Source of the DNA: Schleiferiaceae bacterium | GTDB taxonomy: Bacteria; Bacteroidota; Bacteroidia; Flavobacteriales; Schleiferiaceae | Direction: 5' to 3' | Assembly: GCA_028357285.1 (NCBI GenBank) | Contig: JAOMWM010000001.1 | Location: 124,001 to 188,000 of the forward strand | Length of the DNA: 64,000 bases | Part shown: one piece after another, positions 1 to 64,000 of the stretch | Position numbering within the stretch: position 1 is the stretch's first letter | How the letters are laid out: every line of letters starts with the position of its first letter | Notes under the pieces: generated by a model | Database searches by the model: none | What the model was told of the DNA's origin: nothing | Seen by the model: only the letters and a program-made list of their open reading frames with translations | Made by a program: the position numbers and the translations under genes

Positions 1-2
1 TC

Positions 3-1901
3 AAAGCGATGCGTGATGCCGTGGATAGCCTCATTGTCATCAACAACGATAAACTACGTCAGGTCTATGGTGACTTAGGATTTAGAAATGCATTTAGCAA
101 AGCTGATGAGGTTTTAGCTGGAGCAGCTAAAGGCATTGCCGAAGTCATCACGAACCACTACACTCAGAACATTGACCTACGCGATGCCAAAACCGTCCTT
201 GAAAATAGCGGGTCCGCTTTGTTTGGAACTGGCGAAGGCGAAGGTCCTGGACGCGCCGCAGCAGCCGTAGGTGCAGCATTAGACTCGCCACTCCTAAATG
301 ACAACCACATTAAAGGCGCTAAAAATGTCTTATTGTTGTTGACTTCAGGGGATGGAGAACAGGAAGTAACCATCGATGAAATTGGCGAGATTACCGACCA
401 TATTCAGCGCGAGGCAGGTGGAAATGCGAATGTGATTATGGGAATTGGCTCTAGTGAAGAAACTGGCAGCCGCATTACATGTACCATCATCGCTACAGGT
501 TTCCCAACAGGGACACAAGTGCTGCCATCCGATAAACCGGAGGTAGTGAAATATAAATTAGACGGTCATGAAACGGAAGATGTTGTTGCACCACAACCAG
601 CTGTCGAAACGATACCTGATTCGCAAAAATCAGAACGAGTCATCATGGATCTCGGTGCGGTTGAAGACGATATACAAGCATTAGATACAGTGGTGGCATC
701 GCAAGACGAAGTTCATTTAGAGCCTGTCACAGAGCCTAATGAGATTGAGGACACTATTGAGGCAGAAACAGAGGGCTTTCCGCAATTGCCAGATGAAGAT
801 ATCGATGCAACCTTCGAGGAAACATTAGAAGCCGATACTCAAACAATAGAGGAGGAAGCTCCCACAGTCCATGTCTTAGAATGGGATATGGAAGATGACG
901 CTGATGAAGCTGCCATAGTGAAGGAAGAAGAAGTAGTAGACGACGCTGAGTTAAGCGATGGAGAACCTTTAGAAACCGAGGAAGCTCCGGCGCTGGCAGG
1001 AGGTTGGGATCTATTCTCTCAAGACGAATCGGTCGAAGAAGAAATGGAGTTGACCTTTGTTGATGAGGATGAAGCTGAAGAATTTATTACACAGGAAGAA
1101 ACTACTGTAGAAGCGCATATTGAAGAAGAATTTGATGCACCTGCTCCACCAAAAATGGAGCGCACTATTTTGGATTCCGAAGAGGGAATAAACGAAGAAG
1201 TTGTGCATGACGCAGCTTCAGCGATCCCTACGAGTGCCGATTCTTCTTTCGAAGACGTTCAAGCCATTGGCGAAGAGCGGAGATTTACCCTCGAAGATAT
1301 TGACGGTGATGGCTTTACGCTTGAAATGGAAGACTTAGAGTCTCCGCAAGCACATCAAGATTCGAACGAAGGAATTGAAGACACGGAATACGACCCTTTT
1401 GATTTAAGCTTGAGTGAAATGCCTGAACTCAAGCAAAAAGCGGAACAGGACAGCCTCGAGGGCAGTTTTACTTTAGTTAGCAATGAGTTTGAATTAGAGC
1501 CTCAAATCAATAATCCCACCGCGGAGGTAGAGACTCTGAGTTCTGAAGATCCGACCCTGCATTTTCAATTAAAAGAAAGTGAGACTCCATCAGTTAAGGA
1601 ATCACCTGAAGAAACGACTAATTTTGATATGGACCAGCCGTTGAGTCAAATGCCAAAGCGCACACTCAGCGATTTACCTCCTAAAATTCAAGACCGTATG
1701 TCTCGCTTACAATCGTTTCAATACCAGTTCAAAGCGAATCTTCAAAACCTGAGTGAAGCGGAAAGAGTTCCGGCATACATGCGCCAGGGGATGGAGGTAG
1801 ATCTAGATCATAAAAGCAGTGAACAACCCTCTAATATTGGGGTTGATAACGATGGAAATATCAGAACAAATAATTCATTCTTACACGATAACGTAGATTA
1901 A
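3..1901 (+). CDS. ftsZ: Cell division protein FtsZ (5' truncated by window edge) with a very long acidic C-terminal extension
   Basis: FtsZ core motifs DSLIVINNDKLRQVYGDLGFRNAFSKADEVL, GSALFGTGEGEGPGRAAAA and RITCTIIATGF; frame is open to the window start; followed by yqeY as is usual in Bacteroidetes. Confidence 0.95.
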   Translation, partial: KAMRDAVDSLIVINNDKLRQVYGDLGFRNAFSKADEVLAGAAKGIAEVITNHYTQNIDLRDAKTVLENSGSALFGTGEGEGPGRAAAAVGAALDSPLLNDNHIKGAKNVLLLLTSGDGEQEVTIDEIGEITDHIQREAGGNANVIMGIGSSEETGSRITCTIIATGFPTGTQVLPSDKPEVVKYKLDGHETEDVVAPQPAVETIPDSQKSERVIMDLGAVEDDIQALDTVVASQDEVHLEPVTEPNEIEDTIEAETEGFPQLPDEDIDATFEETLEADTQTIEEEAPTVHVLEWDMEDDADEAAIVKEEEVVDDAELSDGEPLETEEAPALAGGWDLFSQDESVEEEMELTFVDEDEAEEFITQEETTVEAHIEEEFDAPAPPKMERTILDSEEGINEEVVHDAASAIPTSADSSFEDVQAIGEERRFTLEDIDGDGFTLEMEDLESPQAHQDSNEGIEDTEYDPFDLSLSEMPELKQKAEQDSLEGSFTLVSNEFELEPQINNPTAEVETLSSEDPTLHFQLKESETPSVKESPEETTNFDMDQPLSQMPKRTLSDLPPKIQDRMSRLQSFQYQFKANLQNLSEAERVPAYMRQGMEVDLDHKSSEQPSNIGVDNDGNIRTNNSFLHDNVD

Positions 1902-1903
1902 TC

Positions 1904-2350
1904 ATGTCCTTAGAAGCACTCATCATGACCGATTTAAAATCGGCAATGAAAGCAAAAGACCGCGTCGCTCTAGAAGCCCTTCGCGCTATTAAAACAGCCA
2001 TACTTAATGAAAAAACTTCTGCCGGGGCGGGAGAGATGTCGGAAGCTGATGAAATGAAGCTTTTAACAAAATTAAGGAAGCAACGCGTAGAAAGCGCCAC
2101 CATTTTTAGAGAACAAAACCGAGCGGATCTGGCTGAACCAGAAGAGGCTCAATTGGCGATTATCGAACGCTATTTACCTGAGATGCTCTCAGAAGCTGAG
2201 ATCGAAGCTAAAGTTGAGGAAATAATTGCAGCCGTAGGCGCAACATCCATGGCGGATATGGGCAAAGTTATGGGCAAAGCATCCGGCGCGATGGCAGGTA
2301 AAGCTGACGGTAAAGTTATCAGTGGATTTGTGCGTAAACATCTCGCTTAA
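1904..2350 (+). CDS. yqeY: GatB/YqeY domain-containing protein
   Basis: 148 aa; SLEALIMTDLKSAMKAKDRVALEALRAIKTAI, QLAIIERYLPEMLSEAEIEA and GKVMGKASGAMAGKADGKVISGFV are typical of YqeY. Confidence 0.92.
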   Translation: MSLEALIMTDLKSAMKAKDRVALEALRAIKTAILNEKTSAGAGEMSEADEMKLLTKLRKQRVESATIFREQNRADLAEPEEAQLAIIERYLPEMLSEAEIEAKVEEIIAAVGATSMADMGKVMGKASGAMAGKADGKVISGFVRKHLA

Positions 2351-2374
2351 ATTCATCTTCACTTAATATGATTC

Positions 2375-2398
2375 GCCCGGCAAAAGCCGGGCTTTTTT
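2375..2398 (+). terminator. Intrinsic terminator after yqeY
   Basis: gcccggc-aaaa-gccgggc stem-loop followed by tttttt. Confidence 0.9.
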
Positions 2399-2401
2399 CG
2401 T

Positions 2402-2409
2402 TAAATTTG
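2402..2409 (+). promoter_or_regulatory. Bacteroidetes-type -7 promoter element (TAAATTTG)
   Basis: Exact TAnnTTTG match just after the yqeY terminator and 21 nt before the GTG at 2431. Confidence 0.6.
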
Positions 2410-2430
2410 TATCCATCAAAAACTAAAGTT

Positions 2431-3669
2431 GTGAGACTATCTTTTCTTTTGGTATTGAGCATTTTAACACTGAACAGTGTTGCGCAAGATCGTACCGTTC
2501 GTCTCATGACTTACAATATTCTGAATTACCGCAACACCACTTCGTATTGCACGAGTTCAAATAATAGCTCCAGCAACAAAGAAGGACATTTAGAAACCAT
2601 CATTAGCGAAATAGAACCGCATGTAGTGGTAATGAACGAAATAGGCAGCAACCCAAACAACCTGACCTACCTTCTTAATAATGCCCTCAATACCGGTTCA
2701 GCCACGAACTGGGCCATGGCAAACCATGTGCACAACGGTTTTTCATCTCTAGTAAATGGTGTCGCCTACCGCAGCGATGTTTTGGGGATTACGAACCAGT
2801 GGGCCATCACTAAAGATGCAAACAACAATTCTTTAGTTCGAGCAATCGATATCGTTCGATTCTATTATAAAGATGCTTTACTTCAAGGAAACAGCGATAC
2901 CGCAACTTTCGTAGTTATTGGCGCACACTTTAAAGCCGGTAACACTTCGTCTGACGCTACACAACGGAATCAAGCGGCCACAGCGATAGTTGACTGGATC
3001 GACGGACACAGTTTTGAAAATATTTTTCTTTTGGGCGATCTCAATACCTATTCTAGCAACGAATCTGCTTTTCAAAGTCTTATTGGAGGAAATACTTTCC
3101 GGTTTGAGGACCCCATTACTTCCAACGGAAATTGGCACAACAACAGCAACTTTGCTTCCATACATACCCAAAGCACCCGTACTTCTGGGAATTGCCATTC
3201 GGGAGGCGGCTTAGATGATCGCTTTGACCACATTCTCTGTTCAGAGGAAGTGATTGAAGGAGACGCGCAAATCACCTATGCGCCAAACAGCTATTTCGCA
3301 GTAGGAAACGACGGCAACCACTTTAATAACGCCATCAATTCCGGCACAAATTACAGCGTAAGTAGTGCCGTATTGAGTGCTCTTTATGCTTTGAGCGATC
3401 ACCTACCTGTGATTATTGATGTTGAAATTGAAGGACAACATTTAGCGATAGAATCGCATGAAGGGAATTGGAATTTGCCTAACCCTGTGCCCACCGGGGC
3501 AATACTAACGCTACCGGAACAGAGTCGATTATACATTAGCACGTTGGCAGGACAAGTATTATTCGAAACCTCCGAAACGACCTTTACCGTTCCCTTACTA
3601 TCAAGGGGCACTTACCTTCTTCGTTTAGAGACTATGAACGGCTACACCACGCGTAAAATCATTTTTTAA
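2431..3669 (+). CDS. Secreted endonuclease/exonuclease/phosphatase (EEP) family protein with T9SS C-terminal sorting domain
   Basis: Signal peptide VRLSFLLVLSILTLNSVAQ, RLMTYNILNYRN, HVVVMNEIGS, LLGDLNTYSSNESAFQSL, SDHLPVIIDV; C-terminal LPNPVPTGAI...STLAGQVLF...RGTYLLRLE. The ORF-track start at 2368 overlaps the terminator and promoter, so GTG 2431 is preferred. Confidence 0.85.
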   Translation: MRLSFLLVLSILTLNSVAQDRTVRLMTYNILNYRNTTSYCTSSNNSSSNKEGHLETIISEIEPHVVVMNEIGSNPNNLTYLLNNALNTGSATNWAMANHVHNGFSSLVNGVAYRSDVLGITNQWAITKDANNNSLVRAIDIVRFYYKDALLQGNSDTATFVVIGAHFKAGNTSSDATQRNQAATAIVDWIDGHSFENIFLLGDLNTYSSNESAFQSLIGGNTFRFEDPITSNGNWHNNSNFASIHTQSTRTSGNCHSGGGLDDRFDHILCSEEVIEGDAQITYAPNSYFAVGNDGNHFNNAINSGTNYSVSSAVLSALYALSDHLPVIIDVEIEGQHLAIESHEGNWNLPNPVPTGAILTLPEQSRLYISTLAGQVLFETSETTFTVPLLSRGTYLLRLETMNGYTTRKIIF

Positions 3670-5789
3670 TGCAGCACAGAACCCTCCTTCTTCTCGCCCT
3701 TTTGTGTAGCCTTTTTACACAAGCACAAAACTTTGAAGAGTTCCAAACGACGCAGGCAAATGTTCGACTATCAGCAACGAATGCGGGTACTTTCGGAAAT
3801 GCTTTTAGAGGTTATAAAGATGGATCGGGTACACCTTCATTAGAATATCCAGCTGGATCGGGTATTGAACACTTATTTGAAGGCGGTATTTGGATTGGTG
3901 GAACAGCAAACGGTGTAATTCGCGTCAGCACCTCCGCATATGATTCTCCGCAAGGATATGCACCTGGTCGCGGCGGTTTCGAATTCAACCCTGTAGCAGG
4001 GATGCCTGTTAAAGAAATGAGCAGTCTTAAAACCTCTCCTAAGTTTAATTCCACAGCTATTTCTCATCAAGATTTTATTGCCAATTTTTCTGACTCCACC
4101 TTATTGGTTCCGGGAACATCCATCCCGATTAACAACCATATTAACCCAATGGACATCGTTGCAGAAATGCGTCTTTTGAATTGGAACTACAGCTTCTCTG
4201 ATTTCATGGCAATGTGTTCTCTCACAATCTATAATCGTGGCGACCAGACCTTCGATGACCTCTATTTAGGCTTGTGGAACAATACCGTTGTACGTAACGT
4301 CAATATCACTCCGGCAGGAGCTGGGGGAGCCAGTTTCTATTCACAAGGTGGAAACGGTTTTGTCGACAGTCTCAATCTAGCGTATTGTTACGATGCCACT
4401 GGCGACGAAGGATTTACTGACAGCTACATAGGTCAAGTTTTTTTAGGCGGCGAAGACAAGCAAGGTTTCCGCCACCCAAGAACGGATTCTAGTTTCCGCG
4501 TAAACTACAATGCATGGGTGTTCAATAATAGTGGACAAAGCACCTTTTTCTTTCCTACCACAGATCAGCAGCGCTATCAAAAAATGATGGACGGCTTTAA
4601 CCACAACCCGTGTTGGACCAATCCATCTTCCGCAGGCTGTGTGAGCACCTTAGATGTCGATCTTCAAAATGAATTAAATAAGATTGGAAACCGCTCCGAT
4701 CTTATTTCAGCGGGACCATTCAGCACTTTCGCACCGGGAGACACCATCAATATTGCTTTTGCTTTTGTTGTAGCCAAAAAGATGGAGGACGGAAATCCGA
4801 ATGCCCAAAATAATGCAGTTCAGCGCAGTGGATTGCTCAGCGCAGCCAATTGGGCTCAGACAACGTATAATGGCGAAGACGGTAACTTCAATGGTATACT
4901 CGATCCTGGGGAAGATAAAGATGGTAATGGAAAAATCACACGTTTCATCCTTCCTACGCCACCTACCATTCCTTATTCAAGAGTGGAAGCTGGTGAAAAC
5001 AGCGCCACCATTTACTGGGCCAGTAATAGTGTCACAAGCGTAGACCCCATTTCCAAAAAACAAGATTTCGAAGGATTCAATATTTACGCTACTACGACGG
5101 GATTTGACGTATTCAGCACTCCAAATCTTGCAGATGATTTGAGCTTGGTAGCGTCGTTCGACAGCACGGGTAACGTTTATGGAATGAATAATGGGTTTAC
5201 GCCGGTATTGCTTCCTACACCTAAAGAATTCGAGAACGATACGGTCGTATACGACTATGCTTACACACTTTCTCCCCTACCCAACGGATGGCAAACGGCA
5301 ATGGCGGTAACAGCTTTTGATAAAGGAGATCTCAACTCCGGACTCGAAAGTCTTGAAAGCTCTGCACTTGCAAACGTTACACGCGTCTTCCCAGGTACAG
5401 AGCCTGCAAACGAAGAAGATCGGCCGTATGCTTATCCTAACCCGTATTACCTTACTGCAGGGTGGGAAGGACAAAGTAATTTTCAAGAGGAAAGTAGAAA
5501 AATCATCTTTGCCAACCTTCCAGCACATTGCGAAATTACTATCACCACAGCCGCAGGAGATTTGATCGATACGTTTGAGCATACACCAGATTACAACGGT
5601 ACGGACATTCGTTGGTTTAGAACCTTCGGATCAGAAAATCCAGAGCAAAACACATTCTCAGGTGGAGAGCATGCATGGGATTTATTATCAAAAGAAAGTC
5701 AAATCATCGCTCGAGGCACTTATCTCTTGCATGTACAAGATTTAGAAACTGGAAAACGAACTACAGAACCCTTTATAATAGTTAAGTAA
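3669..5789 (+). CDS. Large secreted surface protein with T9SS-like C-terminal domain
   Basis: Signal peptide MQHRTLLLLALLCSLFTQAQ; C-terminal PYAYPNPYYLTAGWEG...ITTAAGDLIDTFEH...ARGTYLLHVQDLETGKRTTEPFIIVK; start overlaps previous stop (TAATG). Confidence 0.75.
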   Translation: MQHRTLLLLALLCSLFTQAQNFEEFQTTQANVRLSATNAGTFGNAFRGYKDGSGTPSLEYPAGSGIEHLFEGGIWIGGTANGVIRVSTSAYDSPQGYAPGRGGFEFNPVAGMPVKEMSSLKTSPKFNSTAISHQDFIANFSDSTLLVPGTSIPINNHINPMDIVAEMRLLNWNYSFSDFMAMCSLTIYNRGDQTFDDLYLGLWNNTVVRNVNITPAGAGGASFYSQGGNGFVDSLNLAYCYDATGDEGFTDSYIGQVFLGGEDKQGFRHPRTDSSFRVNYNAWVFNNSGQSTFFFPTTDQQRYQKMMDGFNHNPCWTNPSSAGCVSTLDVDLQNELNKIGNRSDLISAGPFSTFAPGDTINIAFAFVVAKKMEDGNPNAQNNAVQRSGLLSAANWAQTTYNGEDGNFNGILDPGEDKDGNGKITRFILPTPPTIPYSRVEAGENSATIYWASNSVTSVDPISKKQDFEGFNIYATTTGFDVFSTPNLADDLSLVASFDSTGNVYGMNNGFTPVLLPTPKEFENDTVVYDYAYTLSPLPNGWQTAMAVTAFDKGDLNSGLESLESSALANVTRVFPGTEPANEEDRPYAYPNPYYLTAGWEGQSNFQEESRKIIFANLPAHCEITITTAAGDLIDTFEHTPDYNGTDIRWFRTFGSENPEQNTFSGGEHAWDLLSKESQIIARGTYLLHVQDLETGKRTTEPFIIVK

Positions 5790-7990
5790 TGAGAAAATAT
5801 CTACTCACCCTTTTAGTTGCTGCATTTGCTTCAACTGCCTTTGGTCAATCCTACGTTAGTATTAGTACAATCAACGACGTATCTGCCAGCGATCTAGCCG
5901 CTTGTAACGATACTTCTGCCTACCTAGGGCAGACCATCATTACCCGCGGAGTTGTTGTTACCCCCGGTTGGGCTACAGAAGTAGCGTCCGGTTCAGTAAC
6001 CGGAGGACAGCGTCCATTCATTTTTATCCAAGACACTGCAGTTGGTGGACAAAGTTCGCCTTGGGCAGGAATTGAAGTAATGGGCGTGTATTCAGCCTCA
6101 AACGGATCCCTTCAAGTGCCTTCTACTTTTACCCAAGTGCTTCCTGGCGATATCGTAGAGGTCAAAGGTTTGGTGGGCGAATACAACGGCTCAAACCAAT
6201 TAAGTCTGGTCGATGCAAACAGCTTCAGCATCATTTCAACCACCACAGATCCTGTGATAAGCGACACCATTTCGTTGGGCGACCTCAACGACAATCTGCA
6301 GGTTAATCAACTTACTACCGGTGAACAATACGAAGGATCTTTCGTAACACTAGAAAATCTTACCGTGACTTCTGTTATTCAATTTTCTGGTAACCGCGTC
6401 AGCTTCAACGTAGCCGATGCGAGTGGTAACGTCATTAACGTAAGTGACCGATTCTTAGCTCAAAAACTCTCTTCATATAGTACGGTAAATCCTAATTCGC
6501 CGCAGTCTCAAGGTTCTTTTGTACCTCCAGTACCAGGAACATTCCTAAACTCATTAAGCGGTGTAGTTCGTCACGATGCAAACGGTTGTACTGGTGATAA
6601 CGGACGTGGCTACGAAATCAATCCATTCGACAGTTTACATTACGACGTTGGCTACGCACCGCCGTACATAGCGAACTTCGAGCGCGATCCATCTGTACCT
6701 ACTTCTAATCAAGACGTTGAGATCATCTGTAACATCACAGATTACGACGGTACGGTGGATAGTGTGTGTATCGCATGGACTGCGGATAACGCAGTTAGTA
6801 TTGCAAACATGCCTAAATACGCTTTCCCTTTAAGTGCAGGTACTACGGATGAATACGAATATGAAATTCCAGCACAAACCGACGGCAGTACTGTTCGCTA
6901 CTACATCTACGCGGTAGATAATGATGGGAACGAGAGCTGGTATCCAACAAAACCAACGACTCAAGCTTTACCAAACATTGAGTTCTACACCGTCCGTGAT
7001 AATGGGATGCTCGTTTATGACATTCAATACACCATGGATCCGTTTGGTGACAGTCCGTTAGAAACGCAAGAGGTGACCGTAAAGGGTGTGGTCACTGCTT
7101 CAACAAAAATTGGTGACCTGGGCTACCTCTATATTCAAGATGAAACCGGTTCTGCCTGGAGTGGAATTTGGTGTGTGGGTATTGGATTGAATCAATTCTA
7201 CCGTAATGAAGAAATTGAAGTAACTGGCGTGGTTGAAGAGTACTATGGTATGACACGTTTAAATGTTACTGCTACCAATAAAACTGGGAATCTTGGTACT
7301 GTTAGCGCTACAGTACTCGACCCATCGGATTCAGCATCATATGCAAACTTCGGCTGGGAACCGTACGAAAGTATGTATATCCGCTATGAGCAGCCGAACG
7401 GCAAACTTCATATTAGTCAAACAAATTTAGGCTTTGGTGATTATGCAGTGAGCAGTTCAAATACTGCCGCAGTGAGTCATAGCGGCCGCGTTCTTGCAGG
7501 GCGTCAGAGTACCACTGCATACAGTTCATTAGATGTTCAATTGGTCACCGACACTTCATACAGCAGTTTAGACGGTGAAATGAATGTAATGCCAATCGTT
7601 GTGAGCGATACTATGACTTTCGATGCGATCGAAGGTATTCTTTACTACGGTTTTAGCAACTTCCGTTTAATACCAAGAAATAACAACGACTTCATCGGTG
7701 CCAACGTAACGTTGGATAGCATTACGGTAGCGAATTCACCAATCAGCGTAGTAGAATTGGCCGAAATTAACGTTGCGTATTACCCGAATCCTGTAAATAA
7801 TCGGTTGACCGTTAAAGCACCTATGGATGGTGTATTAGCGATTTACAATAGCGCGGGAAAACGAGTGTTAGGTGAGCGTTTCTCGCAAGAGTCAAATGTA
7901 GATGTAAGTGCATTACCTAATGGGTTGTACTTACTAAGTCTCGAAGGATCTGAAGGCCAATTCTTTACTCGAATTTCTGTACAACACTAA
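5789..7990 (+). CDS. Secreted protein with two OB-fold-like (YhcR/DUF5689-like) domains and T9SS sorting domain
   Basis: Repeated pattern GQTIITRGVVVTPG...FIFIQD...GDIVEVKGLVGEY and QEVTVKGVVTAS...YLYIQDETGS...EEIEVTGVVEEYYG; C-terminal YYPNPVNNRLTVKAPMDGVLAIYNSAGKRVL...LPNGLYLLSL. Confidence 0.8.
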   Translation: MRKYLLTLLVAAFASTAFGQSYVSISTINDVSASDLAACNDTSAYLGQTIITRGVVVTPGWATEVASGSVTGGQRPFIFIQDTAVGGQSSPWAGIEVMGVYSASNGSLQVPSTFTQVLPGDIVEVKGLVGEYNGSNQLSLVDANSFSIISTTTDPVISDTISLGDLNDNLQVNQLTTGEQYEGSFVTLENLTVTSVIQFSGNRVSFNVADASGNVINVSDRFLAQKLSSYSTVNPNSPQSQGSFVPPVPGTFLNSLSGVVRHDANGCTGDNGRGYEINPFDSLHYDVGYAPPYIANFERDPSVPTSNQDVEIICNITDYDGTVDSVCIAWTADNAVSIANMPKYAFPLSAGTTDEYEYEIPAQTDGSTVRYYIYAVDNDGNESWYPTKPTTQALPNIEFYTVRDNGMLVYDIQYTMDPFGDSPLETQEVTVKGVVTASTKIGDLGYLYIQDETGSAWSGIWCVGIGLNQFYRNEEIEVTGVVEEYYGMTRLNVTATNKTGNLGTVSATVLDPSDSASYANFGWEPYESMYIRYEQPNGKLHISQTNLGFGDYAVSSSNTAAVSHSGRVLAGRQSTTAYSSLDVQLVTDTSYSSLDGEMNVMPIVVSDTMTFDAIEGILYYGFSNFRLIPRNNNDFIGANVTLDSITVANSPISVVELAEINVAYYPNPVNNRLTVKAPMDGVLAIYNSAGKRVLGERFSQESNVDVSALPNGLYLLSLEGSEGQFFTRISVQH

Positions 7991-7993
7991 TTC

Positions 7994-9382
7994 ATGAAAC
8001 ACCTACTGTACTTCGCATTAGCGGTACTCGTCTTTAGTTGTCGCGGGACCAACGATCCCGTGGCAAACAAGGCACCTGAAACACTACTTCAAGTAGACAG
8101 TATTGTTCGCTCAGGTGACCTGCGATTGGGAACAAACGTTACCCTGCACTGGTACGGTATGGATGTAGACGGTTTTATCAATGGCTACCACATTACTGTG
8201 GATGAAACGTCAAGCTTTACATCTAGAACAGACAGTACATTTAGCTTTAGCATTGAAGCGGGTCAGGATACAACAGATATTTTACTCACCGTCGCGGCAG
8301 AAGATAATGAAGGACTGATCGACCCTTCACCGGCTACACTCATTGTACCTATAAAAAATGCTGCACCTGAGGTGGCTATAGATCCAGACGGGCTCTTATC
8401 AGATAGCGCGTTTATTGTAGCCACTGTAGATTGGCGTGCAACGGATGACGATGGCGATGAAACCATTGAAAGTGTAGAGTTTAAATTAAATGCAGGAAAT
8501 TGGGTAGAAATAGGCACTTCAATTTCCTTATTATCCTTCGCTACGGACCCTCAAGGCAACGTTGCATACTATAAAAACGCGGGCTTTATTGATTCCATCC
8601 CTGGCGCTGATTTACAAGATGAAAATTTCATTTTCCTCCGTGCTCGAGACCGCGCAGGTGTCTATTCCGAAGTAGACACGACCGCCGGATTTTATTGGAA
8701 AGCCGCAAATAGTGCAACGCTTATCATTAACGGTCAACCGGAATACATCGGAAGCACCTACAAGGAATGGATGGATAGTGCAAATGTCGATTACGACTAC
8801 TTACAAATGGATGCTGTCAGCGGCGCAGGTATCCCTGCCTATTGGGATCCTACCTTCGAAATCATCATGTCAAGCTATTCTAAAATTGCCCTTTTTACGG
8901 ATGCCACAGTATTTCCGACAAAATCGGGCGACGACTATCTCCTGAATATCCTCGCACTAAGCACACAAAAATTTCTTCAAAAGGGCGGGAAATTATTTAC
9001 TGCATCGCAGTTTTCATCGAATATGGCTGGCGGTGCCTTTTTAGATATATTCCCTGTAGAAAGCTTAGTTTTTAGTAGCGGACAGGCGCGTTTGACGAAC
9101 GACAGTACCCTGGCTCCTATGCAACCCGGGTTTCCATCGCTCCAGCCTCAAAATATTGTCTTAGGCATTACGCCTATCGTACCCTCCGCAGATGCAACGG
9201 CACTCTATGACGGGCAGATCACAAAAATAGCAGGATGGAACGGCGCAACAACGATGGGTGCGACTCGAACACAAAACGGCAGCATTAATCAAGTGTTTGT
9301 GGCTTTGCCATTGCACGTTTTTAATAGGCCCACCAACCACGGAGGCGTACTCCTAGACCATGTTTTCAATGCGGTATTCTAA
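7994..9382 (+). CDS. Predicted lipoprotein with FN3-like region
   Basis: Lipobox-like MKHLLYFALAVLVFSC; WYGMDVDGFINGYHITVDE and WRATDDDGDETIESVEFKLN beta-sandwich-like segments. Confidence 0.7.
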   Translation: MKHLLYFALAVLVFSCRGTNDPVANKAPETLLQVDSIVRSGDLRLGTNVTLHWYGMDVDGFINGYHITVDETSSFTSRTDSTFSFSIEAGQDTTDILLTVAAEDNEGLIDPSPATLIVPIKNAAPEVAIDPDGLLSDSAFIVATVDWRATDDDGDETIESVEFKLNAGNWVEIGTSISLLSFATDPQGNVAYYKNAGFIDSIPGADLQDENFIFLRARDRAGVYSEVDTTAGFYWKAANSATLIINGQPEYIGSTYKEWMDSANVDYDYLQMDAVSGAGIPAYWDPTFEIIMSSYSKIALFTDATVFPTKSGDDYLLNILALSTQKFLQKGGKLFTASQFSSNMAGGAFLDIFPVESLVFSSGQARLTNDSTLAPMQPGFPSLQPQNIVLGITPIVPSADATALYDGQITKIAGWNGATTMGATRTQNGSINQVFVALPLHVFNRPTNHGGVLLDHVFNAVF

Positions 9383-12167
9383 AGCCCTACTTACCATAGC
9401 CTTAATTTTATGCCAATTCGCAGGAATTGCGCAACAAAAAGGCGTACTACGTGGACGCGCATTGGAAAAAGGTACAAATGAACCGCTTCCGAACGCTGCT
9501 GTTTCCATCGTCGGTACTTTTTATCAGACACTGACAGACTTTGATGGAAATTTTGAGATACGGGACATAAAACCAGGAACGTACAGCGTAAAATTCCAGT
9601 TTATTGGATACCAGCCAATCCTCTTCAATGATATTAAAATAGTCTCAAGAAAACCGACTGTACTCACCGCTAAACTCCAAGAGCAAAGTGAAATGCTGAA
9701 TGCGGTAACAGTAGTCGGACGTAAAAACCAGGTAGACCTTGAAAAAGCGTCTTCCGCCATTACACTCACTGGAAATGAAATTGGAAAGTTAGTTGCAAAA
9801 GGCGTTGAAGATGTATTGGCCCAGCAAGCCGGTGTGCAACGTACTACGGATGGGTTGCAAATCCGTGGAGCGCGCGTTTACGAAACAGAATATCTTATTG
9901 ACGGAATTTCAGCGCAAGATCCACTCGCTGGTACGGGAGGCGGAGTCAGTGTCAGTTCCTCTTCTGTGGGCTCGCTCAATCTTATGACCGGTGGTGCAAG
10001 CGCCGAATACGGTGGTGGTTCAGCTGGTATTATTAATACTCGTATTAAAGAGGGCGGCGAAAAATTCAGTTGGAGTTTGAATTATCAAACAGATCAGATG
10101 GTCGACGCTACCTCCTTCAACACGGATGAGCTCGAAGTAACAGTGAGTACACCGGTGCCCTTTACAAAAAAGAAGCTACGTCTCTTTACCACTGCTCGTG
10201 GCCAATGGTCCGATCATTATTTTGGGTCTACCGCGAACCAATTAAAATCGAGTTTATTCCCTGATAATCCAGAGCTATGGGCGCCACGCCAAAGCAATGA
10301 CTATACCCATACCGTAAAATTGAGTTATGCGGATAAAACTGTGGGGAAGTTTACGCTAACCAATAGCCACAGCCTCAAGGTGAATCAAAATTCTCGAACG
10401 CTTCAAATCGTCGGATTCGATGCCCTACTTACACCAGGTTTTCAATTCGACAGAAGCAACAACCTAGATAATGCAACGACCTACACACACCACAGTAACC
10501 TAACGGTACTGGGTTGGAACAAACGAATCAACGCAAAAACAGGCTTAACCGTAAGTGCAGGTAGACTCTTCACCAACCTTAGAGCAGATGCGAATGGGCG
10601 CCCATTCCGGGCTGAAACGGTAGATCAGATTTATGATGAAGCCTACATCTTCACGGGAGACTTAACTGTATTTAATCCGAACGATCCCTATGGAAATTAT
10701 TACCTCATCCCTGGGAATGGATTAGTTAATAATGGCGGTGTAACTCCTATCTGGCACGACCATTACGCTGCAGAAAACACGTTTAAAGGAAAATTGACTT
10801 ATCAACCCAATCCTATTCATACCGTTAGCGGTGGTCTGGAACACGCGTTGACAGAATACCAGTGGGTCGACGTTTACCGTCCATGGGTAGGAGCACCGAT
10901 CGTATTAAACGACAGCACTACCACACCGTCTGTATCCATCGGATCGAGTAACGATATTTGGAAAGTAAGCCCACAAAAGGGAGGTCTCTTTGCGCAAGAC
11001 CGCATAGAATACAAAGGTGTTAAAGCCACTTTAGGTATGCGATTCAACTATTGGGCACCAGGGAAATTCGCAGATAACGCAGTGGCCGATTCTTCCTCTC
11101 CTGTCTTACCTGCCATTCGCGAGGCTTATGACCAAAATTCGTTCCGTGCCGGAGGTTTAAACTGGAAAGTACGCTTGCTTCCTCGCTTGAATGTCAGCTT
11201 CCCAGTCACTGAGAACAACGTACTTTATTTCAACTATGGGCACAGCATGCGAATGCCACACCCACGCTTCATGTATGCAGGTCTTGATCCGCAATACCAG
11301 GACCGTAGTTTCTTATCTTCCCTAGGTAACCCGAACCTCAACCCTGAAGTGAACATCTCCTATGAAGTCGGGTACAAAACTTTAGTAGGGAGTCGCATTG
11401 GTTGGACCATCAACGCCTTCAATAACAACCGCTTCGATTACATCGTTTCGCGTCGCGTTATTACGACGGATGCAACCGGTCGTCCGGTAACTAAAACCAT
11501 GTACATCAATCAAGACTATGCTAAAATAATTGGTGTAGAAACCCAATTGAATGCTCGGTTAAACAACTCCTTTTCCTCATTCTTTAACGGCTCGTACCAA
11601 CAAGCTCGCGGAAAATCAAACAGTGCGCGAGAAAGTGCACTTCAGATCGCCCAAACGGGTGAAGTACCGTTAACTCAAGAGCAGTTCTTAGCTTGGGATA
11701 GGCCATGGAAATTTAATGCTGGAGTCAGCTTTCAAAACGACAGCAGTAAGTTCCGCGCATCGCTCAATGCCCAATACACCTCTGGATACCGTTACACTCC
11801 ACAAATTTTAGAAGGGTATAACGACCTAGGTCGTCCACAATACCGCGTTGATAATGCAAATTATTTGAGGGAACGTGGTGCCTACTGGTTCGGAATTAAT
11901 GGAAAGGCTTCCTACGCTCTCGTGAAATTCGGCACCGGAGGTATTCTATTGAACGTTGAGGTAATGAACATTACTGGACGTAGAAATGCCCAATTGGTCA
12001 ACCCTATTACAGGCCGCGCCTATGAATATGGCGACGATGTTCCGCTGACTTGGCGCGATCCACGTCCAGAATTTAATGGTCCGCAAGAGACCGGTACCGA
12101 TCCTAGGAATCCGGCGCGTTACTCCGCTCCGACACAAATTTTAGCAGGAATTCAAATCAAATGGTAA
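9369..12167 (+). CDS. TonB-dependent receptor with N-terminal carboxypeptidase-regulatory-like domain (alternative start at 9360)
   Basis: GVLRGRALEKGTNEPLPNAAVSIVGTFYQTLTDFDGNFEI, plug-like VEDVLAQQAGVQRTTDGLQIRGARVYETEYLIDGI, beta-barrel ending in ILAGIQIKW. Confidence 0.92.
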   Translation: MRYSKALLTIALILCQFAGIAQQKGVLRGRALEKGTNEPLPNAAVSIVGTFYQTLTDFDGNFEIRDIKPGTYSVKFQFIGYQPILFNDIKIVSRKPTVLTAKLQEQSEMLNAVTVVGRKNQVDLEKASSAITLTGNEIGKLVAKGVEDVLAQQAGVQRTTDGLQIRGARVYETEYLIDGISAQDPLAGTGGGVSVSSSSVGSLNLMTGGASAEYGGGSAGIINTRIKEGGEKFSWSLNYQTDQMVDATSFNTDELEVTVSTPVPFTKKKLRLFTTARGQWSDHYFGSTANQLKSSLFPDNPELWAPRQSNDYTHTVKLSYADKTVGKFTLTNSHSLKVNQNSRTLQIVGFDALLTPGFQFDRSNNLDNATTYTHHSNLTVLGWNKRINAKTGLTVSAGRLFTNLRADANGRPFRAETVDQIYDEAYIFTGDLTVFNPNDPYGNYYLIPGNGLVNNGGVTPIWHDHYAAENTFKGKLTYQPNPIHTVSGGLEHALTEYQWVDVYRPWVGAPIVLNDSTTTPSVSIGSSNDIWKVSPQKGGLFAQDRIEYKGVKATLGMRFNYWAPGKFADNAVADSSSPVLPAIREAYDQNSFRAGGLNWKVRLLPRLNVSFPVTENNVLYFNYGHSMRMPHPRFMYAGLDPQYQDRSFLSSLGNPNLNPEVNISYEVGYKTLVGSRIGWTINAFNNNRFDYIVSRRVITTDATGRPVTKTMYINQDYAKIIGVETQLNARLNNSFSSFFNGSYQQARGKSNSARESALQIAQTGEVPLTQEQFLAWDRPWKFNAGVSFQNDSSKFRASLNAQYTSGYRYTPQILEGYNDLGRPQYRVDNANYLRERGAYWFGINGKASYALVKFGTGGILLNVEVMNITGRRNAQLVNPITGRAYEYGDDVPLTWRDPRPEFNGPQETGTDPRNPARYSAPTQILAGIQIKW

Positions 12168-13138
12168 GACGTCACTTTTACATACCGCTGGTCATTGTTT
12201 TGCTCCTGAGTTTTGGTGCTAAGGCTCAATTATTACCTACCTACGGCGAGGAGCGCGCTGGACTCAGTGCCTTCACTTTCTTAAAACTTCCAATCGACCC
12301 TGCGAGCACGGCAGTCGGTGGTGCAAGCTTAGCCATGACCGATCACAGCTTCGGTGCTCTAATCAACCCTGCACTGATAAGCGGAGGTAATCAGCAAGGT
12401 GTTTTTTCTGCAAACAGAGCTTTGGGTGGCGGCATCAATCATGATTTTGTTGCAGTAACTAAAGCACGAGAAAATGGGCAACATATTGCGCTCACGCTCA
12501 ACAGTCTTAGCACAGGATCCATCCTCGAAAGAACTGTTTGGCAACCGGAAGGCACCGGTGCTACTACCTCAGCGGCGCTTACCTGTGTTGGACTAGGAGT
12601 AAGCCAAGCCTTCAGTGAGTACTTCCATGCGGGAGTTCAACTCAAATACGGTCTGGAGCAACTAGGTGTCTACAGAGCACATAACGTTTACCTAGACTTA
12701 GGCTTCTTGTATAAACTGGACATAGCGGATCTTCAATTCGCAGCTGCCCTGACCAATTTTGGCCCGAATACGCCGCTGAGTAATATGCCCGTAGGTCAAG
12801 AATCGGCATTAGCGGCTACGCCTCAAATGTTCTCTATGGGTATTCAATGGACGGCTTGGAAAAAGGGCGACCACAGCCTCACCCCGAGTCTGCAACTGAA
12901 CCATCCTACGGATAATGCCGAGTTTTATGCGGGCGGATTAAAATACCAATGGCGTTCACAATTGTGGGGAGCAGTCGGTTACCAGATCGGAAGTCAAAAA
13001 GCACTTCCTTGGATGGGTTTCGGAATGAAAACCATATTAAAAGGATGGCCTGTGGAATGGGGCGTAGGGGCACAACCTACACCGTATAACCAGTACCAAG
13101 GCACGATAGGAATTAAAATAAAACCACTCACATGGTAA
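12161..13138 (+). CDS. PorV/PorQ-family outer-membrane beta-barrel protein
   Basis: AGLSAFTFLKLPIDPASTAVGGASLAMTDHSFGALINPALIS is the N-terminal pattern of PorV/PorQ proteins; barrel-like C terminus IGIKIKPLTW. Confidence 0.75.
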   Translation: MVRRHFYIPLVIVLLLSFGAKAQLLPTYGEERAGLSAFTFLKLPIDPASTAVGGASLAMTDHSFGALINPALISGGNQQGVFSANRALGGGINHDFVAVTKARENGQHIALTLNSLSTGSILERTVWQPEGTGATTSAALTCVGLGVSQAFSEYFHAGVQLKYGLEQLGVYRAHNVYLDLGFLYKLDIADLQFAAALTNFGPNTPLSNMPVGQESALAATPQMFSMGIQWTAWKKGDHSLTPSLQLNHPTDNAEFYAGGLKYQWRSQLWGAVGYQIGSQKALPWMGFGMKTILKGWPVEWGVGAQPTPYNQYQGTIGIKIKPLTW

Positions 13139-14316
13139 GAACCTTAGGCATATTTTTCATCCTAAGTATAGGGTTATTACTGAGCAGTTGCGACAACTAC
13201 TTCGGTGAACGGACTAATTTAGATTTCATAGAAATCCCTACCTACGACGTACGCGAAATCAGCTATGTGCCTATCGCACCAAACATTCAGGATGCCATTG
13301 CACCCGTGGATGTTTACGTAGGTTACGATGAGTTTATATATGTTGTGGACAGCGCACAAGATCTTATCCTACGCTACGACATAGCCCTGAATCTACAAGG
13401 CAGCATTTATGTACCAGGCGTTCGTAAGGTCACACAAACCCGGAGTTTTGATCTTCTCGCAATAGGGACCTACGACACAACAATTACAGGCGTTGACTAT
13501 AGCCTAACGGCACTTTATGAAATAGGAATGGTTGGTAGTGACAATGTATTGTCCATGCAAGGGGCTACAGCTGAAGCAGTCATTGTGCACCCTTTCTACT
13601 TTAAAAACAGTTTCTCATCTTCGGATGCAAAGGTGAAGTTTACGGATGTGGCGATAATTGGCTCCAATATTCAATCGGAAAACAATAGCTATTATTTGAG
13701 CCGAACAGGGGTAAGCACGAACAATGCAGGGTTTGGCCCCGACAACGCCGTGCTAAAATTCACAAAAGATCACGAATGGATCAGTGCACTGCCTATTACG
13801 GCATCAGGGGCTACTTATAATAATTACTTTAAAAAGCCATTAGCGCTTCAAGGATTTACTCAAGCACCTCAGCTAACTGCGACCAACAGTCCAGACTTTT
13901 GGGTACTTAATCAAGATGAGGATCAGGAAATCCAGGTGCAACATATCCAATTCACAGAAGGGCCTTTCGGAGCACTCTATCAACCTATTTTTTACAGTAC
14001 ACTAGATCCTGCCGCAAAACGCTATTTGCAAACACCAAAGCGTTTCGTAAATCCTATTGATTTATGTCTAGCTGGCGACGGTTCGCGATTTTTATTCGTT
14101 GCAGATGCCGGTGTAGATAGTGTATTCCAATTTACTTCTTCCGGATTAGAAGGGGTTCCTCCACCGCCAGCATCGGCGGCTGAATTTAATGCCCTTGTCT
14201 CCTTAGGAGGCTTTGGAAAGGTCAGTGCCTTAAGTTATTACGACAAAATTCTGTACGTGGCAGACTCAAAAAACGGTACAGTGCAAAGATTTAAACTTAC
14301 CCTTGATTTTGATTAA
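13132..14316 (+). CDS. Predicted lipoprotein, NHL/beta-propeller-like
   Basis: Lipobox-like LGIFFILSIGLLLSSC; propeller-like segments YVGYDEFIYVVDSAQDLILRYD, FLFVADAGVDSVFQF and ILYVADSKNGTVQRF. Confidence 0.65.
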   Translation: MVRTLGIFFILSIGLLLSSCDNYFGERTNLDFIEIPTYDVREISYVPIAPNIQDAIAPVDVYVGYDEFIYVVDSAQDLILRYDIALNLQGSIYVPGVRKVTQTRSFDLLAIGTYDTTITGVDYSLTALYEIGMVGSDNVLSMQGATAEAVIVHPFYFKNSFSSSDAKVKFTDVAIIGSNIQSENNSYYLSRTGVSTNNAGFGPDNAVLKFTKDHEWISALPITASGATYNNYFKKPLALQGFTQAPQLTATNSPDFWVLNQDEDQEIQVQHIQFTEGPFGALYQPIFYSTLDPAAKRYLQTPKRFVNPIDLCLAGDGSRFLFVADAGVDSVFQFTSSGLEGVPPPPASAAEFNALVSLGGFGKVSALSYYDKILYVADSKNGTVQRFKLTLDFD

Positions 14317-14391
14317 CATAGCTTAAAGAATTCTGCGTACCTTGAAGGCTTAGAACGTTTAACCACAAACAACACTCAATAACAAAACAAC

Positions 14392-17300
14392 ATGAAGAAG
14401 TTTTTAGTTTTAATGCTTCTGTCATTTTCGTATTTCGGAATGGCGCAAGCATCGAAAGATGTCTCTTTTAGTGTAGATATGAATGGCGTAACAAGCTCGT
14501 TCACTAATGTCTATGTTTCAGGAACGATGAACAGTTGGAGCGGAAACGCAAATCAACTTACTGACGCTGATGGAGATGGTATTTACGAAGGGAAAATTGC
14601 CCTTTCCCCCGGCTCTTATGAGTATAAGTTTACTTATGACAACTGGGTTGGACAAGAAAGTTTAGATGCGACTTTAGACAGTGCATGTACGCTAACTACA
14701 GGGTCATTTACCAACAGGTTCATTACGATCGATAGTACGAGTATTACTAATACAAGTTTCGATGATGAGCCGGTTCGCGATGACAACAGAGAGGACTGGA
14801 GAAATTCTGCACTGGAATCGCATGCCGATTCCTACTTTGGGAACTCTGATTACGTACTACAAATGTCTACAACAGAGCGTTCTGGAACATGGGCTGGAAA
14901 ACTACCGACGGCTGAAAACTCTTCAAAGCCAAGACGTTGGATTTACCAAGAGGTAGCGGTTACTCCAAATACCAACTACGAAATTTTAGGTTACATCCGG
15001 AATAAAGATGAAAACATTGGTTCTACTGTAACTTTTCAGATCTACGATGCGCCATTTGATTCTGCGCAAGTAATTGACGATACTTCTCACATCCTGAGCA
15101 GTGCAGACTTTGATTCAAGCACGGGACACGATACAGATGTATTCACGCCTGCAACAATCACATTTAATTCAGGTAACAACGATACAGTAGTTCTACTTAT
15201 TACTAACGATTACACCTTAAACGTTTCCGGCGAAAACTCTGAAAGTTTCGTTGACGACGTTACCATTAGTACGGTCTTACCTACCGTTTGTTGGGAAGCA
15301 TGTGTGGATTGCTCCACAGCGAATGCATACACTGCAACCTCATGTGGAGATTTATTCTTTAGTGAGTATGCCGAAGGTTCTTCAAACAATAAATACTTTG
15401 AAATCTACAACCCAACCAGCGCAGCGATCTCGTTGAGTGGCTATACTGTCTACTTAAGCGGTAACGGTGGTTCATATACAAATACGTTCACTTCGAATGC
15501 AAGTATTGCTTCAGGTGATGTTTACATGATCTCAACTAACTCATTAGACAGCGCTACTCAAGCATTAGCTGATACCGCTATGGGATATCCTTCTGTAGCA
15601 CACTACAACGGGGACGATGCTCTTATCCTTATGAATGGTACTGACACTATCGACGTTATTGGTACGCCAGGTGTTGATCCGGGTTCTTCTTGGTCAGTAG
15701 GCACAGGGTCTACTAAAGATCATACGCTTATCCGTAAAGCTTCTGTTGACATGGGTTCTACAGATTGGACTACAGGTGCTACAGAATGGGACGTTTATGC
15801 CCAGAATACATGGTCGTACGCAGGTGCACATTCAAGCAGCTGTATTGTTACTCCGAAAAATGTAACCTTCCAGGTAGATATGACTAATGTAACTGCATCA
15901 TTTACGAATGTTTACGTAAGTGGTACTGTTAACAACTGGAGCGGTAATTCTAACCAGCTCACGGATGCAGACGGAGATGGAGTATATGAAGGAACCTTAT
16001 CCTTAATGCCTGGCTCATACGAATACAAGTTTACTTATGACAACTGGACAGGACAAGAGTCGCTCGATGCAACTCTAGACAGTGCTTGTACTTTAACAAC
16101 AGGTGCATTCACAAACAGATATGCAACTTTCGGTAATGCCGATACGACATTACCTGTTGTTTGTTGGGAAGAGTGTTCAGCGTGCGCAGTTCAAACGAAT
16201 TTCGTTGTAACATTCATGGTTAATAGCGCTAACATCACGGTAGGTACAAATGGACTTTACCTAGGTGGAGGTGTTATTGGTGGCGCGAATGCCGTTCAAT
16301 TAGCTGATCCTGACGGTGATGGTATTTACGTAGGTACTGATACATTAAACGGTTCTACTGGTGGAAACTTCATCTTCCTAAACTCTCCTACCTGGAGTGG
16401 CGATTGGGGAGCAAAAGAAAATCTTGCAGGCTTAGCTTGTGCAGATGCGTCGAACTACAACGATCGTATTCTCCCAACGTTCACACAGGATACTACTTTG
16501 ATGTTCTGCTACGGTAACTGTTCTACAGATACTTCGTGTACGGTAGCTTCAACAAATCCTGATGTGACCTTCCGTGTAGATATGAGCAATGTTTCTGCGT
16601 CATTCACTAATGTGTACGTTAGTGGAACGCTGAACAGCTGGAGTGGTAACGCAAACCAGTTAACAGATGCTGATGGTGACGGCGTTTACGAGGGTGATAT
16701 TAATATTGCCGCTGGTAATTATGAATTCAAGTTCACGTACGACAACTGGGTAGGACAAGAATCACTAGATGCAACACTCGACAGTGCTTGTACGTTAACT
16801 ACGGGTGCATTCACGAACCGTTACATTACTATAGGTGCTTCTGATACTACACTTCCTGTGTACTGTTGGGAAGAGTGTACTTCTTGTGCTTCTACGGTAA
16901 CGGGTTGTAGCGAACTATTCTTTAGCGAATACTCTGAAGGGTCGTCAAACAACAAATACATCGAGATTTACAATCCAACTGCAAATGCTGTATCGTTAAG
17001 TACTTATACAGTCTACCAAAGCGGTAATGGTGGTTCATATACGAACACATTCACCACGAATGCAACCATTCAATCTGGTGATGTTTACTTAATCGCAGCA
17101 AACCAAGCTGATGCAACAATTTTAGCCGCTGCTGATACGGCGATGGCTTATCCATCGATTGCTCACTTTAATGGTGACGATGCAATGATTCTTGTAAGCG
17201 GAACGGATACTATTGATGTTATTGGTGTTCCTGGTGTCGATCCAGGTTCTTCATGGACAGTGGGAACCGGTTCTACTGCAAATCATACATTGGTTCGTAA

Positions 17301-19506
17301 AGCAACAGTTGACATGGGATCTACGGATTGGACAACTGGTGCTACAGAATGGGATGTATACTCGCAAAATACTTGGACCTATAAAGGGGCGCATACCAGC
17401 AATTGTATCGCTACTCAAACAGACTTTGTCGTAACCTTCATGGTAAATACCGCAAATATCACTGTAGGTACGAACGGACTTTACTTAGGTGGTGGCGTTA
17501 TTGGTGGCGCGAATGCCGTTCAATTAGCTGATCCTGACGGTGACGGTATTTATGTAGGTACAGACACTTTGAATGGTGCTAACGGAGGAAACTTTATCTT
17601 CCTTAACAATCCGGCCAATGCGTCGGACTGGAATGCAAAAGAAAATCTTACAGGTCTCTCTTGTGCTGATCCTAACAACTACAATGATCGTATACTTCCA
17701 ACATTCACTCAGGATACAACATTGATGTTCTGTTTCGGTACGTGTTCGGCAGATACATCATGTTCTGTTACTGCTACGTACCCTGATGTAACCTTTAGTG
17801 TGGATATGAATAATGTTTCAGCTTCATTCACTAATGTATATGTAAGTGGAACATTGAATAGCTGGAGTGGTAACGCTAATCAGCTGACCGATCCAGATGG
17901 AGATGGTGTCTACGACGCGGATATTAGTCTTGCCCCGGGTAATTATGAATTCAAATTCACTTACGATAACTGGGTAGGTCAAGAAAACCTTGATCCTAAT
18001 ACACTGGATTCGAATTGTACTTTAACAACAGGTGCCTTCACCAACCGTTATATTTCAGTTGGCGTAGCAGATACAACGCTACCCGTATATTGTTGGGAGG
18101 AATGTGTTGCTTGTGCGATCAATGTACCAACGTACACTATTGATCAGATAGACAATACAGATGCGGATGGTGTTCCAGACTCACTAAATGTTTATTGTAA
18201 AGTAATTGGTGTTGTTCACGGTGTAGACATGCAAGGTTCTTCTAGTGCAGTGTCATTCACTGTGCATGACGGTACGGGAGGTTTAGGAACGTATTCCTCT
18301 GTTGCTACAGTTGCTTCGTACACCGTAACCGAAGGAGATGAAGTTCGCATTGTTGGGGATATAGGCCACTTCAATGGACTTCTCCAGATGTATGTTGATA
18401 GTGTTACCGTTATCAGTACTGGTAATGCAACGCAAACACCGACCGTGGTTACTTCTTTAGGTGAGAGCACGGAAAGTGAATTAGTCAAGTTCGAAAACAT
18501 GACTATGGTAGATCCTACACAATGGGGATCTGGATCTTCAGGTTACAACATTGATATTACAAACGGTACAGATACTGTAGTAATGCGCATTGATGCTGAT
18601 GTAGATTTATATGGCGCAGTTGCACCAGTAGGAATGTTTGATGTTGTTGGTATCGGCGGTCAGTATGACTTCAGTGCGCCGCACTTCGACGGTTACCAAT
18701 TATTACCGCGCTACCAAGCAGATATTATGCCATCTACAGGTGGTGGTTCTGCTGTTAAGCTTTCTATCTCAGAAATCATGTCTGGCTCTAACTCCACTGC
18801 GTACAATGCAGACTGGTTTGAAATTCACAACTATGGTGATTCTGCTGTAGATTTAGGAGGCTTCTCTTGGGATGATGAAAGTGAAATTCCTGGAACCTCA
18901 ACGTTCCCAATGGTTACAGTTCAACCTGGTCAAGCCATCGTAGTTCTTGATGACGTAGCCGCTAATAAAGATGCGTTCTTAACAGAGTGGAAATTGTATG
19001 CTGGTTCAGTAACTATCGTTGCTAATGATGAATTAACCGGTTCGTTCCCAAGCTTAAGTCAAAATGGCGATGCAGTATTCTTATATGATGCTAATGGTGC
19101 AGAAATGGCGAGTGGTGTATACACCGCTGCTACTGCAGGATTCTCTGTTGAATTCGATACCACTGGTGCATTCTTAGGTGATGCGGTTGACGGTACGAAC
19201 GGTGCCTACACATCACTCGAAGGTGATGTTGGTTCTCCTGGTAACTTAACACCTAATACAGGTTTTGGCGAAGCCGCAGTAATCAGCAGTATCTTCCCGA
19301 ATCCAACTACAGGATCATTTACTGTGAACCTAGTAAGCGATGTTAGCTATGATGCTACAATAACGAATATTACTGGTGCTACCGTGTTCCAAAAAGTGGG
19401 TACCGGCGCAGTATTGAATATTGATTTGAATACGGCTAGAGGAACTTACGTACTCCGTGTACGTACGGCTCAAGGAACCGCAGTGCAAATGATCGTCTTG
19501 CAGTAA
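14392..19506 (+). CDS. 1704-aa modular secreted protein: tandem beta-sandwich (carbohydrate-binding/E-set-like) modules, lamin-tail domains, OB-fold-like domain, T9SS sorting domain
   Basis: Signal peptide; four copies of VTFxVDMxNVxxSFTNVYVSGTxNSWSGN; two internal LTD-like copies SEYxEGSSNNKYxEIYNP; final LTD SEIMSGSNSTAYNADWFEIHNYGDSAVDLGG; C-terminal ISSIFPNPTTGSFTVNL...ARGTYVLRVRTAQG. Confidence 0.85.
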   Translation: MKKFLVLMLLSFSYFGMAQASKDVSFSVDMNGVTSSFTNVYVSGTMNSWSGNANQLTDADGDGIYEGKIALSPGSYEYKFTYDNWVGQESLDATLDSACTLTTGSFTNRFITIDSTSITNTSFDDEPVRDDNREDWRNSALESHADSYFGNSDYVLQMSTTERSGTWAGKLPTAENSSKPRRWIYQEVAVTPNTNYEILGYIRNKDENIGSTVTFQIYDAPFDSAQVIDDTSHILSSADFDSSTGHDTDVFTPATITFNSGNNDTVVLLITNDYTLNVSGENSESFVDDVTISTVLPTVCWEACVDCSTANAYTATSCGDLFFSEYAEGSSNNKYFEIYNPTSAAISLSGYTVYLSGNGGSYTNTFTSNASIASGDVYMISTNSLDSATQALADTAMGYPSVAHYNGDDALILMNGTDTIDVIGTPGVDPGSSWSVGTGSTKDHTLIRKASVDMGSTDWTTGATEWDVYAQNTWSYAGAHSSSCIVTPKNVTFQVDMTNVTASFTNVYVSGTVNNWSGNSNQLTDADGDGVYEGTLSLMPGSYEYKFTYDNWTGQESLDATLDSACTLTTGAFTNRYATFGNADTTLPVVCWEECSACAVQTNFVVTFMVNSANITVGTNGLYLGGGVIGGANAVQLADPDGDGIYVGTDTLNGSTGGNFIFLNSPTWSGDWGAKENLAGLACADASNYNDRILPTFTQDTTLMFCYGNCSTDTSCTVASTNPDVTFRVDMSNVSASFTNVYVSGTLNSWSGNANQLTDADGDGVYEGDINIAAGNYEFKFTYDNWVGQESLDATLDSACTLTTGAFTNRYITIGASDTTLPVYCWEECTSCASTVTGCSELFFSEYSEGSSNNKYIEIYNPTANAVSLSTYTVYQSGNGGSYTNTFTTNATIQSGDVYLIAANQADATILAAADTAMAYPSIAHFNGDDAMILVSGTDTIDVIGVPGVDPGSSWTVGTGSTANHTLVRKATVDMGSTDWTTGATEWDVYSQNTWTYKGAHTSNCIATQTDFVVTFMVNTANITVGTNGLYLGGGVIGGANAVQLADPDGDGIYVGTDTLNGANGGNFIFLNNPANASDWNAKENLTGLSCADPNNYNDRILPTFTQDTTLMFCFGTCSADTSCSVTATYPDVTFSVDMNNVSASFTNVYVSGTLNSWSGNANQLTDPDGDGVYDADISLAPGNYEFKFTYDNWVGQENLDPNTLDSNCTLTTGAFTNRYISVGVADTTLPVYCWEECVACAINVPTYTIDQIDNTDADGVPDSLNVYCKVIGVVHGVDMQGSSSAVSFTVHDGTGGLGTYSSVATVASYTVTEGDEVRIVGDIGHFNGLLQMYVDSVTVISTGNATQTPTVVTSLGESTESELVKFENMTMVDPTQWGSGSSGYNIDITNGTDTVVMRIDADVDLYGAVAPVGMFDVVGIGGQYDFSAPHFDGYQLLPRYQADIMPSTGGGSAVKLSISEIMSGSNSTAYNADWFEIHNYGDSAVDLGGFSWDDESEIPGTSTFPMVTVQPGQAIVVLDDVAANKDAFLTEWKLYAGSVTIVANDELTGSFPSLSQNGDAVFLYDANGAEMASGVYTAATAGFSVEFDTTGAFLGDAVDGTNGAYTSLEGDVGSPGNLTPNTGFGEAAVISSIFPNPTTGSFTVNLVSDVSYDATITNITGATVFQKVGTGAVLNIDLNTARGTYVLRVRTAQGTAVQMIVLQ
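14457..18117 (+). repeat. Internal tandem domain repeats in the 14392-19506 gene (modules A, B and C)
   Basis: A at ~14457-14730, 15852-16187, 16555-16890, 17779-18117; B at ~15343-15845 and 16906-17405; C at ~16196-16540 and 17417-17764; exact 47-bp identity between 16273-16319 and 17497-17543. Confidence 0.9.
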
Positions 19507-19528
19507 GCACGAAATAAGCGAATAAAAG

Positions 19529-19566
19529 AAACCCCCCGCTGCCCATGGCCGCGGGGGGTTTTATTT
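19529..19566 (+). terminator. Intrinsic terminator after the modular repeat gene
   Basis: aaccccccgc...gcggggggtt stem followed by T-rich tract. Confidence 0.88.
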
Positions 19567-19674
19567 TGCGCCAAAATGTATACAGGATTCGTAAATGTGT
19601 ATAATGGGTAATAGCCACATACTACGCAACTTTACAATTCTAAAACAGAATAGATATGAGCACAAGCAACACAT

Positions 19675-19977
19675 TTGGCTTACAAAAGACGGTTGGGAAA
19701 GCCAGATGGGGGTGAATTACTTCGGACATTTCACACTAGAAGGATTGCATGTATCACCAAAAGAAGAGAAGTTTTCTCTAGCCATTTGTTGGAAGCGTTT
19801 AATCAAGAGTTAATGCGTTGCTTTGATTCAGGCGAACTAAAGGAATACGGTATTCCTAACATCGAATAAATTTCAGAAAAATTGGGCTTTGAATATCCTC
19901 CCTACTTCTCAAGACTATTCAAAAAGAAGGAAGGCATAAGTCCGTCTGAGTACCGGGAGTTGTACCGAATGAATTAG
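19675..19977 (+). pseudogene. Degraded AraC-family transcriptional regulator fragment
   Basis: HLLEAFNQELMRCFDSGELKEYGIPNIE[39 protein letters not shown]: the last helix-turn-helix of AraC proteins is in frame after a TAA at 19867-19869. Confidence 0.7.
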
Positions 19978-20068
19978 AAATAAGCATGAGGCATTCATGT
20001 TTAAATCTGAAAAGAAACCAGCGCTAAGACATTGCCTAGTCAATATTTTAGGAGTAAGATAAACATAT

Positions 20069-20092
20069 TACGCGCGCCTGCAGCGCGCGCAA
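20069..20092. other. GC-rich inverted repeat downstream of the endonuclease I gene
   Basis: ttacgcgcgc-ctgca-gcgcgcgcaa perfect GC stem; weak T-tract so terminator function uncertain. Confidence 0.5.
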
Positions 20093-20099
20093 TTCTATT

Positions 20100-21146
20100 C
20101 TAATGTGCGATTATGATCTGCTCGCGAAATTCGCCCGATTGCAAGATGTACGATCCCGCAGGAAGCATTTCTACAACGATTCGATTATTACCAGTATTCA
20201 CTGTACCCTCAAGCAACTGCTCGCCGGATAAATTGGTAATGGTAAACGGTGCTGTAGCCTGCGCTGTGATATTCAAAAAGGTATCTGCAGGATTAGGTCC
20301 CAGATGAAGATGAGAACGCGCAGGAGCAGTTTCTACAGCCATAAAGGGGTTCCAGGATACGTTCGTTGAATCACCATAGATATAATCAACTAATTCGGGA
20401 TGGTCAATAAACGGATTACGGTTCCCTTGCATCGTGTGAATTACATTGTTACGGTTCAACTCGAAGCTGTCTACTGGATCCGCCCAGTGCCAATCTAATA
20501 ACGTCGAAAGTACTGCATGAGTGGTACCTCCAGAGTTTAGAGCTTCTTGAACGACCAAATCGGGCTCCGCACCCGCTCCTTCATAACGCAAATCCATGTA
20601 CAGAATGATTCGAGCTAAATCGCCTTTCACTTTATCGCGTGGTTCAAATAAACCGGCAGAACCGTTGTACGTATTCCCGGTTGCAGAACCGTTATAGTTT
20701 ACAGCATTTCCGGTTGAACCTAAATCATCGTATTCATGATTCGAACGAAGCGAGTTCAGCCCACCATCTGCAGGCTTGAGGTTGTGTACATCCGTTCCAA
20801 CTCCTTGACTCGTTCCAAAGTTGCCTAAACTCCTTGGCCAGACGTGCTCTCTATTCCAACCTTGACCATTGTTATATTCTTGCGGACCATCCACACTCAC
20901 ACCTGCATAGATTAAACAGACGTTTGAGGTGTTTGTCGTGTCTTTATCGCTGACTTTTAAGACGTCCCAAGTATCCGTATTAGAGGAAGAGTATGTGAGA
21001 CGCGTATGAACCTTTATGATATCGTATAATGCTTCTCGCAGGTCTTCCCCACTTTCATTGTACGCATCTTGATAGTAAGGCAATGGCTGGGCTTGTAATG
21101 TCGTAAGGGCAAGTACCGCAGCAAATAGTGTGAATATGTTCTTCAT
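20100..21146 (-). CDS. Secreted endonuclease I family nuclease with T9SS sorting domain
   Basis: WNREHVWPRSLGNFG...TDVHNLKPADGGLNSLRSNHEYDDLG (endonuclease I HNH-like motif); C-terminal LGPNPADTFLNITAQ...LPAGSYILQSGEFREQIIIAH. Confidence 0.9.
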   Translation of the reverse strand: MKNIFTLFAAVLALTTLQAQPLPYYQDAYNESGEDLREALYDIIKVHTRLTYSSSNTDTWDVLKVSDKDTTNTSNVCLIYAGVSVDGPQEYNNGQGWNREHVWPRSLGNFGTSQGVGTDVHNLKPADGGLNSLRSNHEYDDLGSTGNAVNYNGSATGNTYNGSAGLFEPRDKVKGDLARIILYMDLRYEGAGAEPDLVVQEALNSGGTTHAVLSTLLDWHWADPVDSFELNRNNVIHTMQGNRNPFIDHPELVDYIYGDSTNVSWNPFMAVETAPARSHLHLGPNPADTFLNITAQATAPFTITNLSGEQLLEGTVNTGNNRIVVEMLPAGSYILQSGEFREQIIIAH

Positions 21147-21199
21147 TTGGGCTATAATTTCAATGACAAAGATGCAGAAAATAGAAGTAGCTTAAGTGT

Positions 21200-22045
21200 T
21201 TACTTCCAGTATTCAACAGGAAAGCTAGGATCCAATTCTTTGAGCGCTTCTCCCACATGTGCCCAATCTTGCTTGAACTGCGCCAACACAGATTGATCCT
21301 CTGGCTGGTCGGCCACACGTCCCCCGCTGTTGAGCTTCATGTACAACGGAAGAACTGCTTTTTGAATTGCGTGTGGAATGAGTGGCTGAATTTTAAGACC
21401 TAATTGGTGTAAAAAACCACTCTTAATTGCAACGCTTTCATTTCGGTGTTCGAAGTCAAAATCCGTGTAATACGCTGCATCAATTCCAACATATTCTGAA
21501 ATTTCTGCCATGACCTCAGGTTTGCGTGACATAAAATCTTCAAAAGCCCAAAAACGCACATGACCTTCAGGCATTACATCTATCCAAGCTGTTACATGTT
21601 TCGCATAGTCAACGTGATCCGTAATTTGAGGTCGCTTAATGTAGTCGGCTAATGGCATGTCAATGCGCTTCGTTCGAAAGCGCTCCATCTTGTAGTGGCT
21701 GTACATTTGTTTCGAAGGCTCGCGGAATAAGAAAATCAATTTTGGCGGGTTCGGCCAAGAAGAAAAAGCGGTCCGTGCGGTACTTTCATACAAATAATGA
21801 GCGGTAGCCTCAAAGCGAATGAATTGATCTATTCCTCCCTTGAAAAAGCTTTCATATGCCGCCAATTCGTGTTCGTGTGCATTAGCAGAGGCATTGAATC
21901 TATTCACTTTATCCGCGAAAAAGAACGTCTCTTTTTTAGGACTACCGTAGACTTTGGGATGGGCAGATAACCAAAAATATAGACTGCTCGTACCGCACTT
22001 TGGGGCACCGCCAATAATGACATTTGGAAGAGAGGCTTCGTTCAT
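21200..22045 (-). CDS. Sulfotransferase domain-containing protein
   Basis: PNVIIGGAPKCGTSSLYFWLSAHPKVYGSPKKETFFF (PAPS 5'-phosphosulfate loop) and LIFLFREPSKQMYSHYKM. Confidence 0.88.
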   Translation of the reverse strand: MNEASLPNVIIGGAPKCGTSSLYFWLSAHPKVYGSPKKETFFFADKVNRFNASANAHEHELAAYESFFKGGIDQFIRFEATAHYLYESTARTAFSSWPNPPKLIFLFREPSKQMYSHYKMERFRTKRIDMPLADYIKRPQITDHVDYAKHVTAWIDVMPEGHVRFWAFEDFMSRKPEVMAEISEYVGIDAAYYTDFDFEHRNESVAIKSGFLHQLGLKIQPLIPHAIQKAVLPLYMKLNSGGRVADQPEDQSVLAQFKQDWAHVGEALKELDPSFPVEYWK

Positions 22046-22203
22046 GCCTGCAAGATAGTAAGATTACAAGCTAGACCATCTAAGCGCGGCAAATGTTCGT
22101 ATTGTACTATTCTCATATCCTAAACGTTGAATAGCTGAGGAATTGAGCCTATAACTCTTCATCTACAGGGGGTCAACAGCTATTTAACTACCGCGTAAAA
22201 CAC

Positions 22204-22211
22204 TACATTTG
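22204..22211 (+). promoter_or_regulatory. -7 promoter element TACATTTG upstream of flippase gene
   Basis: TAnnTTTG match ending 9 nt before ATG 22221; overlaps the ORF-track TTG start at 22209. Confidence 0.6.
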
Positions 22212-22220
22212 AGCCAAGCC

Positions 22221-23657
22221 ATGGGCACTATGAACAACGCTAAAAAACAAATCTCTTCGGGTGCAGTGATTAACCTCGCTGGGATTCTTTTAGGCGCGGT
22301 ACTCAACCTATGGCTACTCCCCAAACTGTTCAGTACAGAAGAGCTAGGCATGTACCGTTGGATGGAACGTTCTGCAGTACTTCTATCTAACATTCTGCTT
22401 TTTGGAGTCCATCGTTCGTTCACAAAGTTTCATTCTGATCCTTCAAAAGATAAAAAGACCTTTGAGAGTGTAGTTGTCGGCAGAAGTACGCTGCTCATGA
22501 TAATTATAGGTATTCTGGTCTTTTTATTCGGACCGCTTCTCGCTGCCTACTTCAACTTCAAACCTAAGGATGCGCATTTATTGCGCTACCTCAGCTTTTT
22601 CATTGTCAGTGGTATGGCTTTTCTAATGGCCGTGGCTGCTGCTGCAACAACGAAGAAAATTACCATACCTGTGTTCCTTAAGAATATGGGTATGCGCTTT
22701 GCAATGGCCGCATTGGCCGTTGTGCTATTTTTTAACAGCGATCTATTTGAATTCAGTCATTGGCTCATTGCCTATGCATGGGCTTCTCTAACTCTAGGGA
22801 TTGCCGCCCTATTTTACGGGTGGAACCGCATTAAGCCAGCTTTTCGTTTAAAGCACTTATGGGCTCCGATGGGTAAAGATGTGAACCGGTTTGCCTGGAT
22901 CAGTGTCTTTAGTGTGCTCATAGAGATTGGCATAAACACACTCGATGTTCAAATGCTATCGATGCTTACGGACATGAACAGCGTAGGTATTTATGGGATG
23001 GCTTTTTTCATGGGCTCCGTAATAGACGGAATACGTCGACCGATCAACCAAATGCTCGCACCCCAGATTTCCACAAGTTGGAATAACAACAATATGGGAG
23101 CGCTCAAAAAGATGTATCAAAAAACCTCCAGTGCGCAGATGGTTGTGAATGCAGCCTACGTTATTCTCGTTGTGGTTAATGTCGAATGGATTTTTTCGCT
23201 CATTCCAGATGGAGAACGTTTCTACCCCGCCATTCCTGTAGTGGTCTGGACCTTAGCTAGAAAATACATCAATGCCGCATTCGGTTCTAATGGTGAAATC
23301 ATCGCCAATAGTCCATTCTACCAATTAAACATGCAAATTGGTTCCATTATGCTCGTAATTAATGTGCTACTCAACCTTCTTTTTATACCCCGTTACGGTA
23401 TAATCGGAGTTGCCTACAGTGGATTGATTGCAGTGATTTTCGTTAATACCATGAGGGCCGCCATGATTTACCGAAAAAGTGGTCTGCAGCCTTTTACTAA
23501 AGAAAGTCTCGTTATTTTAATGGGCAGTGCAGCCGTAGGAGCACTTTGTTACAAAGTTCCTTTTGACGGTCTTATGAAGTTTTTAGTCTCCGGCGCGATC
23601 GTCGTTGCTGCCCTACTGGTCAATAGAAAATTCATTAAAAACCTACTGTTGCGCTAA
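22221..23657 (+). CDS. Polysaccharide/oligosaccharide flippase (Wzx-like, MATE/MOP superfamily)
   Basis: Multi-TM protein; ISSGAVINLAGILLGAVLNLWLLPKLFSTEELGMYRW and RPINQMLAPQISTSW; adjacent to glycosyltransferase. Confidence 0.85.
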   Translation: MGTMNNAKKQISSGAVINLAGILLGAVLNLWLLPKLFSTEELGMYRWMERSAVLLSNILLFGVHRSFTKFHSDPSKDKKTFESVVVGRSTLLMIIIGILVFLFGPLLAAYFNFKPKDAHLLRYLSFFIVSGMAFLMAVAAAATTKKITIPVFLKNMGMRFAMAALAVVLFFNSDLFEFSHWLIAYAWASLTLGIAALFYGWNRIKPAFRLKHLWAPMGKDVNRFAWISVFSVLIEIGINTLDVQMLSMLTDMNSVGIYGMAFFMGSVIDGIRRPINQMLAPQISTSWNNNNMGALKKMYQKTSSAQMVVNAAYVILVVVNVEWIFSLIPDGERFYPAIPVVVWTLARKYINAAFGSNGEIIANSPFYQLNMQIGSIMLVINVLLNLLFIPRYGIIGVAYSGLIAVIFVNTMRAAMIYRKSGLQPFTKESLVILMGSAAVGALCYKVPFDGLMKFLVSGAIVVAALLVNRKFIKNLLLR

Positions 23658-23678
23658 GCCTGCGTACCTTTATTCCCC

Positions 23679-24776
23679 TTGAAAGTCGCATACATTCAAA
23701 ATAGAGTCCAATTAGGAGGTCGTTTCCAGGTCACTTTCGAAATGACGAAAGTCTTAAATGCTATGGGAATCATACCCGATTTTTATTGCTATCGACATCG
23801 GCTTACTTTGGAGGATATTGAAGCACATTACGGCGCTTCAATCCAGCTGAACTTTAAGGCTATAAAAGAGCCGAAGCTTCCTTTTGAATGGAACATTACG
23901 CGCTTCAACAGCGACGTCAATAAACATGTCCAGGGCTACGACTTGATCATCAACAGCAACAATACCAGCCTAGGTCTAGATCCTTCCCTAAATAGCATCA
24001 GCTACGTTCACTACCCGCGAAAAGCTCGCCTAATGACAGGCATTTCATTGTCTAAACTTTTAGACATAGGAAGAGATCCCCTGCAGTTGAATGCTTTACG
24101 CTACCGTTGGCATCGTAAAGTGGGGGCTATAGACCTGCAAATTGCAAACAGCGCATTTACTGCAGCGCGCTTTGAAGAGCAGTACGATATGAAAATAGAC
24201 GGCATACTTTATCCCCCGGTAGCCATCGATTTTAAGCAAAGTGAAAAAATAAGTCGTCGTATCGTGAGCTTAGGGCGTTTCTCGCCAAACAAACGTCAAT
24301 TGGAACAGATCATAATGATGGCGGATCTACGCGAATACGAGCTCTATTTGATTGGTTTCAAAAACGACGTGGATTACTATAACCGATGTGCACAGGCCAT
24401 TACTGACTTAAAGCTGACGAACGTTCATCTCATAGCAGATGCTTCAGAAGAAGAGCGCAATAGCCTCTTAACCTCTGCAGCCTTTTTTATTCATTCATTG
24501 CGCGAAGAGCCCTTTGGCATCACCACCGTTCAAGGTATTGGCGCAGGATGTATACCGATCGTCCACAATAGTGGAGGTCAGAAAGAGGTGGTTCCGTTTG
24601 AGGAATTGCGGTACGGAAATGAAGATGCCATACCGGAGCTTGTGCGCGCACTAGAGCAATCGGACCGGATAGAAGAACTTCGTGCCGCGCTGCAGAAGCA
24701 CATTACTGCCTTCGACAGTGCTTCATTTAAAGACCAATTCAAAAGCTTACTCGAACAAAAACTACCCAAAGCATGA
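23679..24776 (+). CDS. Glycosyltransferase family 4-like protein
   Basis: ISRRIVSLGRFSPNKRQLEQIIMM and FIHSLREEPFGITTVQGIGAGCIPIVHNSGGQKEVV. Confidence 0.88.
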   Translation: MKVAYIQNRVQLGGRFQVTFEMTKVLNAMGIIPDFYCYRHRLTLEDIEAHYGASIQLNFKAIKEPKLPFEWNITRFNSDVNKHVQGYDLIINSNNTSLGLDPSLNSISYVHYPRKARLMTGISLSKLLDIGRDPLQLNALRYRWHRKVGAIDLQIANSAFTAARFEEQYDMKIDGILYPPVAIDFKQSEKISRRIVSLGRFSPNKRQLEQIIMMADLREYELYLIGFKNDVDYYNRCAQAITDLKLTNVHLIADASEEERNSLLTSAAFFIHSLREEPFGITTVQGIGAGCIPIVHNSGGQKEVVPFEELRYGNEDAIPELVRALEQSDRIEELRAALQKHITAFDSASFKDQFKSLLEQKLPKA

Positions 24777-25606
24777 GAAAAGACAAGCTCTTAAAGGAAT
24801 GGTTTGAATTCAACACGAAGTATTGGAAAGCGCTAAAACTACGTGCTAAATTACACGGGCACCTAAAAGATAGCGAAGTACTTCCAGACGACGTCTTAGC
24901 GAATGCTGCCCCGGTTTTTGTGCTTTCTACGGGGAGGGTTGGAACCATGCTGCTGACCCGTCTTTTTGAATTGGAAAAAGGTTTACACATCGAACACGAA
25001 GCATTGCCTGAAATGCTCTATACAGGGAAGTTGGCTTACGCGAACCCCAGTAATATTGAGTTTACGAAAGGTGCATTTATGGCCGGGCGCTATGAAGCCA
25101 TTCGGGATTGCCAATTGCAGAATTTGCGCTACGTTGAAACCAACAATAGACTGACCTTTTTTGCTCCGGCTATGGCCGCGTTGTTTCCCAATGCTAAGTT
25201 TATTCACTTGCTGCGCCATCCTGATAGCTTTGTCTCTTCCGGTATCCAGAGAAATTGGTACACGGGGAAAACCATCACAGATGAAGGGCGTATTGCACCC
25301 GCAAAAGATTTAGGAATTCAACGCCAACAGGATAAAATTGCGTGGTTGTGGAATGCAACAAATGCCTTTATTGATGATTTTAAGGAAGGTGCGGGAAAGG
25401 ACAGAACCTTGACGGTCCGTTCAGAAGCTCTTTTCTCGAATGCGGAAGAAGCGGAGCGAATTTTGAATTGGCTCGACTTTAACGCAGATAAAAGGAGTAT
25501 TCAGAAAGTACTAAATACGCCTGTGAATAGTAGTCGTAAGAAAAAGACACCGCAGAAATACAATGCGGATTTGACGCCTTTGGTGAAGAAGTACTACGGG
25601 AATTAG
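24773..25606 (+). CDS. Sulfotransferase-like protein
   Basis: VFVLSTGRVGTMLLTRLFELEKGLHIEHE (P-loop-like) and AKFIHLLRHPDSFVSSGIQRNWY. Confidence 0.75.
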   Translation: MRKDKLLKEWFEFNTKYWKALKLRAKLHGHLKDSEVLPDDVLANAAPVFVLSTGRVGTMLLTRLFELEKGLHIEHEALPEMLYTGKLAYANPSNIEFTKGAFMAGRYEAIRDCQLQNLRYVETNNRLTFFAPAMAALFPNAKFIHLLRHPDSFVSSGIQRNWYTGKTITDEGRIAPAKDLGIQRQQDKIAWLWNATNAFIDDFKEGAGKDRTLTVRSEALFSNAEEAERILNWLDFNADKRSIQKVLNTPVNSSRKKKTPQKYNADLTPLVKKYYGN

Positions 25607-26265
25607 TCAATCAATAACTCCGGGTAAAACACTTCGTAGTCTTTGCGATAAATGCGCTGTAATCTGCGGCGTTGATCGTCTGTTAACTCCACTTTTTTAG
25701 TAGAACGGTTGACATTGAGTCTTACCTCTTTTTCATAGGGCGTACCCAGTTGCTCTGCAACTTTGGCGAAGTCCTCATCGAAGTTTTCGAATCTGCCTAT
25801 AAAGTCCATGTTAGGAATATCGATGATGGAAGTTTGCGCGCGCAAATGTTCGTCACATTTAGTAACATCTTGACCCTCCACCCAGGTCAGAAACGTGTCA
25901 AAATCTTGCATACGCCTGTGCTCTTCTTCCGAGAACCTGAAATAATTCTGTACCGTTACCTTGTCCTTCCAACAACTGATGAATTTTTCTTCAGGGTTGC
26001 GGACGAAGGAGAACTTATAGAAGTTCCTGACCGCCCATCTGGAATACGGCATGGCAGATCCGTAGATCAATGACCCTGGCTTACTGTCGGAAGTAAGGTA
26101 GTTGTTGATGGTGCGCGAAGCGACCTTATAATTTCGAAACCAGATGGCCTTGTAGCGGTAGCTATACGACATGAAGAAGCGCTCCTTCCTGAAAAGCTTC
26201 AAGACGTACTTATTCCAATAAAAGTGCCTGAATTTGTACGGTATTTCGCTAAGGTTTAATTTCAT
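25603..26265 (-). CDS. Sulfotransferase family 2-like protein
   Basis: AIWFRNYKVASRTINNYL (5'-PSB-like) and YKFSFVRNPEEKFISCWKDK (3'-PB motif FVRNP). Confidence 0.8.
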   Translation of the reverse strand: MKLNLSEIPYKFRHFYWNKYVLKLFRKERFFMSYSYRYKAIWFRNYKVASRTINNYLTSDSKPGSLIYGSAMPYSRWAVRNFYKFSFVRNPEEKFISCWKDKVTVQNYFRFSEEEHRRMQDFDTFLTWVEGQDVTKCDEHLRAQTSIIDIPNMDFIGRFENFDEDFAKVAEQLGTPYEKEVRLNVNRSTKKVELTDDQRRRLQRIYRKDYEVFYPELLID

Positions 26266-26365
26266 GTTTGCGCAAATGTGGTGCTAAAATACATGAACCT
26301 GCCTTAAGCTGCTATGGGCAGCCCTAAATTGAACTACTTTTACCCTCCATCATAGAAAAAACTCC

Positions 26366-27043
26366 ATGTCCGCCATCGATATCCTTTTTGAATCCAATCA
26401 AATCATTGTGATCACTAAACCTGCGGGTATCATTTCTGAACACAATAAATTTGAAGCCGATAATGCCGAAGCTTTGGTGCGTGCTCATTTAAGTGAAAAA
26501 GTAAAAACGCCATTCGTAGGTATTACGCACCGCTTAGACCGAGTGACAAGCGGGATCTTGCTTATGGCGAAACGTCCGGGTACACTTAAAACCATTAATC
26601 AGTGGTTTGAAAGTAGACAAATCAAAAAGACCTATCTCGCTATAACGAGTACGGCACCGGAGGTTGCTTCGGGACTATTGGAACAGCACTTATGGACCGA
26701 TGTTGAGCAAAAAAAGGCACTGGTTGTAAGTGGTAAAAAGAAAGGTGCCAAACCTGCACAGTTAAGCTACCGCACATTGGCCGTCACCGACTTTGGTTGT
26801 TTGCTTGAAATCAAGCCAAAAACAGGGCGGTTCCATCAAATCAGAGCGCAATTGGCCCATATGGGCTGTCCAATAATCGGGGATGAGAAATACGGAAATG
26901 CGCAGCCCTATTTAAAGCAACAAATCGCGCTGCATGCCCACATGCTGGAGCTTCCCGAAACCATCAATAACAGTCCTGTACTATTCACAGCAGGTCTTCC
27001 TGACACAGGACTTTGGTCTCGTTTTGCTGATCAATTCAAATAA
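26366..27043 (+). CDS. RluA-family pseudouridine synthase
   Basis: THRLDRVTSGILLMAKRPGTLKTINQWF (HRLDxxTSG active-site motif) and KPKTGRFHQIRAQLAHMGCPIIGDEKYG. Confidence 0.95.
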   Translation: MSAIDILFESNQIIVITKPAGIISEHNKFEADNAEALVRAHLSEKVKTPFVGITHRLDRVTSGILLMAKRPGTLKTINQWFESRQIKKTYLAITSTAPEVASGLLEQHLWTDVEQKKALVVSGKKKGAKPAQLSYRTLAVTDFGCLLEIKPKTGRFHQIRAQLAHMGCPIIGDEKYGNAQPYLKQQIALHAHMLELPETINNSPVLFTAGLPDTGLWSRFADQFK

Positions 27044-27082
27044 CGCGCTTTAATCCTGATGTCATTGTTCGCGAAATCGCCT
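26864..27082 (+). repeat. Direct repeat copy A (3' end of rluA-like gene plus 3' end of convergent ligase gene)
   Basis: 219 bp alignable without gaps to 29729-29947; 12 mismatches. Confidence 0.97.
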
Positions 27083-28530
27083 TCGTTGTTTTGAAGCAAC
27101 TGAACCGTAACGCGCTCAGCTCCCGACATTGCATACGCTGCGCGGAAATCTTGATTGATACGAACCAATTGATCGATCAACGCCATCTTAACCTCGTGCT
27201 CGTCAACAGTATCCCAATTCATACCTTCTTTCGCCTCAAGTCGAATTTCTAAGGTTTTATCGCCCGTAGCATCTTCGCTCGTACTTAACTGGAATGTATT
27301 ACAACGCTCGACTAAAATGGGCACCTCAAACATGGACTCTTGCACATCCACAGGGCTAATGTTCGCACCAAAGAAGGCGACGGTCATATCTGCACGGCCA
27401 TAATGGAATAGCAGTGGCAAATCTGTCCTCGGTAATGTGATTTCAGATTTATCAATACCCAATTCCTCGAATAGCTCGAACAATTCTTTTATAGTCACTT
27501 GATGCCCACGATCGTGGATGTTATAGCGCACTTTAGGCGCGACATAATGAAATCTACATACCGTTATGATCAACTCGCCTTCCTCCGAATTCTGAACTAG
27601 AAAATCAGAAGGGTTGTACTGAAATATCATAGGCAAAGCACCTTCATGCCTCATTAATCGTGCGCGCAGCTTTTCGTTCGATCGCATCAAACGTCGAACA
27701 CTGATTGTAAAGTCATTTTCAGATCCAATATTTAATTCTAGATCTGAAGCACCTAAGGAACTATACACCTTTTTTATACCTCTCGCGTACAAGAAATCAC
27801 GCATCCCTTCAGACATGGATTCACCACCAAAAATGAATGAGATGTCGTAATCCTGCCATGGCACTGTATCGCCCTCTACCAACTGCTTCAAGAACGGAGG
27901 ATAGCCCATAACCACATATTTATATTTGGTCCCAAACTGTAGCAGCGTATTCTCAATTTTAGTCTTCTCCGGTCCTAATGACTTTAAACGTGAAAAGGGC
28001 ACACAACTCATCGTCACATTTACACCCGTGGCCCAAGGCCCCAATGCGAATGCGTTCACAATAAAATGAGGCTCCTTACCGAATAATGTTTCGAATCCAA
28101 ATCGGATAATTTTCGCATTCCGCTTACGCTCAGTTTTACCACGTACCCAGTTCGTAGCAGTACCACTCGAACCTGAAGATTCATCAAAAATGATGTTGCG
28201 CTCTGGAATCTTACCGTCAATACAACGACTGTCCATATCGAATTTCTTGATGTAATTATCCTTATCCATCCAAGGGATGTCCTCTATAAGTGGAACAAAG
28301 CCTTTAAATCTGGGCTCGTTAAAGGAACGTTCTTTTAAGAATGCCTGATATGCAGGTACGTTCTTTTTCGCATTTCTAAACTGATAATACGCTCTGGCGC
28401 GACTATTAAAGTTTCTGAGCTTATTAAAGCCAGGGACATACAGGAACTTAATCGCCCAAGGAAATGTCAAAAATAATTCACGGTAAACACCACCAATGCG
28501 GGCGTAGTAGTACACTAAAATTCGTTTCAT
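27031..28530 (-). CDS. CapK-like / phenylacetate-CoA ligase-like adenylate-forming enzyme
   Basis: NIIFDESSGSSGTATNWVRGKTER (AMP-binding P-loop-like), IFGGESMSEGMRDFLY, VRYNIHDRGHQ. Confidence 0.8.
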   Translation of the reverse strand: MKRILVYYYARIGGVYRELFLTFPWAIKFLYVPGFNKLRNFNSRARAYYQFRNAKKNVPAYQAFLKERSFNEPRFKGFVPLIEDIPWMDKDNYIKKFDMDSRCIDGKIPERNIIFDESSGSSGTATNWVRGKTERKRNAKIIRFGFETLFGKEPHFIVNAFALGPWATGVNVTMSCVPFSRLKSLGPEKTKIENTLLQFGTKYKYVVMGYPPFLKQLVEGDTVPWQDYDISFIFGGESMSEGMRDFLYARGIKKVYSSLGASDLELNIGSENDFTISVRRLMRSNEKLRARLMRHEGALPMIFQYNPSDFLVQNSEEGELIITVCRFHYVAPKVRYNIHDRGHQVTIKELFELFEELGIDKSEITLPRTDLPLLFHYGRADMTVAFFGANISPVDVQESMFEVPILVERCNTFQLSTSEDATGDKTLEIRLEAKEGMNWDTVDEHEVKMALIDQLVRINQDFRAAYAMSGAERVTVQLLQNNEGDFANNDIRIKARYLN

Positions 28531-29615
28531 GGCAGTATAATTTGATCGGTTGCTATTCTGTAACTCCTCGGCGGCTGTTTGCTGTAACCAGCTCTAAAGG
28601 CAAAAGCCAATGGTGCCTCATTCCCTTGTTCTAGCGCAAGGGTGGTCTTCATTTTCTCAAAAGCGGAGGGATTCGTAATGAGATTGCCAAACGGGTGCAT
28701 ATAGGCATTATCGTTGGCCATTTGAAGCCAGATTCTGCAGAGCATTCTGCCAAACTCAAACTTATTTTCATTTGTTGTCCAGGGGTATTGAATCCACGCT
28801 ACAGTTGCCGTTCCACTAAATGTTCCTCGATAGTATTGTTTAAGCATCTGCTTACGCGCACCTTTCGTCCATCTCGTGTGATGACGGAATACAGACTTTA
28901 CCAGCTTTCCTGGAAAGCCCATACATTTTGTCCATAGTCCTGTTTTGAGCTCCTCTGCTTCCTTTTTAGAGTACCGAAAGAGCTGATCTAATTCTTCGCG
29001 CATGTCCTGAGCTGTGAGATCTTCAAATAGGCTTTCTTGATTGATCTTGATGATATAGTCTACCAATTCCTCATCGTTCGAATGAAAGAAACGACCTCCA
29101 AATGAGTTGACAATGTCCTCGCAAGTATTTAAAGTAAGAGTAGATAACGGTTTACCGTCGTAATGATTTCTTGCCGTCCTCCGCTCTTTTAACAAATCAC
29201 GGTGTAAGGGCTCGCTCCTCTCGATAGGCAAAAGCGCTAACCGAGCGAAAGGTTTTATTTCTTCGACTGTGTGATCCGGTTTAGCGATGATCTCCGTTTT
29301 TTTTACGGCAAAGCCATAATGGGCAGCGGCAATGGACAACGACTCTGTAAAAACACCCATTACAGCGGTAGCAAAATCAGACTTAGGATCACCTACCGGC
29401 AACAGAAACTTAGGGTCATAGCATAAAATCGCTTCAGTTTCCGATATAATTTTTAACCGATGCGGCTGAAGATTATGAACAGATGGGGCCCATCTTGCCC
29501 AATCCACTAAAGATTCCCAAGTAGGGATCGTTGTATCCCTCGCCCTACCGAGCAAGGGCAGAAATGTACCGAGGGATACCAAAGCTGTACGGTAAAGGAA
29601 GGTCCTTCGGTGCAT
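28527..29615 (-). CDS. Nitroreductase-like protein
   Basis: WESLVDWARWAPSVHNLQPHRLKIISE (nitroreductase-like APSxxNxQP) after an N-terminal signal-like MHRRTFLYRTALVSLGTFLPLL. Confidence 0.75.
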   Translation of the reverse strand: MHRRTFLYRTALVSLGTFLPLLGRARDTTIPTWESLVDWARWAPSVHNLQPHRLKIISETEAILCYDPKFLLPVGDPKSDFATAVMGVFTESLSIAAAHYGFAVKKTEIIAKPDHTVEEIKPFARLALLPIERSEPLHRDLLKERRTARNHYDGKPLSTLTLNTCEDIVNSFGGRFFHSNDEELVDYIIKINQESLFEDLTAQDMREELDQLFRYSKKEAEELKTGLWTKCMGFPGKLVKSVFRHHTRWTKGARKQMLKQYYRGTFSGTATVAWIQYPWTTNENKFEFGRMLCRIWLQMANDNAYMHPFGNLITNPSAFEKMKTTLALEQGNEAPLAFAFRAGYSKQPPRSYRIATDQIILP

Positions 29616-29728
29616 ATGTCTTGGTGTTTGGTGGAAGATAGGGGATTAATATTCAATATCAAAGTATTGATTTTAAGTTGATTACACATGTCACATTGTA
29701 AATTATTAACTATTTTCCCCTGAAGATC

Positions 29729-29947
29729 GGTTGCCCAATCATTGGGGACGAGAAATACGGCAACGCGCAGCCCTATTTAAAACAACAGATTGCGCTGCAT
29801 GCCCACATGCTGGAGCTTCCCGAAACCATCAATAACAGTCCTGTACTATTCACAGCAGGTCTTCCTGACACAGGACTTTGGTCTCGTTTTGCTGATCAAT
29901 TCAAATAACGCGTTTTAATCCTGATGTCATTGTTCGCGTAATCGCCT
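29729..29947 (+). repeat. Direct repeat copy B: orphan remnant of rluA 3' end and ligase 3' end
   Basis: Encodes GCPIIGDEKYGNAQPYLKQQIALHAHMLELPETINNSPVLFTAGLPDTGLWSRFADQFK-stop in + and GDYANNDIRIKTRYLN-stop in -, with no full gene attached. Confidence 0.97.
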
Positions 29948-30982
29948 CTACTGGACTTGAGGGACCTTGGGATTCATTACTCTAAACCAGAGCGGCGGAA
30001 CAAAACTCAAAAGGATTGCCGATGGATAGCCCATAGGCAGTGTAGGGCACTCTTCATGATTATCCAGGACTTGATATTTCTTTGAAGATTTGAAGTGATG
30101 ATCGCTATGTCGTGTTAGTTCGTAAAGCGTAATTCTTCCAATTTTAAAATTTGAATTCCACGAGTGATGGGGTTCGACCCGCTCATAACGGCCAGAAGCT
30201 AACTTTTGACGCTGTAAACCGTAATGCTCTATATAGTTGATACATTCCAAAAATAGAATCGAAATTATTCCAACTACAATTGCGAAAATCATTACTTCAA
30301 AAGAGAAGATATAATAGATACTGAACAGGTATAGTGGCTGTATCAAATGATAAAAAATCATATCATTTTTCAGAGAGAAGAAAGATTTTTTCTGGGTTTC
30401 GAGGATTATTTTTTGGCGTTTCCACGCGTCTAAATATTGCTTGGTGATTGAAGTAAACCAGAATGAGTAGACCGACTGATTGATTCTAGCAGTAGCACCA
30501 TCTTCTGGTGTTGCAACATTTAAATGATGACCAAAATTATGTTCAATATAAAAATGCATGTACAGACACGGCATGTATAGTAGTTTGCTCGTAAATCGCG
30601 CAAAATACGTGCGTCTATGACCCAATTCGTGAGCCACATTTATGCCGTTTGTTGCTAACAAAACGCCTGTTGAAATAGCAATACCGATCGTCTCAAGAGT
30701 ATTAAAATCGCCTGTTTGAATTGAAGAAAATCCTACAAATAATAGTCCAAATACAATTGGAACATTTAAAAACAACATGACATCGAAAATCCATTTATTT
30801 TGAAGACTGGCAACACTTTCGTCGGGAATATTATCTTTTTCTTCACCTAAAATCAAGTCCAACAATGGGATGATCAAGAAAACATAGACAACCGCAGAAT
30901 ACGTCCAAATCCCAGTCGAAATAAACGATATGTAAACTGAAATGGGCACTGTGTACGCAAATAGATATTTAAGATCTCTCAT
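29948..30982 (-). CDS. AlkB-like alkane 1-monooxygenase / membrane di-iron hydroxylase
   Basis: Histidine boxes HELGHR, HNFGHH and LTRHSDHH in a multi-TM protein. Confidence 0.88.
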   Translation of the reverse strand: MRDLKYLFAYTVPISVYISFISTGIWTYSAVVYVFLIIPLLDLILGEEKDNIPDESVASLQNKWIFDVMLFLNVPIVFGLLFVGFSSIQTGDFNTLETIGIAISTGVLLATNGINVAHELGHRRTYFARFTSKLLYMPCLYMHFYIEHNFGHHLNVATPEDGATARINQSVYSFWFTSITKQYLDAWKRQKIILETQKKSFFSLKNDMIFYHLIQPLYLFSIYYIFSFEVMIFAIVVGIISILFLECINYIEHYGLQRQKLASGRYERVEPHHSWNSNFKIGRITLYELTRHSDHHFKSSKKYQVLDNHEECPTLPMGYPSAILLSFVPPLWFRVMNPKVPQVQ

Positions 30983-31166
30983 GTCTTCAAGGGCTTAATT
31001 CATGTGTCATTGCTTGCTCACGCTTTTTGGAATAAGTAAAATCAGTCGAGCTCGAGTTTTGAGCTCTTCCGTAATGCGCGTGAACTATTTAAAGTTAGCA
31101 TTTATAATCCGTAGGTAATTTAAGAACATCTTAACGCCGTACAAACCGATTGGATGGGCAAAAATG

Positions 31167-31204
31167 AAAAAGCACCTACACATTTCTGCGTAAGTGCTTT
31201 GTTT
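31167..31204 (-). terminator. Terminator downstream of the tRNA
   Basis: Imperfect stem AAAGCACTTACGCAGAAATGTGTAGGTGCTTT followed by T-rich tract on the minus strand. Confidence 0.6.
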
Positions 31205-31208
31205 TCAG

Positions 31209-31282
31209 TGGGCCCACCAGGGCTCGAACCTGGGACCACCTGATTATGAGTCAGGTGCTCTAACCAACTGAGCTATAGGCCC
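31209..31282 (-). tRNA. tRNA with CAT anticodon (Met or lysidine-modified Ile2)
   Basis: GGGCCTATAGCTCAGTTGGTTAGAGCACCTGACTCATAATCAGGTGGTCCCAGGTTCGAGCCCTGGTGGGCCCA folds as a cloverleaf; anticodon loop CTCATAA; no encoded CCA. Confidence 0.95.
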
Positions 31283-31468
31283 GCTTTCATTGGTCGGTGA
31301 GAACAATCTCGGTAAAGATACAACCCACTATCTTTTTAAAGACTGAAATTAAAACAATATGTGCGAAAGGTTTTTTATCACTAATGACATTATAAGACAC
31401 TCAAAGTCAATATACTCTAGGAATGTTATTCTGGTGTTTCTTATATTTATTTGAAACTAAATCATGAA

Positions 31469-32326
31469 ATGATGAAAAAAATTAAGTTGTTGTTAGGGAT
31501 CCTATCAATAGGAATTCTATCTAGTTGTGAAGCGCCAGTGAAAGAGGAAATGTCTTCTATGGATAAAATTGGTTTTGCGGGCCTCGATGGGGGTGCATTT
31601 ATCGCAGACCATGGAGAAAGTATGGATAATTGGATCAAATTCTGTGATCTACACTCCTCGAAAAGTATTGAGGCTATGATGGAATTATGTGGTGATTCTA
31701 TTACTGTTGATCTCAAAGATGGAGAGCAAATTAAAGGAAAAGAAGCTTTCCGTGAAGGACTCACAAATTGGATGAAAGATGCAGATGTGAGTATTGATCA
31801 GCAGTGGGGTGTACCGCTCAAATTCGTTAATGCAGTGGATACTGTCGACGATGGCGTTTGGCTTGTTACCGGACATGAGTTGAAGGTAAAGTCTGGAAAT
31901 TCTATTCATATCGAGGACAACCATGTTAATGTATACATGAAAGATGGAGTCATTCAGTACATGAAAGTTTACACGCATAAAACTTCTGACGTTGAAGGAG
32001 TTGAAGTCACTTTCTCAGTAGACATGTCAAATTACGAAGGCGACTTTGCTTCCGTCGGTGTATTTGGATCTTTCAACAGCTGGTGTGGATCTTGTAATTC
32101 CCTTAGTGATGACGATGGGGATATGGTTTATGAAGGAACCGCTATTGTCCCCACTGGTACGATGGAATATAAATTTATCCTCGATAATCAGAATATTGAA
32201 GAGTCTTTTGAGGCAGGATTAGAATGTACGAATACTACAGATGTTTATACAAACAGATCAGTAAATATTGATAGTGCAGTGGTATTATCTACGGTATGTT
32301 TCAATAGTTGTTCAACGTGCGAATAA
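31469..32326 (+). CDS. Lipoprotein with SnoaL/NTF2-like domain fused to the same beta-sandwich 'A' module found in the 14392-19506 protein
   Basis: Lipobox-like LLGILSIGILSSC; VTFSVDMSNYEGDFASVGVFGSFNSWCGSCNSLSDDDGDMVYEG...TNTTDVYTNRSVNID...VCFNSCSTCE; ATG 31469 preferred over TTG 31451. Confidence 0.75.
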   Translation: MMKKIKLLLGILSIGILSSCEAPVKEEMSSMDKIGFAGLDGGAFIADHGESMDNWIKFCDLHSSKSIEAMMELCGDSITVDLKDGEQIKGKEAFREGLTNWMKDADVSIDQQWGVPLKFVNAVDTVDDGVWLVTGHELKVKSGNSIHIEDNHVNVYMKDGVIQYMKVYTHKTSDVEGVEVTFSVDMSNYEGDFASVGVFGSFNSWCGSCNSLSDDDGDMVYEGTAIVPTGTMEYKFILDNQNIEESFEAGLECTNTTDVYTNRSVNIDSAVVLSTVCFNSCSTCE

Positions 32327-32347
32327 TCGCAAGAGAATAAATAAAGA

Positions 32348-32382
32348 AAAGGCCTGTTATTAAAATGTGACAGGCCTTTTTC
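32348..32382 (+). terminator. Intrinsic terminator after the SnoaL-like lipoprotein
   Basis: aaaggcctgt...acaggccttttt stem-loop with T-tract. Confidence 0.88.
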
Positions 32383-32497
32383 GTTCGCGTAGTTTTGATA
32401 AGCACAATTCTTCACCCGCTTAAAGAAATTACGGAGCATCCATCATGTTACGTCCTTTTGCTTAGTATTGCACCCTAAGAAGGTCTCAAAGACAATT

Positions 32498-33109
32498 ATG
32501 ATTAAGCAGATTTGGTTTGATTTCGGGAATATTTTCATCCCCGTTTTCCCTGAAAATACGAAAGAACAGTTCGAACGTTGTGGCGTGCAGCTCTCTGAAG
32601 CGCATTTTACGGAATTGCACCATGCGTTTGAAGTGGGTGAAGTGAGCCAGCGCGAATTTTTCCAATCACTCACCGCCTCATGTAAATTTCTACAGAGTGC
32701 GCAATGTGTGAGGCAAGCCTGGATGAGTATGCTCGGAAATTTAAGAGATGAAACTTTGTTCCTTAAGAAATTAGGGAAATCGTATGATTTAGCGCTTGTT
32801 AGCAATACCAATGCAGCACACATTGAGGCCATTGCCGCTGCTTCCGGTCCGTTTCTTTGGACTCATTTTACCAATGCGTTTGATGGACTCTTTCTCTCGT
32901 ATGAAATTCATGAACGCAAGCCCAACGCGTCGTACTTTGAGAAGGTTGCACAAGCGATGAATGCAGAACCTGCTGAAGTATTGTTCATTGATGATACCCA
33001 AGAAAATTTAGACAGTGCGGCGGCATTGGGATTTCAGACCCTACTTTTTAATTGTCAAGAAGGTGATTTGAAGAAGGAATTAACTGCGTTCTTGACACAG
33101 TTCGATTAA
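32498..33109 (+). CDS. HAD-family hydrolase
   Basis: IWFDFGNIFIP, LALVSNTNAAH, KPNASYFEKV, EVLFIDDTQENLDSAAALGFQTLLF; ATG 32498 preferred over TTG 32468. Confidence 0.85.
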   Translation: MIKQIWFDFGNIFIPVFPENTKEQFERCGVQLSEAHFTELHHAFEVGEVSQREFFQSLTASCKFLQSAQCVRQAWMSMLGNLRDETLFLKKLGKSYDLALVSNTNAAHIEAIAAASGPFLWTHFTNAFDGLFLSYEIHERKPNASYFEKVAQAMNAEPAEVLFIDDTQENLDSAAALGFQTLLFNCQEGDLKKELTAFLTQFD

Positions 33110-33493
33110 CGTTCCCCCAGCATCCTTAGGGTGCAGGAAACAGACCCATTTATTGTCGGCTCCTGTTTTCGGCGTATCATTCAACAAGCGAAAACCTTCC
33201 CGTTTTAATCGATCCATTTCGGCCGCTATGTCTTCGACTGCATAGGCAACATGGTGAATGCCTTCGCCGCGCTTTTCTATAAATTTTGCAATAGGACTTT
33301 CTGGATTCGTGGCTTCGAGCAGTTCAATCTTGTTGGGTCCAGCTTTAAAGAAGCTGGTACGAACGCCTTCGCTCTCTACCACTTCCTCTTTGTAGGGAGG
33401 AACACCTAGAAGCTTTGTATACAGTGCGTTTCCTGCTTCAAGATCCTTAACTGCAATACCAAGATGCTCAATCTGGACTAAATGGTGGCTCAT
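33080..33493 (-). CDS. mce: Methylmalonyl-CoA epimerase
   Basis: IEHLGIAVKDLEAGNALYTKLLGV, GEGIHHVAYAVEDI, NDTPKTGADNKWVCFLHPKDAGGTLIELCQE. Confidence 0.92.
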   Translation of the reverse strand: MSHHLVQIEHLGIAVKDLEAGNALYTKLLGVPPYKEEVVESEGVRTSFFKAGPNKIELLEATNPESPIAKFIEKRGEGIHHVAYAVEDIAAEMDRLKREGFRLLNDTPKTGADNKWVCFLHPKDAGGTLIELCQERS

Positions 33494-35292
33494 GCTTCTG
33501 CGTTTAATGTACCTAAGTTAACCAATGCCGCGTATTTACCCGCTTTTTGAAGAAGTTCTGAGTGCGTACCCAGCTCGACTACCCTACCTGCTTCTACATA
33601 TGCGATTTGATCGGCGTGCTGAACGGTGCTCAGACGGTGTGCTACCACTACCGTAGTACGTCCTTTCATCAGCGCTATCAACGCCTCTTGAACGCGGGCT
33701 TCGCTCTCGTTATCTAATGCGGCAGTTGCCTCATCTAAAAGCAATAAACTTGGGTCTGCATAGAAGGCGCGCGCTATGCTTAACCGTTGACGTTGTCCAC
33801 CGCTTAATTGGTTTCCGCCTTCGCCTATTAATGTCTCCTTAGCCAAATATTCTTGCGCAAATTCCAAACAATGCGCAGCTTCAAGCGCATGCATTAATCT
33901 CGACTTATCGAGCGTTCCACTCATACTGACATTCGCAGCGATGGTATCGTTAAACAATAAGGGCTGCTGTGGCACCCATCCGGTATGCTTGCGATAGGAA
34001 GCCCGTTTAAAAGCATTTAATGGAACGTCCGCAAGATTTAATGCACCAGTTTCGGGATAATCAAAACCTGCCAATAAATGCAATAGGGTGCTTTTTCCAC
34101 CGCCAGAAGGGCCTACTAATGCAGTGGTTTTTCCTGGCAATAAATTCAGGTGTAGCCCGTTAATCACAGGCACTCCCGGCTCGTAGGCAAAGGTTGCATG
34201 CTCAAAGCGCAATCCCTGCTCCCAATGGCTGGACTCCACTTCTAGATTACCGTCTTTAGCTTCTTCCTGATCTAAAACTTCAAAAATTCGAGCTGCACTG
34301 GCATTGCCTTTTTGAATGTCATACAGGGCATTCGTAAGGTTTTTAAATGCTGGAATGAGTTGGTAAAAGAGTACGACAAAAGCAACCAATTCTCCACCTG
34401 TTAACGACCTGCCATTCAACACTTCCTGTCCTCCTAGATAGAGAACGGCGAGCAATACACCTACACCCAATACCTCAGCAATGGGCGAACTTAAATCGCG
34501 CTTTCGATAGACATTAATCATGAATTTGCGCCACAAATCCACACTTTGACCAAAGCGCGTTGCTCTTCTATTTTCTGCAACATAACTCTGAATAATGGGG
34601 AAGTTGGTCAAGGCTTCCTCTAGTTCAGAAGTGGTGTTTCCTAATTGGCTTTGGGCGGCCTGGGCACTTTTCTTTAAGCTTTTCCCGATAGTGGCAATCA
34701 AACCTCCTGAAATGGGAATAATGGCTATGGCCATCAATGTCAATCGAGGGCTCATAGAGAACAACAAAATAAGTGTACCTAAAATCATTAATGGATCACG
34801 GACGAGCCCCTCCATTCCTTTGAGCATGGTCCATTCTATTTCAGTCAGATCAGCTGTCGCCCGTGTTAACTGATCGCCTTTCTGAAGTTTCTGGTGCTGA
34901 TGAAAACTCATGGCCAACCATTTGTCGTGCAATGCTTGTTTGTAATTCGCAACTACACCATTGCGTACAGGCGCTAAAATCCAAAGTGCAGCATACCGTG
35001 ATAGATTCTTAGCAACGAAGATTCCTAAGGTTATGAATACGACAGTTTGTAGGGTATATAAAGCACCCCGACTTTCCTTCAAGGCCTGTATAGCCTCTGC
35101 TAAGGAGACCTTCCATTGCGCAGCACCGGTAAGATCTGTGCCTGGCGTATCGAAAATCAAATTCAAAATAGGAATTAACGCCCCTACTGATCCGATGCTG
35201 AAAATCACCGTCAATAGATTGAAAAAAGACGCCATTAAAAGCATACCCGCGAAGGGGCGCATGGTCTTTAATATCCGTAGGAATGCATTCAT
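33490..35292 (-). CDS. ABC transporter, fused permease/ATP-binding (MsbA-like)
   Basis: TMD plus Walker A GPSGGGKST, signature LSGGQRQRLSIARA, Walker B LLLLDEATAALD. Confidence 0.92.
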   Translation of the reverse strand: MNAFLRILKTMRPFAGMLLMASFFNLLTVIFSIGSVGALIPILNLIFDTPGTDLTGAAQWKVSLAEAIQALKESRGALYTLQTVVFITLGIFVAKNLSRYAALWILAPVRNGVVANYKQALHDKWLAMSFHQHQKLQKGDQLTRATADLTEIEWTMLKGMEGLVRDPLMILGTLILLFSMSPRLTLMAIAIIPISGGLIATIGKSLKKSAQAAQSQLGNTTSELEEALTNFPIIQSYVAENRRATRFGQSVDLWRKFMINVYRKRDLSSPIAEVLGVGVLLAVLYLGGQEVLNGRSLTGGELVAFVVLFYQLIPAFKNLTNALYDIQKGNASAARIFEVLDQEEAKDGNLEVESSHWEQGLRFEHATFAYEPGVPVINGLHLNLLPGKTTALVGPSGGGKSTLLHLLAGFDYPETGALNLADVPLNAFKRASYRKHTGWVPQQPLLFNDTIAANVSMSGTLDKSRLMHALEAAHCLEFAQEYLAKETLIGEGGNQLSGGQRQRLSIARAFYADPSLLLLDEATAALDNESEARVQEALIALMKGRTTVVVAHRLSTVQHADQIAYVEAGRVVELGTHSELLQKAGKYAALVNLGTLNAEA

Positions 35293-35337
35293 TTTTCTTT
35301 TGCTTGCCCACGAAGGTAGTGCTTACGTGGCAATGCG

Positions 35338-35345
35338 TAAATTTG
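35338..35345 (+). promoter_or_regulatory. -7 promoter element TAAATTTG upstream of rbfA
   Basis: TAnnTTTG match ending 7 nt before ATG 35353. Confidence 0.6.
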
Positions 35346-35352
35346 CAGTATT

Positions 35353-35712
35353 ATGGAAAGCACTAGACAACTCAAGATTGCCAAACTTCTTCAGAAGGAG
35401 ATGGCAACCATTCTTCAAAAATTGGCCCGTGAACATTTCTCCGGCACCCTACTGAGCGTGTCTAAAGTGCGCGTCAGCCCCGATTTAGGTGTGGCAAAAA
35501 TCTACATCAGCATCTTCCCAGTGGATAAAACGAAGGAAGTGGAAGATTTCTTACAATTAAACAACACGAAACTCCGTGGCGCATTAGGCCACAGTGTAGG
35601 AAACCAGTTACGCGTCGTTCCCGAACTCATCCTGCGCACGGACGACAGTTTGGAATACGAAGAAAACATCGAACGATTGCTTCGCGGCGACGGCGAAAGT
35701 CCCATTAAATAG
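35353..35712 (+). CDS. rbfA: 30S ribosome-binding factor A
   Basis: STRQLKIAKLLQKEMATIL, VSPDLGVAKIYISIFP, LRVVPELILRTDDSLEYEENIERLL. Confidence 0.9.
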   Translation: MESTRQLKIAKLLQKEMATILQKLAREHFSGTLLSVSKVRVSPDLGVAKIYISIFPVDKTKEVEDFLQLNNTKLRGALGHSVGNQLRVVPELILRTDDSLEYEENIERLLRGDGESPIK

Positions 35713-35717
35713 AGGCT

Positions 35718-36932
35718 GTGCAGTCGTTCTCTACATTCCTCGCAAGAAAGTACTTCTTTGCTCTAGGCAAGTTGGGAGCGATTCGCTTGATGTCCTTAAC
35801 GGCCTTAGTGGGACTGGCTCTTGGTACAGCTGCGATGACCGTAGTTCTTAGTGCTTTTGCGGGTCTTGAAGATCTCGTTGCGGAACAATTCGAAGATGCC
35901 AATCCCCCACTTAAAATCAGCCCTACAGGTGGAACCAGTCTTGTGCTCTCGGCAGAAGATTCTGCTTACCTAAATACAGAAGCGGCCCGTTATCCGGCGT
36001 CCGTATTTGAACCCGTTTACGAGCAACGCGTCTTGCTGGCACAGGGCGAGAATCAACACATAACGTATGTATTGGGTGTCTCTAATGAATATATTCGGGA
36101 GCACCGTTTAAACGAACACCTCCTTACCCAGGCCGATCCCAGCCTTGATCTTGGTGAAAACACGTTGGCCTTAGGGGCAGGAGTGGCCTACCATCTAGGT
36201 GTTTCCAACGCGAATCCTCCACCAATCGTTACCGTATACCTACCCAAAATAGACGCCACAACCACTGCGCTCAATCTAAGTGATGCGGTGCGAGCAAAAA
36301 ATGTATTTATTACTTCTATTCACACTGTGCAGCCGGATTATGATGTCAATAAAGCCATCGCACCGAAAGGTTGGGTTCAAGCCTTTACCGGCGCCAAACA
36401 CCCTTCCTATCTCGAAGTCTATGATAATAATAATGCGTTGAGAAAATCCATCGAAATGCACTTTGGCGACCGCGCCATCATCGCAGACAGATTAGAACAA
36501 GAAGCCACACTTTTTAAAGTCATGCGCTCTGAAAGGCTCGTGGTATTGGGTATTCTTGCATTCGTGGTTGTGCTTGCAAGTTTTGGAATCGTTTCCGCCC
36601 TCACGATAATTGCTTTAGAGAAAAAAAGCGACATCTATACCCTTTGGTCTATGGGAACATCTAATGCACAGCTTCGCTCCATCTTTTTTAAAAACGGACT
36701 TCTTATAGTACTCGCAGGATGGGCAGTCGGTCTAAGTCTAGGAACGACAATCATACTTATTCAAAAATACGTTGGTGTCGTCTCTCTAGGGTCTGGATAT
36801 ATTCAGGAGTATTACCCCGTCGTTCTTTCATGGAAGCATTATTTGCTAACGACAACCATCGTTTTAAGCATAGGAACCGCCATATCTATGTGGTCTACTG
36901 GTAAAGTGATTCAACAAATCAACGAAGCCTAA
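35718..36932 (+). CDS. ABC transporter permease, FtsX/LolE-like
   Basis: FLARKYFFALGKLGAIRLMSLTALVGLALGTAAMTVVLSAFAGLE and C-terminal FtsX-type TM domain ALEKKSDIYTLWSMGTSNAQLRSIFFKNG. Confidence 0.85.
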   Translation: MQSFSTFLARKYFFALGKLGAIRLMSLTALVGLALGTAAMTVVLSAFAGLEDLVAEQFEDANPPLKISPTGGTSLVLSAEDSAYLNTEAARYPASVFEPVYEQRVLLAQGENQHITYVLGVSNEYIREHRLNEHLLTQADPSLDLGENTLALGAGVAYHLGVSNANPPPIVTVYLPKIDATTTALNLSDAVRAKNVFITSIHTVQPDYDVNKAIAPKGWVQAFTGAKHPSYLEVYDNNNALRKSIEMHFGDRAIIADRLEQEATLFKVMRSERLVVLGILAFVVVLASFGIVSALTIIALEKKSDIYTLWSMGTSNAQLRSIFFKNGLLIVLAGWAVGLSLGTTIILIQKYVGVVSLGSGYIQEYYPVVLSWKHYLLTTTIVLSIGTAISMWSTGKVIQQINEA

Positions 36933-36934
36933 GG

Positions 36935-37972
36935 CTACGTCTTGTAGGTTAACGTAGAAACGGATTGCGGCCCTTCCTGATCGTTACCATACTTCGCGAT
37001 GTATTCTGATTCAATCTCATCTAAGGTGAGTAATACATCGTTAGGGTCTTCCAACGTAACTAATCTCGTACGGTACGGTTTGAAGTGACTCAATCCTCTA
37101 AAATAGTTGGTGTAATGCTTTCGTGTTTCCATGATTGCATAGCGCTCCTCTTTCCATTTTAAGCTCAATTCGAAGTGCTCACGTGCCGCAGCCACTCGCT
37201 CTTCTACAGTGGGCTTTTTCGCCTCAATGCCGTGCTCGAAATAGTGTTTGATCTCATTAAATATCCATGGATAGCCTATGCTTGCTCGTCCAATCATAAT
37301 ACCGTCAACGCCATATTTATTGCGGTATTCTAATGCTTTAGGCCCACTATCAACATCGCCATTTCCAAAAACAGGTATGTGTAGACGCGGATTATTTTTA
37401 GTTTCAGCAATCAATGACCAATCCGCCTCACCCTTGTACATCTGTTTTCGCGTCCTTCCGTGGATACTAATGGCTTGGATACCTATGTCTTGAAGGCGTT
37501 CCGCTACTTCAACAATGTATTTAGTACTATCGTCCCAACCTAGACGTGTCTTTACCGTGACCGGCTTATCTACTGCTTTCACTATTTCAGCAGTCATCTT
37601 CACCATCTTCGGTATGTCTTGAAGAATACCAGCTCCTGCACCTTTACACGCCACGTTTTTGACCGGGCAACCGTAATTTATATCGATTATATCAGGATTT
37701 GACTCTTCACAAATGGCGGCCGCCTGACGCATACTTTCAATTTCGTTTCCAAAAATTTGAATACCTAATGGACGCTCATATTCGTAGAAATCCAATTTTT
37801 TTACACTCTTCGCAGCATCGCGAATAAGGCCTTCTGAGGAGATAAATTCCGTATACATCACATCCGCTCCATTGTCTTTACACAACTTCCGGAACGGGGG
37901 ATCACTCACATCCTCCATGGGTGCGAGCAATAGAGGAAACTCCCCTAGCTCTATATCGCCTATCTTTACCAT
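36935..37972 (-). CDS. dusB: tRNA-dihydrouridine synthase, DusB-like (possible start at 37975)
   Basis: LLAPMEDVSDPPFRKLCKDNGADVMYTEFISSEGLI, DINYGCPVKNVACKGAGAGIL, GDVDSGPKALEY, GRASIGYPWIF. Confidence 0.93.
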   Translation of the reverse strand: MVKIGDIELGEFPLLLAPMEDVSDPPFRKLCKDNGADVMYTEFISSEGLIRDAAKSVKKLDFYEYERPLGIQIFGNEIESMRQAAAICEESNPDIIDINYGCPVKNVACKGAGAGILQDIPKMVKMTAEIVKAVDKPVTVKTRLGWDDSTKYIVEVAERLQDIGIQAISIHGRTRKQMYKGEADWSLIAETKNNPRLHIPVFGNGDVDSGPKALEYRNKYGVDGIMIGRASIGYPWIFNEIKHYFEHGIEAKKPTVEERVAAAREHFELSLKWKEERYAIMETRKHYTNYFRGLSHFKPYRTRLVTLEDPNDVLLTLDEIESEYIAKYGNDQEGPQSVSTLTYKT

Positions 37973-37977
37973 CACTA

Positions 37978-37985
37978 CAAAAGTA
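37978..37985 (-). promoter_or_regulatory. -7 promoter element (TACTTTTG on minus strand) upstream of dusB, with upstream TTTG at 38007-38010
   Basis: CAAAAGTA on + strand; TTTG-N21-TAnnTTTG spacing on the minus strand; 5 nt from ATG 37972. Confidence 0.6.
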
Positions 37986-37992
37986 CAAAGCG

Positions 37993-38841
37993 ATGTCGCA
38001 CGCGAACAAAGAATTATGGAGTCCTTTAAGAACCGGTATGGCCTTTCTAATAGTTGTACTTATATCTGCAACGGTCTTTACCGGTTTAGGGGTATTAATA
38101 ACTGGAACAGAAGCGCTCAACGGCACAAATACAGATCAATTACGCCTTCTACAGTTTTTCAACAGCATCGGGCTATTTCTCTTTCCCCCCATCGTCCTTG
38201 CATTTTGGGTCAGCACTAAACCTTGGAGTTTCCTAGGACTCCAGTCCCCAGTACTACAGAATCAGCGCCTTTTCATAGGACTAGCATTGGTAGCCATAGG
38301 GTCGTTCTTCGCCATAGACCTGCTAAGCCGGTTAAATTCCCTACTACTTCCTGATGCTCCTTGGGTTCATGCACTAGAAGCACAGGAAGCGAAAGTTGAA
38401 TTTACCCTACAACGCTTACTCGCTGATATGACTATCACAACCCTGCTGTTGAATGGCATTGTTATGGTTGCAGCTCCTGCCTTCGGTGAAGAATTCTTTT
38501 TTAGAGGAGTACTACAACGACTCTTTACAGAAAGAGGGTCCCACCACGGAGCTATACTTCTTACCGCAGTTTGCTTTGGACTGATTCATATGCAACCCTT
38601 AAGTCTTTTACCGATACTTTTCATGGGCGTCATTTTCGGCTACATTAAACACTGGACAGGAACGCTTTGGGCCCCGATTGCCCTTCACTTTGTAAACAAC
38701 GGATTCGCTCTAGGTTCTGCCTACCAGAATGACGGTAAATTACTCACGGAGAGTACGTTAAACAGCACCTTATGGTCCGTCTTAGGTGTGCTCGCGCTTA
38801 CTGCAGGTCTATGGATACTGTCGCGCCCGAAGTCTGTATAA
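37993..38841 (+). CDS. CPBP-family intramembrane metalloprotease (CAAX protease-like)
   Basis: EEFFFRGVLQRLF, FGLIHM, WAPIALHFVNN motifs. Confidence 0.9.
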   Translation: MSHANKELWSPLRTGMAFLIVVLISATVFTGLGVLITGTEALNGTNTDQLRLLQFFNSIGLFLFPPIVLAFWVSTKPWSFLGLQSPVLQNQRLFIGLALVAIGSFFAIDLLSRLNSLLLPDAPWVHALEAQEAKVEFTLQRLLADMTITTLLLNGIVMVAAPAFGEEFFFRGVLQRLFTERGSHHGAILLTAVCFGLIHMQPLSLLPILFMGVIFGYIKHWTGTLWAPIALHFVNNGFALGSAYQNDGKLLTESTLNSTLWSVLGVLALTAGLWILSRPKSV

Positions 38842-38872
38842 AAAAAGCCGGTCCCAAAGGAACCGGCTTTTC
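38841..38872. terminator. Bidirectional intrinsic terminator between CPBP protease and exbD
   Basis: aaaaaagccggtcccaaaggaaccggctttt stem-loop. Confidence 0.9.
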
Positions 38873-38896
38873 CGCCTATACAGCTTTTCTCTTTGC

Positions 38897-39391
38897 TTAG
38901 TTCTCTGAACTGTACAACGCTTCCACGTTTTTAGGTTGCAGTGAACTGTAGTTAATCTTCAACGCTTGCGCTTTGCGCAATTGCAATTTGATATCTGAAA
39001 TTAATCCCATCTTCACAGACTTATCTGCTTTGATCGACATAGTCATCATAGGACGGTCCTCCTCACTCTTCTTTTCACGCTCTTGAATTACAAATGCTTG
39101 TAAATCATCTATGGTTGCAAAAGCATCATTGAGCTGAATACGGGGCGCTCGACCAAACTTATCTTGGAACTTTACACGCGGAGAACCGGCATAGATATAA
39201 GTCACTAATGACTTACGTTCCAATTTCTGAATCTCAGTCGCTTGAGGCTTGTTTACACTTACCTTCAAATCTACTTCACGCATTACCGTAGCAACCATGA
39301 AGAAAAATAACAACATGAATACAATATCAGGAAGTGCCGAGGTATTTACCGCCGGTAGCTCTTTATCCTTCTTTTTCTTTATTACCGCCAT
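38897..39391 (-). CDS. exbD: ExbD/TolR-family biopolymer transport protein
   Basis: ELPAVNTSALPDIVFMLLFFFMVATVMR; adjacent to second ExbD and ExbB. Confidence 0.88.
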   Translation of the reverse strand: MAVIKKKKDKELPAVNTSALPDIVFMLLFFFMVATVMREVDLKVSVNKPQATEIQKLERKSLVTYIYAGSPRVKFQDKFGRAPRIQLNDAFATIDDLQAFVIQEREKKSEEDRPMMTMSIKADKSVKMGLISDIKLQLRKAQALKINYSSLQPKNVEALYSSEN

Positions 39392-39975
39392 TAGCCACCA
39401 ATATTTAAAGGTTCAGCTTCAGAAATTTTTTGAGGATAAGCGCCTTTAATTTCCTTAATAACGTCTTTATCTTCCTCAGCATCCATTCCTCTGTAGGACT
39501 TACCGTATTCTTCTTCAGCATATTTATCACGAAGATCCTCGTAAGCTGCAACGAGCTCATTCTGAACCTTCACATACATGCCGTAAGATGTTCCACGGTC
39601 GTTCTGCAATGAAATGACAGCCTTATCTGGGTTATCAGAACTAGACGACACCTTGTAACCTTTACAGTAGGTACAAGATCCGTCACCGTTGTTATCAATG
39701 AATTCCATCGCTTTCTCACGCAATTGTGAAATTTCAAGGTACTCATCTTCAACTAGCAACTGATCGTTTGAATTTACAAGAACAGTAAAGATATTACGCT
39801 CCTTGATTGGAGGTATGTCCTGTTCCAAGTTTTCATCCCAAGGCGGTAGCTTCCTGTTAATTCCCTTATCCGTATCCATCGTTGTGGTTACCAGATAGAA
39901 AATCAATAGAAGGAAAGCGATGTCCGCCATCGATCCGGCATTAATTTCTGGTATGGCTCTTTTATTTCTTGCCAT
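39391..39975 (-). CDS. exbD: ExbD/TolR-family biopolymer transport protein
   Basis: RAIPEINAGSMADIAFLLLIFYLVTTTMDTDKGINRKLPP. Confidence 0.88.
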   Translation of the reverse strand: MARNKRAIPEINAGSMADIAFLLLIFYLVTTTMDTDKGINRKLPPWDENLEQDIPPIKERNIFTVLVNSNDQLLVEDEYLEISQLREKAMEFIDNNGDGSCTYCKGYKVSSSSDNPDKAVISLQNDRGTSYGMYVKVQNELVAAYEDLRDKYAEEEYGKSYRGMDAEEDKDVIKEIKGAYPQKISEAEPLNIGG

Positions 39976-39983
39976 ATCAATAC

Positions 39984-40391
39984 TTATTTAGAAACTCTTG
40001 AAACCAATGAGTAGACTACAGCAAGTACCGCACCGGCACCAATGATGTAGAATGCATTTAGCATTGCGCTAACTACCTTAGTTTCTGCTTCTGTTACATT
40101 CTTGTAAGAGGCGAAGTCTGATCCGTCTGCGAGCACATAGCTCAAAATACCAACGACAATCACAGCAGCCAAACCGATACCTACACCACGGATTCCCTTA
40201 GGATTTACCGTCAATGAAAGCACGAAGCTCAATACGGCTATCACTATACCGATAACGGTAGTGAATAGACCGTAGGACACATAGCTAGAAGCACTGTCTT
40301 CATTTAGCGAAACCATGATAAACATGATTACACCAATGACTCCCAGTACAATACCTAGGACACGTCCAATAAATGGAAGTTTACTAAGCAT
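39984..40391 (-). CDS. Small multi-TM hypothetical protein between exbB and exbD
   Basis: 135 aa, several hydrophobic segments; co-directional and tightly packed with exbB/exbD. Confidence 0.75.
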   Translation of the reverse strand: MLSKLPFIGRVLGIVLGVIGVIMFIMVSLNEDSASSYVSYGLFTTVIGIVIAVLSFVLSLTVNPKGIRGVGIGLAAVIVVGILSYVLADGSDFASYKNVTEAETKVVSAMLNAFYIIGAGAVLAVVYSLVSRVSK

Positions 40392-40396
40392 CTGAA

Positions 40397-41269
40397 TTAT
40401 GCGTTTTTCTTGTTGTGCTCAACCAATAGATCCATGAAAGAGATAGAAGCATCTTCCATCTTGATCACGATACCATCGATCATCGCTACGATTAAGTTAT
40501 AGAAAATCTGAAGGATGATTGCAGTAATCAAACCGAATACCGTAGTCAAAAGTGCCACCTTAATACCACCTGCAACAAGAGAAGGGTTAATATCACCTGC
40601 TGCCTCGATCGCATCAAATGCACCAATCATACCGATTACCGTACCCATGAAACCAAGCATAGGTGCCAATGCGATGAACAATGAAATCCAAGAAACACCT
40701 TTCTCTAGTTTACCGTTCTCTACAGAACCAACGCTCATGATAGATTTATCCACCATATCCATTCCTTCATCGTAGTGGTCAAGACCTTCAAAGAAAATCG
40801 TTGCTACTGGACCACGAGTATTGCGACATACTTCTTTTGCAGCTTCAACACCACCGTTGTTCAATGCACCTTCTAATTCTTCAAGGAGCTTTTCAGTGTT
40901 TGTTTGAGCAAACGTGAGGTAAATGATACGCTCGATAACTAAGGCCAAACCTAAAACTAGGGCCAGCAATACGAACGACATAAAGAATGCACCACCTTCG
41001 ATGAACTTTTCTTTCAAGATCTGTGTGAATGCTTTTTCTTCAGCAACTGCTTCAACTTCTTCCGAAGTTTCTTCTGTTACTTCTTCTGTGGCAGCTGAAT
41101 CTGCAGTTACCGCAGCTGAATCAACAGCAGCGTCGGCAGAATCCATAGTTTCAGTAGCAGCAGAATCAACTGCTACTTCTTCTGTAGCCGCCATATCTTC
41201 TTGAGCATAGGCGTTAACCGTACCCAATGAAAGGGCAACGATAGCAAGCAAAGAGAGTGCTTTTTTCAT
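40397..41269 (-). CDS. exbB: MotA/TolQ/ExbB proton channel family protein with signal peptide and acidic low-complexity N-terminal region
   Basis: GVSWISLFIALAPMLGFMGTVIGMIGAFDAIEAAGDINPSLVAGGIKVALLTTVFGLITAI. Confidence 0.92.
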   Translation of the reverse strand: MKKALSLLAIVALSLGTVNAYAQEDMAATEEVAVDSAATETMDSADAAVDSAAVTADSAATEEVTEETSEEVEAVAEEKAFTQILKEKFIEGGAFFMSFVLLALVLGLALVIERIIYLTFAQTNTEKLLEELEGALNNGGVEAAKEVCRNTRGPVATIFFEGLDHYDEGMDMVDKSIMSVGSVENGKLEKGVSWISLFIALAPMLGFMGTVIGMIGAFDAIEAAGDINPSLVAGGIKVALLTTVFGLITAIILQIFYNLIVAMIDGIVIKMEDASISFMDLLVEHNKKNA

Positions 41270-41374
41270 TTTACTAGTTGTTTAAATACATTTTAATTTT
41301 ATTGCATCACAGACCCTTGTATTAATTGAGTCCGTTCTGCGTCGCCGAAAATACAAAAAATTGATGTCCCTTCG

Positions 41375-42382
41375 CTACTCTGAGAGCTCTCCTGCAAGAC
41401 TAGAAGAAAACTTAATACTAAATTCCTTTAAATCTGCCGATTCACTCAACACAAGCATCGCCTTTACCAAGGCCGATTCAAAAGTCATGTCTTTGGCGCT
41501 CAATACATTAAAACGCTCCAAAGCCGATGAACTGTCGTATAAACCATGAACGACTGCGCCGCTGACACACTGAGAGGTATTTACAATTACAGTACCATTG
41601 TCGCTGCACTTTGAGAGAAAATCAATAAAATCTGGGCTGTTCGGTGCATTTCCAGCACCAAAAGTGCGTAGCAATAGGATACGCCAATTGGGTTGCACCT
41701 GTAATGCATTGAAATTTAAGCCCGGGTACAACGTAACTACACCCACTTCATTTGAAAAACCTTTGTGCAATTCCAGCTTCGCTTTCGATGAGCGCCAGAG
41801 TAACTCTTTATGTACCGTCATACGCACGCCACTTTCAGCCAAAGCTGGAAAATTAGGAGAACTGAATGCGTTGAATTCATTAGAGGAACGTTTGTAAGCC
41901 CGATTACCACGGTACAGCTTGTATTCAAAATAGATACAGACCTCTTGAATAACTGGGTCGCCCGTTTCTTCCATTGCTGCGAACTCTAGCGCACTCAATA
42001 GATTTTCTACGGCATCTGTTCTCAATACACCCACGGGGAGTTGGGATCCGGTGATAATGACGGGCTTTTTCAAACCGCGTAGCATAAAGCTGAGTGCACT
42101 GGCAGTGAAGGCCATGGTATCGGTGCCATGTAAAATGACAAAGCCATCGAATTCGTCGTGAAAGCCGTAAATTTCAGTGGCCAGATCCGCCCATACGGAA
42201 GGATGCATTTCCGAGCTATCTAAGGGACGGTCCATGGTTTTCACCTCCAGTTCGATAGGTAATAAACGCAGCGTTGGAATGTTTTTACGCAATTCCTCAA
42301 AATCTACCGGAGCCAATTTTCCGTTCGGATTTTGACGCATGCCTATGGTTCCTCCGGTATAAATCAAGCAAATTTTCCTCAT
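41375..42382 (-). CDS. ansA: Type I (cytosolic-like) L-asparaginase
   Basis: CLIYTGGTIGMRQ and GFVILHGTDTMAFTASALSFML catalytic motifs. Confidence 0.92.
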   Translation of the reverse strand: MRKICLIYTGGTIGMRQNPNGKLAPVDFEELRKNIPTLRLLPIELEVKTMDRPLDSSEMHPSVWADLATEIYGFHDEFDGFVILHGTDTMAFTASALSFMLRGLKKPVIITGSQLPVGVLRTDAVENLLSALEFAAMEETGDPVIQEVCIYFEYKLYRGNRAYKRSSNEFNAFSSPNFPALAESGVRMTVHKELLWRSSKAKLELHKGFSNEVGVVTLYPGLNFNALQVQPNWRILLLRTFGAGNAPNSPDFIDFLSKCSDNGTVIVNTSQCVSGAVVHGLYDSSSALERFNVLSAKDMTFESALVKAMLVLSESADLKEFSIKFSSSLAGELSE

Positions 42383-43164
42383 GCTCCAAAGAGTTTTTCA
42401 GCGTTGGCACTGGTGAGTACGGCCAATTCATTTAAAGATACACCTTTGATTTCACTCACTGTTTGTGCCACTTCTAGTAGGAAGCCAGGCTCGTTTTTTT
42501 GACCCTTTTTACTGGAGGGTGTGAGGTAAGGAGCGTCCGTTTCTAAGAGAATGCGATCCATAGGAATATTTTTCACCACCGGGTCGGTAGCGCTGCGGTT
42601 ATAGGTAATGGAACCGCCTAGACCAAAATAGAATTCGCCCAAACGCAGTGCCCGATTGATTTGTTTTTTACCCCCAGAGAAGCAATGAAAGACCCCGCGA
42701 ATTTTTCCATTGTGACGTTCCTGTGCGGCCTCGAGAACGGGGAAAAGTTCTTTAAAGCTGCTGCGCACATGAAGCGCAATAGGAAGATCCCAAGCGACAC
42801 TCCAATCCAGCTGCCGGTTCAATGCTTCTATTTGTATAGCGAGGGTACTTTGATCCCAATAGAGATCTAGGCCAATCTCACCAACAGCACAAAATTCCTC
42901 AGGCTTTTGGTGGTACCAGGCTTCGATTTGGTCCAATTGGTCCGCCCAATCCTCCTTTACATAGCAAGGATGCAAACCGATCATTTTCCGAATCTCGAGG
43001 GACGGATAATTTGCTGCAACCGCATCCATTTTAGGGAGGCTGTTCACATCAATATTGGGGAGCAAGATTTTATTTACTCCATTTTCTAAAGCCAATGCCT
43101 GGATATGATCTTTACGTGTTTCAAAGACCTCATCATAGAGATGGCAATGCGTATCTGTAAACAT
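42379..43164 (-). CDS. TatD-family metal-dependent hydrolase
   Basis: FTDTHCHLYDEVF, AVGEIGLDLYWD, ILLETDAPYLTP. Confidence 0.93.
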   Translation of the reverse strand: MFTDTHCHLYDEVFETRKDHIQALALENGVNKILLPNIDVNSLPKMDAVAANYPSLEIRKMIGLHPCYVKEDWADQLDQIEAWYHQKPEEFCAVGEIGLDLYWDQSTLAIQIEALNRQLDWSVAWDLPIALHVRSSFKELFPVLEAAQERHNGKIRGVFHCFSGGKKQINRALRLGEFYFGLGGSITYNRSATDPVVKNIPMDRILLETDAPYLTPSSKKGQKNEPGFLLEVAQTVSEIKGVSLNELAVLTSANAEKLFGA

Positions 43165-44705
43165 TAGAGCGGGAGGTTACCGTGTTTCTTCTTCGGCAAC
43201 TGAACCGCTTTATTTTCTAACATGGCGTAAGCGCGAATGAGTCGCTGACGCGTCTGCTCCGGCAGGATGACTTCATCTATATATCCTCTGGATGCTGCGC
43301 GGTACGGGTTGGCAAAGGCTTCTGCATATTCGCCTTCTTTTTCTGCCAATTTTTCCTCCGGATTTTCAGCACTTGCAATTTCTTTTCTAAAGATGATTTC
43401 TGCTGCGCCTTTAGCTCCCATTACCGCAATCTCTGCCGTGGGCCAAGCAAAATTCATATCGGCACCAATCTGCTTAGAATTCATTACACAATAGGCACCC
43501 CCGTAAGCTTTGCGTGTGATAACGGTAATACGCGGTACTGTAGCTTCGCTGAAAGCGTAGAGCAGTTTTGCCCCATTGGTAATGATGCCGTTCCACTCTT
43601 GATCCGTACCTGGTAAAAATCCGGGTACATCTTCCAATACTAAAAGCGGGATGTTGAAAGCGTCACAGAAACGCACGAATCGGGCACCTTTGGTGGAGGC
43701 CTGAATATCTAAAACGCCTGCGAGATAGGCCGGTTGATTCGCGACTACACCGATGGATTTACCCGCGAGGCGAGCAAATCCTACAACGATATTTTCTGCA
43801 AAATCTTTATGTACTTCGAAAAAACTATCCGTATCGACGATTTCACCGATGACCTCTTTCATATCATAAGGCTGGTTCGCACTTTCGGGGATGATGTGCT
43901 GCAGCCCCATACGAAGCTCATCGGCTGGAGTATACGGAAGCGAAGGCGGCTCCTCATCACAGTTTTGCGGAACGTAAGAAAGCAATTTCTTTAACCCTTC
44001 GATCAAAGCGATTTCATTAGGATAGGTGAATTGGGTTACCCCACTTTTCGTCGCATGCGTGCCTGCGCCTCCTAATTCCTCTGAGCTCACTTCTTCATGT
44101 GTAACCGTTTTGACAACATTGGGTCCGGTGACGAACATGTAGGAGGATTCCTCGACCATCATGATAAAATCGGTCAAAGCAGGGCTATACACTGCGCCTC
44201 CCGCACAAGGTCCCATCATCGCAGAGAGCTGGGGAATAACCCCTGAAGCTTGAACATTGCGGTAAAAAATATCGCTATACCCGCCGAGCGAGACGACTCC
44301 TTCTTGAATGCGTGCACCGCCACTGTCGTTAAGTCCAATCACTGGAGCACCCGTTTTCATGGCAAGGTCCATCACTTTCGTGATTTTCTCTGCATGTGCC
44401 TCAGCAAGCGAACCACCTAAAACGGTGAAATCTTGGGCGTAAACGTAGATTAAGCGTCCATTAACTGTACCATAACCGGTAACTACACCGTCACCTAAAA
44501 TTTTCTGACCGTCCAGGCCGAATAAGTTACTACGGTGCTGAACGAGAGCACCCATTTCTTGAAACGATCCTTCGTCTAATAGAAAATGTATACGCTCACG
44601 TGCGGTGAGCTTACCTTTTCCGTGTTGCGCCGCTATGCGTTTTTCGCCGCCGCCAACTTTGCTCTGCTCTTGAAGTTCATGAAGGTGTGCTCTTTTGTCT
44701 TGCAT
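43164..44705 (-). CDS. Acyl-CoA (propionyl-CoA type) carboxylase beta subunit
   Basis: GKLTARERIHFLLDEGSFQE, GGARIQEGVVSLGGYSDIFYRN, VPGFLPGTDQEWNGIITNGAKLLYAFSEATVP. Confidence 0.93.
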   Translation of the reverse strand: MQDKRAHLHELQEQSKVGGGEKRIAAQHGKGKLTARERIHFLLDEGSFQEMGALVQHRSNLFGLDGQKILGDGVVTGYGTVNGRLIYVYAQDFTVLGGSLAEAHAEKITKVMDLAMKTGAPVIGLNDSGGARIQEGVVSLGGYSDIFYRNVQASGVIPQLSAMMGPCAGGAVYSPALTDFIMMVEESSYMFVTGPNVVKTVTHEEVSSEELGGAGTHATKSGVTQFTYPNEIALIEGLKKLLSYVPQNCDEEPPSLPYTPADELRMGLQHIIPESANQPYDMKEVIGEIVDTDSFFEVHKDFAENIVVGFARLAGKSIGVVANQPAYLAGVLDIQASTKGARFVRFCDAFNIPLLVLEDVPGFLPGTDQEWNGIITNGAKLLYAFSEATVPRITVITRKAYGGAYCVMNSKQIGADMNFAWPTAEIAVMGAKGAAEIIFRKEIASAENPEEKLAEKEGEYAEAFANPYRAASRGYIDEVILPEQTRQRLIRAYAMLENKAVQLPKKKHGNLPL

Positions 44706-44737
44706 GGTGGTTCTTTATCTAGTTTCTGTGATTCAAT

Positions 44738-45799
44738 TTACTTCTCGGAGAAGGCATTTCGCAAATTTACCTTCGTATGTCTGTGGAATCTTTTCGTCTC
44801 TTTCGCTTTTCTGCGGATTTCAATCTGCTCTTCTTCCGGTAAATGGAGAACTTCAACGCATTGCGGAGTACAACATGATTCGTGTTTTTCAGCGCATTCC
44901 TCACACTGAATAAAAAGTAAATTACACGCTTTGTTCGCGCAATTTGTGTGGTTCGCAGAGGGCTGCCCGCATTGATGACAAGCGGAAATGACCTCATCCG
45001 AAATGGCTTCGCCTAATCGTTCATCGAAGACAAAGTTGATGCCGTGGAATTTGTTCGGTAATTTATCTTCTTCAATTTGGCGAGCGTAATCGATGATACC
45101 CCCGTGTAATTGGTTGACATCGTTAAATCCGTGGTGTTTTAAATAAGCCGAAGTCTTCTCGCAGCGGATTCCTCCGGTGCAGTACAAAAGAATCTTACGG
45201 TCCTCTTGACCCTTGAGTTTTTCTAAAACCATGGGTAGCTCTTCACGGAACGTCTCGGCCTCAGGAAGCACTGCACTTTCAAAATGACCAATTTCACTTT
45301 CGTAATGGTTGCGCATATCTACTACCACTGGATCGTATTTTTCGATGGCTTCATTCCAATCCTTTGCCGTCAGGTGAGCGCCAACATCCGTGACATCATA
45401 GTCATCAGGCTGAAGACCGTCTGCTACAATCTGCTCACGAACTTTGACGACAAGCTTCAAAAAAGACTTCCCCTCTGTCTTATCCGTAACCGCCAATTTA
45501 AAGGGTACATCGTGGAAATATTCGATCCCGTGTATATATGCATCAAACGCATCCCAATGGTGCTCAGGAACATTCATTTGCGCGTTAATCCCTTCTCTAG
45601 AAACGTAGATACGTCCTAAACAATCCCACTGTGACCATTGCGCAAATAAAGCGTCGCGCAACTCCTGTGGGTTTTCTATGATGACATATTTGTAAAAAGA
45701 AACCGTCGTACGGTGAAAGGTTTCTGCATCAAGCTTGGCCTGCAGTTCTTCTCTACTCAATTTATTAGCGAGTATTCTTTTCCCAGCATTTGGATCCAT
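44738..45799 (-). CDS. trhO: Rhodanese-related tRNA uridine(34) hydroxylase-like protein
   Basis: GRIYVSREGINAQM, VVVDMRNHYESEIGHFESAV, ILLYCTGGIRCEKTSAYLKHHGFNDVNQLHGGIIDY; ATG 45799 preferred over TTG 45847. Confidence 0.9.
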   Translation of the reverse strand: MDPNAGKRILANKLSREELQAKLDAETFHRTTVSFYKYVIIENPQELRDALFAQWSQWDCLGRIYVSREGINAQMNVPEHHWDAFDAYIHGIEYFHDVPFKLAVTDKTEGKSFLKLVVKVREQIVADGLQPDDYDVTDVGAHLTAKDWNEAIEKYDPVVVDMRNHYESEIGHFESAVLPEAETFREELPMVLEKLKGQEDRKILLYCTGGIRCEKTSAYLKHHGFNDVNQLHGGIIDYARQIEEDKLPNKFHGINFVFDERLGEAISDEVISACHQCGQPSANHTNCANKACNLLFIQCEECAEKHESCCTPQCVEVLHLPEEEQIEIRRKAKETKRFHRHTKVNLRNAFSEK

Positions 45800-45818
45800 A
45801 GGCGGGTGATTTATCGTG

Positions 45819-45837
45819 CAAAGATAAGTTATCTTTG
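45819..45837. promoter_or_regulatory. Divergent promoter pair as a perfect palindrome CAAAGATAAGTTATCTTTG
   Basis: TATCTTTG (TAnnTTTG) on + at 45830-45837 and on - at 45819-45826. Confidence 0.65.
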
Positions 45838-45872
45838 AGGGACCCAATTCTGATCTTTATCACATTCAGAGC

Positions 45873-46826
45873 ATGAATAAAACCATCCTTATCCTAGGCG
45901 CCTGTGGGCAAATAGGGACAGAACTTACATTGGCACTTCGCCAGAAATACGGCAATGATAGCGTTGTTGCTTCTGACATCCGTCAACCTGAACATTCGGA
46001 ACTCCTTAATGGCCCCTTCGAAGTGCTCGACGCCAGTAGCGCAAGCGCACTGCGCTTGGTTTGCGAAAAACATGAAATACATACCGTATACCACCTGGTC
46101 GCTATGTTAAGTGCTACTGGGGAGAAATTTCCAATGAAGGCCTGGGATTTGAATATGCAGAGTTTATTGCACGTACTAGAGTTGGCCCGAGAAAAAGTGA
46201 TTCAAAAACTATTCTGGCCCAGCTCTATAGCAGTTTTTGGGCCTACCACACCGAAGCAGAACACTCCGCAGCAAACCGTTATGGAACCTTTAACAGTCTA
46301 TGGCATATCTAAACTTGCGGGCGAGCGGTGGTGTGAATATTACTTTAATAGATACGGTGTGGACGTCCGCTCTATTCGCTACCCTGGACTCATTTCCTGG
46401 AAAAGTCAACCCGGCGGCGGTACTACAGATTATGCGGTGGAGATTTACTACAAAGCTTTAGAAGAAGGTCGATACACGAGCTTTTTATCAGCGCATCGTG
46501 CCTTGCCTATGATGTATATGGACGATGCCATTCGCGCGACCATTGAACTCACGGAAGCACCAAAAGAAAAGGTAAAGATTCGCAGCAGCTATAATCTTGC
46601 AGGCATCAGTTTTGATCCAACGACCATTGCCGCAAGTATTGAGAAAAAAATACCGGGATTCGAATGCGACTGCGTCCCTGATTTTAGAGAGGAGATTGCG
46701 GCTTCTTGGCCTGAAAGTATTGACGATTCCACCGCTCAAGACGATTGGGGCTGGTCAATGGAGTACGATCTAGATCGCATGACCGATGCGATGTTGCGTA
46801 ATCTTCGAGTAAAATTGGGACTATAA
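45873..46826 (+). CDS. NAD-dependent epimerase/dehydratase (L-threonine 3-dehydrogenase-like)
   Basis: KTILILGACGQIGTELTLALRQKYG, LFWPSSIAVFGPTTPKQNTPQQTVMEPLTVYGISKLAGERWCEYY. Confidence 0.9.
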   Translation: MNKTILILGACGQIGTELTLALRQKYGNDSVVASDIRQPEHSELLNGPFEVLDASSASALRLVCEKHEIHTVYHLVAMLSATGEKFPMKAWDLNMQSLLHVLELAREKVIQKLFWPSSIAVFGPTTPKQNTPQQTVMEPLTVYGISKLAGERWCEYYFNRYGVDVRSIRYPGLISWKSQPGGGTTDYAVEIYYKALEEGRYTSFLSAHRALPMMYMDDAIRATIELTEAPKEKVKIRSSYNLAGISFDPTTIAASIEKKIPGFECDCVPDFREEIAASWPESIDDSTAQDDWGWSMEYDLDRMTDAMLRNLRVKLGL

Positions 46827-46897
46827 CGTCACCTCGAAATATTCAGAAGGACCGTCATAGGGTCCATTTCTAATCGGTCAGTTTCGATTCTCAAAAT

Positions 46898-47419
46898 TTA
46901 TTCTGAGTCGCTATACCAGCTACTATATTTCTGGTAATTGTTGGCGATGCGTTCGATTTCTCCTTTGCGCAAACGTTCGGGTACTGGGCCAATTTCTTTT
47001 GCCGGCACCCCCGCCCATAAAGTTCCTGGAGCCAATTTCTTTCCTTGAGTCACAACAGAACCAGCAGCCACGATGCAACCTTCACCGACTACACAATCGT
47101 CCATCACGATCGCGCCCATACCGATGAGTACATTGTCTTCCATCTTGCAACCGTGCACAATCGCATTGTGACCTATACTTACATTATTTCCAACGGTCGT
47201 GGGGAACTTCTCATAGGTGCAATGGACCGTGGCGTTGTCCTGCACATTCACCTTGTCACCAAAGGTGATGCTGTTGACGTCGCCGCGAATGACGCTTCCA
47301 AACCAGAAACTGCATCCGTCGCCACATTTAAATTGGCCAATGATGGTTGCATTATCAGCTATAAAACAATCGGAGCCAAATTCGGGCGTATGTCCTAGCA
47401 AAGGCTTAATGAAGGCCAT
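46898..47419 (-). CDS. Gamma-carbonic anhydrase-like hexapeptide-repeat protein
   Basis: CSFWFGSVIRGDVNSITFGDKVNVQDNATVHCTYEKFPTTVGNNVSIGHNAIVHGCKMEDNVLIGMGAIV; ATG 47419 (MAFIKPLLG) preferred. Confidence 0.92.
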   Translation of the reverse strand: MAFIKPLLGHTPEFGSDCFIADNATIIGQFKCGDGCSFWFGSVIRGDVNSITFGDKVNVQDNATVHCTYEKFPTTVGNNVSIGHNAIVHGCKMEDNVLIGMGAIVMDDCVVGEGCIVAAGSVVTQGKKLAPGTLWAGVPAKEIGPVPERLRKGEIERIANNYQKYSSWYSDSE

Positions 47420-47474
47420 GGTATTGTCGTTTAAGGTTCTCTTTTCAAATGTACGCTTTGCGAGTTTTACCACG

Positions 47475-47482
47475 TACATTTG
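47475..47482 (+). promoter_or_regulatory. -7 promoter element TACATTTG upstream of NifU-like gene
   Basis: TAnnTTTG match 22 nt before ATG 47505. Confidence 0.55.
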
Positions 47483-47504
47483 TACACAGAAACAACCCCA
47501 CATC

Positions 47505-48119
47505 ATGGACATCAAGCGCGTACCCGTAAGTATTTATGCAGAAATGACCCCGAATCCTAAGGTCATGAAGTTTGTGAGCAACAAAATGTTGTTACAGACC
47601 GATTCTGCTGAATTCAGAAACATCGAAGAAGCTAAACCGTCTCCATTAGCCACGAAGCTCTTCCACTTCCCCTTTGTTAAAGAAGTATTTATCTCAGGGA
47701 ATTACATCGCCATTGCAAAATTTGATGTGATAGAGTGGGATGATGTTGCGCAGGAAGTGCGCGTTTTTATCACTGATTTTCTTCAAGAGGGCGGCGTTGC
47801 TGTTCATGAGGATCAATTGACGTCGGCGGAAACTGTAGAAACAGAAGCAGATGGATCACCAGCGGTACGTGACGAAGACTTAGGTGAGATCGAGGGACGA
47901 ATCGTGGATATCCTCGAAGAATACATCAAGCCTGCAGTCGCCCAAGATGGCGGAAACATTGCTTTCATGGGCTACAAGGACAAAATTGTTGAAGTCCAAC
48001 TTCAAGGCGCTTGTTCCGGTTGTCCTTCGTCGACCATGACCTTAAAAAATGGAATTTTAAGCATCTTGCAAAAAATGTTGCCAACCCTCGTTGACGATGT
48101 CGTTGCAGTGAATGGTTAA
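47505..48119 (+). CDS. NifU-family Fe-S scaffold protein (Nfu N-terminal plus NifU C-terminal domain)
   Basis: YAEMTPNPKVMKFVSNKML, IKPAVAQDGGNIAFMGY, LQGACSGCPSSTMTLKNGI (CxxC); the 47217 ORF start overlaps the convergent carbonic anhydrase gene. Confidence 0.92.
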   Translation: MDIKRVPVSIYAEMTPNPKVMKFVSNKMLLQTDSAEFRNIEEAKPSPLATKLFHFPFVKEVFISGNYIAIAKFDVIEWDDVAQEVRVFITDFLQEGGVAVHEDQLTSAETVETEADGSPAVRDEDLGEIEGRIVDILEEYIKPAVAQDGGNIAFMGYKDKIVEVQLQGACSGCPSSTMTLKNGILSILQKMLPTLVDDVVAVNG

Positions 48120-48148
48120 AAGGCCGCAGGCCGAAAAAATATAGTGCA

Positions 48149-48181
48149 TAAAAAAGGCGGCCCAATGGGCCGCCTTTTTTG
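48149..48181. terminator. Bidirectional intrinsic terminator
   Basis: aaaaaaggcggccca-atgggccgccttttttg. Confidence 0.92.
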
Positions 48182-48203
48182 TTCTAGTGCTCGCCGCGGG
48201 CTA

Positions 48204-49268
48204 CTAAGCCGGCTGCATTCCCATGTTACGCAAATGACGGAAGTGTCCTTTGACAGCACTCAAGGTCGTACGGTATTCGTTGTACGGCAACTCAAATTCT
48301 GCAGCTGTCTTACGTACAATCTCTGCGATTTTAGGATAATGAATATGATTAATAGTCGGGAACATATGGTGCTCAACCTGGAAGTTCAGACCTCCTGTAT
48401 ACCACGTTACCAACCAATTTTTCGTAGCGAAATTCGCCGTAGTCTTCATTTGGTGTTCAATATTCGTAATGTTCTGAACTTCCTCTTCAGTCGGGAATTC
48501 AGCTTTATCTACTACGTGTGCAAGCTGGAATGTGATGGATAAAATGAAACCTGCAATCAAGTGCATTATAACATTTCCCCAAAGAACTAAATACCACGGC
48601 GCACCCAATAACATGGGCATAGCATAAAATACTGCAAAGTGGAACAGCTTACCAACGATAAGTTTCGTCCAAACCATACCTAAGCTCTGGTCTTTTGCTT
48701 TGAAAAGATCACTCTTATTGTAGTTTACGACTTGCTTAAAATCCTTTTCCAACAACCACTTGTAGGTCATTAAAGTATATGCAAACGGTGCATAGATGTG
48801 CTGATATTTGTGTTTTGGCAATAATTCCTGACTCGGGTGAAAACGGAATATGCTCCCCGTATCTATATCATCATCGTGACCATCAACGTTCGTATGAGTA
48901 TGGTGTTTCATGTTGTGTTGAACGCGCCATGTGTAAGAGTTACCGGCCAACATGTAAATGGATGCCCCAATCCTACGGTTCCACCACTCACTGCGAGTTA
49001 CTGTATTGTGCAAGGCATCGTGCATGAGATTCATTCCAACGCCTGCCATACCTAAACCTGTTACGGCCCAAAGTAAAGTAGTCATCCCAAAACTTTGATT
49101 GCCCATCAAGAAGAAAACGAAAGGGACGAGATACATCGCAAGATTGGCGATGGCTTTTAAGTAATACCTGTAATCCGCTAAGGAAGATTTATTTTCTTCT
49201 TTGAAGTAATTCCGCACACGCTTGCGAACTTCCTTCTGAAAATCACTTGAACTCTTAAATCTTAACAT
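48204..49268 (-). CDS. Fatty acid desaturase (acyl-CoA/acyl-lipid type)
   Basis: His boxes HDALHN, HNMKHHTHTN and QVEHHMFP in a multi-TM protein. Confidence 0.92.
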   Translation of the reverse strand: MLRFKSSSDFQKEVRKRVRNYFKEENKSSLADYRYYLKAIANLAMYLVPFVFFLMGNQSFGMTTLLWAVTGLGMAGVGMNLMHDALHNTVTRSEWWNRRIGASIYMLAGNSYTWRVQHNMKHHTHTNVDGHDDDIDTGSIFRFHPSQELLPKHKYQHIYAPFAYTLMTYKWLLEKDFKQVVNYNKSDLFKAKDQSLGMVWTKLIVGKLFHFAVFYAMPMLLGAPWYLVLWGNVIMHLIAGFILSITFQLAHVVDKAEFPTEEEVQNITNIEHQMKTTANFATKNWLVTWYTGGLNFQVEHHMFPTINHIHYPKIAEIVRKTAAEFELPYNEYRTTLSAVKGHFRHLRNMGMQPA

Positions 49269-49331
49269 GAAATAATCGTTAATTAAGTTGATGAAATTAG
49301 TAAATAACGGACCAAGTATCGCAACATATGG

Positions 49332-49339
49332 TAAATTTG
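49332..49339 (+). promoter_or_regulatory. -7 promoter element TAAATTTG upstream of pgi
   Basis: TAnnTTTG ending 10 nt before ATG 49350. Confidence 0.6.
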
Positions 49340-49349
49340 CATTTAAATA

Positions 49350-50999
49350 ATGAAACCATCAATGTTGAAAAACATAAATCCCACAGAACTAAAGGCTTGG
49401 AAAAAGCTTCAGAAAAACTTCGACAACGATAAACGCGCATTAAAAACACGTTTTTTCGAGGATCCAGACCGATTCAATAAATACCACATCAAGTGGGACG
49501 GTCTTTTGTTCGATTTTTCTAAAAACCATATAGGTTCCGAAACCTTTAGTCTCTTTAAAGAACTCTTGAACGAAGCAAATGTTCGAGAGGCAATACAATT
49601 ACAACAAGGCGGGGAAAAAATCAACGTCACTGAAAACCGTGCAGTATTACATACAGCTCTAAGAAATATGTCGGGCGACCCAGTCCTAATGGACGGTGAA
49701 GACGTCATGCCTGGTATTCGCGATTCATGGGCAAAGTTGGCCGCATTCTCAAACGAGATTCGCTCAGGGGTTTGGAAGGGTCATACTGGAAAACGCATTA
49801 CCGATGTAGTAAACATTGGTATAGGCGGCTCCGATTTAGGACCACGCATGGTTATAAATGCACTTCGTCCGTTCGTTACAGATGAAATGGATTTCCATTT
49901 TGTAGCGAATGTTGATGGCGCAGATTTACATGAAGTTTTGCGTAAAATTGATGCAGAAACAACGCTGTTTATCATCGCATCTAAAACCTTTACCACGCAA
50001 GAAACCATGAAAAATGCGAACAGCGCAAAAGCATGGTTTCTGAGCAAAGGCGGTGCGGAATCCTCAGTTGCGAAACACTTCGTTGCTGTAAGTACAAATG
50101 CTGAGGGTGTTGCAGGTTTTGGAATTGACACCAAAAATATGTTTGGATTCTGGGACTGGGTTGGAGGACGCTACAGCGTTTGGTCGGCGATCGGTCTTCC
50201 AGTTATACTGGCCATCGGTTTTCAGGGTTTCCAGGAGTTTTTAAGTGGCGCACATGCCATGGATAAACACGTGGCAACTGAGGATTGGGACAAAAACATT
50301 CCCGCGCAAATGGCCATGTTGGGCATCTGGTACCGCAATTTTCACGGGGCCGCAAGTCATGCTATTCTTCCATACGATCAATATATGGATAGATTCGCTG
50401 CCTATTTCCAACAAGGTGATATGGAGAGTAACGGAAAATATGTTGGTCGAAACGGTAAAAAAGTAAACTACGCTACGGGTCCTATTATATGGGGCGAACC
50501 TGGGACGAACGGCCAACACGCATTCTACCAATTAATTCACCAAGGTACCGATCTGATCCCAGCCGATTTCATCGCATCGAAGAAACCGCAACACAGCTTA
50601 AAAGATCATCACCCTATTCTCCTCGCAAACTTCATTGCTCAAACAGAGGCATTAATGACCGGGAAAACCAGAACAGAAGTTGAGATCGAAATGCGTCAAG
50701 CTGGAATTTCCGATACAACGGTCGAAGAAATCGCCCCGTTCCGCGTTTTTGAAGGGAATCGTCCCACAAACAGCATTGTTGCAGATGAATTAAACCCTTA
50801 TCATTTAGGCCAATTAATTGCAGCATATGAGCACAAAATCTTTATACAGGGTTATATCTGGAATGTCTTCAGCTACGACCAGTGGGGTGTCGAATTAGGA
50901 AAGGTTTTAGCAAAAGCTGTTTTGGGAGAACTTACGGGTAGCGGTGTGCCACATGAGCACGACAGTTCTACCAACGCTTTGATCAATTATTTGAAATAA
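49350..50999 (+). CDS. pgi: Glucose-6-phosphate isomerase
   Basis: [52 protein letters not shown]. Confidence 0.97.
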
Positions 51000-51005
51000 A
51001 CACTG

Positions 51006-51458
51006 TTACAGTGAAGCTCTAAAAGCGTCCAGCAGCTCATTGAGTTGTTGGGCGCTTTCTTCTTTCACACCACTAGCCAATTGATCTATGGTTTCTTGTT
51101 CCATTAAACGCTTTACCAGGGCTTGCCCTCTTTCGGTAAGGAAAACATGAACAACACGTCGATCGTCTCGATCGCGTTGCTTAAGAAGGAGTTCCATCGT
51201 TTCTAATCGGTCTACCATGCGCGATGCGTCGCTCATCTTATCCAACATACGCTCGCGAATCTCGGAAGTGGTAATTCCCTCATCGCCAGCACCGTTCACA
51301 ATACGTAAAACATTGTATTGCTGCATGGTCACGCCCTCATCCTTGAGCACCGTGGCAATCCTACTTTTCAGTTGATTATAGGTGTAAATAAGATTTACAA
51401 TGAGCTTTGACTGTTCGCTACGAAATGCCTTCTGCTTGATTTCTTGTTCGAGGTCCAT
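51006..51458 (-). CDS. MarR-family transcriptional regulator
   Basis: LKDEGVTMQQYNVLRIV...ITTSEIRERMLDKMSDASRMVDRLETMELLLKQRDRDDRRVVHVFLTERGQAL. Confidence 0.92.
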   Translation of the reverse strand: MDLEQEIKQKAFRSEQSKLIVNLIYTYNQLKSRIATVLKDEGVTMQQYNVLRIVNGAGDEGITTSEIRERMLDKMSDASRMVDRLETMELLLKQRDRDDRRVVHVFLTERGQALVKRLMEQETIDQLASGVKEESAQQLNELLDAFRASL

Positions 51459-51536
51459 GCTGGATTAACGTAAAAACAAGGTTGATGTTCAAACATCGAA
51501 TTCGTAAAAAGAAAACCCGCTATCGCGAGCTTAATT

Positions 51537-52100
51537 TTATACGGTCATTATATCCTTTTCTTTCTTCGTAAAGAGTTCATCACATTTTGTAATGTGATCA
51601 TCTGTCATTTTTTGAATGTCCGCTTCTAAGTCTTTACGTAAATCCTCACTGAGACCGTCATTGCCTAATTTCTTGAGCTCATCCATCGCAGATTTACGCG
51701 CTGCACGAACACCAACTTTAGCATTCTCACTTTCACCCTTTGCAAGCTTTGCAAGATCACGACGACGCTCTTCCGTTAAAGGCGGTACGCTAATGATAAC
51801 GCTCTCGCCATTATTCATGGGATTAAAGCCTAAACCGGCATTCATGATGGCCTTTTCAATCTCAGTGATTAACTGCTTCTCCCACGGCTGAATGCTAATG
51901 GTCCGTGCATCAGGTGTGTTTACATTACTGACTTGCGACAAGGGGGTAGGTGCACCGTAGTATTCTACCATGACTCCTTCAAGCATGGAAGGGTTTGCGC
52001 GACCAGCGCGAATCTTTACCATCGCCTTTTCTAAATGGCTAATGGCACGATCCATATCATCCTTCGTTGCATCAAAAACAAAATCTATTTCGTCTTGCAT
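51537..52100 (-). CDS. frr: Ribosome recycling factor
   Basis: KIRAGRANPSMLEGVMVEYYGAPTPLSQVSNV, GESVIISVPPLTEERRRDLAK. Confidence 0.97.
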   Translation of the reverse strand: MQDEIDFVFDATKDDMDRAISHLEKAMVKIRAGRANPSMLEGVMVEYYGAPTPLSQVSNVNTPDARTISIQPWEKQLITEIEKAIMNAGLGFNPMNNGESVIISVPPLTEERRRDLAKLAKGESENAKVGVRAARKSAMDELKKLGNDGLSEDLRKDLEADIQKMTDDHITKCDELFTKKEKDIMTV

Positions 52101-52118
52101 CCTGTTGAATTGATTTTA

Positions 52119-52829
52119 TTAATTCTTAACTAAAGTGCCCACTCCTGGAGTACCTTCTATGACCTTCATCAAGTTTCCTGAAGTATTCATATCAAATACA
52201 ATAATGGGCAGCTCGTTCTCTTTGCTGAGTGTAAATGCAGTCATGTCCATCACATTCAAACCCTTATCATATACCTCTTTGAAGCTAAGCCTCTCAAATT
52301 TCGTGGCCGATGCATCTTTTTCTGGATCTGCACTATAAATACCATCCACACGTGTTCCTTTTAGAATCACATCTGCTTGAATTTCAACTGCACGTAGTGT
52401 AGCACCAGTATCAGTTGTGAAATATGGATTACCAGTACCTGCAGAGAAAATAACCACACGGCCTTTTTCGAGATGACGAATAGCACGACGACGGATAAAA
52501 GGCTCAGCCACTTTATCCATCTCTATAGCACTCTGAAGTCTCGTTTTGACACCTGCAGTTTCAAGAGCACCTTGCAAAGCTAAACCATTAATAACTGTGG
52601 CCAGCATCCCCATATGGTCCGCCTGAACGCGGTCCATACCTTGCGATGCACCACTGATACCGCGGAATATATTACCACCACCGATAACCACTCCTACTTG
52701 CACTCCTAATCTAGCTACTGCTTTAATTTCTTCAGCATACTCAGCAATCCTATTGGAATCGATACCAAATTCTTTATCACCCATTAGGGCTTCTCCGCTT
52801 AATTTCAGAAGGACACGATTGTATTTCAT
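52119..52829 (-). CDS. pyrH: UMP kinase
   Basis: [42 protein letters not shown]. Confidence 0.97.
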
Positions 52830-52846
52830 ATCTGTAGATTTGAAGA

Positions 52847-52854
52847 CAAATATA
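52847..52854 (-). promoter_or_regulatory. -7 promoter element TATATTTG (minus strand) upstream of pyrH
   Basis: CAAATATA on + strand, 17 nt upstream of the pyrH ATG. Confidence 0.55.
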
Positions 52855-52927
52855 CCGCAACTATCATAGGCAATCCAACGAGTTAATTCTAGTTTTTAAA
52901 CCGTTACCAACTTTTACGCTTAAGACC

Positions 52928-52962
52928 AAAAAAAACCGCGATGGCTAGCCATCGCGGTTTTA
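52928..52962 (-). terminator. Intrinsic terminator after tsf
   Basis: aaaaaccgcgatgg-ctag-ccatcgcggtttt near-perfect palindrome with A/T flanks. Confidence 0.9.
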
Positions 52963-52983
52963 AACGTTCAATTAAGTACGTGA

Positions 52984-53802
52984 TTATAAGCTAACACGCT
53001 TGAAATCTACTACTGCTAAACCTGCTTCAACGCTAGTCAAGTATTTCGATACACTCAACTTGCTGTCTTTAATAAAGTCTTGATCTACCAAAGTATTCTC
53101 CTTGAAGAATTTATTCAAACGACCTGTCGCAATTTTCTCGAGCATTTCCTCTGGCTTGCCTTCTTGACGTGCCAAATCTTTTCCGACTTCTAATTCACGA
53201 TCGATAACCTCCTGAGATACAGCATCACGATTCAAAGCTACTGGATTCATTGCCGCAGCTTGCATTGCAACGTCACGACCTGCTTCAGCAGCTTCAGCAG
53301 TCAAGCCTACTAATGTGCCAATTTTGTTTCCCATGTGAATGTATGAAGCTACGTAAGGGGCGCTTACTGTCGCCATTTCAGCAACTTCAATCTTCTCACC
53401 GATAACACCAGTCTGCTCCTGCAATTTAGCTGCAACAGTTAAGCCACCTTCAAATTCAACAGCACCGAGCTCTTCAGCAGTCGATACGCCAGAAGCCAAA
53501 GCGATATCAGCAATCTTGTTTGCCAATGCAACGAAGTTTTCGTTTTTAGCAACAAAATCAGTTTCACAAGACAGTTTTATAACTGCACCTTTATCAGCAC
53601 CGTTAGTCTTTGCAATAACAGCACCTTCGGTTGCGTCACGATCAGCGCGCTTTGCAGCTACTTTCTGACCTTTCTTTCTTAGTATGTCAACTGCAGCTTC
53701 GAAATCACCTTCGGATTCGACCAACGCTTTTTTACAGTCCATCATACCAGCTCCAGTTTGCTTTCTGAGTTTGTTTACTTCAGCAGCGGTAATCTTTGCC
53801 AT
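52984..53802 (-). CDS. tsf: Elongation factor Ts
   Basis: ITAAEVNKLRKQTGAGMMDCKKALVESEGDFEAAVDILRKKG, IKLSCETDFVAKNENFV. Confidence 0.97.
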   Translation of the reverse strand: MAKITAAEVNKLRKQTGAGMMDCKKALVESEGDFEAAVDILRKKGQKVAAKRADRDATEGAVIAKTNGADKGAVIKLSCETDFVAKNENFVALANKIADIALASGVSTAEELGAVEFEGGLTVAAKLQEQTGVIGEKIEVAEMATVSAPYVASYIHMGNKIGTLVGLTAEAAEAGRDVAMQAAAMNPVALNRDAVSQEVIDRELEVGKDLARQEGKPEEMLEKIATGRLNKFFKENTLVDQDFIKDSKLSVSKYLTSVEAGLAVVDFKRVSL

Positions 53803-53836
53803 GATATAGAGTATTAATTTTAAATTTTAATTAAAA

Positions 53837-53869
53837 AGAGAGCCGCAAAGGTATTCCCTACGGCTCTCT
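53837..53869 (-). terminator. Intrinsic terminator after rpsB containing a tsf promoter box in its loop
   Basis: Minus strand AGAGAGCCG-TAGGGAATACCTTTG-CGGCTCTCT-TTTT; the loop contains TACCTTTG (53846-53853). Confidence 0.75.
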
Positions 53870-53905
53870 CAAAAAGTCTTTATTGTTTCAACAAAGCGTT
53901 AAGGA

Positions 53906-54652
53906 TTAAGCCTTAGCCGCTTTCTTGTCAATTTTTGCTTGCTCAGCAGTAGCTTTATCGCTCTTGCGCTGAGAGAGACCTGCTTTCACACCTTCAGTTA
54001 CGAATTCCATAACAGCCGCGATACTTCTTGAAGCATCATCATTTGATGGAATTGCGTAATCTACGCGGCGAGGGTCAGAGTTTGTATCTACCATACCAAA
54101 CGTTGGGATTCCCAACTTGATGGCTTCGTCTACAGCAATGTTTTCACGCTTAATGTCAACGATAAATAAGGCAGCCGGTAAACGATTCATATCTGCTACT
54201 GAACCCAAATCCTTTTCAAGCTTCGCACGCTGACGATCTACCTGAAGACGCTCGCGCTTTGAAAGTGTTTCGAACGTTCCGTTTTCTTTCATCTTATCGA
54301 TGCTCTGCATCTTCTTGATGGCTTTACGGATCGTTACGAAGTTCGTCAACATACCTCCTGGCCAACGCTCAGTTACGTAAGGCATGTTTGCTTCGCCTGC
54401 GTATTTCGCTACGATTTCTTTAGCTTGTTTTTTCGTTGCTACGAAAAGGATTTTACGACCTGATGCTGCAATTTTCTGGAGAGCTTCAGTAGCCTCTGTC
54501 ATTTTTGCTTCAGTCTTGTGAAGGTCGATTACGTGAATCCCATTGCGCTCCATAAAGATGTAAGGCGCCATGTTTGGATTCCACTTACGGGTGAGGTGTC
54601 CAAAGTGTACACCGGCATCCATGAGTTTTTTAATGTTGTCTGTTACTGCCAT
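53906..54652 (-). CDS. rpsB: 30S ribosomal protein S2
   Basis: LMDAGVHFGHLTRKWNPNMAPYIFMERNGIHVIDL; ATG 54652 (MAVTDNIKK) preferred. Confidence 0.97.
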   Translation of the reverse strand: MAVTDNIKKLMDAGVHFGHLTRKWNPNMAPYIFMERNGIHVIDLHKTEAKMTEATEALQKIAASGRKILFVATKKQAKEIVAKYAGEANMPYVTERWPGGMLTNFVTIRKAIKKMQSIDKMKENGTFETLSKRERLQVDRQRAKLEKDLGSVADMNRLPAALFIVDIKRENIAVDEAIKLGIPTFGMVDTNSDPRRVDYAIPSNDDASRSIAAVMEFVTEGVKAGLSQRKSDKATAEQAKIDKKAAKA

Positions 54653-54732
54653 TTTTTTGAGTTTACTTTCCCTAGTAAGCAATGTACCAGTAGCCTTGTA
54701 AGAGTCTGGTCCATTTGGATACTAAATCTCGA

Positions 54733-55119
54733 TTAACGTTTAGAGAACTGGAATTTCTTACGTGCTTTCTTCTGACCGAATTTCTTACGCTCAACCATAC
54801 GTGGGTCACGAGTAAGTAGTCCGGCAGGCTTCAACGATGTGCGGTTCTCGTTATCGATCTCAGAAAGAATACGAGATACACCCAAACGAATCGCCTCAGC
54901 TTGACCAGTGATACCACCACCAAATACATTGACTTTAACGTCGTATTTGCCAGAAGTTTCTGTCAAACTGAAAGGCTGCTCCATTTTGTAGTGCAACGGC
55001 GCAGTGTTGAAGTAGTCCTTATAGTCCTTGCCATTTACGGTGATGGTACCAGTACCTTCATCCATGTAGACACGAGCTACAGAAGTTTTACGTCTTCCAA
55101 TTGCGTGAAACTTTGCCAT
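54733..55119 (-). CDS. rpsI: 30S ribosomal protein S9
   Basis: AIGRRKTSVARVYMDEGTGTITVNGK and C-terminal RKKFGQKKARKKFQFSKR. Confidence 0.97.
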   Translation of the reverse strand: MAKFHAIGRRKTSVARVYMDEGTGTITVNGKDYKDYFNTAPLHYKMEQPFSLTETSGKYDVKVNVFGGGITGQAEAIRLGVSRILSEIDNENRTSLKPAGLLTRDPRMVERKKFGQKKARKKFQFSKR

Positions 55120-55129
55120 TTATTATTAC

Positions 55130-55585
55130 TTATTTGATTTCATTAATGTTGATCACCGTTGGCTTCTGAGCTTCATTCTTGTGCTCAGGACCAGCATATA
55201 CGTGCAAGTTGCGGAACAACTCAGCACCAAGGCGATTCTTAGGAAGCATACCCTTTACTGCCTTCTCGACAATGCGCTCTGGGAACTTTGCCATGATTTG
55301 CTCAGGGTTTGTAGTACGCTGACCACCTGGGTAACCCGTGTGCCATATGTACGTTTTGTCGGTCATTTTATTTCCGCTCAAAACTACTTTCTCAGCGTTC
55401 ACTATAATAACGTTGTCGCCACAGTCAACGTGAGGTGTGTAATTAGGCTTGCGCTTACCTCTAATAAGTAAGGCTACCTTAGATGCCAAACGTCCTAGTG
55501 TTTGACCTTCTGCGTCAACTACTAGCCAGTTCTTTTCAACTGACGCCGCGTTGGCTGAAACTGTCTTGTAACTTAATGTATTCAC
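55130..55585 (-). CDS. rplM: 50S ribosomal protein L13
   Basis: WLVVDAEGQTLGRLASKVALLIRGKRKPNYTPHVDCGDNVIIVNAEKV. Confidence 0.97.
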   Translation of the reverse strand: MNTLSYKTVSANAASVEKNWLVVDAEGQTLGRLASKVALLIRGKRKPNYTPHVDCGDNVIIVNAEKVVLSGNKMTDKTYIWHTGYPGGQRTTNPEQIMAKFPERIVEKAVKGMLPKNRLGAELFRNLHVYAGPEHKNEAQKPTVININEIK

Positions 55586-55759
55586 CGCTAATGCGTTTTA
55601 TATGTTTAAAGTGGTTGTGTGTACAACCCCCAAAAAGGGCTGCGAAAATACATCTTTATTTAGCTAAGAACCAAAAATCTATGCACAAATTGTTGACATC
55701 TTGAATAGTGCATCGCTTTTGAGTTGGATTCGTGGACAATTAGCACGAAATTGCACGTC

Positions 55760-57790
55760 ATGCAAAAATACATACTATCCCCTATTCTAGCAGTATTTAT
55801 CTTTCTTTCTGCACCACTGTTTGGTCAAAAATGTGGGCACGACGTGCTGGAAGAAGAAGTTAAACGACTGTACCCCAACTTCGAAGCGGACGAAGCTGAA
55901 TTCATCTCGACGGTAAATTTTAATGAACCACACCTCACTGAGGCTGTCGTTCATACCATTCCCGTAGTTGTGCACATCATTTACGATTCGCAAAGCGATA
56001 ATATTTCCGATAAGCAAGTACGTGACGCTATTATTGGTTTAAATGAAGACTATCGACGCTTAAATGCCGATACTTCTAATACGCGCTCAATTTTTCAAGG
56101 GGTAGCTGCAGATTGTGAGATTGAATTTCAATTGGCAAAACTGAACCCACAAGGAAACTGTACTACGGCCATTACACGAACTCAAAGCGCATTGAGTGTT
56201 GGAGCAAACAATAACGTAAAAGGACTGATCAGCTGGCCGAACAATAAATACCTTAATATTTGGGTAGTTAATAGTATCTCGCTTGCAAGCAGTGGTACAG
56301 GAACGGTTTTGGGATATGCTTACAAACCTAACCCTGGACAAGGTACTACGTATGACGGCATTGTGATTCGTCACGATCGTATGGGTAGAATTGGTACGGG
56401 AATAAGTATGGGTAGAACACTAACGCATGAGGCGGGACATTATTTAGGTCTAGATCATCCGTTTAAAGGCGGTTGTTTCTCAGGGGACAATTGTGCCGAT
56501 ACGCCTCCCGTTTTAGAAGCAAGTTATGGTTGTAACACCAACGCAAACACCTGTTCCAACGACAGTCCAAACAAACTGGATATGATCGAGAATTATATGG
56601 ATTATGCAGACGACAACTGCATGAATCTATTCACAGACGATCAACGCGCCATCATGCGTTCGAACCTTGCTAATGTCGTGAGACGAGGTTATTTGATTAG
56701 CACAACTAATGCACAGAATACCGGTATTGAATCAGGAATGGCATTACCGTGCGCGCCGCAAGCGAATTTCAAAGCGAGTCAAACCGCCATTTGTAATGGG
56801 TCTACGGTTCAATTTACCGATATGAGCACCTTCGGTAATGCCACCAATTGGTCATGGTATTTCCCGGGAGGCACACCATCTACCTCAACTGCGCAGAATC
56901 CAACCGTTACTTACAACAACGCATCGGGCAAGTCCTATAAAAATTATGATGTTGCTTTAACTGTAACCAATGCCGTAGGAACTTCACAATCCTCTATTGA
57001 CGGCTACATGAGTGTGCATACGCCGAACAGTACCATTTGGGCGAATAGTTTTAACTCTGGTTTCGAATTTAATGATATCCCCAACGGTACTTGGCACGTA
57101 GAAAATTCTGAAGGCGATAATATTAAATGGGAACGCAACAGCTTCAATAGTTTTGAAGGAAATTTCTCTGTCAAGCTTGATAATTATAACAACGAGCCGG
57201 ATAATACCGATGCATTGGTCACCAACTTTATCAATGTTAATAGAGCGACAGCCATGAATTTCAGTTTCCGTTATGCCGTTGCCAGTAAGCCTGGTTTCGC
57301 GATGGACCAGATCAATGTTAGTGTAAGCCAGGATTGTGGGGAAAGCTGGGAAAGCGTTCGCACTTTGCTCGGGCCCCTATTATATGCAGCGACAAATAAA
57401 GCAAATCCTTGGAATCCTACTACAAGTAGTAATTGGCGTAAAGTAACTGTAGGACTGGATGATTTTGTCGGTAACCAGCCTATCATGATAAAGGTTGCCT
57501 TTACTTCTGGAGGTGGCAATAATGCCTTCCTCGATGATTTCAACCTAGCTGTTACGCTTGATCAAAAAGAACTCAGCGCAGCGCAAATCAGTATTTATCC
57601 TAACCCGAGTAATGGTCGTTTCAATGTGGAAGGTTTACCTGCTGGAACACCGTATACCATTTACAGTACCGACGGTCAAGCCATACAACGAGGTTTATTG
57701 GATTTAGACGCCGCCCTCGAGCTTACAGCTCCGGCAGGCTATTATCTATTCCAAGCCGCCAGTATTCGCAAAGCGTTGATCATCCAATAA
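55760..57790 (+). CDS. Secreted M43-family zinc metalloprotease with PKD domain and T9SS sorting domain
   Basis: LTHEAGHYLGLDH (HExxHxxGxxH), ENYMDYADDNCMNLFTDDQ, PKD-like TNWSWYFPGGTPSTSTAQNPTVTY, C-terminal ISIYPNPSNGRFNVEGL. Confidence 0.9.
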   Translation: MQKYILSPILAVFIFLSAPLFGQKCGHDVLEEEVKRLYPNFEADEAEFISTVNFNEPHLTEAVVHTIPVVVHIIYDSQSDNISDKQVRDAIIGLNEDYRRLNADTSNTRSIFQGVAADCEIEFQLAKLNPQGNCTTAITRTQSALSVGANNNVKGLISWPNNKYLNIWVVNSISLASSGTGTVLGYAYKPNPGQGTTYDGIVIRHDRMGRIGTGISMGRTLTHEAGHYLGLDHPFKGGCFSGDNCADTPPVLEASYGCNTNANTCSNDSPNKLDMIENYMDYADDNCMNLFTDDQRAIMRSNLANVVRRGYLISTTNAQNTGIESGMALPCAPQANFKASQTAICNGSTVQFTDMSTFGNATNWSWYFPGGTPSTSTAQNPTVTYNNASGKSYKNYDVALTVTNAVGTSQSSIDGYMSVHTPNSTIWANSFNSGFEFNDIPNGTWHVENSEGDNIKWERNSFNSFEGNFSVKLDNYNNEPDNTDALVTNFINVNRATAMNFSFRYAVASKPGFAMDQINVSVSQDCGESWESVRTLLGPLLYAATNKANPWNPTTSSNWRKVTVGLDDFVGNQPIMIKVAFTSGGGNNAFLDDFNLAVTLDQKELSAAQISIYPNPSNGRFNVEGLPAGTPYTIYSTDGQAIQRGLLDLDAALELTAPAGYYLFQAASIRKALIIQ

Positions 57791-57838
57791 GCAGCGAATC
57801 TTCACAGCGAAGCCCCGGCGGAGCCGAAAATTTGAGCA

Positions 57839-57870
57839 CAAAAAAAGGCGCCCACTGGGCGCCTTTTTTC
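57839..57870. terminator. Bidirectional intrinsic terminator
   Basis: aaaaaaaggcgccca-ctgggcgcctttttt. Confidence 0.9.
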
Positions 57871-57876
57871 TTCGCT

Positions 57877-60800
57877 TTATTTTCGAATTTCTTCCTCAAT
57901 CTTCGTGGGAACCATTACGTCTACGGGATGATCATCTAAGTATTCCAATAAACTATTGTAATCTTCAACGAGGAATGTCATTACAGTTTCTGTAGCCTCT
58001 TCGGTGCGCTTTGCTAATTGATCAAACAACGCTTGCTCATTACTTTCCCATGCGCTTGCAGAGCTTAAGAGCTGCCATAGTGAGCTACCCCACTGGTTCG
58101 ACCAAACCTCAGGCTGCTCGAAATATCCTTTCGTTTCTTTCTTACCGAAGACATGGTGACGCGCAGCCTCTAAAGCCTTAGCAGTAGCTTTAACTGTATC
58201 GACCAATGTCGAATCCGAAGCATAGGGTGCACGTTTTAATAGCGACTGAAGACGCTCTATATTCTCATTCGCTTGTGCTAAAGACTGTACAGCTAGGTCT
58301 AAGTCTGCCTCAATACCTTCTATCGCTTTGAATGCGTCTCGACGTGAAACTAAATCCTCATTGCTCACCCAACTGTTCATTCGGTAATCGTATTCAACAT
58401 TTAACAACTGGGTTGCGCTTTGACCGTCCCAATTAATTGTCACTGTGTATTGCCCGGGAAGTACAGGTGCCCCGCGGCGATCGCTCTGTTCCTTCTCCTG
58501 CTTGCGTACTTTGAAACGCGGATATTCCGTTCCTTTCTCCCACATCGCCCAACGCCAATTCTGTAAACCCGACTCCTTGACTTTGATGTACTGTGTGTAT
58601 ATCGTATCTCCAGATTCGTCTTGATAATCTACCCGGATTTTTTTCTTATTGTCATCAGCGACTTCAGGTAAATAAGCCGTCATACGTGCACCGAAAGGGC
58701 GGTTTTCACCGCGGAAGGTGGACATTCCGGCGAATCTTACGCCTGGACTTTGCTTTCGCTCCCACTGGTAGGCTGTTGGAGGTTCAAAGAATGCCAACGA
58801 CTTCAAACCCTCGCCCGCAGCTAAAACTCTCAGCGGCTCGATATCATCAATCACCCAAGCACCTCGACCAAACGTACCCAATACTAAATCCTTTTCACGC
58901 GTCTGAAAAGCCATATCCATTACTTGCACTGTGGGTACATTCTTCATCCATTTTGTAAACGAATTACCCGCGTCGATACTGACGTAAAGACCGTATTCAC
59001 CACCGACAAAAATTAAATTCGGCTCAACCGGATCTTGCCAGACACTCAATACAGGTCCAAAAACATCGCTATCATCCACAACTCTGGTTACTTTCTTTCC
59101 AAAGTCTTCTACTTTATAGAGGTACGCGCTCCAATTGTTTCGACGGTAGTCGTTCACGACCACCCATGCCGTTCCTTTAGTATAATCTGATGCGCGTATT
59201 TGAGGGATCCAAGACCCCTCAGGGAGTCCCTTAAGTTTATTACTGATATCCATCCAATTCGCTCCGCCATCCACAGTCACGTGAAGCTTACCGTCATCTG
59301 ACCCCGCCCAAATCACCTTTTCATCCAGAGGACTTGGGGCAATCGCGAGTATACAAGTATGATTCTCCGCCCCCGTTACATCGTAGGTCAGTCCACCACT
59401 CTCCAACTGCTTCTGCTTTTCAGGGTCATTCGTTGTTAAGTCAGGGCTAATGATGGTCCAATTCTTTCCATTATCTGTGCTCTTATGCACATATTGCGAT
59501 CCAAAATACAGGTTCGTCTCTGGCTTGTGAGGATCGAGCGCAATGGGTGCGTTCCAATGCCAGCGCAGACGCTCTCCATCAGGATGTACGGGTTTAATAA
59601 GCGCTGAATACCCGGTCTCAGTGTTCACTAAGCCTACATTACCTTCCTGACTCTGTGCATAAACGGCATCCGTACGCCCCGGAATAGGCACCACATCAAA
59701 ACCGTCACCAAAAAATAATTCGTTCCATTCTTCATTGCGAATACCGTCAGTAGTTAGACTGTAGGCCGGACCCATCCACGAGCCATTATCCTGCATCCCT
59801 CCATACACATTGTAGGGAAGCTGATCATCAACGTTAATATGATAGAATTGGGCCAACGGCAAATTTTCTACAAAATGCCAGCTTTCCCCATAATCATAGG
59901 AAATATTCATCCCGCCGTCGTTCCCTTCGATAATATGCGCAGGGTTAGCAGGGTCGACCCACATCGCGTGATGATCCGGGTGAATACGATTGTAGGGTGT
60001 AATGGTTTTCCAATTCTTGCCCCCGTCATCACTGCGTGTTACATACGTCCATAAACTGTATAAACGATCCGGGTTTTGTGGGTCTACACGTAGGTCAGCA
60101 TAGTAGAACGGTCGGTTTCCGGCCTGCTCACTTTCAGTCACTTTGAACCAATTCTTTCCACCGTCTTTACTTTTGTAAACTCCATTTTTCTTACTTGTTT
60201 CAATAAGGGCGTACACGATGTTTGAATTTGATGGCGCAATGCCTAAACCCATTCGACCCAGATCGCCTTTCGGTAAACCTTCGTCCTCGCCTAACTTCTT
60301 CCAGTTTTCACCTCCATCGTAGGTGATAAATAACCCACCCGATGGACCACCGCTCGTAAAGAACCATGGTTCTCTGCGGTATTCCCACATGTTGGCAATT
60401 AACTTTTTAGGGTTGTTTGGATCCATAACAAGATCCCCAGCTCCTGTTCGGTCGTCGATGTATAAAGAATTGGTCCAATTCTTACCGCCATCCGTAGTTT
60501 TAAAAACGCCACGCGGACTATCGCCCCATGCTGATCCGGTTGCACCCACATAAATCTCATCAGTATTCTCCGGATTGATCAATATTCTATGGATAGTACG
60601 TGTTTGCTCTAACCCGATACATTCCCAGCTCTGGCCGCCATCGTAACTCTTATATAGTCCGTAACCGCTAGTTTGCGAATTCCGAGGGTTCCCTTCACCT
60701 GTACCTACATAAATAATATCAGGATGCTTAGGGTCAATAGCTACAGCCCCTATAGAAGCAACTTTTTCGTTTTGAAACAACGGAGACCAATTTTGACCGT

Positions 60801-61035
60801 TGTTCGCACTTACCCATAATCCACCACTCGCTGAACCGGCGTACAAAGTGGTCGCAATATGCGGATGTGCAGCAATGCATGTCACCCGGCCACTCATTCC
60901 AGCAGGGCCAATGTTTCGAACGCTAAGCCCTTCCATCACTTGTTCTAAAGGCGTGGTTTGCTCTTGTGCTTGAATACCAAAAACACAACTTAAAAAGACG
61001 GTTGTAATTAGCACTTTTATACGGCTATTTCTCAT
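57877..61035 (-). CDS. BNR/VPS10-type beta-propeller protein (annotated as 'glycosyl hydrolase' in related genomes)
   Basis: 1052 aa with repeated DGGKNW/DGGENW/NGQNWSP motifs and signal peptide. Confidence 0.85.
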   Translation of the reverse strand: MRNSRIKVLITTVFLSCVFGIQAQEQTTPLEQVMEGLSVRNIGPAGMSGRVTCIAAHPHIATTLYAGSASGGLWVSANNGQNWSPLFQNEKVASIGAVAIDPKHPDIIYVGTGEGNPRNSQTSGYGLYKSYDGGQSWECIGLEQTRTIHRILINPENTDEIYVGATGSAWGDSPRGVFKTTDGGKNWTNSLYIDDRTGAGDLVMDPNNPKKLIANMWEYRREPWFFTSGGPSGGLFITYDGGENWKKLGEDEGLPKGDLGRMGLGIAPSNSNIVYALIETSKKNGVYKSKDGGKNWFKVTESEQAGNRPFYYADLRVDPQNPDRLYSLWTYVTRSDDGGKNWKTITPYNRIHPDHHAMWVDPANPAHIIEGNDGGMNISYDYGESWHFVENLPLAQFYHINVDDQLPYNVYGGMQDNGSWMGPAYSLTTDGIRNEEWNELFFGDGFDVVPIPGRTDAVYAQSQEGNVGLVNTETGYSALIKPVHPDGERLRWHWNAPIALDPHKPETNLYFGSQYVHKSTDNGKNWTIISPDLTTNDPEKQKQLESGGLTYDVTGAENHTCILAIAPSPLDEKVIWAGSDDGKLHVTVDGGANWMDISNKLKGLPEGSWIPQIRASDYTKGTAWVVVNDYRRNNWSAYLYKVEDFGKKVTRVVDDSDVFGPVLSVWQDPVEPNLIFVGGEYGLYVSIDAGNSFTKWMKNVPTVQVMDMAFQTREKDLVLGTFGRGAWVIDDIEPLRVLAAGEGLKSLAFFEPPTAYQWERKQSPGVRFAGMSTFRGENRPFGARMTAYLPEVADDNKKKIRVDYQDESGDTIYTQYIKVKESGLQNWRWAMWEKGTEYPRFKVRKQEKEQSDRRGAPVLPGQYTVTINWDGQSATQLLNVEYDYRMNSWVSNEDLVSRRDAFKAIEGIEADLDLAVQSLAQANENIERLQSLLKRAPYASDSTLVDTVKATAKALEAARHHVFGKKETKGYFEQPEVWSNQWGSSLWQLLSSASAWESNEQALFDQLAKRTEEATETVMTFLVEDYNSLLEYLDDHPVDVMVPTKIEEEIRK

Positions 61036-61197
61036 TTATGGTTGATTTCAATTATATGTCGAATTCTTACTCCTTCAGTACCTTACAAAAACCGCTGAAA
61101 CGTACGTATCACTGACAACAATCACTGATGCTCGTGAGTATTAGGAATGAGAAGTTACATAATATTGGCATACCTTTATCAGAACGAATCTTACATT

Positions 61198-61761
61198 ATG
61201 AAAGCCATCAAACTTTGGAGTATTTGCCTCCTTTTCACGCTAACCATAAATAACATCCAAGCGCAATACCGCGAAGTAGGTCTGGTCACCTCAGCCTCTA
61301 TGGGTATTATGTATGGACCCGTGCTTGATGCCCGTCCTATATATAAATGGGGGAAATCTATCTCTCGAGTATCTACGATTCGTGCAGAACGGACTTATAT
61401 GAATTACTCAAGGTATCAAGACAACAATTACTTCAATATGAGTTCTGGATTTTTCACCGGTCAAGAATGGCGTAAGCCCGTCACCGATCGACTTTATTTC
61501 TTGCACGGTCCTGAAATAGGGATGTACTATTCTTCCAGTATAAACTATACCAACATTGCCCCGAGTTTACTCTATCAATTCGGTGCGCTTTACCAGGTGA
61601 ACGAACGCTTTAATATTGCGCTAACTGCTCCCATGTCTTTGACGACTTCTTTTGGAAAATCTGATGGAGCATGGAATCAAAGCGCGCTGAGTATGGGGCT
61701 CTTTAGCGAGAATAATTTAATAGTACTGACGTACGCCTTTGAAAAACGAGTTAGGAAGTAA
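61198..61761 (+). CDS. Hypothetical secreted/outer-membrane beta-barrel-like protein
   Basis: Signal peptide MKAIKLWSICLLFTLTINNIQAQ; alternating beta-strand pattern; ATG 61198 preferred over 61147. Confidence 0.6.
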   Translation: MKAIKLWSICLLFTLTINNIQAQYREVGLVTSASMGIMYGPVLDARPIYKWGKSISRVSTIRAERTYMNYSRYQDNNYFNMSSGFFTGQEWRKPVTDRLYFLHGPEIGMYYSSSINYTNIAPSLLYQFGALYQVNERFNIALTAPMSLTTSFGKSDGAWNQSALSMGLFSENNLIVLTYAFEKRVRK

Positions 61762-61764
61762 GTC

Positions 61765-63609
61765 CTACTCCACGGTAACCGATTTTGCCAGGTTCCGGGG
61801 GCGATCCACATCACAACCACGCATAACGGCGATGTAGTAACTCAATAACTGCAGCGGTATAACTGTCAAGAGTGGCGTTAGCGCCTCCAATGTTTCTGGG
61901 ATTTCAATCACGTGATCCGCGCTATTGATGACCTCTGAATCGCCTTCTGTTACAATCGCAATCACTTTACCTTCGCGGGCCTTCACCTCTTGAACATTAC
62001 TGACTAATTTCTCATAGTGCCCGTTGTTCGGTGCAACCACGACCACTGGCATGTTTTCATCAATTAATGCAATAGGTCCGTGCTTCATTTCCGCCGCTGG
62101 ATAACCCTCCGCGTGGATGTAAGAAATCTCTTTCAACTTCAACGCGCCTTCCAGAGCAATAGGGAAATTCACACCGCGTCCCAAATAAAGTGCATTCGAC
62201 GCATCTTTATACAATGCTGCTATTTCTTCGATGTGTTCTTTTGATTCGAGCACCTTCTCCACTTTCTTAGGAATGACGCTAAGTTCATTAATCAAATCAC
62301 GGTATTCAGAAGTGGAAAATTCTCCGCGCATTTTACCCAGCTCAAGAGCCATCATCGTTAGCACAGTTACCTGAGAGGTGAACGCTTTAGTGGATGCAAC
62401 GCCTATTTCTGGACCCGCATGAGTGTAGGCTCCTGCATGGGTTTCGCGTGAAATCGTGGATCCTGGAACATTACAAATTCCAAAAACCATAGCTCCAGCT
62501 GCTTTGGCCATTTTAATAGCGGCTAACGTATCGGCAGTTTCCCCACTTTGTGAAATAGCTATGACAATATCGTTTTTACGGATGATGGGGTTTCGGTAGC
62601 GGAATTCTGAACCATATTCTACCTCAACTGGAATTCTAGCATACTCTTCAAATAAGTATTCTGCGACTAAGGCGCTGTGCCAGGATGTACCACAAGCAGT
62701 CATGATAATGCGGTCTGCATTTCTAAATTTATCAGCATATTCCTCGAGCCCCGACATTTTAATCATGCCTTGTTCAGGTAATAGACGACCACGGAAGGTA
62801 TCGTAGATTGCACGAGGCTGTTCGTAAATCTCCTTCATCATGAAGTAGTCATAACCACCTTTTTCGATGCTTTCGAGATTCATTTGAAGCGCATGAATGG
62901 TAGGATCTACCGACTCATCACTTTCAATCATTCGAATAGTAACCTCGCCTTCTGCTGTGAGACAAGCCATCTCACCATCTTCTAGATAAATAGCGTCCTT
63001 AGTGTACTCTAAAAATGGGGTGGCGTCTGAACCTATAAATTTCTCGTTCACACCTAAGCCTATAACCAACGGAGAGCCTAATTTTGCTACAACGATTTCC
63101 TCTGGACGATTCTTGTCATAGATACAAATGGCATATGCACCTATAATCTGTGTCAATGCTAGGCGAACAGCTTTACGTAGTTCACAACCTTCTTCTTTTT
63201 GAACGTATTCAATAAAGTTTACGAGAACTTCAGTATCTGTTTCACTATGGAAAGTATACCCCTTGCTTTTAAGTAAATCTTTTAAGCTCTGGTAGTTCTC
63301 GATAATTCCGTTGTGTACTAGTACGAGATTACCAGAATTACTTACATGTGGATGGGCGTTTTCATCTGAAGGCTGACCGTGTGTGGCCCAGCGTGTATGT
63401 GCAATGCCCGTAGAACCAGAGGTGTCGTTGGCAAGCGCATGCTCTTCCATTGCTACAACCATTCCCTGCTTTTTATAAACAGCGATCTCACCATCTTGTG
63501 CTAAGGCTACGCCTGAACTATCATATCCGCGGTACTCAAGACGTTTGAGACCGTTCACGAGAATAGGGAACGCTTTTCTGTCCCCGATGTATCCTACAAT
63601 ACCACACAT
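61765..63609 (-). CDS. glmS: Glutamine-fructose-6-phosphate aminotransferase (isomerizing)
   Basis: MCGIVGYIGDRKAFPILVNGLKRLEYRGYDSSGVAL, two SIS domains, C-terminal DVDRPRNLAKSVTVE. Confidence 0.98.
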   Translation of the reverse strand: MCGIVGYIGDRKAFPILVNGLKRLEYRGYDSSGVALAQDGEIAVYKKQGMVVAMEEHALANDTSGSTGIAHTRWATHGQPSDENAHPHVSNSGNLVLVHNGIIENYQSLKDLLKSKGYTFHSETDTEVLVNFIEYVQKEEGCELRKAVRLALTQIIGAYAICIYDKNRPEEIVVAKLGSPLVIGLGVNEKFIGSDATPFLEYTKDAIYLEDGEMACLTAEGEVTIRMIESDESVDPTIHALQMNLESIEKGGYDYFMMKEIYEQPRAIYDTFRGRLLPEQGMIKMSGLEEYADKFRNADRIIMTACGTSWHSALVAEYLFEEYARIPVEVEYGSEFRYRNPIIRKNDIVIAISQSGETADTLAAIKMAKAAGAMVFGICNVPGSTISRETHAGAYTHAGPEIGVASTKAFTSQVTVLTMMALELGKMRGEFSTSEYRDLINELSVIPKKVEKVLESKEHIEEIAALYKDASNALYLGRGVNFPIALEGALKLKEISYIHAEGYPAAEMKHGPIALIDENMPVVVVAPNNGHYEKLVSNVQEVKAREGKVIAIVTEGDSEVINSADHVIEIPETLEALTPLLTVIPLQLLSYYIAVMRGCDVDRPRNLAKSVTVE

Positions 63610-63655
63610 AGTGCCGTCAGTTTAAAAGTTTGGTAGGGCTAAAATACGTGTTTTA

Positions 63656-64000
63656 CTACTCTGATTTCGTGTAGTAGACATTAAATTCCACCGGAATGGT
63701 TGGATGTAGACCTCCACCTAAAACAACGCGTGCTGCACTAGAATTAGAACTTGCTGGGGTTAGTATCACCGGCAAGATTTCTTCCTTTTCATTCACAAAG
63801 TCATGAACCATTCTAGTCACATTGAAACGGTAACGGAATTCACGTAAATCGGCACGATTGATTGCTCCACCAGCGGGGTTAATGGGGCTAGTATAATCTT
63901 TAATAAGTGCCTGCGCAGAGTCTTGATCCTGAAGAATCAAAAGAGTATTCGGAAGGGTGTACGGTGATGCTGTACCTTGTAAAACATGGGTAATAATCTC
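63656..64000 (-). CDS. DUF4270-family protein, C-terminal part (5' end beyond window edge)
   Basis: Frame open to the window edge (EIITHVLQGTASPYTLPNTLLILQDQD...), C-terminal RVVLGGGLHPTIPVEFNVYYTKSE; located beside glmS as in other Bacteroidetes. Confidence 0.7.
   Translation of the reverse strand, partial: EIITHVLQGTASPYTLPNTLLILQDQDSAQALIKDYTSPINPAGGAINRADLREFRYRFNVTRMVHDFVNEKEEILPVILTPASSNSSAARVVLGGGLHPTIPVEFNVYYTKSE

Follow-up and report, generated by a model that had tools for sequence, protein, structure and literature searches.

In the window, by which we mean the whole 64,000-nucleotide stretch of DNA analysed from the genome of a Schleiferiaceae bacterium, an intact rluA-like pseudouridine synthase gene and a tRNA-Met(CAT) gene border an interval with two sets of genes in tandem, called here cargo I (a ligase-like and a nitroreductase gene) and cargo II (an alkB-like gene), and a fragment of rluA and of the ligase-like gene, the orphan, lies between them (Table 1). 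The rluA subfamily was assigned by TIGR00005 at a score under the cut-off of the model, and orthologues with 87-96% identity are found in the relatives G016, G013, G023 and G024. The 499-residue ligase-like protein has no match in Pfam (up to E 10) or NCBIfam; a profile of three sequences weakly matches the PaaK-type ligase 4r1l (E 7e-4), an orthologue with 92% identity occurs in G023, and the protein belongs to a diverged family without a model in the Pfam and NCBIfam libraries. A structure prediction for this protein reached a pLDDT of 36 and was discarded. The nitroreductase, with orthologues in G023, G002 and G007, matches NF047509 with an E of 4.6e-32, yet under the cut-off of that model. 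The tRNA-Met gene is intact.

Table 1. Features of the interval between rluA and tRNA-Met (positions in the window)
Feature	Position	Strand	Evidence
rluA-like pseudouridine synthase, intact gene, carries repeat copy 1	26366..27043	+	PF00849, E 1.9e-29
Probable imported G016-like homologous tract in intact rluA	26509..26926	+	site-by-site counts, permutation
Repeat copy 1: rluA 3' end and ligase 3' end	26861..27082	+	sequence comparison
Putative phenylacetate-CoA-ligase-like protein, 499 aa (cargo I)	27031..28530	-	weak profile match
Nitroreductase / Acg-like FMN oxidoreductase (cargo I)	28527..29615	-	PF00881
J1: join of the region upstream of the nitroreductase to rluA at codon ~166; ATC(GG) in common with rluA	29726..29728	+	G009 contig 68, parent sequences
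Repeat copy 2 (orphan): rluA tail and 52 bp of ligase tail; apparently the native allele, G009-like, with two substitutions of its own (29913, 29939)	29726..29947	+	
J2: ligase tail fused to the first base past the stop codon of alkB; CCT / GCGAAATC similarity between parents	29941..29950	+	same in G009; parents G013, G024, G010
alkB-like fatty-acid-desaturase-family hydroxylase (cargo II)	29948..30982	-	PF00487, E 1.5e-22
tRNA-Met(CAT), at which the variable interval ends	31208..31282	-	

Across the tRNA, between tRNA-Met and the gene of a HAD hydrolase, lies a 291-aa gene (31451-32326) with a C-terminal domain resembling AMPK1_CBM; at this position a gene of 285 aa that looks unlike it is found in G009, G016 and G023, and G013 has none, which suggests that genes were also exchanged beyond the tRNA. 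The same CBM-like domain recurs in several internal repeats of a 1704-aa secreted-type protein (14392-19506), and the DNA of this gene cross-matches itself in relatives.

The repeat and its junctions

An earlier note, made from the sequence of the window, had described a gapless direct repeat of 219 bp, and our comparison reproduced it with exactly the 12 differences listed there (95% identity; chance is excluded): ten synonymous third-position changes, all in the first 63 bp, then 121 identical bp (26927-27047 = 29792-29912), followed by two changes that alter the ligase tail (27048/29913, A/T, and 27074/29939, F/Y). With a leftward extension by 3 bp, the copies measure 222 bp with 13 differences (94% identity), the added one being non-synonymous (ATG/ATC at 26863, Met/Ile in rluA); the description of the early differences as all synonymous therefore holds within the 219-bp bounds and fails once these are extended. 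No in-frame start codon precedes the rluA frame of the orphan.

With 67 contigs and an estimated completeness of 74%, the genome is a draft of metagenome type; we found no copies of the repeat in it beyond these two, and given the state of this draft an artefact had to be tested. The decisive comparison came from G009 (PZPA01, Sum29DL08_bin30), in which a 7,047-bp contig (contig 68) starts upstream of the nitroreductase, 90 bp short of the orphan, and spans the orphan, alkB and tRNA-Met, with 98.5% identity to the window over 29636-31282; both borders of the orphan, J1 and J2, are present in this independent assembly. The rluA of G009 is on a separate contig that ends 33 bp inside the repeat, and these 33 bp are identical to the orphan at a place where copy 1 of the window differs; since the end of the G009 rluA contig carries the orphan-type allele, both copies were once alike there. 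A contig end at this point would be expected of an assembler with 33-base words when a repeat is entered from two sides. Ligase and nitroreductase genes are absent from the G009 bin, and the missing contig, with an expected size of ~2.6 kb, may have been small enough to lose in binning. From the one contig with both orphan junctions and the one contig end, we infer that G009 has the full compound structure. That contigs of two strains were joined through the shared 121 bp, as the fragmented state of the draft and the break of the G009 assembly at the same repeat might have suggested, is scarcely credible and was rejected, since the orphan junctions recur in the independently named G009 assembly and the adjacency of rluA and ligase is present in G023 and G016.

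At J1, the relative G023 has CCCCGTATATCAC where the window has CCCCTGAAGATCGG, giving a microhomology of 3-5 bp as measured against G023, a diverged representative of the nitroreductase-side parent and not the exact parent. At J2, the parents read GCGAAATCGCCTTCG (ligase) and GCGAAATCATCACCTCTA (alkB flank of G013), and the product in G009 is GCGAAATCGCCTCTA. Judged from these sequences, both junctions look illegitimate and microhomology-assisted.

Alternative alleles in relatives

From the 3' end of rluA to tRNA-Met(CAT) and the gene of the HAD hydrolase, the content of the interval varies among relatives. The named relatives of the genome are MAGs of Schleiferiaceae, Cryomorphaceae and other Flavobacteriales. 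G013 and G024 have the order rluA-alkB-tRNA-Met; in G023, rluA and ligase share a contig, and a second contig carries nitroreductase and tRNA-Met; G016 has rluA, ~110 bp of ligase tail and tRNA-Met (rluA-ligase tail-tRNA, 159 bp); in G017, the tRNA follows rluA directly with nothing between; and other genes occupy the interval in G003, G006, G015, G019 and G022. In G010, the alkB gene (protein 98% identical) adjoins tRNA-Ser. In all alternative alleles seen, alkB and the ligase/nitroreductase pair exclude each other between rluA and the tRNA, and the window is the only compared genome with ligase, nitroreductase and alkB all seen at this spot, in tandem; the orphan is the seam between the two cargoes. 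A scan of public genomes for this rluA returned six loci only, none of them new to this comparison.

In the comparison of sister genomes proposed in the earlier note, relatives occur both with and without the ligase/nitroreductase pair. Its suggestion that these two genes may have arrived or been replaced in the one event was not supported, the pair being one of two alternative cargoes of which alkB is the other. Its further suggestion that they could loop out by recombination found no counterpart, no loop-out product being seen in 25 genomes of the genus.

Integrase-mediated insertion was considered and rejected: the ORFs of the window from rluA to tRNA-Met include no integrase, and there is no attachment-site repeat, the repeat being the tail of a gene and not the end of a tRNA, with tRNA-Met intact. 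As a separate observation, G008 has a tyrosine integrase (PF13102, PF00589) directly downstream of rluA (L086:296-1552), the only Pfam-confirmed integrase after rluA among the relatives inspected; mobile elements may also use the rluA spot.

A G016-like tract in the intact rluA

To trace the ancestry of copy 1, we used as informative sites the positions that distinguish G009 from G016. Of 120 such sites over 25538-26485, the window agrees with G009 at 116 (G009:G016, 116:3); over 26509-26926 it agrees with G016 at 56 of 61 (4:56), and over 26927-27082 with G009 again at all 27 (27:0). From 26894 on, including 26894-26926 within the tract, the G009 reference is the orphan copy of G009 only. The edges of the tract fall between 26485 and 26509 on the left and between 26926 and 26929 on the right. 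The counts in the three segments differ with a chi-square p of about 2e-38, and the longest run, of 26 sites, was never reached when sites were shuffled (0/20000 permutations). The alternation of G009, G016 and G009 alleles together with this permutation result leads us to conclude that, once the duplication had occurred, a G016-like allele took the place of ~420 bp of the intact rluA. The overwriting of copy 1, like the reality of the junctions, is highly probable under every surviving account of how the two cargoes came together.

All ten synonymous differences between the copies lie in the last 63 bp of the tract and, together with the ATG/ATC change, are G016-type sites of the middle segment. 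Across the stretch covered by the tract, the orphan matches G009; its two other differences are private to the window, the G009 orphan and copy 1 of the window agreeing at both, and the identity of copy 1 to the G009 orphan continues through 156 bp. On these alignments, the orphan would preserve the older, native allele, the divergent part of the repeat would be the patch, and the identical 121 bp would be what remains of the duplication where it was not overwritten.

This assignment changes the reading of the repeat in several ways. The earlier note had called it the scar of recombination with a related genome, which is supported, and had traced the synonymous differences to a probable functional rluA of a relative, correctly as to source; the donor DNA, however, sits in the intact copy 1 and not in the orphan. 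Its view that the orphan had diverged under purifying selection is contradicted by the coincidence of the divergent sites with the G016-like tract in copy 1 and by an orphan frame without a start codon, and the identical tract, taken there for a crossover or conversion patch, appears instead as an unchanged remainder of the duplication. Nor do the data fit a single event: the join is common to G009 and the import is absent from it, so the two are separate. The copies do carry alleles of two different lineages, as would be expected if a foreign orphan had come with ligase and nitroreductase from a related strain and the 121 bp were the crossover patch; this account is nonetheless very unlikely, as copy 1 switches allele inside rluA and is G009-like on both sides of the 420-bp tract, and the orphan is G009-like throughout, with the identity of copy 1 to the G009 orphan extending past the 121 bp.

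On a wider scale, similarity of the window to relatives switches sharply over 20000-36750: the stretch at 20.0-23.5 kb is 98-100% similar to G013, and those at 25.5-26.5 and 29.6-34.7 kb are about 99% similar to G009. These switches suggest intense recombination across species-level groups in this region.

Proposed origin of the compound allele and comparison with known systems

We consider it reasonably probable that two steps produced a compound allele in the window, at the variable spot that rluA and tRNA-Met border. In the first, common to G009, DNA with the rluA tail, ligase and nitroreductase would have been joined to a chromosome with the order rluA-[ligase-tail remnant]-alkB-tRNA-Met, at one end by homology in rluA and at the other, the nitroreductase upstream region, by an illegitimate join to rluA at 3-5 bp of microhomology. 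Such a join would place both cargoes behind an intact rluA and leave the orphan rluA/ligase tail as the seam. If the fragment was linear, the route may have been homology-facilitated illegitimate recombination; if it was circularised, a single crossover. In the second step, in the lineage of the window only, the ten synonymous differences would have arisen when homologous recombination with a G016-like relative replaced ~420 bp of the intact gene, and the orphan would have acquired two substitutions. Directly seen are both junctions, which two genomes share, the alternative alleles of relatives and the mosaic nature of copy 1; the order of the steps, the molecular route of the first and natural transformation as the source of the DNA are what we infer from them. 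DprA and ComEC families are present in the genome and are compatible with DNA uptake, although both are common and no proof of competence.

Either route for the first step needs a recipient with rluA, ligase tail and alkB without the ligase, an allele not found among 25 genomes of the genus, several of whose assemblies are broken near the locus; a tandem duplication followed by deletion therefore keeps a lesser but real share of the probability. In an ancestor with rluA, ligase and nitroreductase, it would have duplicated the stretch that begins at rluA codon ~166 and ends upstream of the nitroreductase; the second ligase body and nitroreductase would then have been deleted, with whatever else lay before the alkB stop codon, and the later overwriting of copy 1 would be the same. 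Copies identical at birth, as G009 suggests, would follow, no such recipient is required, and deletions that leave a ligase tail do occur (G016); yet alkB must already have stood downstream of the block, when the cargoes exclude each other in the alternative alleles seen, and two illegitimate events are required on one lineage. Template switching, by which the 222-bp rluA/ligase junction piece would have been copied into a break between the nitroreductase side and the alkB side with microhomology at both ends, would likewise give copies alike at birth and accords with the short microhomology to the parents at both orphan ends; it is improbable, as a random template would hardly come from the exact attachment site of the cargoes, the 3' end of rluA, a source that the two-step join of cargoes predicts. 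In a further and very improbable reading, the rluA tail could be a recurrent integrase-free docking site, with homologous recombination in the 3' end of rluA letting cargo circles enter and leave.

Recombination in the core genes that border variable spots is well documented (Oliveira et al. 2017, PMC5635113), and the locus resembles such gene-turnover hotspots in having different cargo between the same neighbours, rluA and tRNA-Met, of related genomes, in a recombination tract within the flanking rluA (one clear tract, at this locus only) and in the presence of competence-associated families. It differs in that one cargo replaces the other there, whereas two are fused in tandem here with a visible seam. 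Homology-facilitated illegitimate recombination (de Vries and Wackernagel 2002) involves microhomology of 3-10 bp (PMC3240628); the likeness would lie in one side at homology (rluA) and the other at 3-5 bp of microhomology, but typical products carry a deletion, in contrast to the duplicated segment of the homologous gene here, where the event is deduced from its product only. Campbell-type single-crossover integration of a circularised fragment predicts an insert with the shared segment directly repeated on either side and an illegitimate joint where one copy ends, a form which the locus resembles, and circle integration in E. coli gave duplications of such form of 109-950 bp (PMC3240628); the circle at our locus is postulated, and the recipient allele was not found among the 25 genomes of the genus. 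Short mosaic donor tracts are a known outcome of transformation (PMC13344027), like the ~420-bp donor tract here, which recipient sequence borders at either end and which is natural, single and from a donor known only as G016-like. A limited literature search yielded no account of short-patch double illegitimate recombination.

The locus of the window is thus a clear but ordinary example of bacterial genome shuffling, with hotspot dynamics of a known kind. It also carries a warning: synonymous-only divergence between a gene and an orphan fragment can stem from overwriting of the intact gene and does not by itself imply selection on the orphan. Should the rluA tail be a docking site after all, cargoes would stack and unstack reversibly in these marine bacteria. 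One locus displays alternative cargoes, a fusion of both in which the seam is preserved and a short imported tract in the adjoining rluA, and it shows the exchange of cargo in uncultured marine Bacteroidota without a recognisable mobile element.
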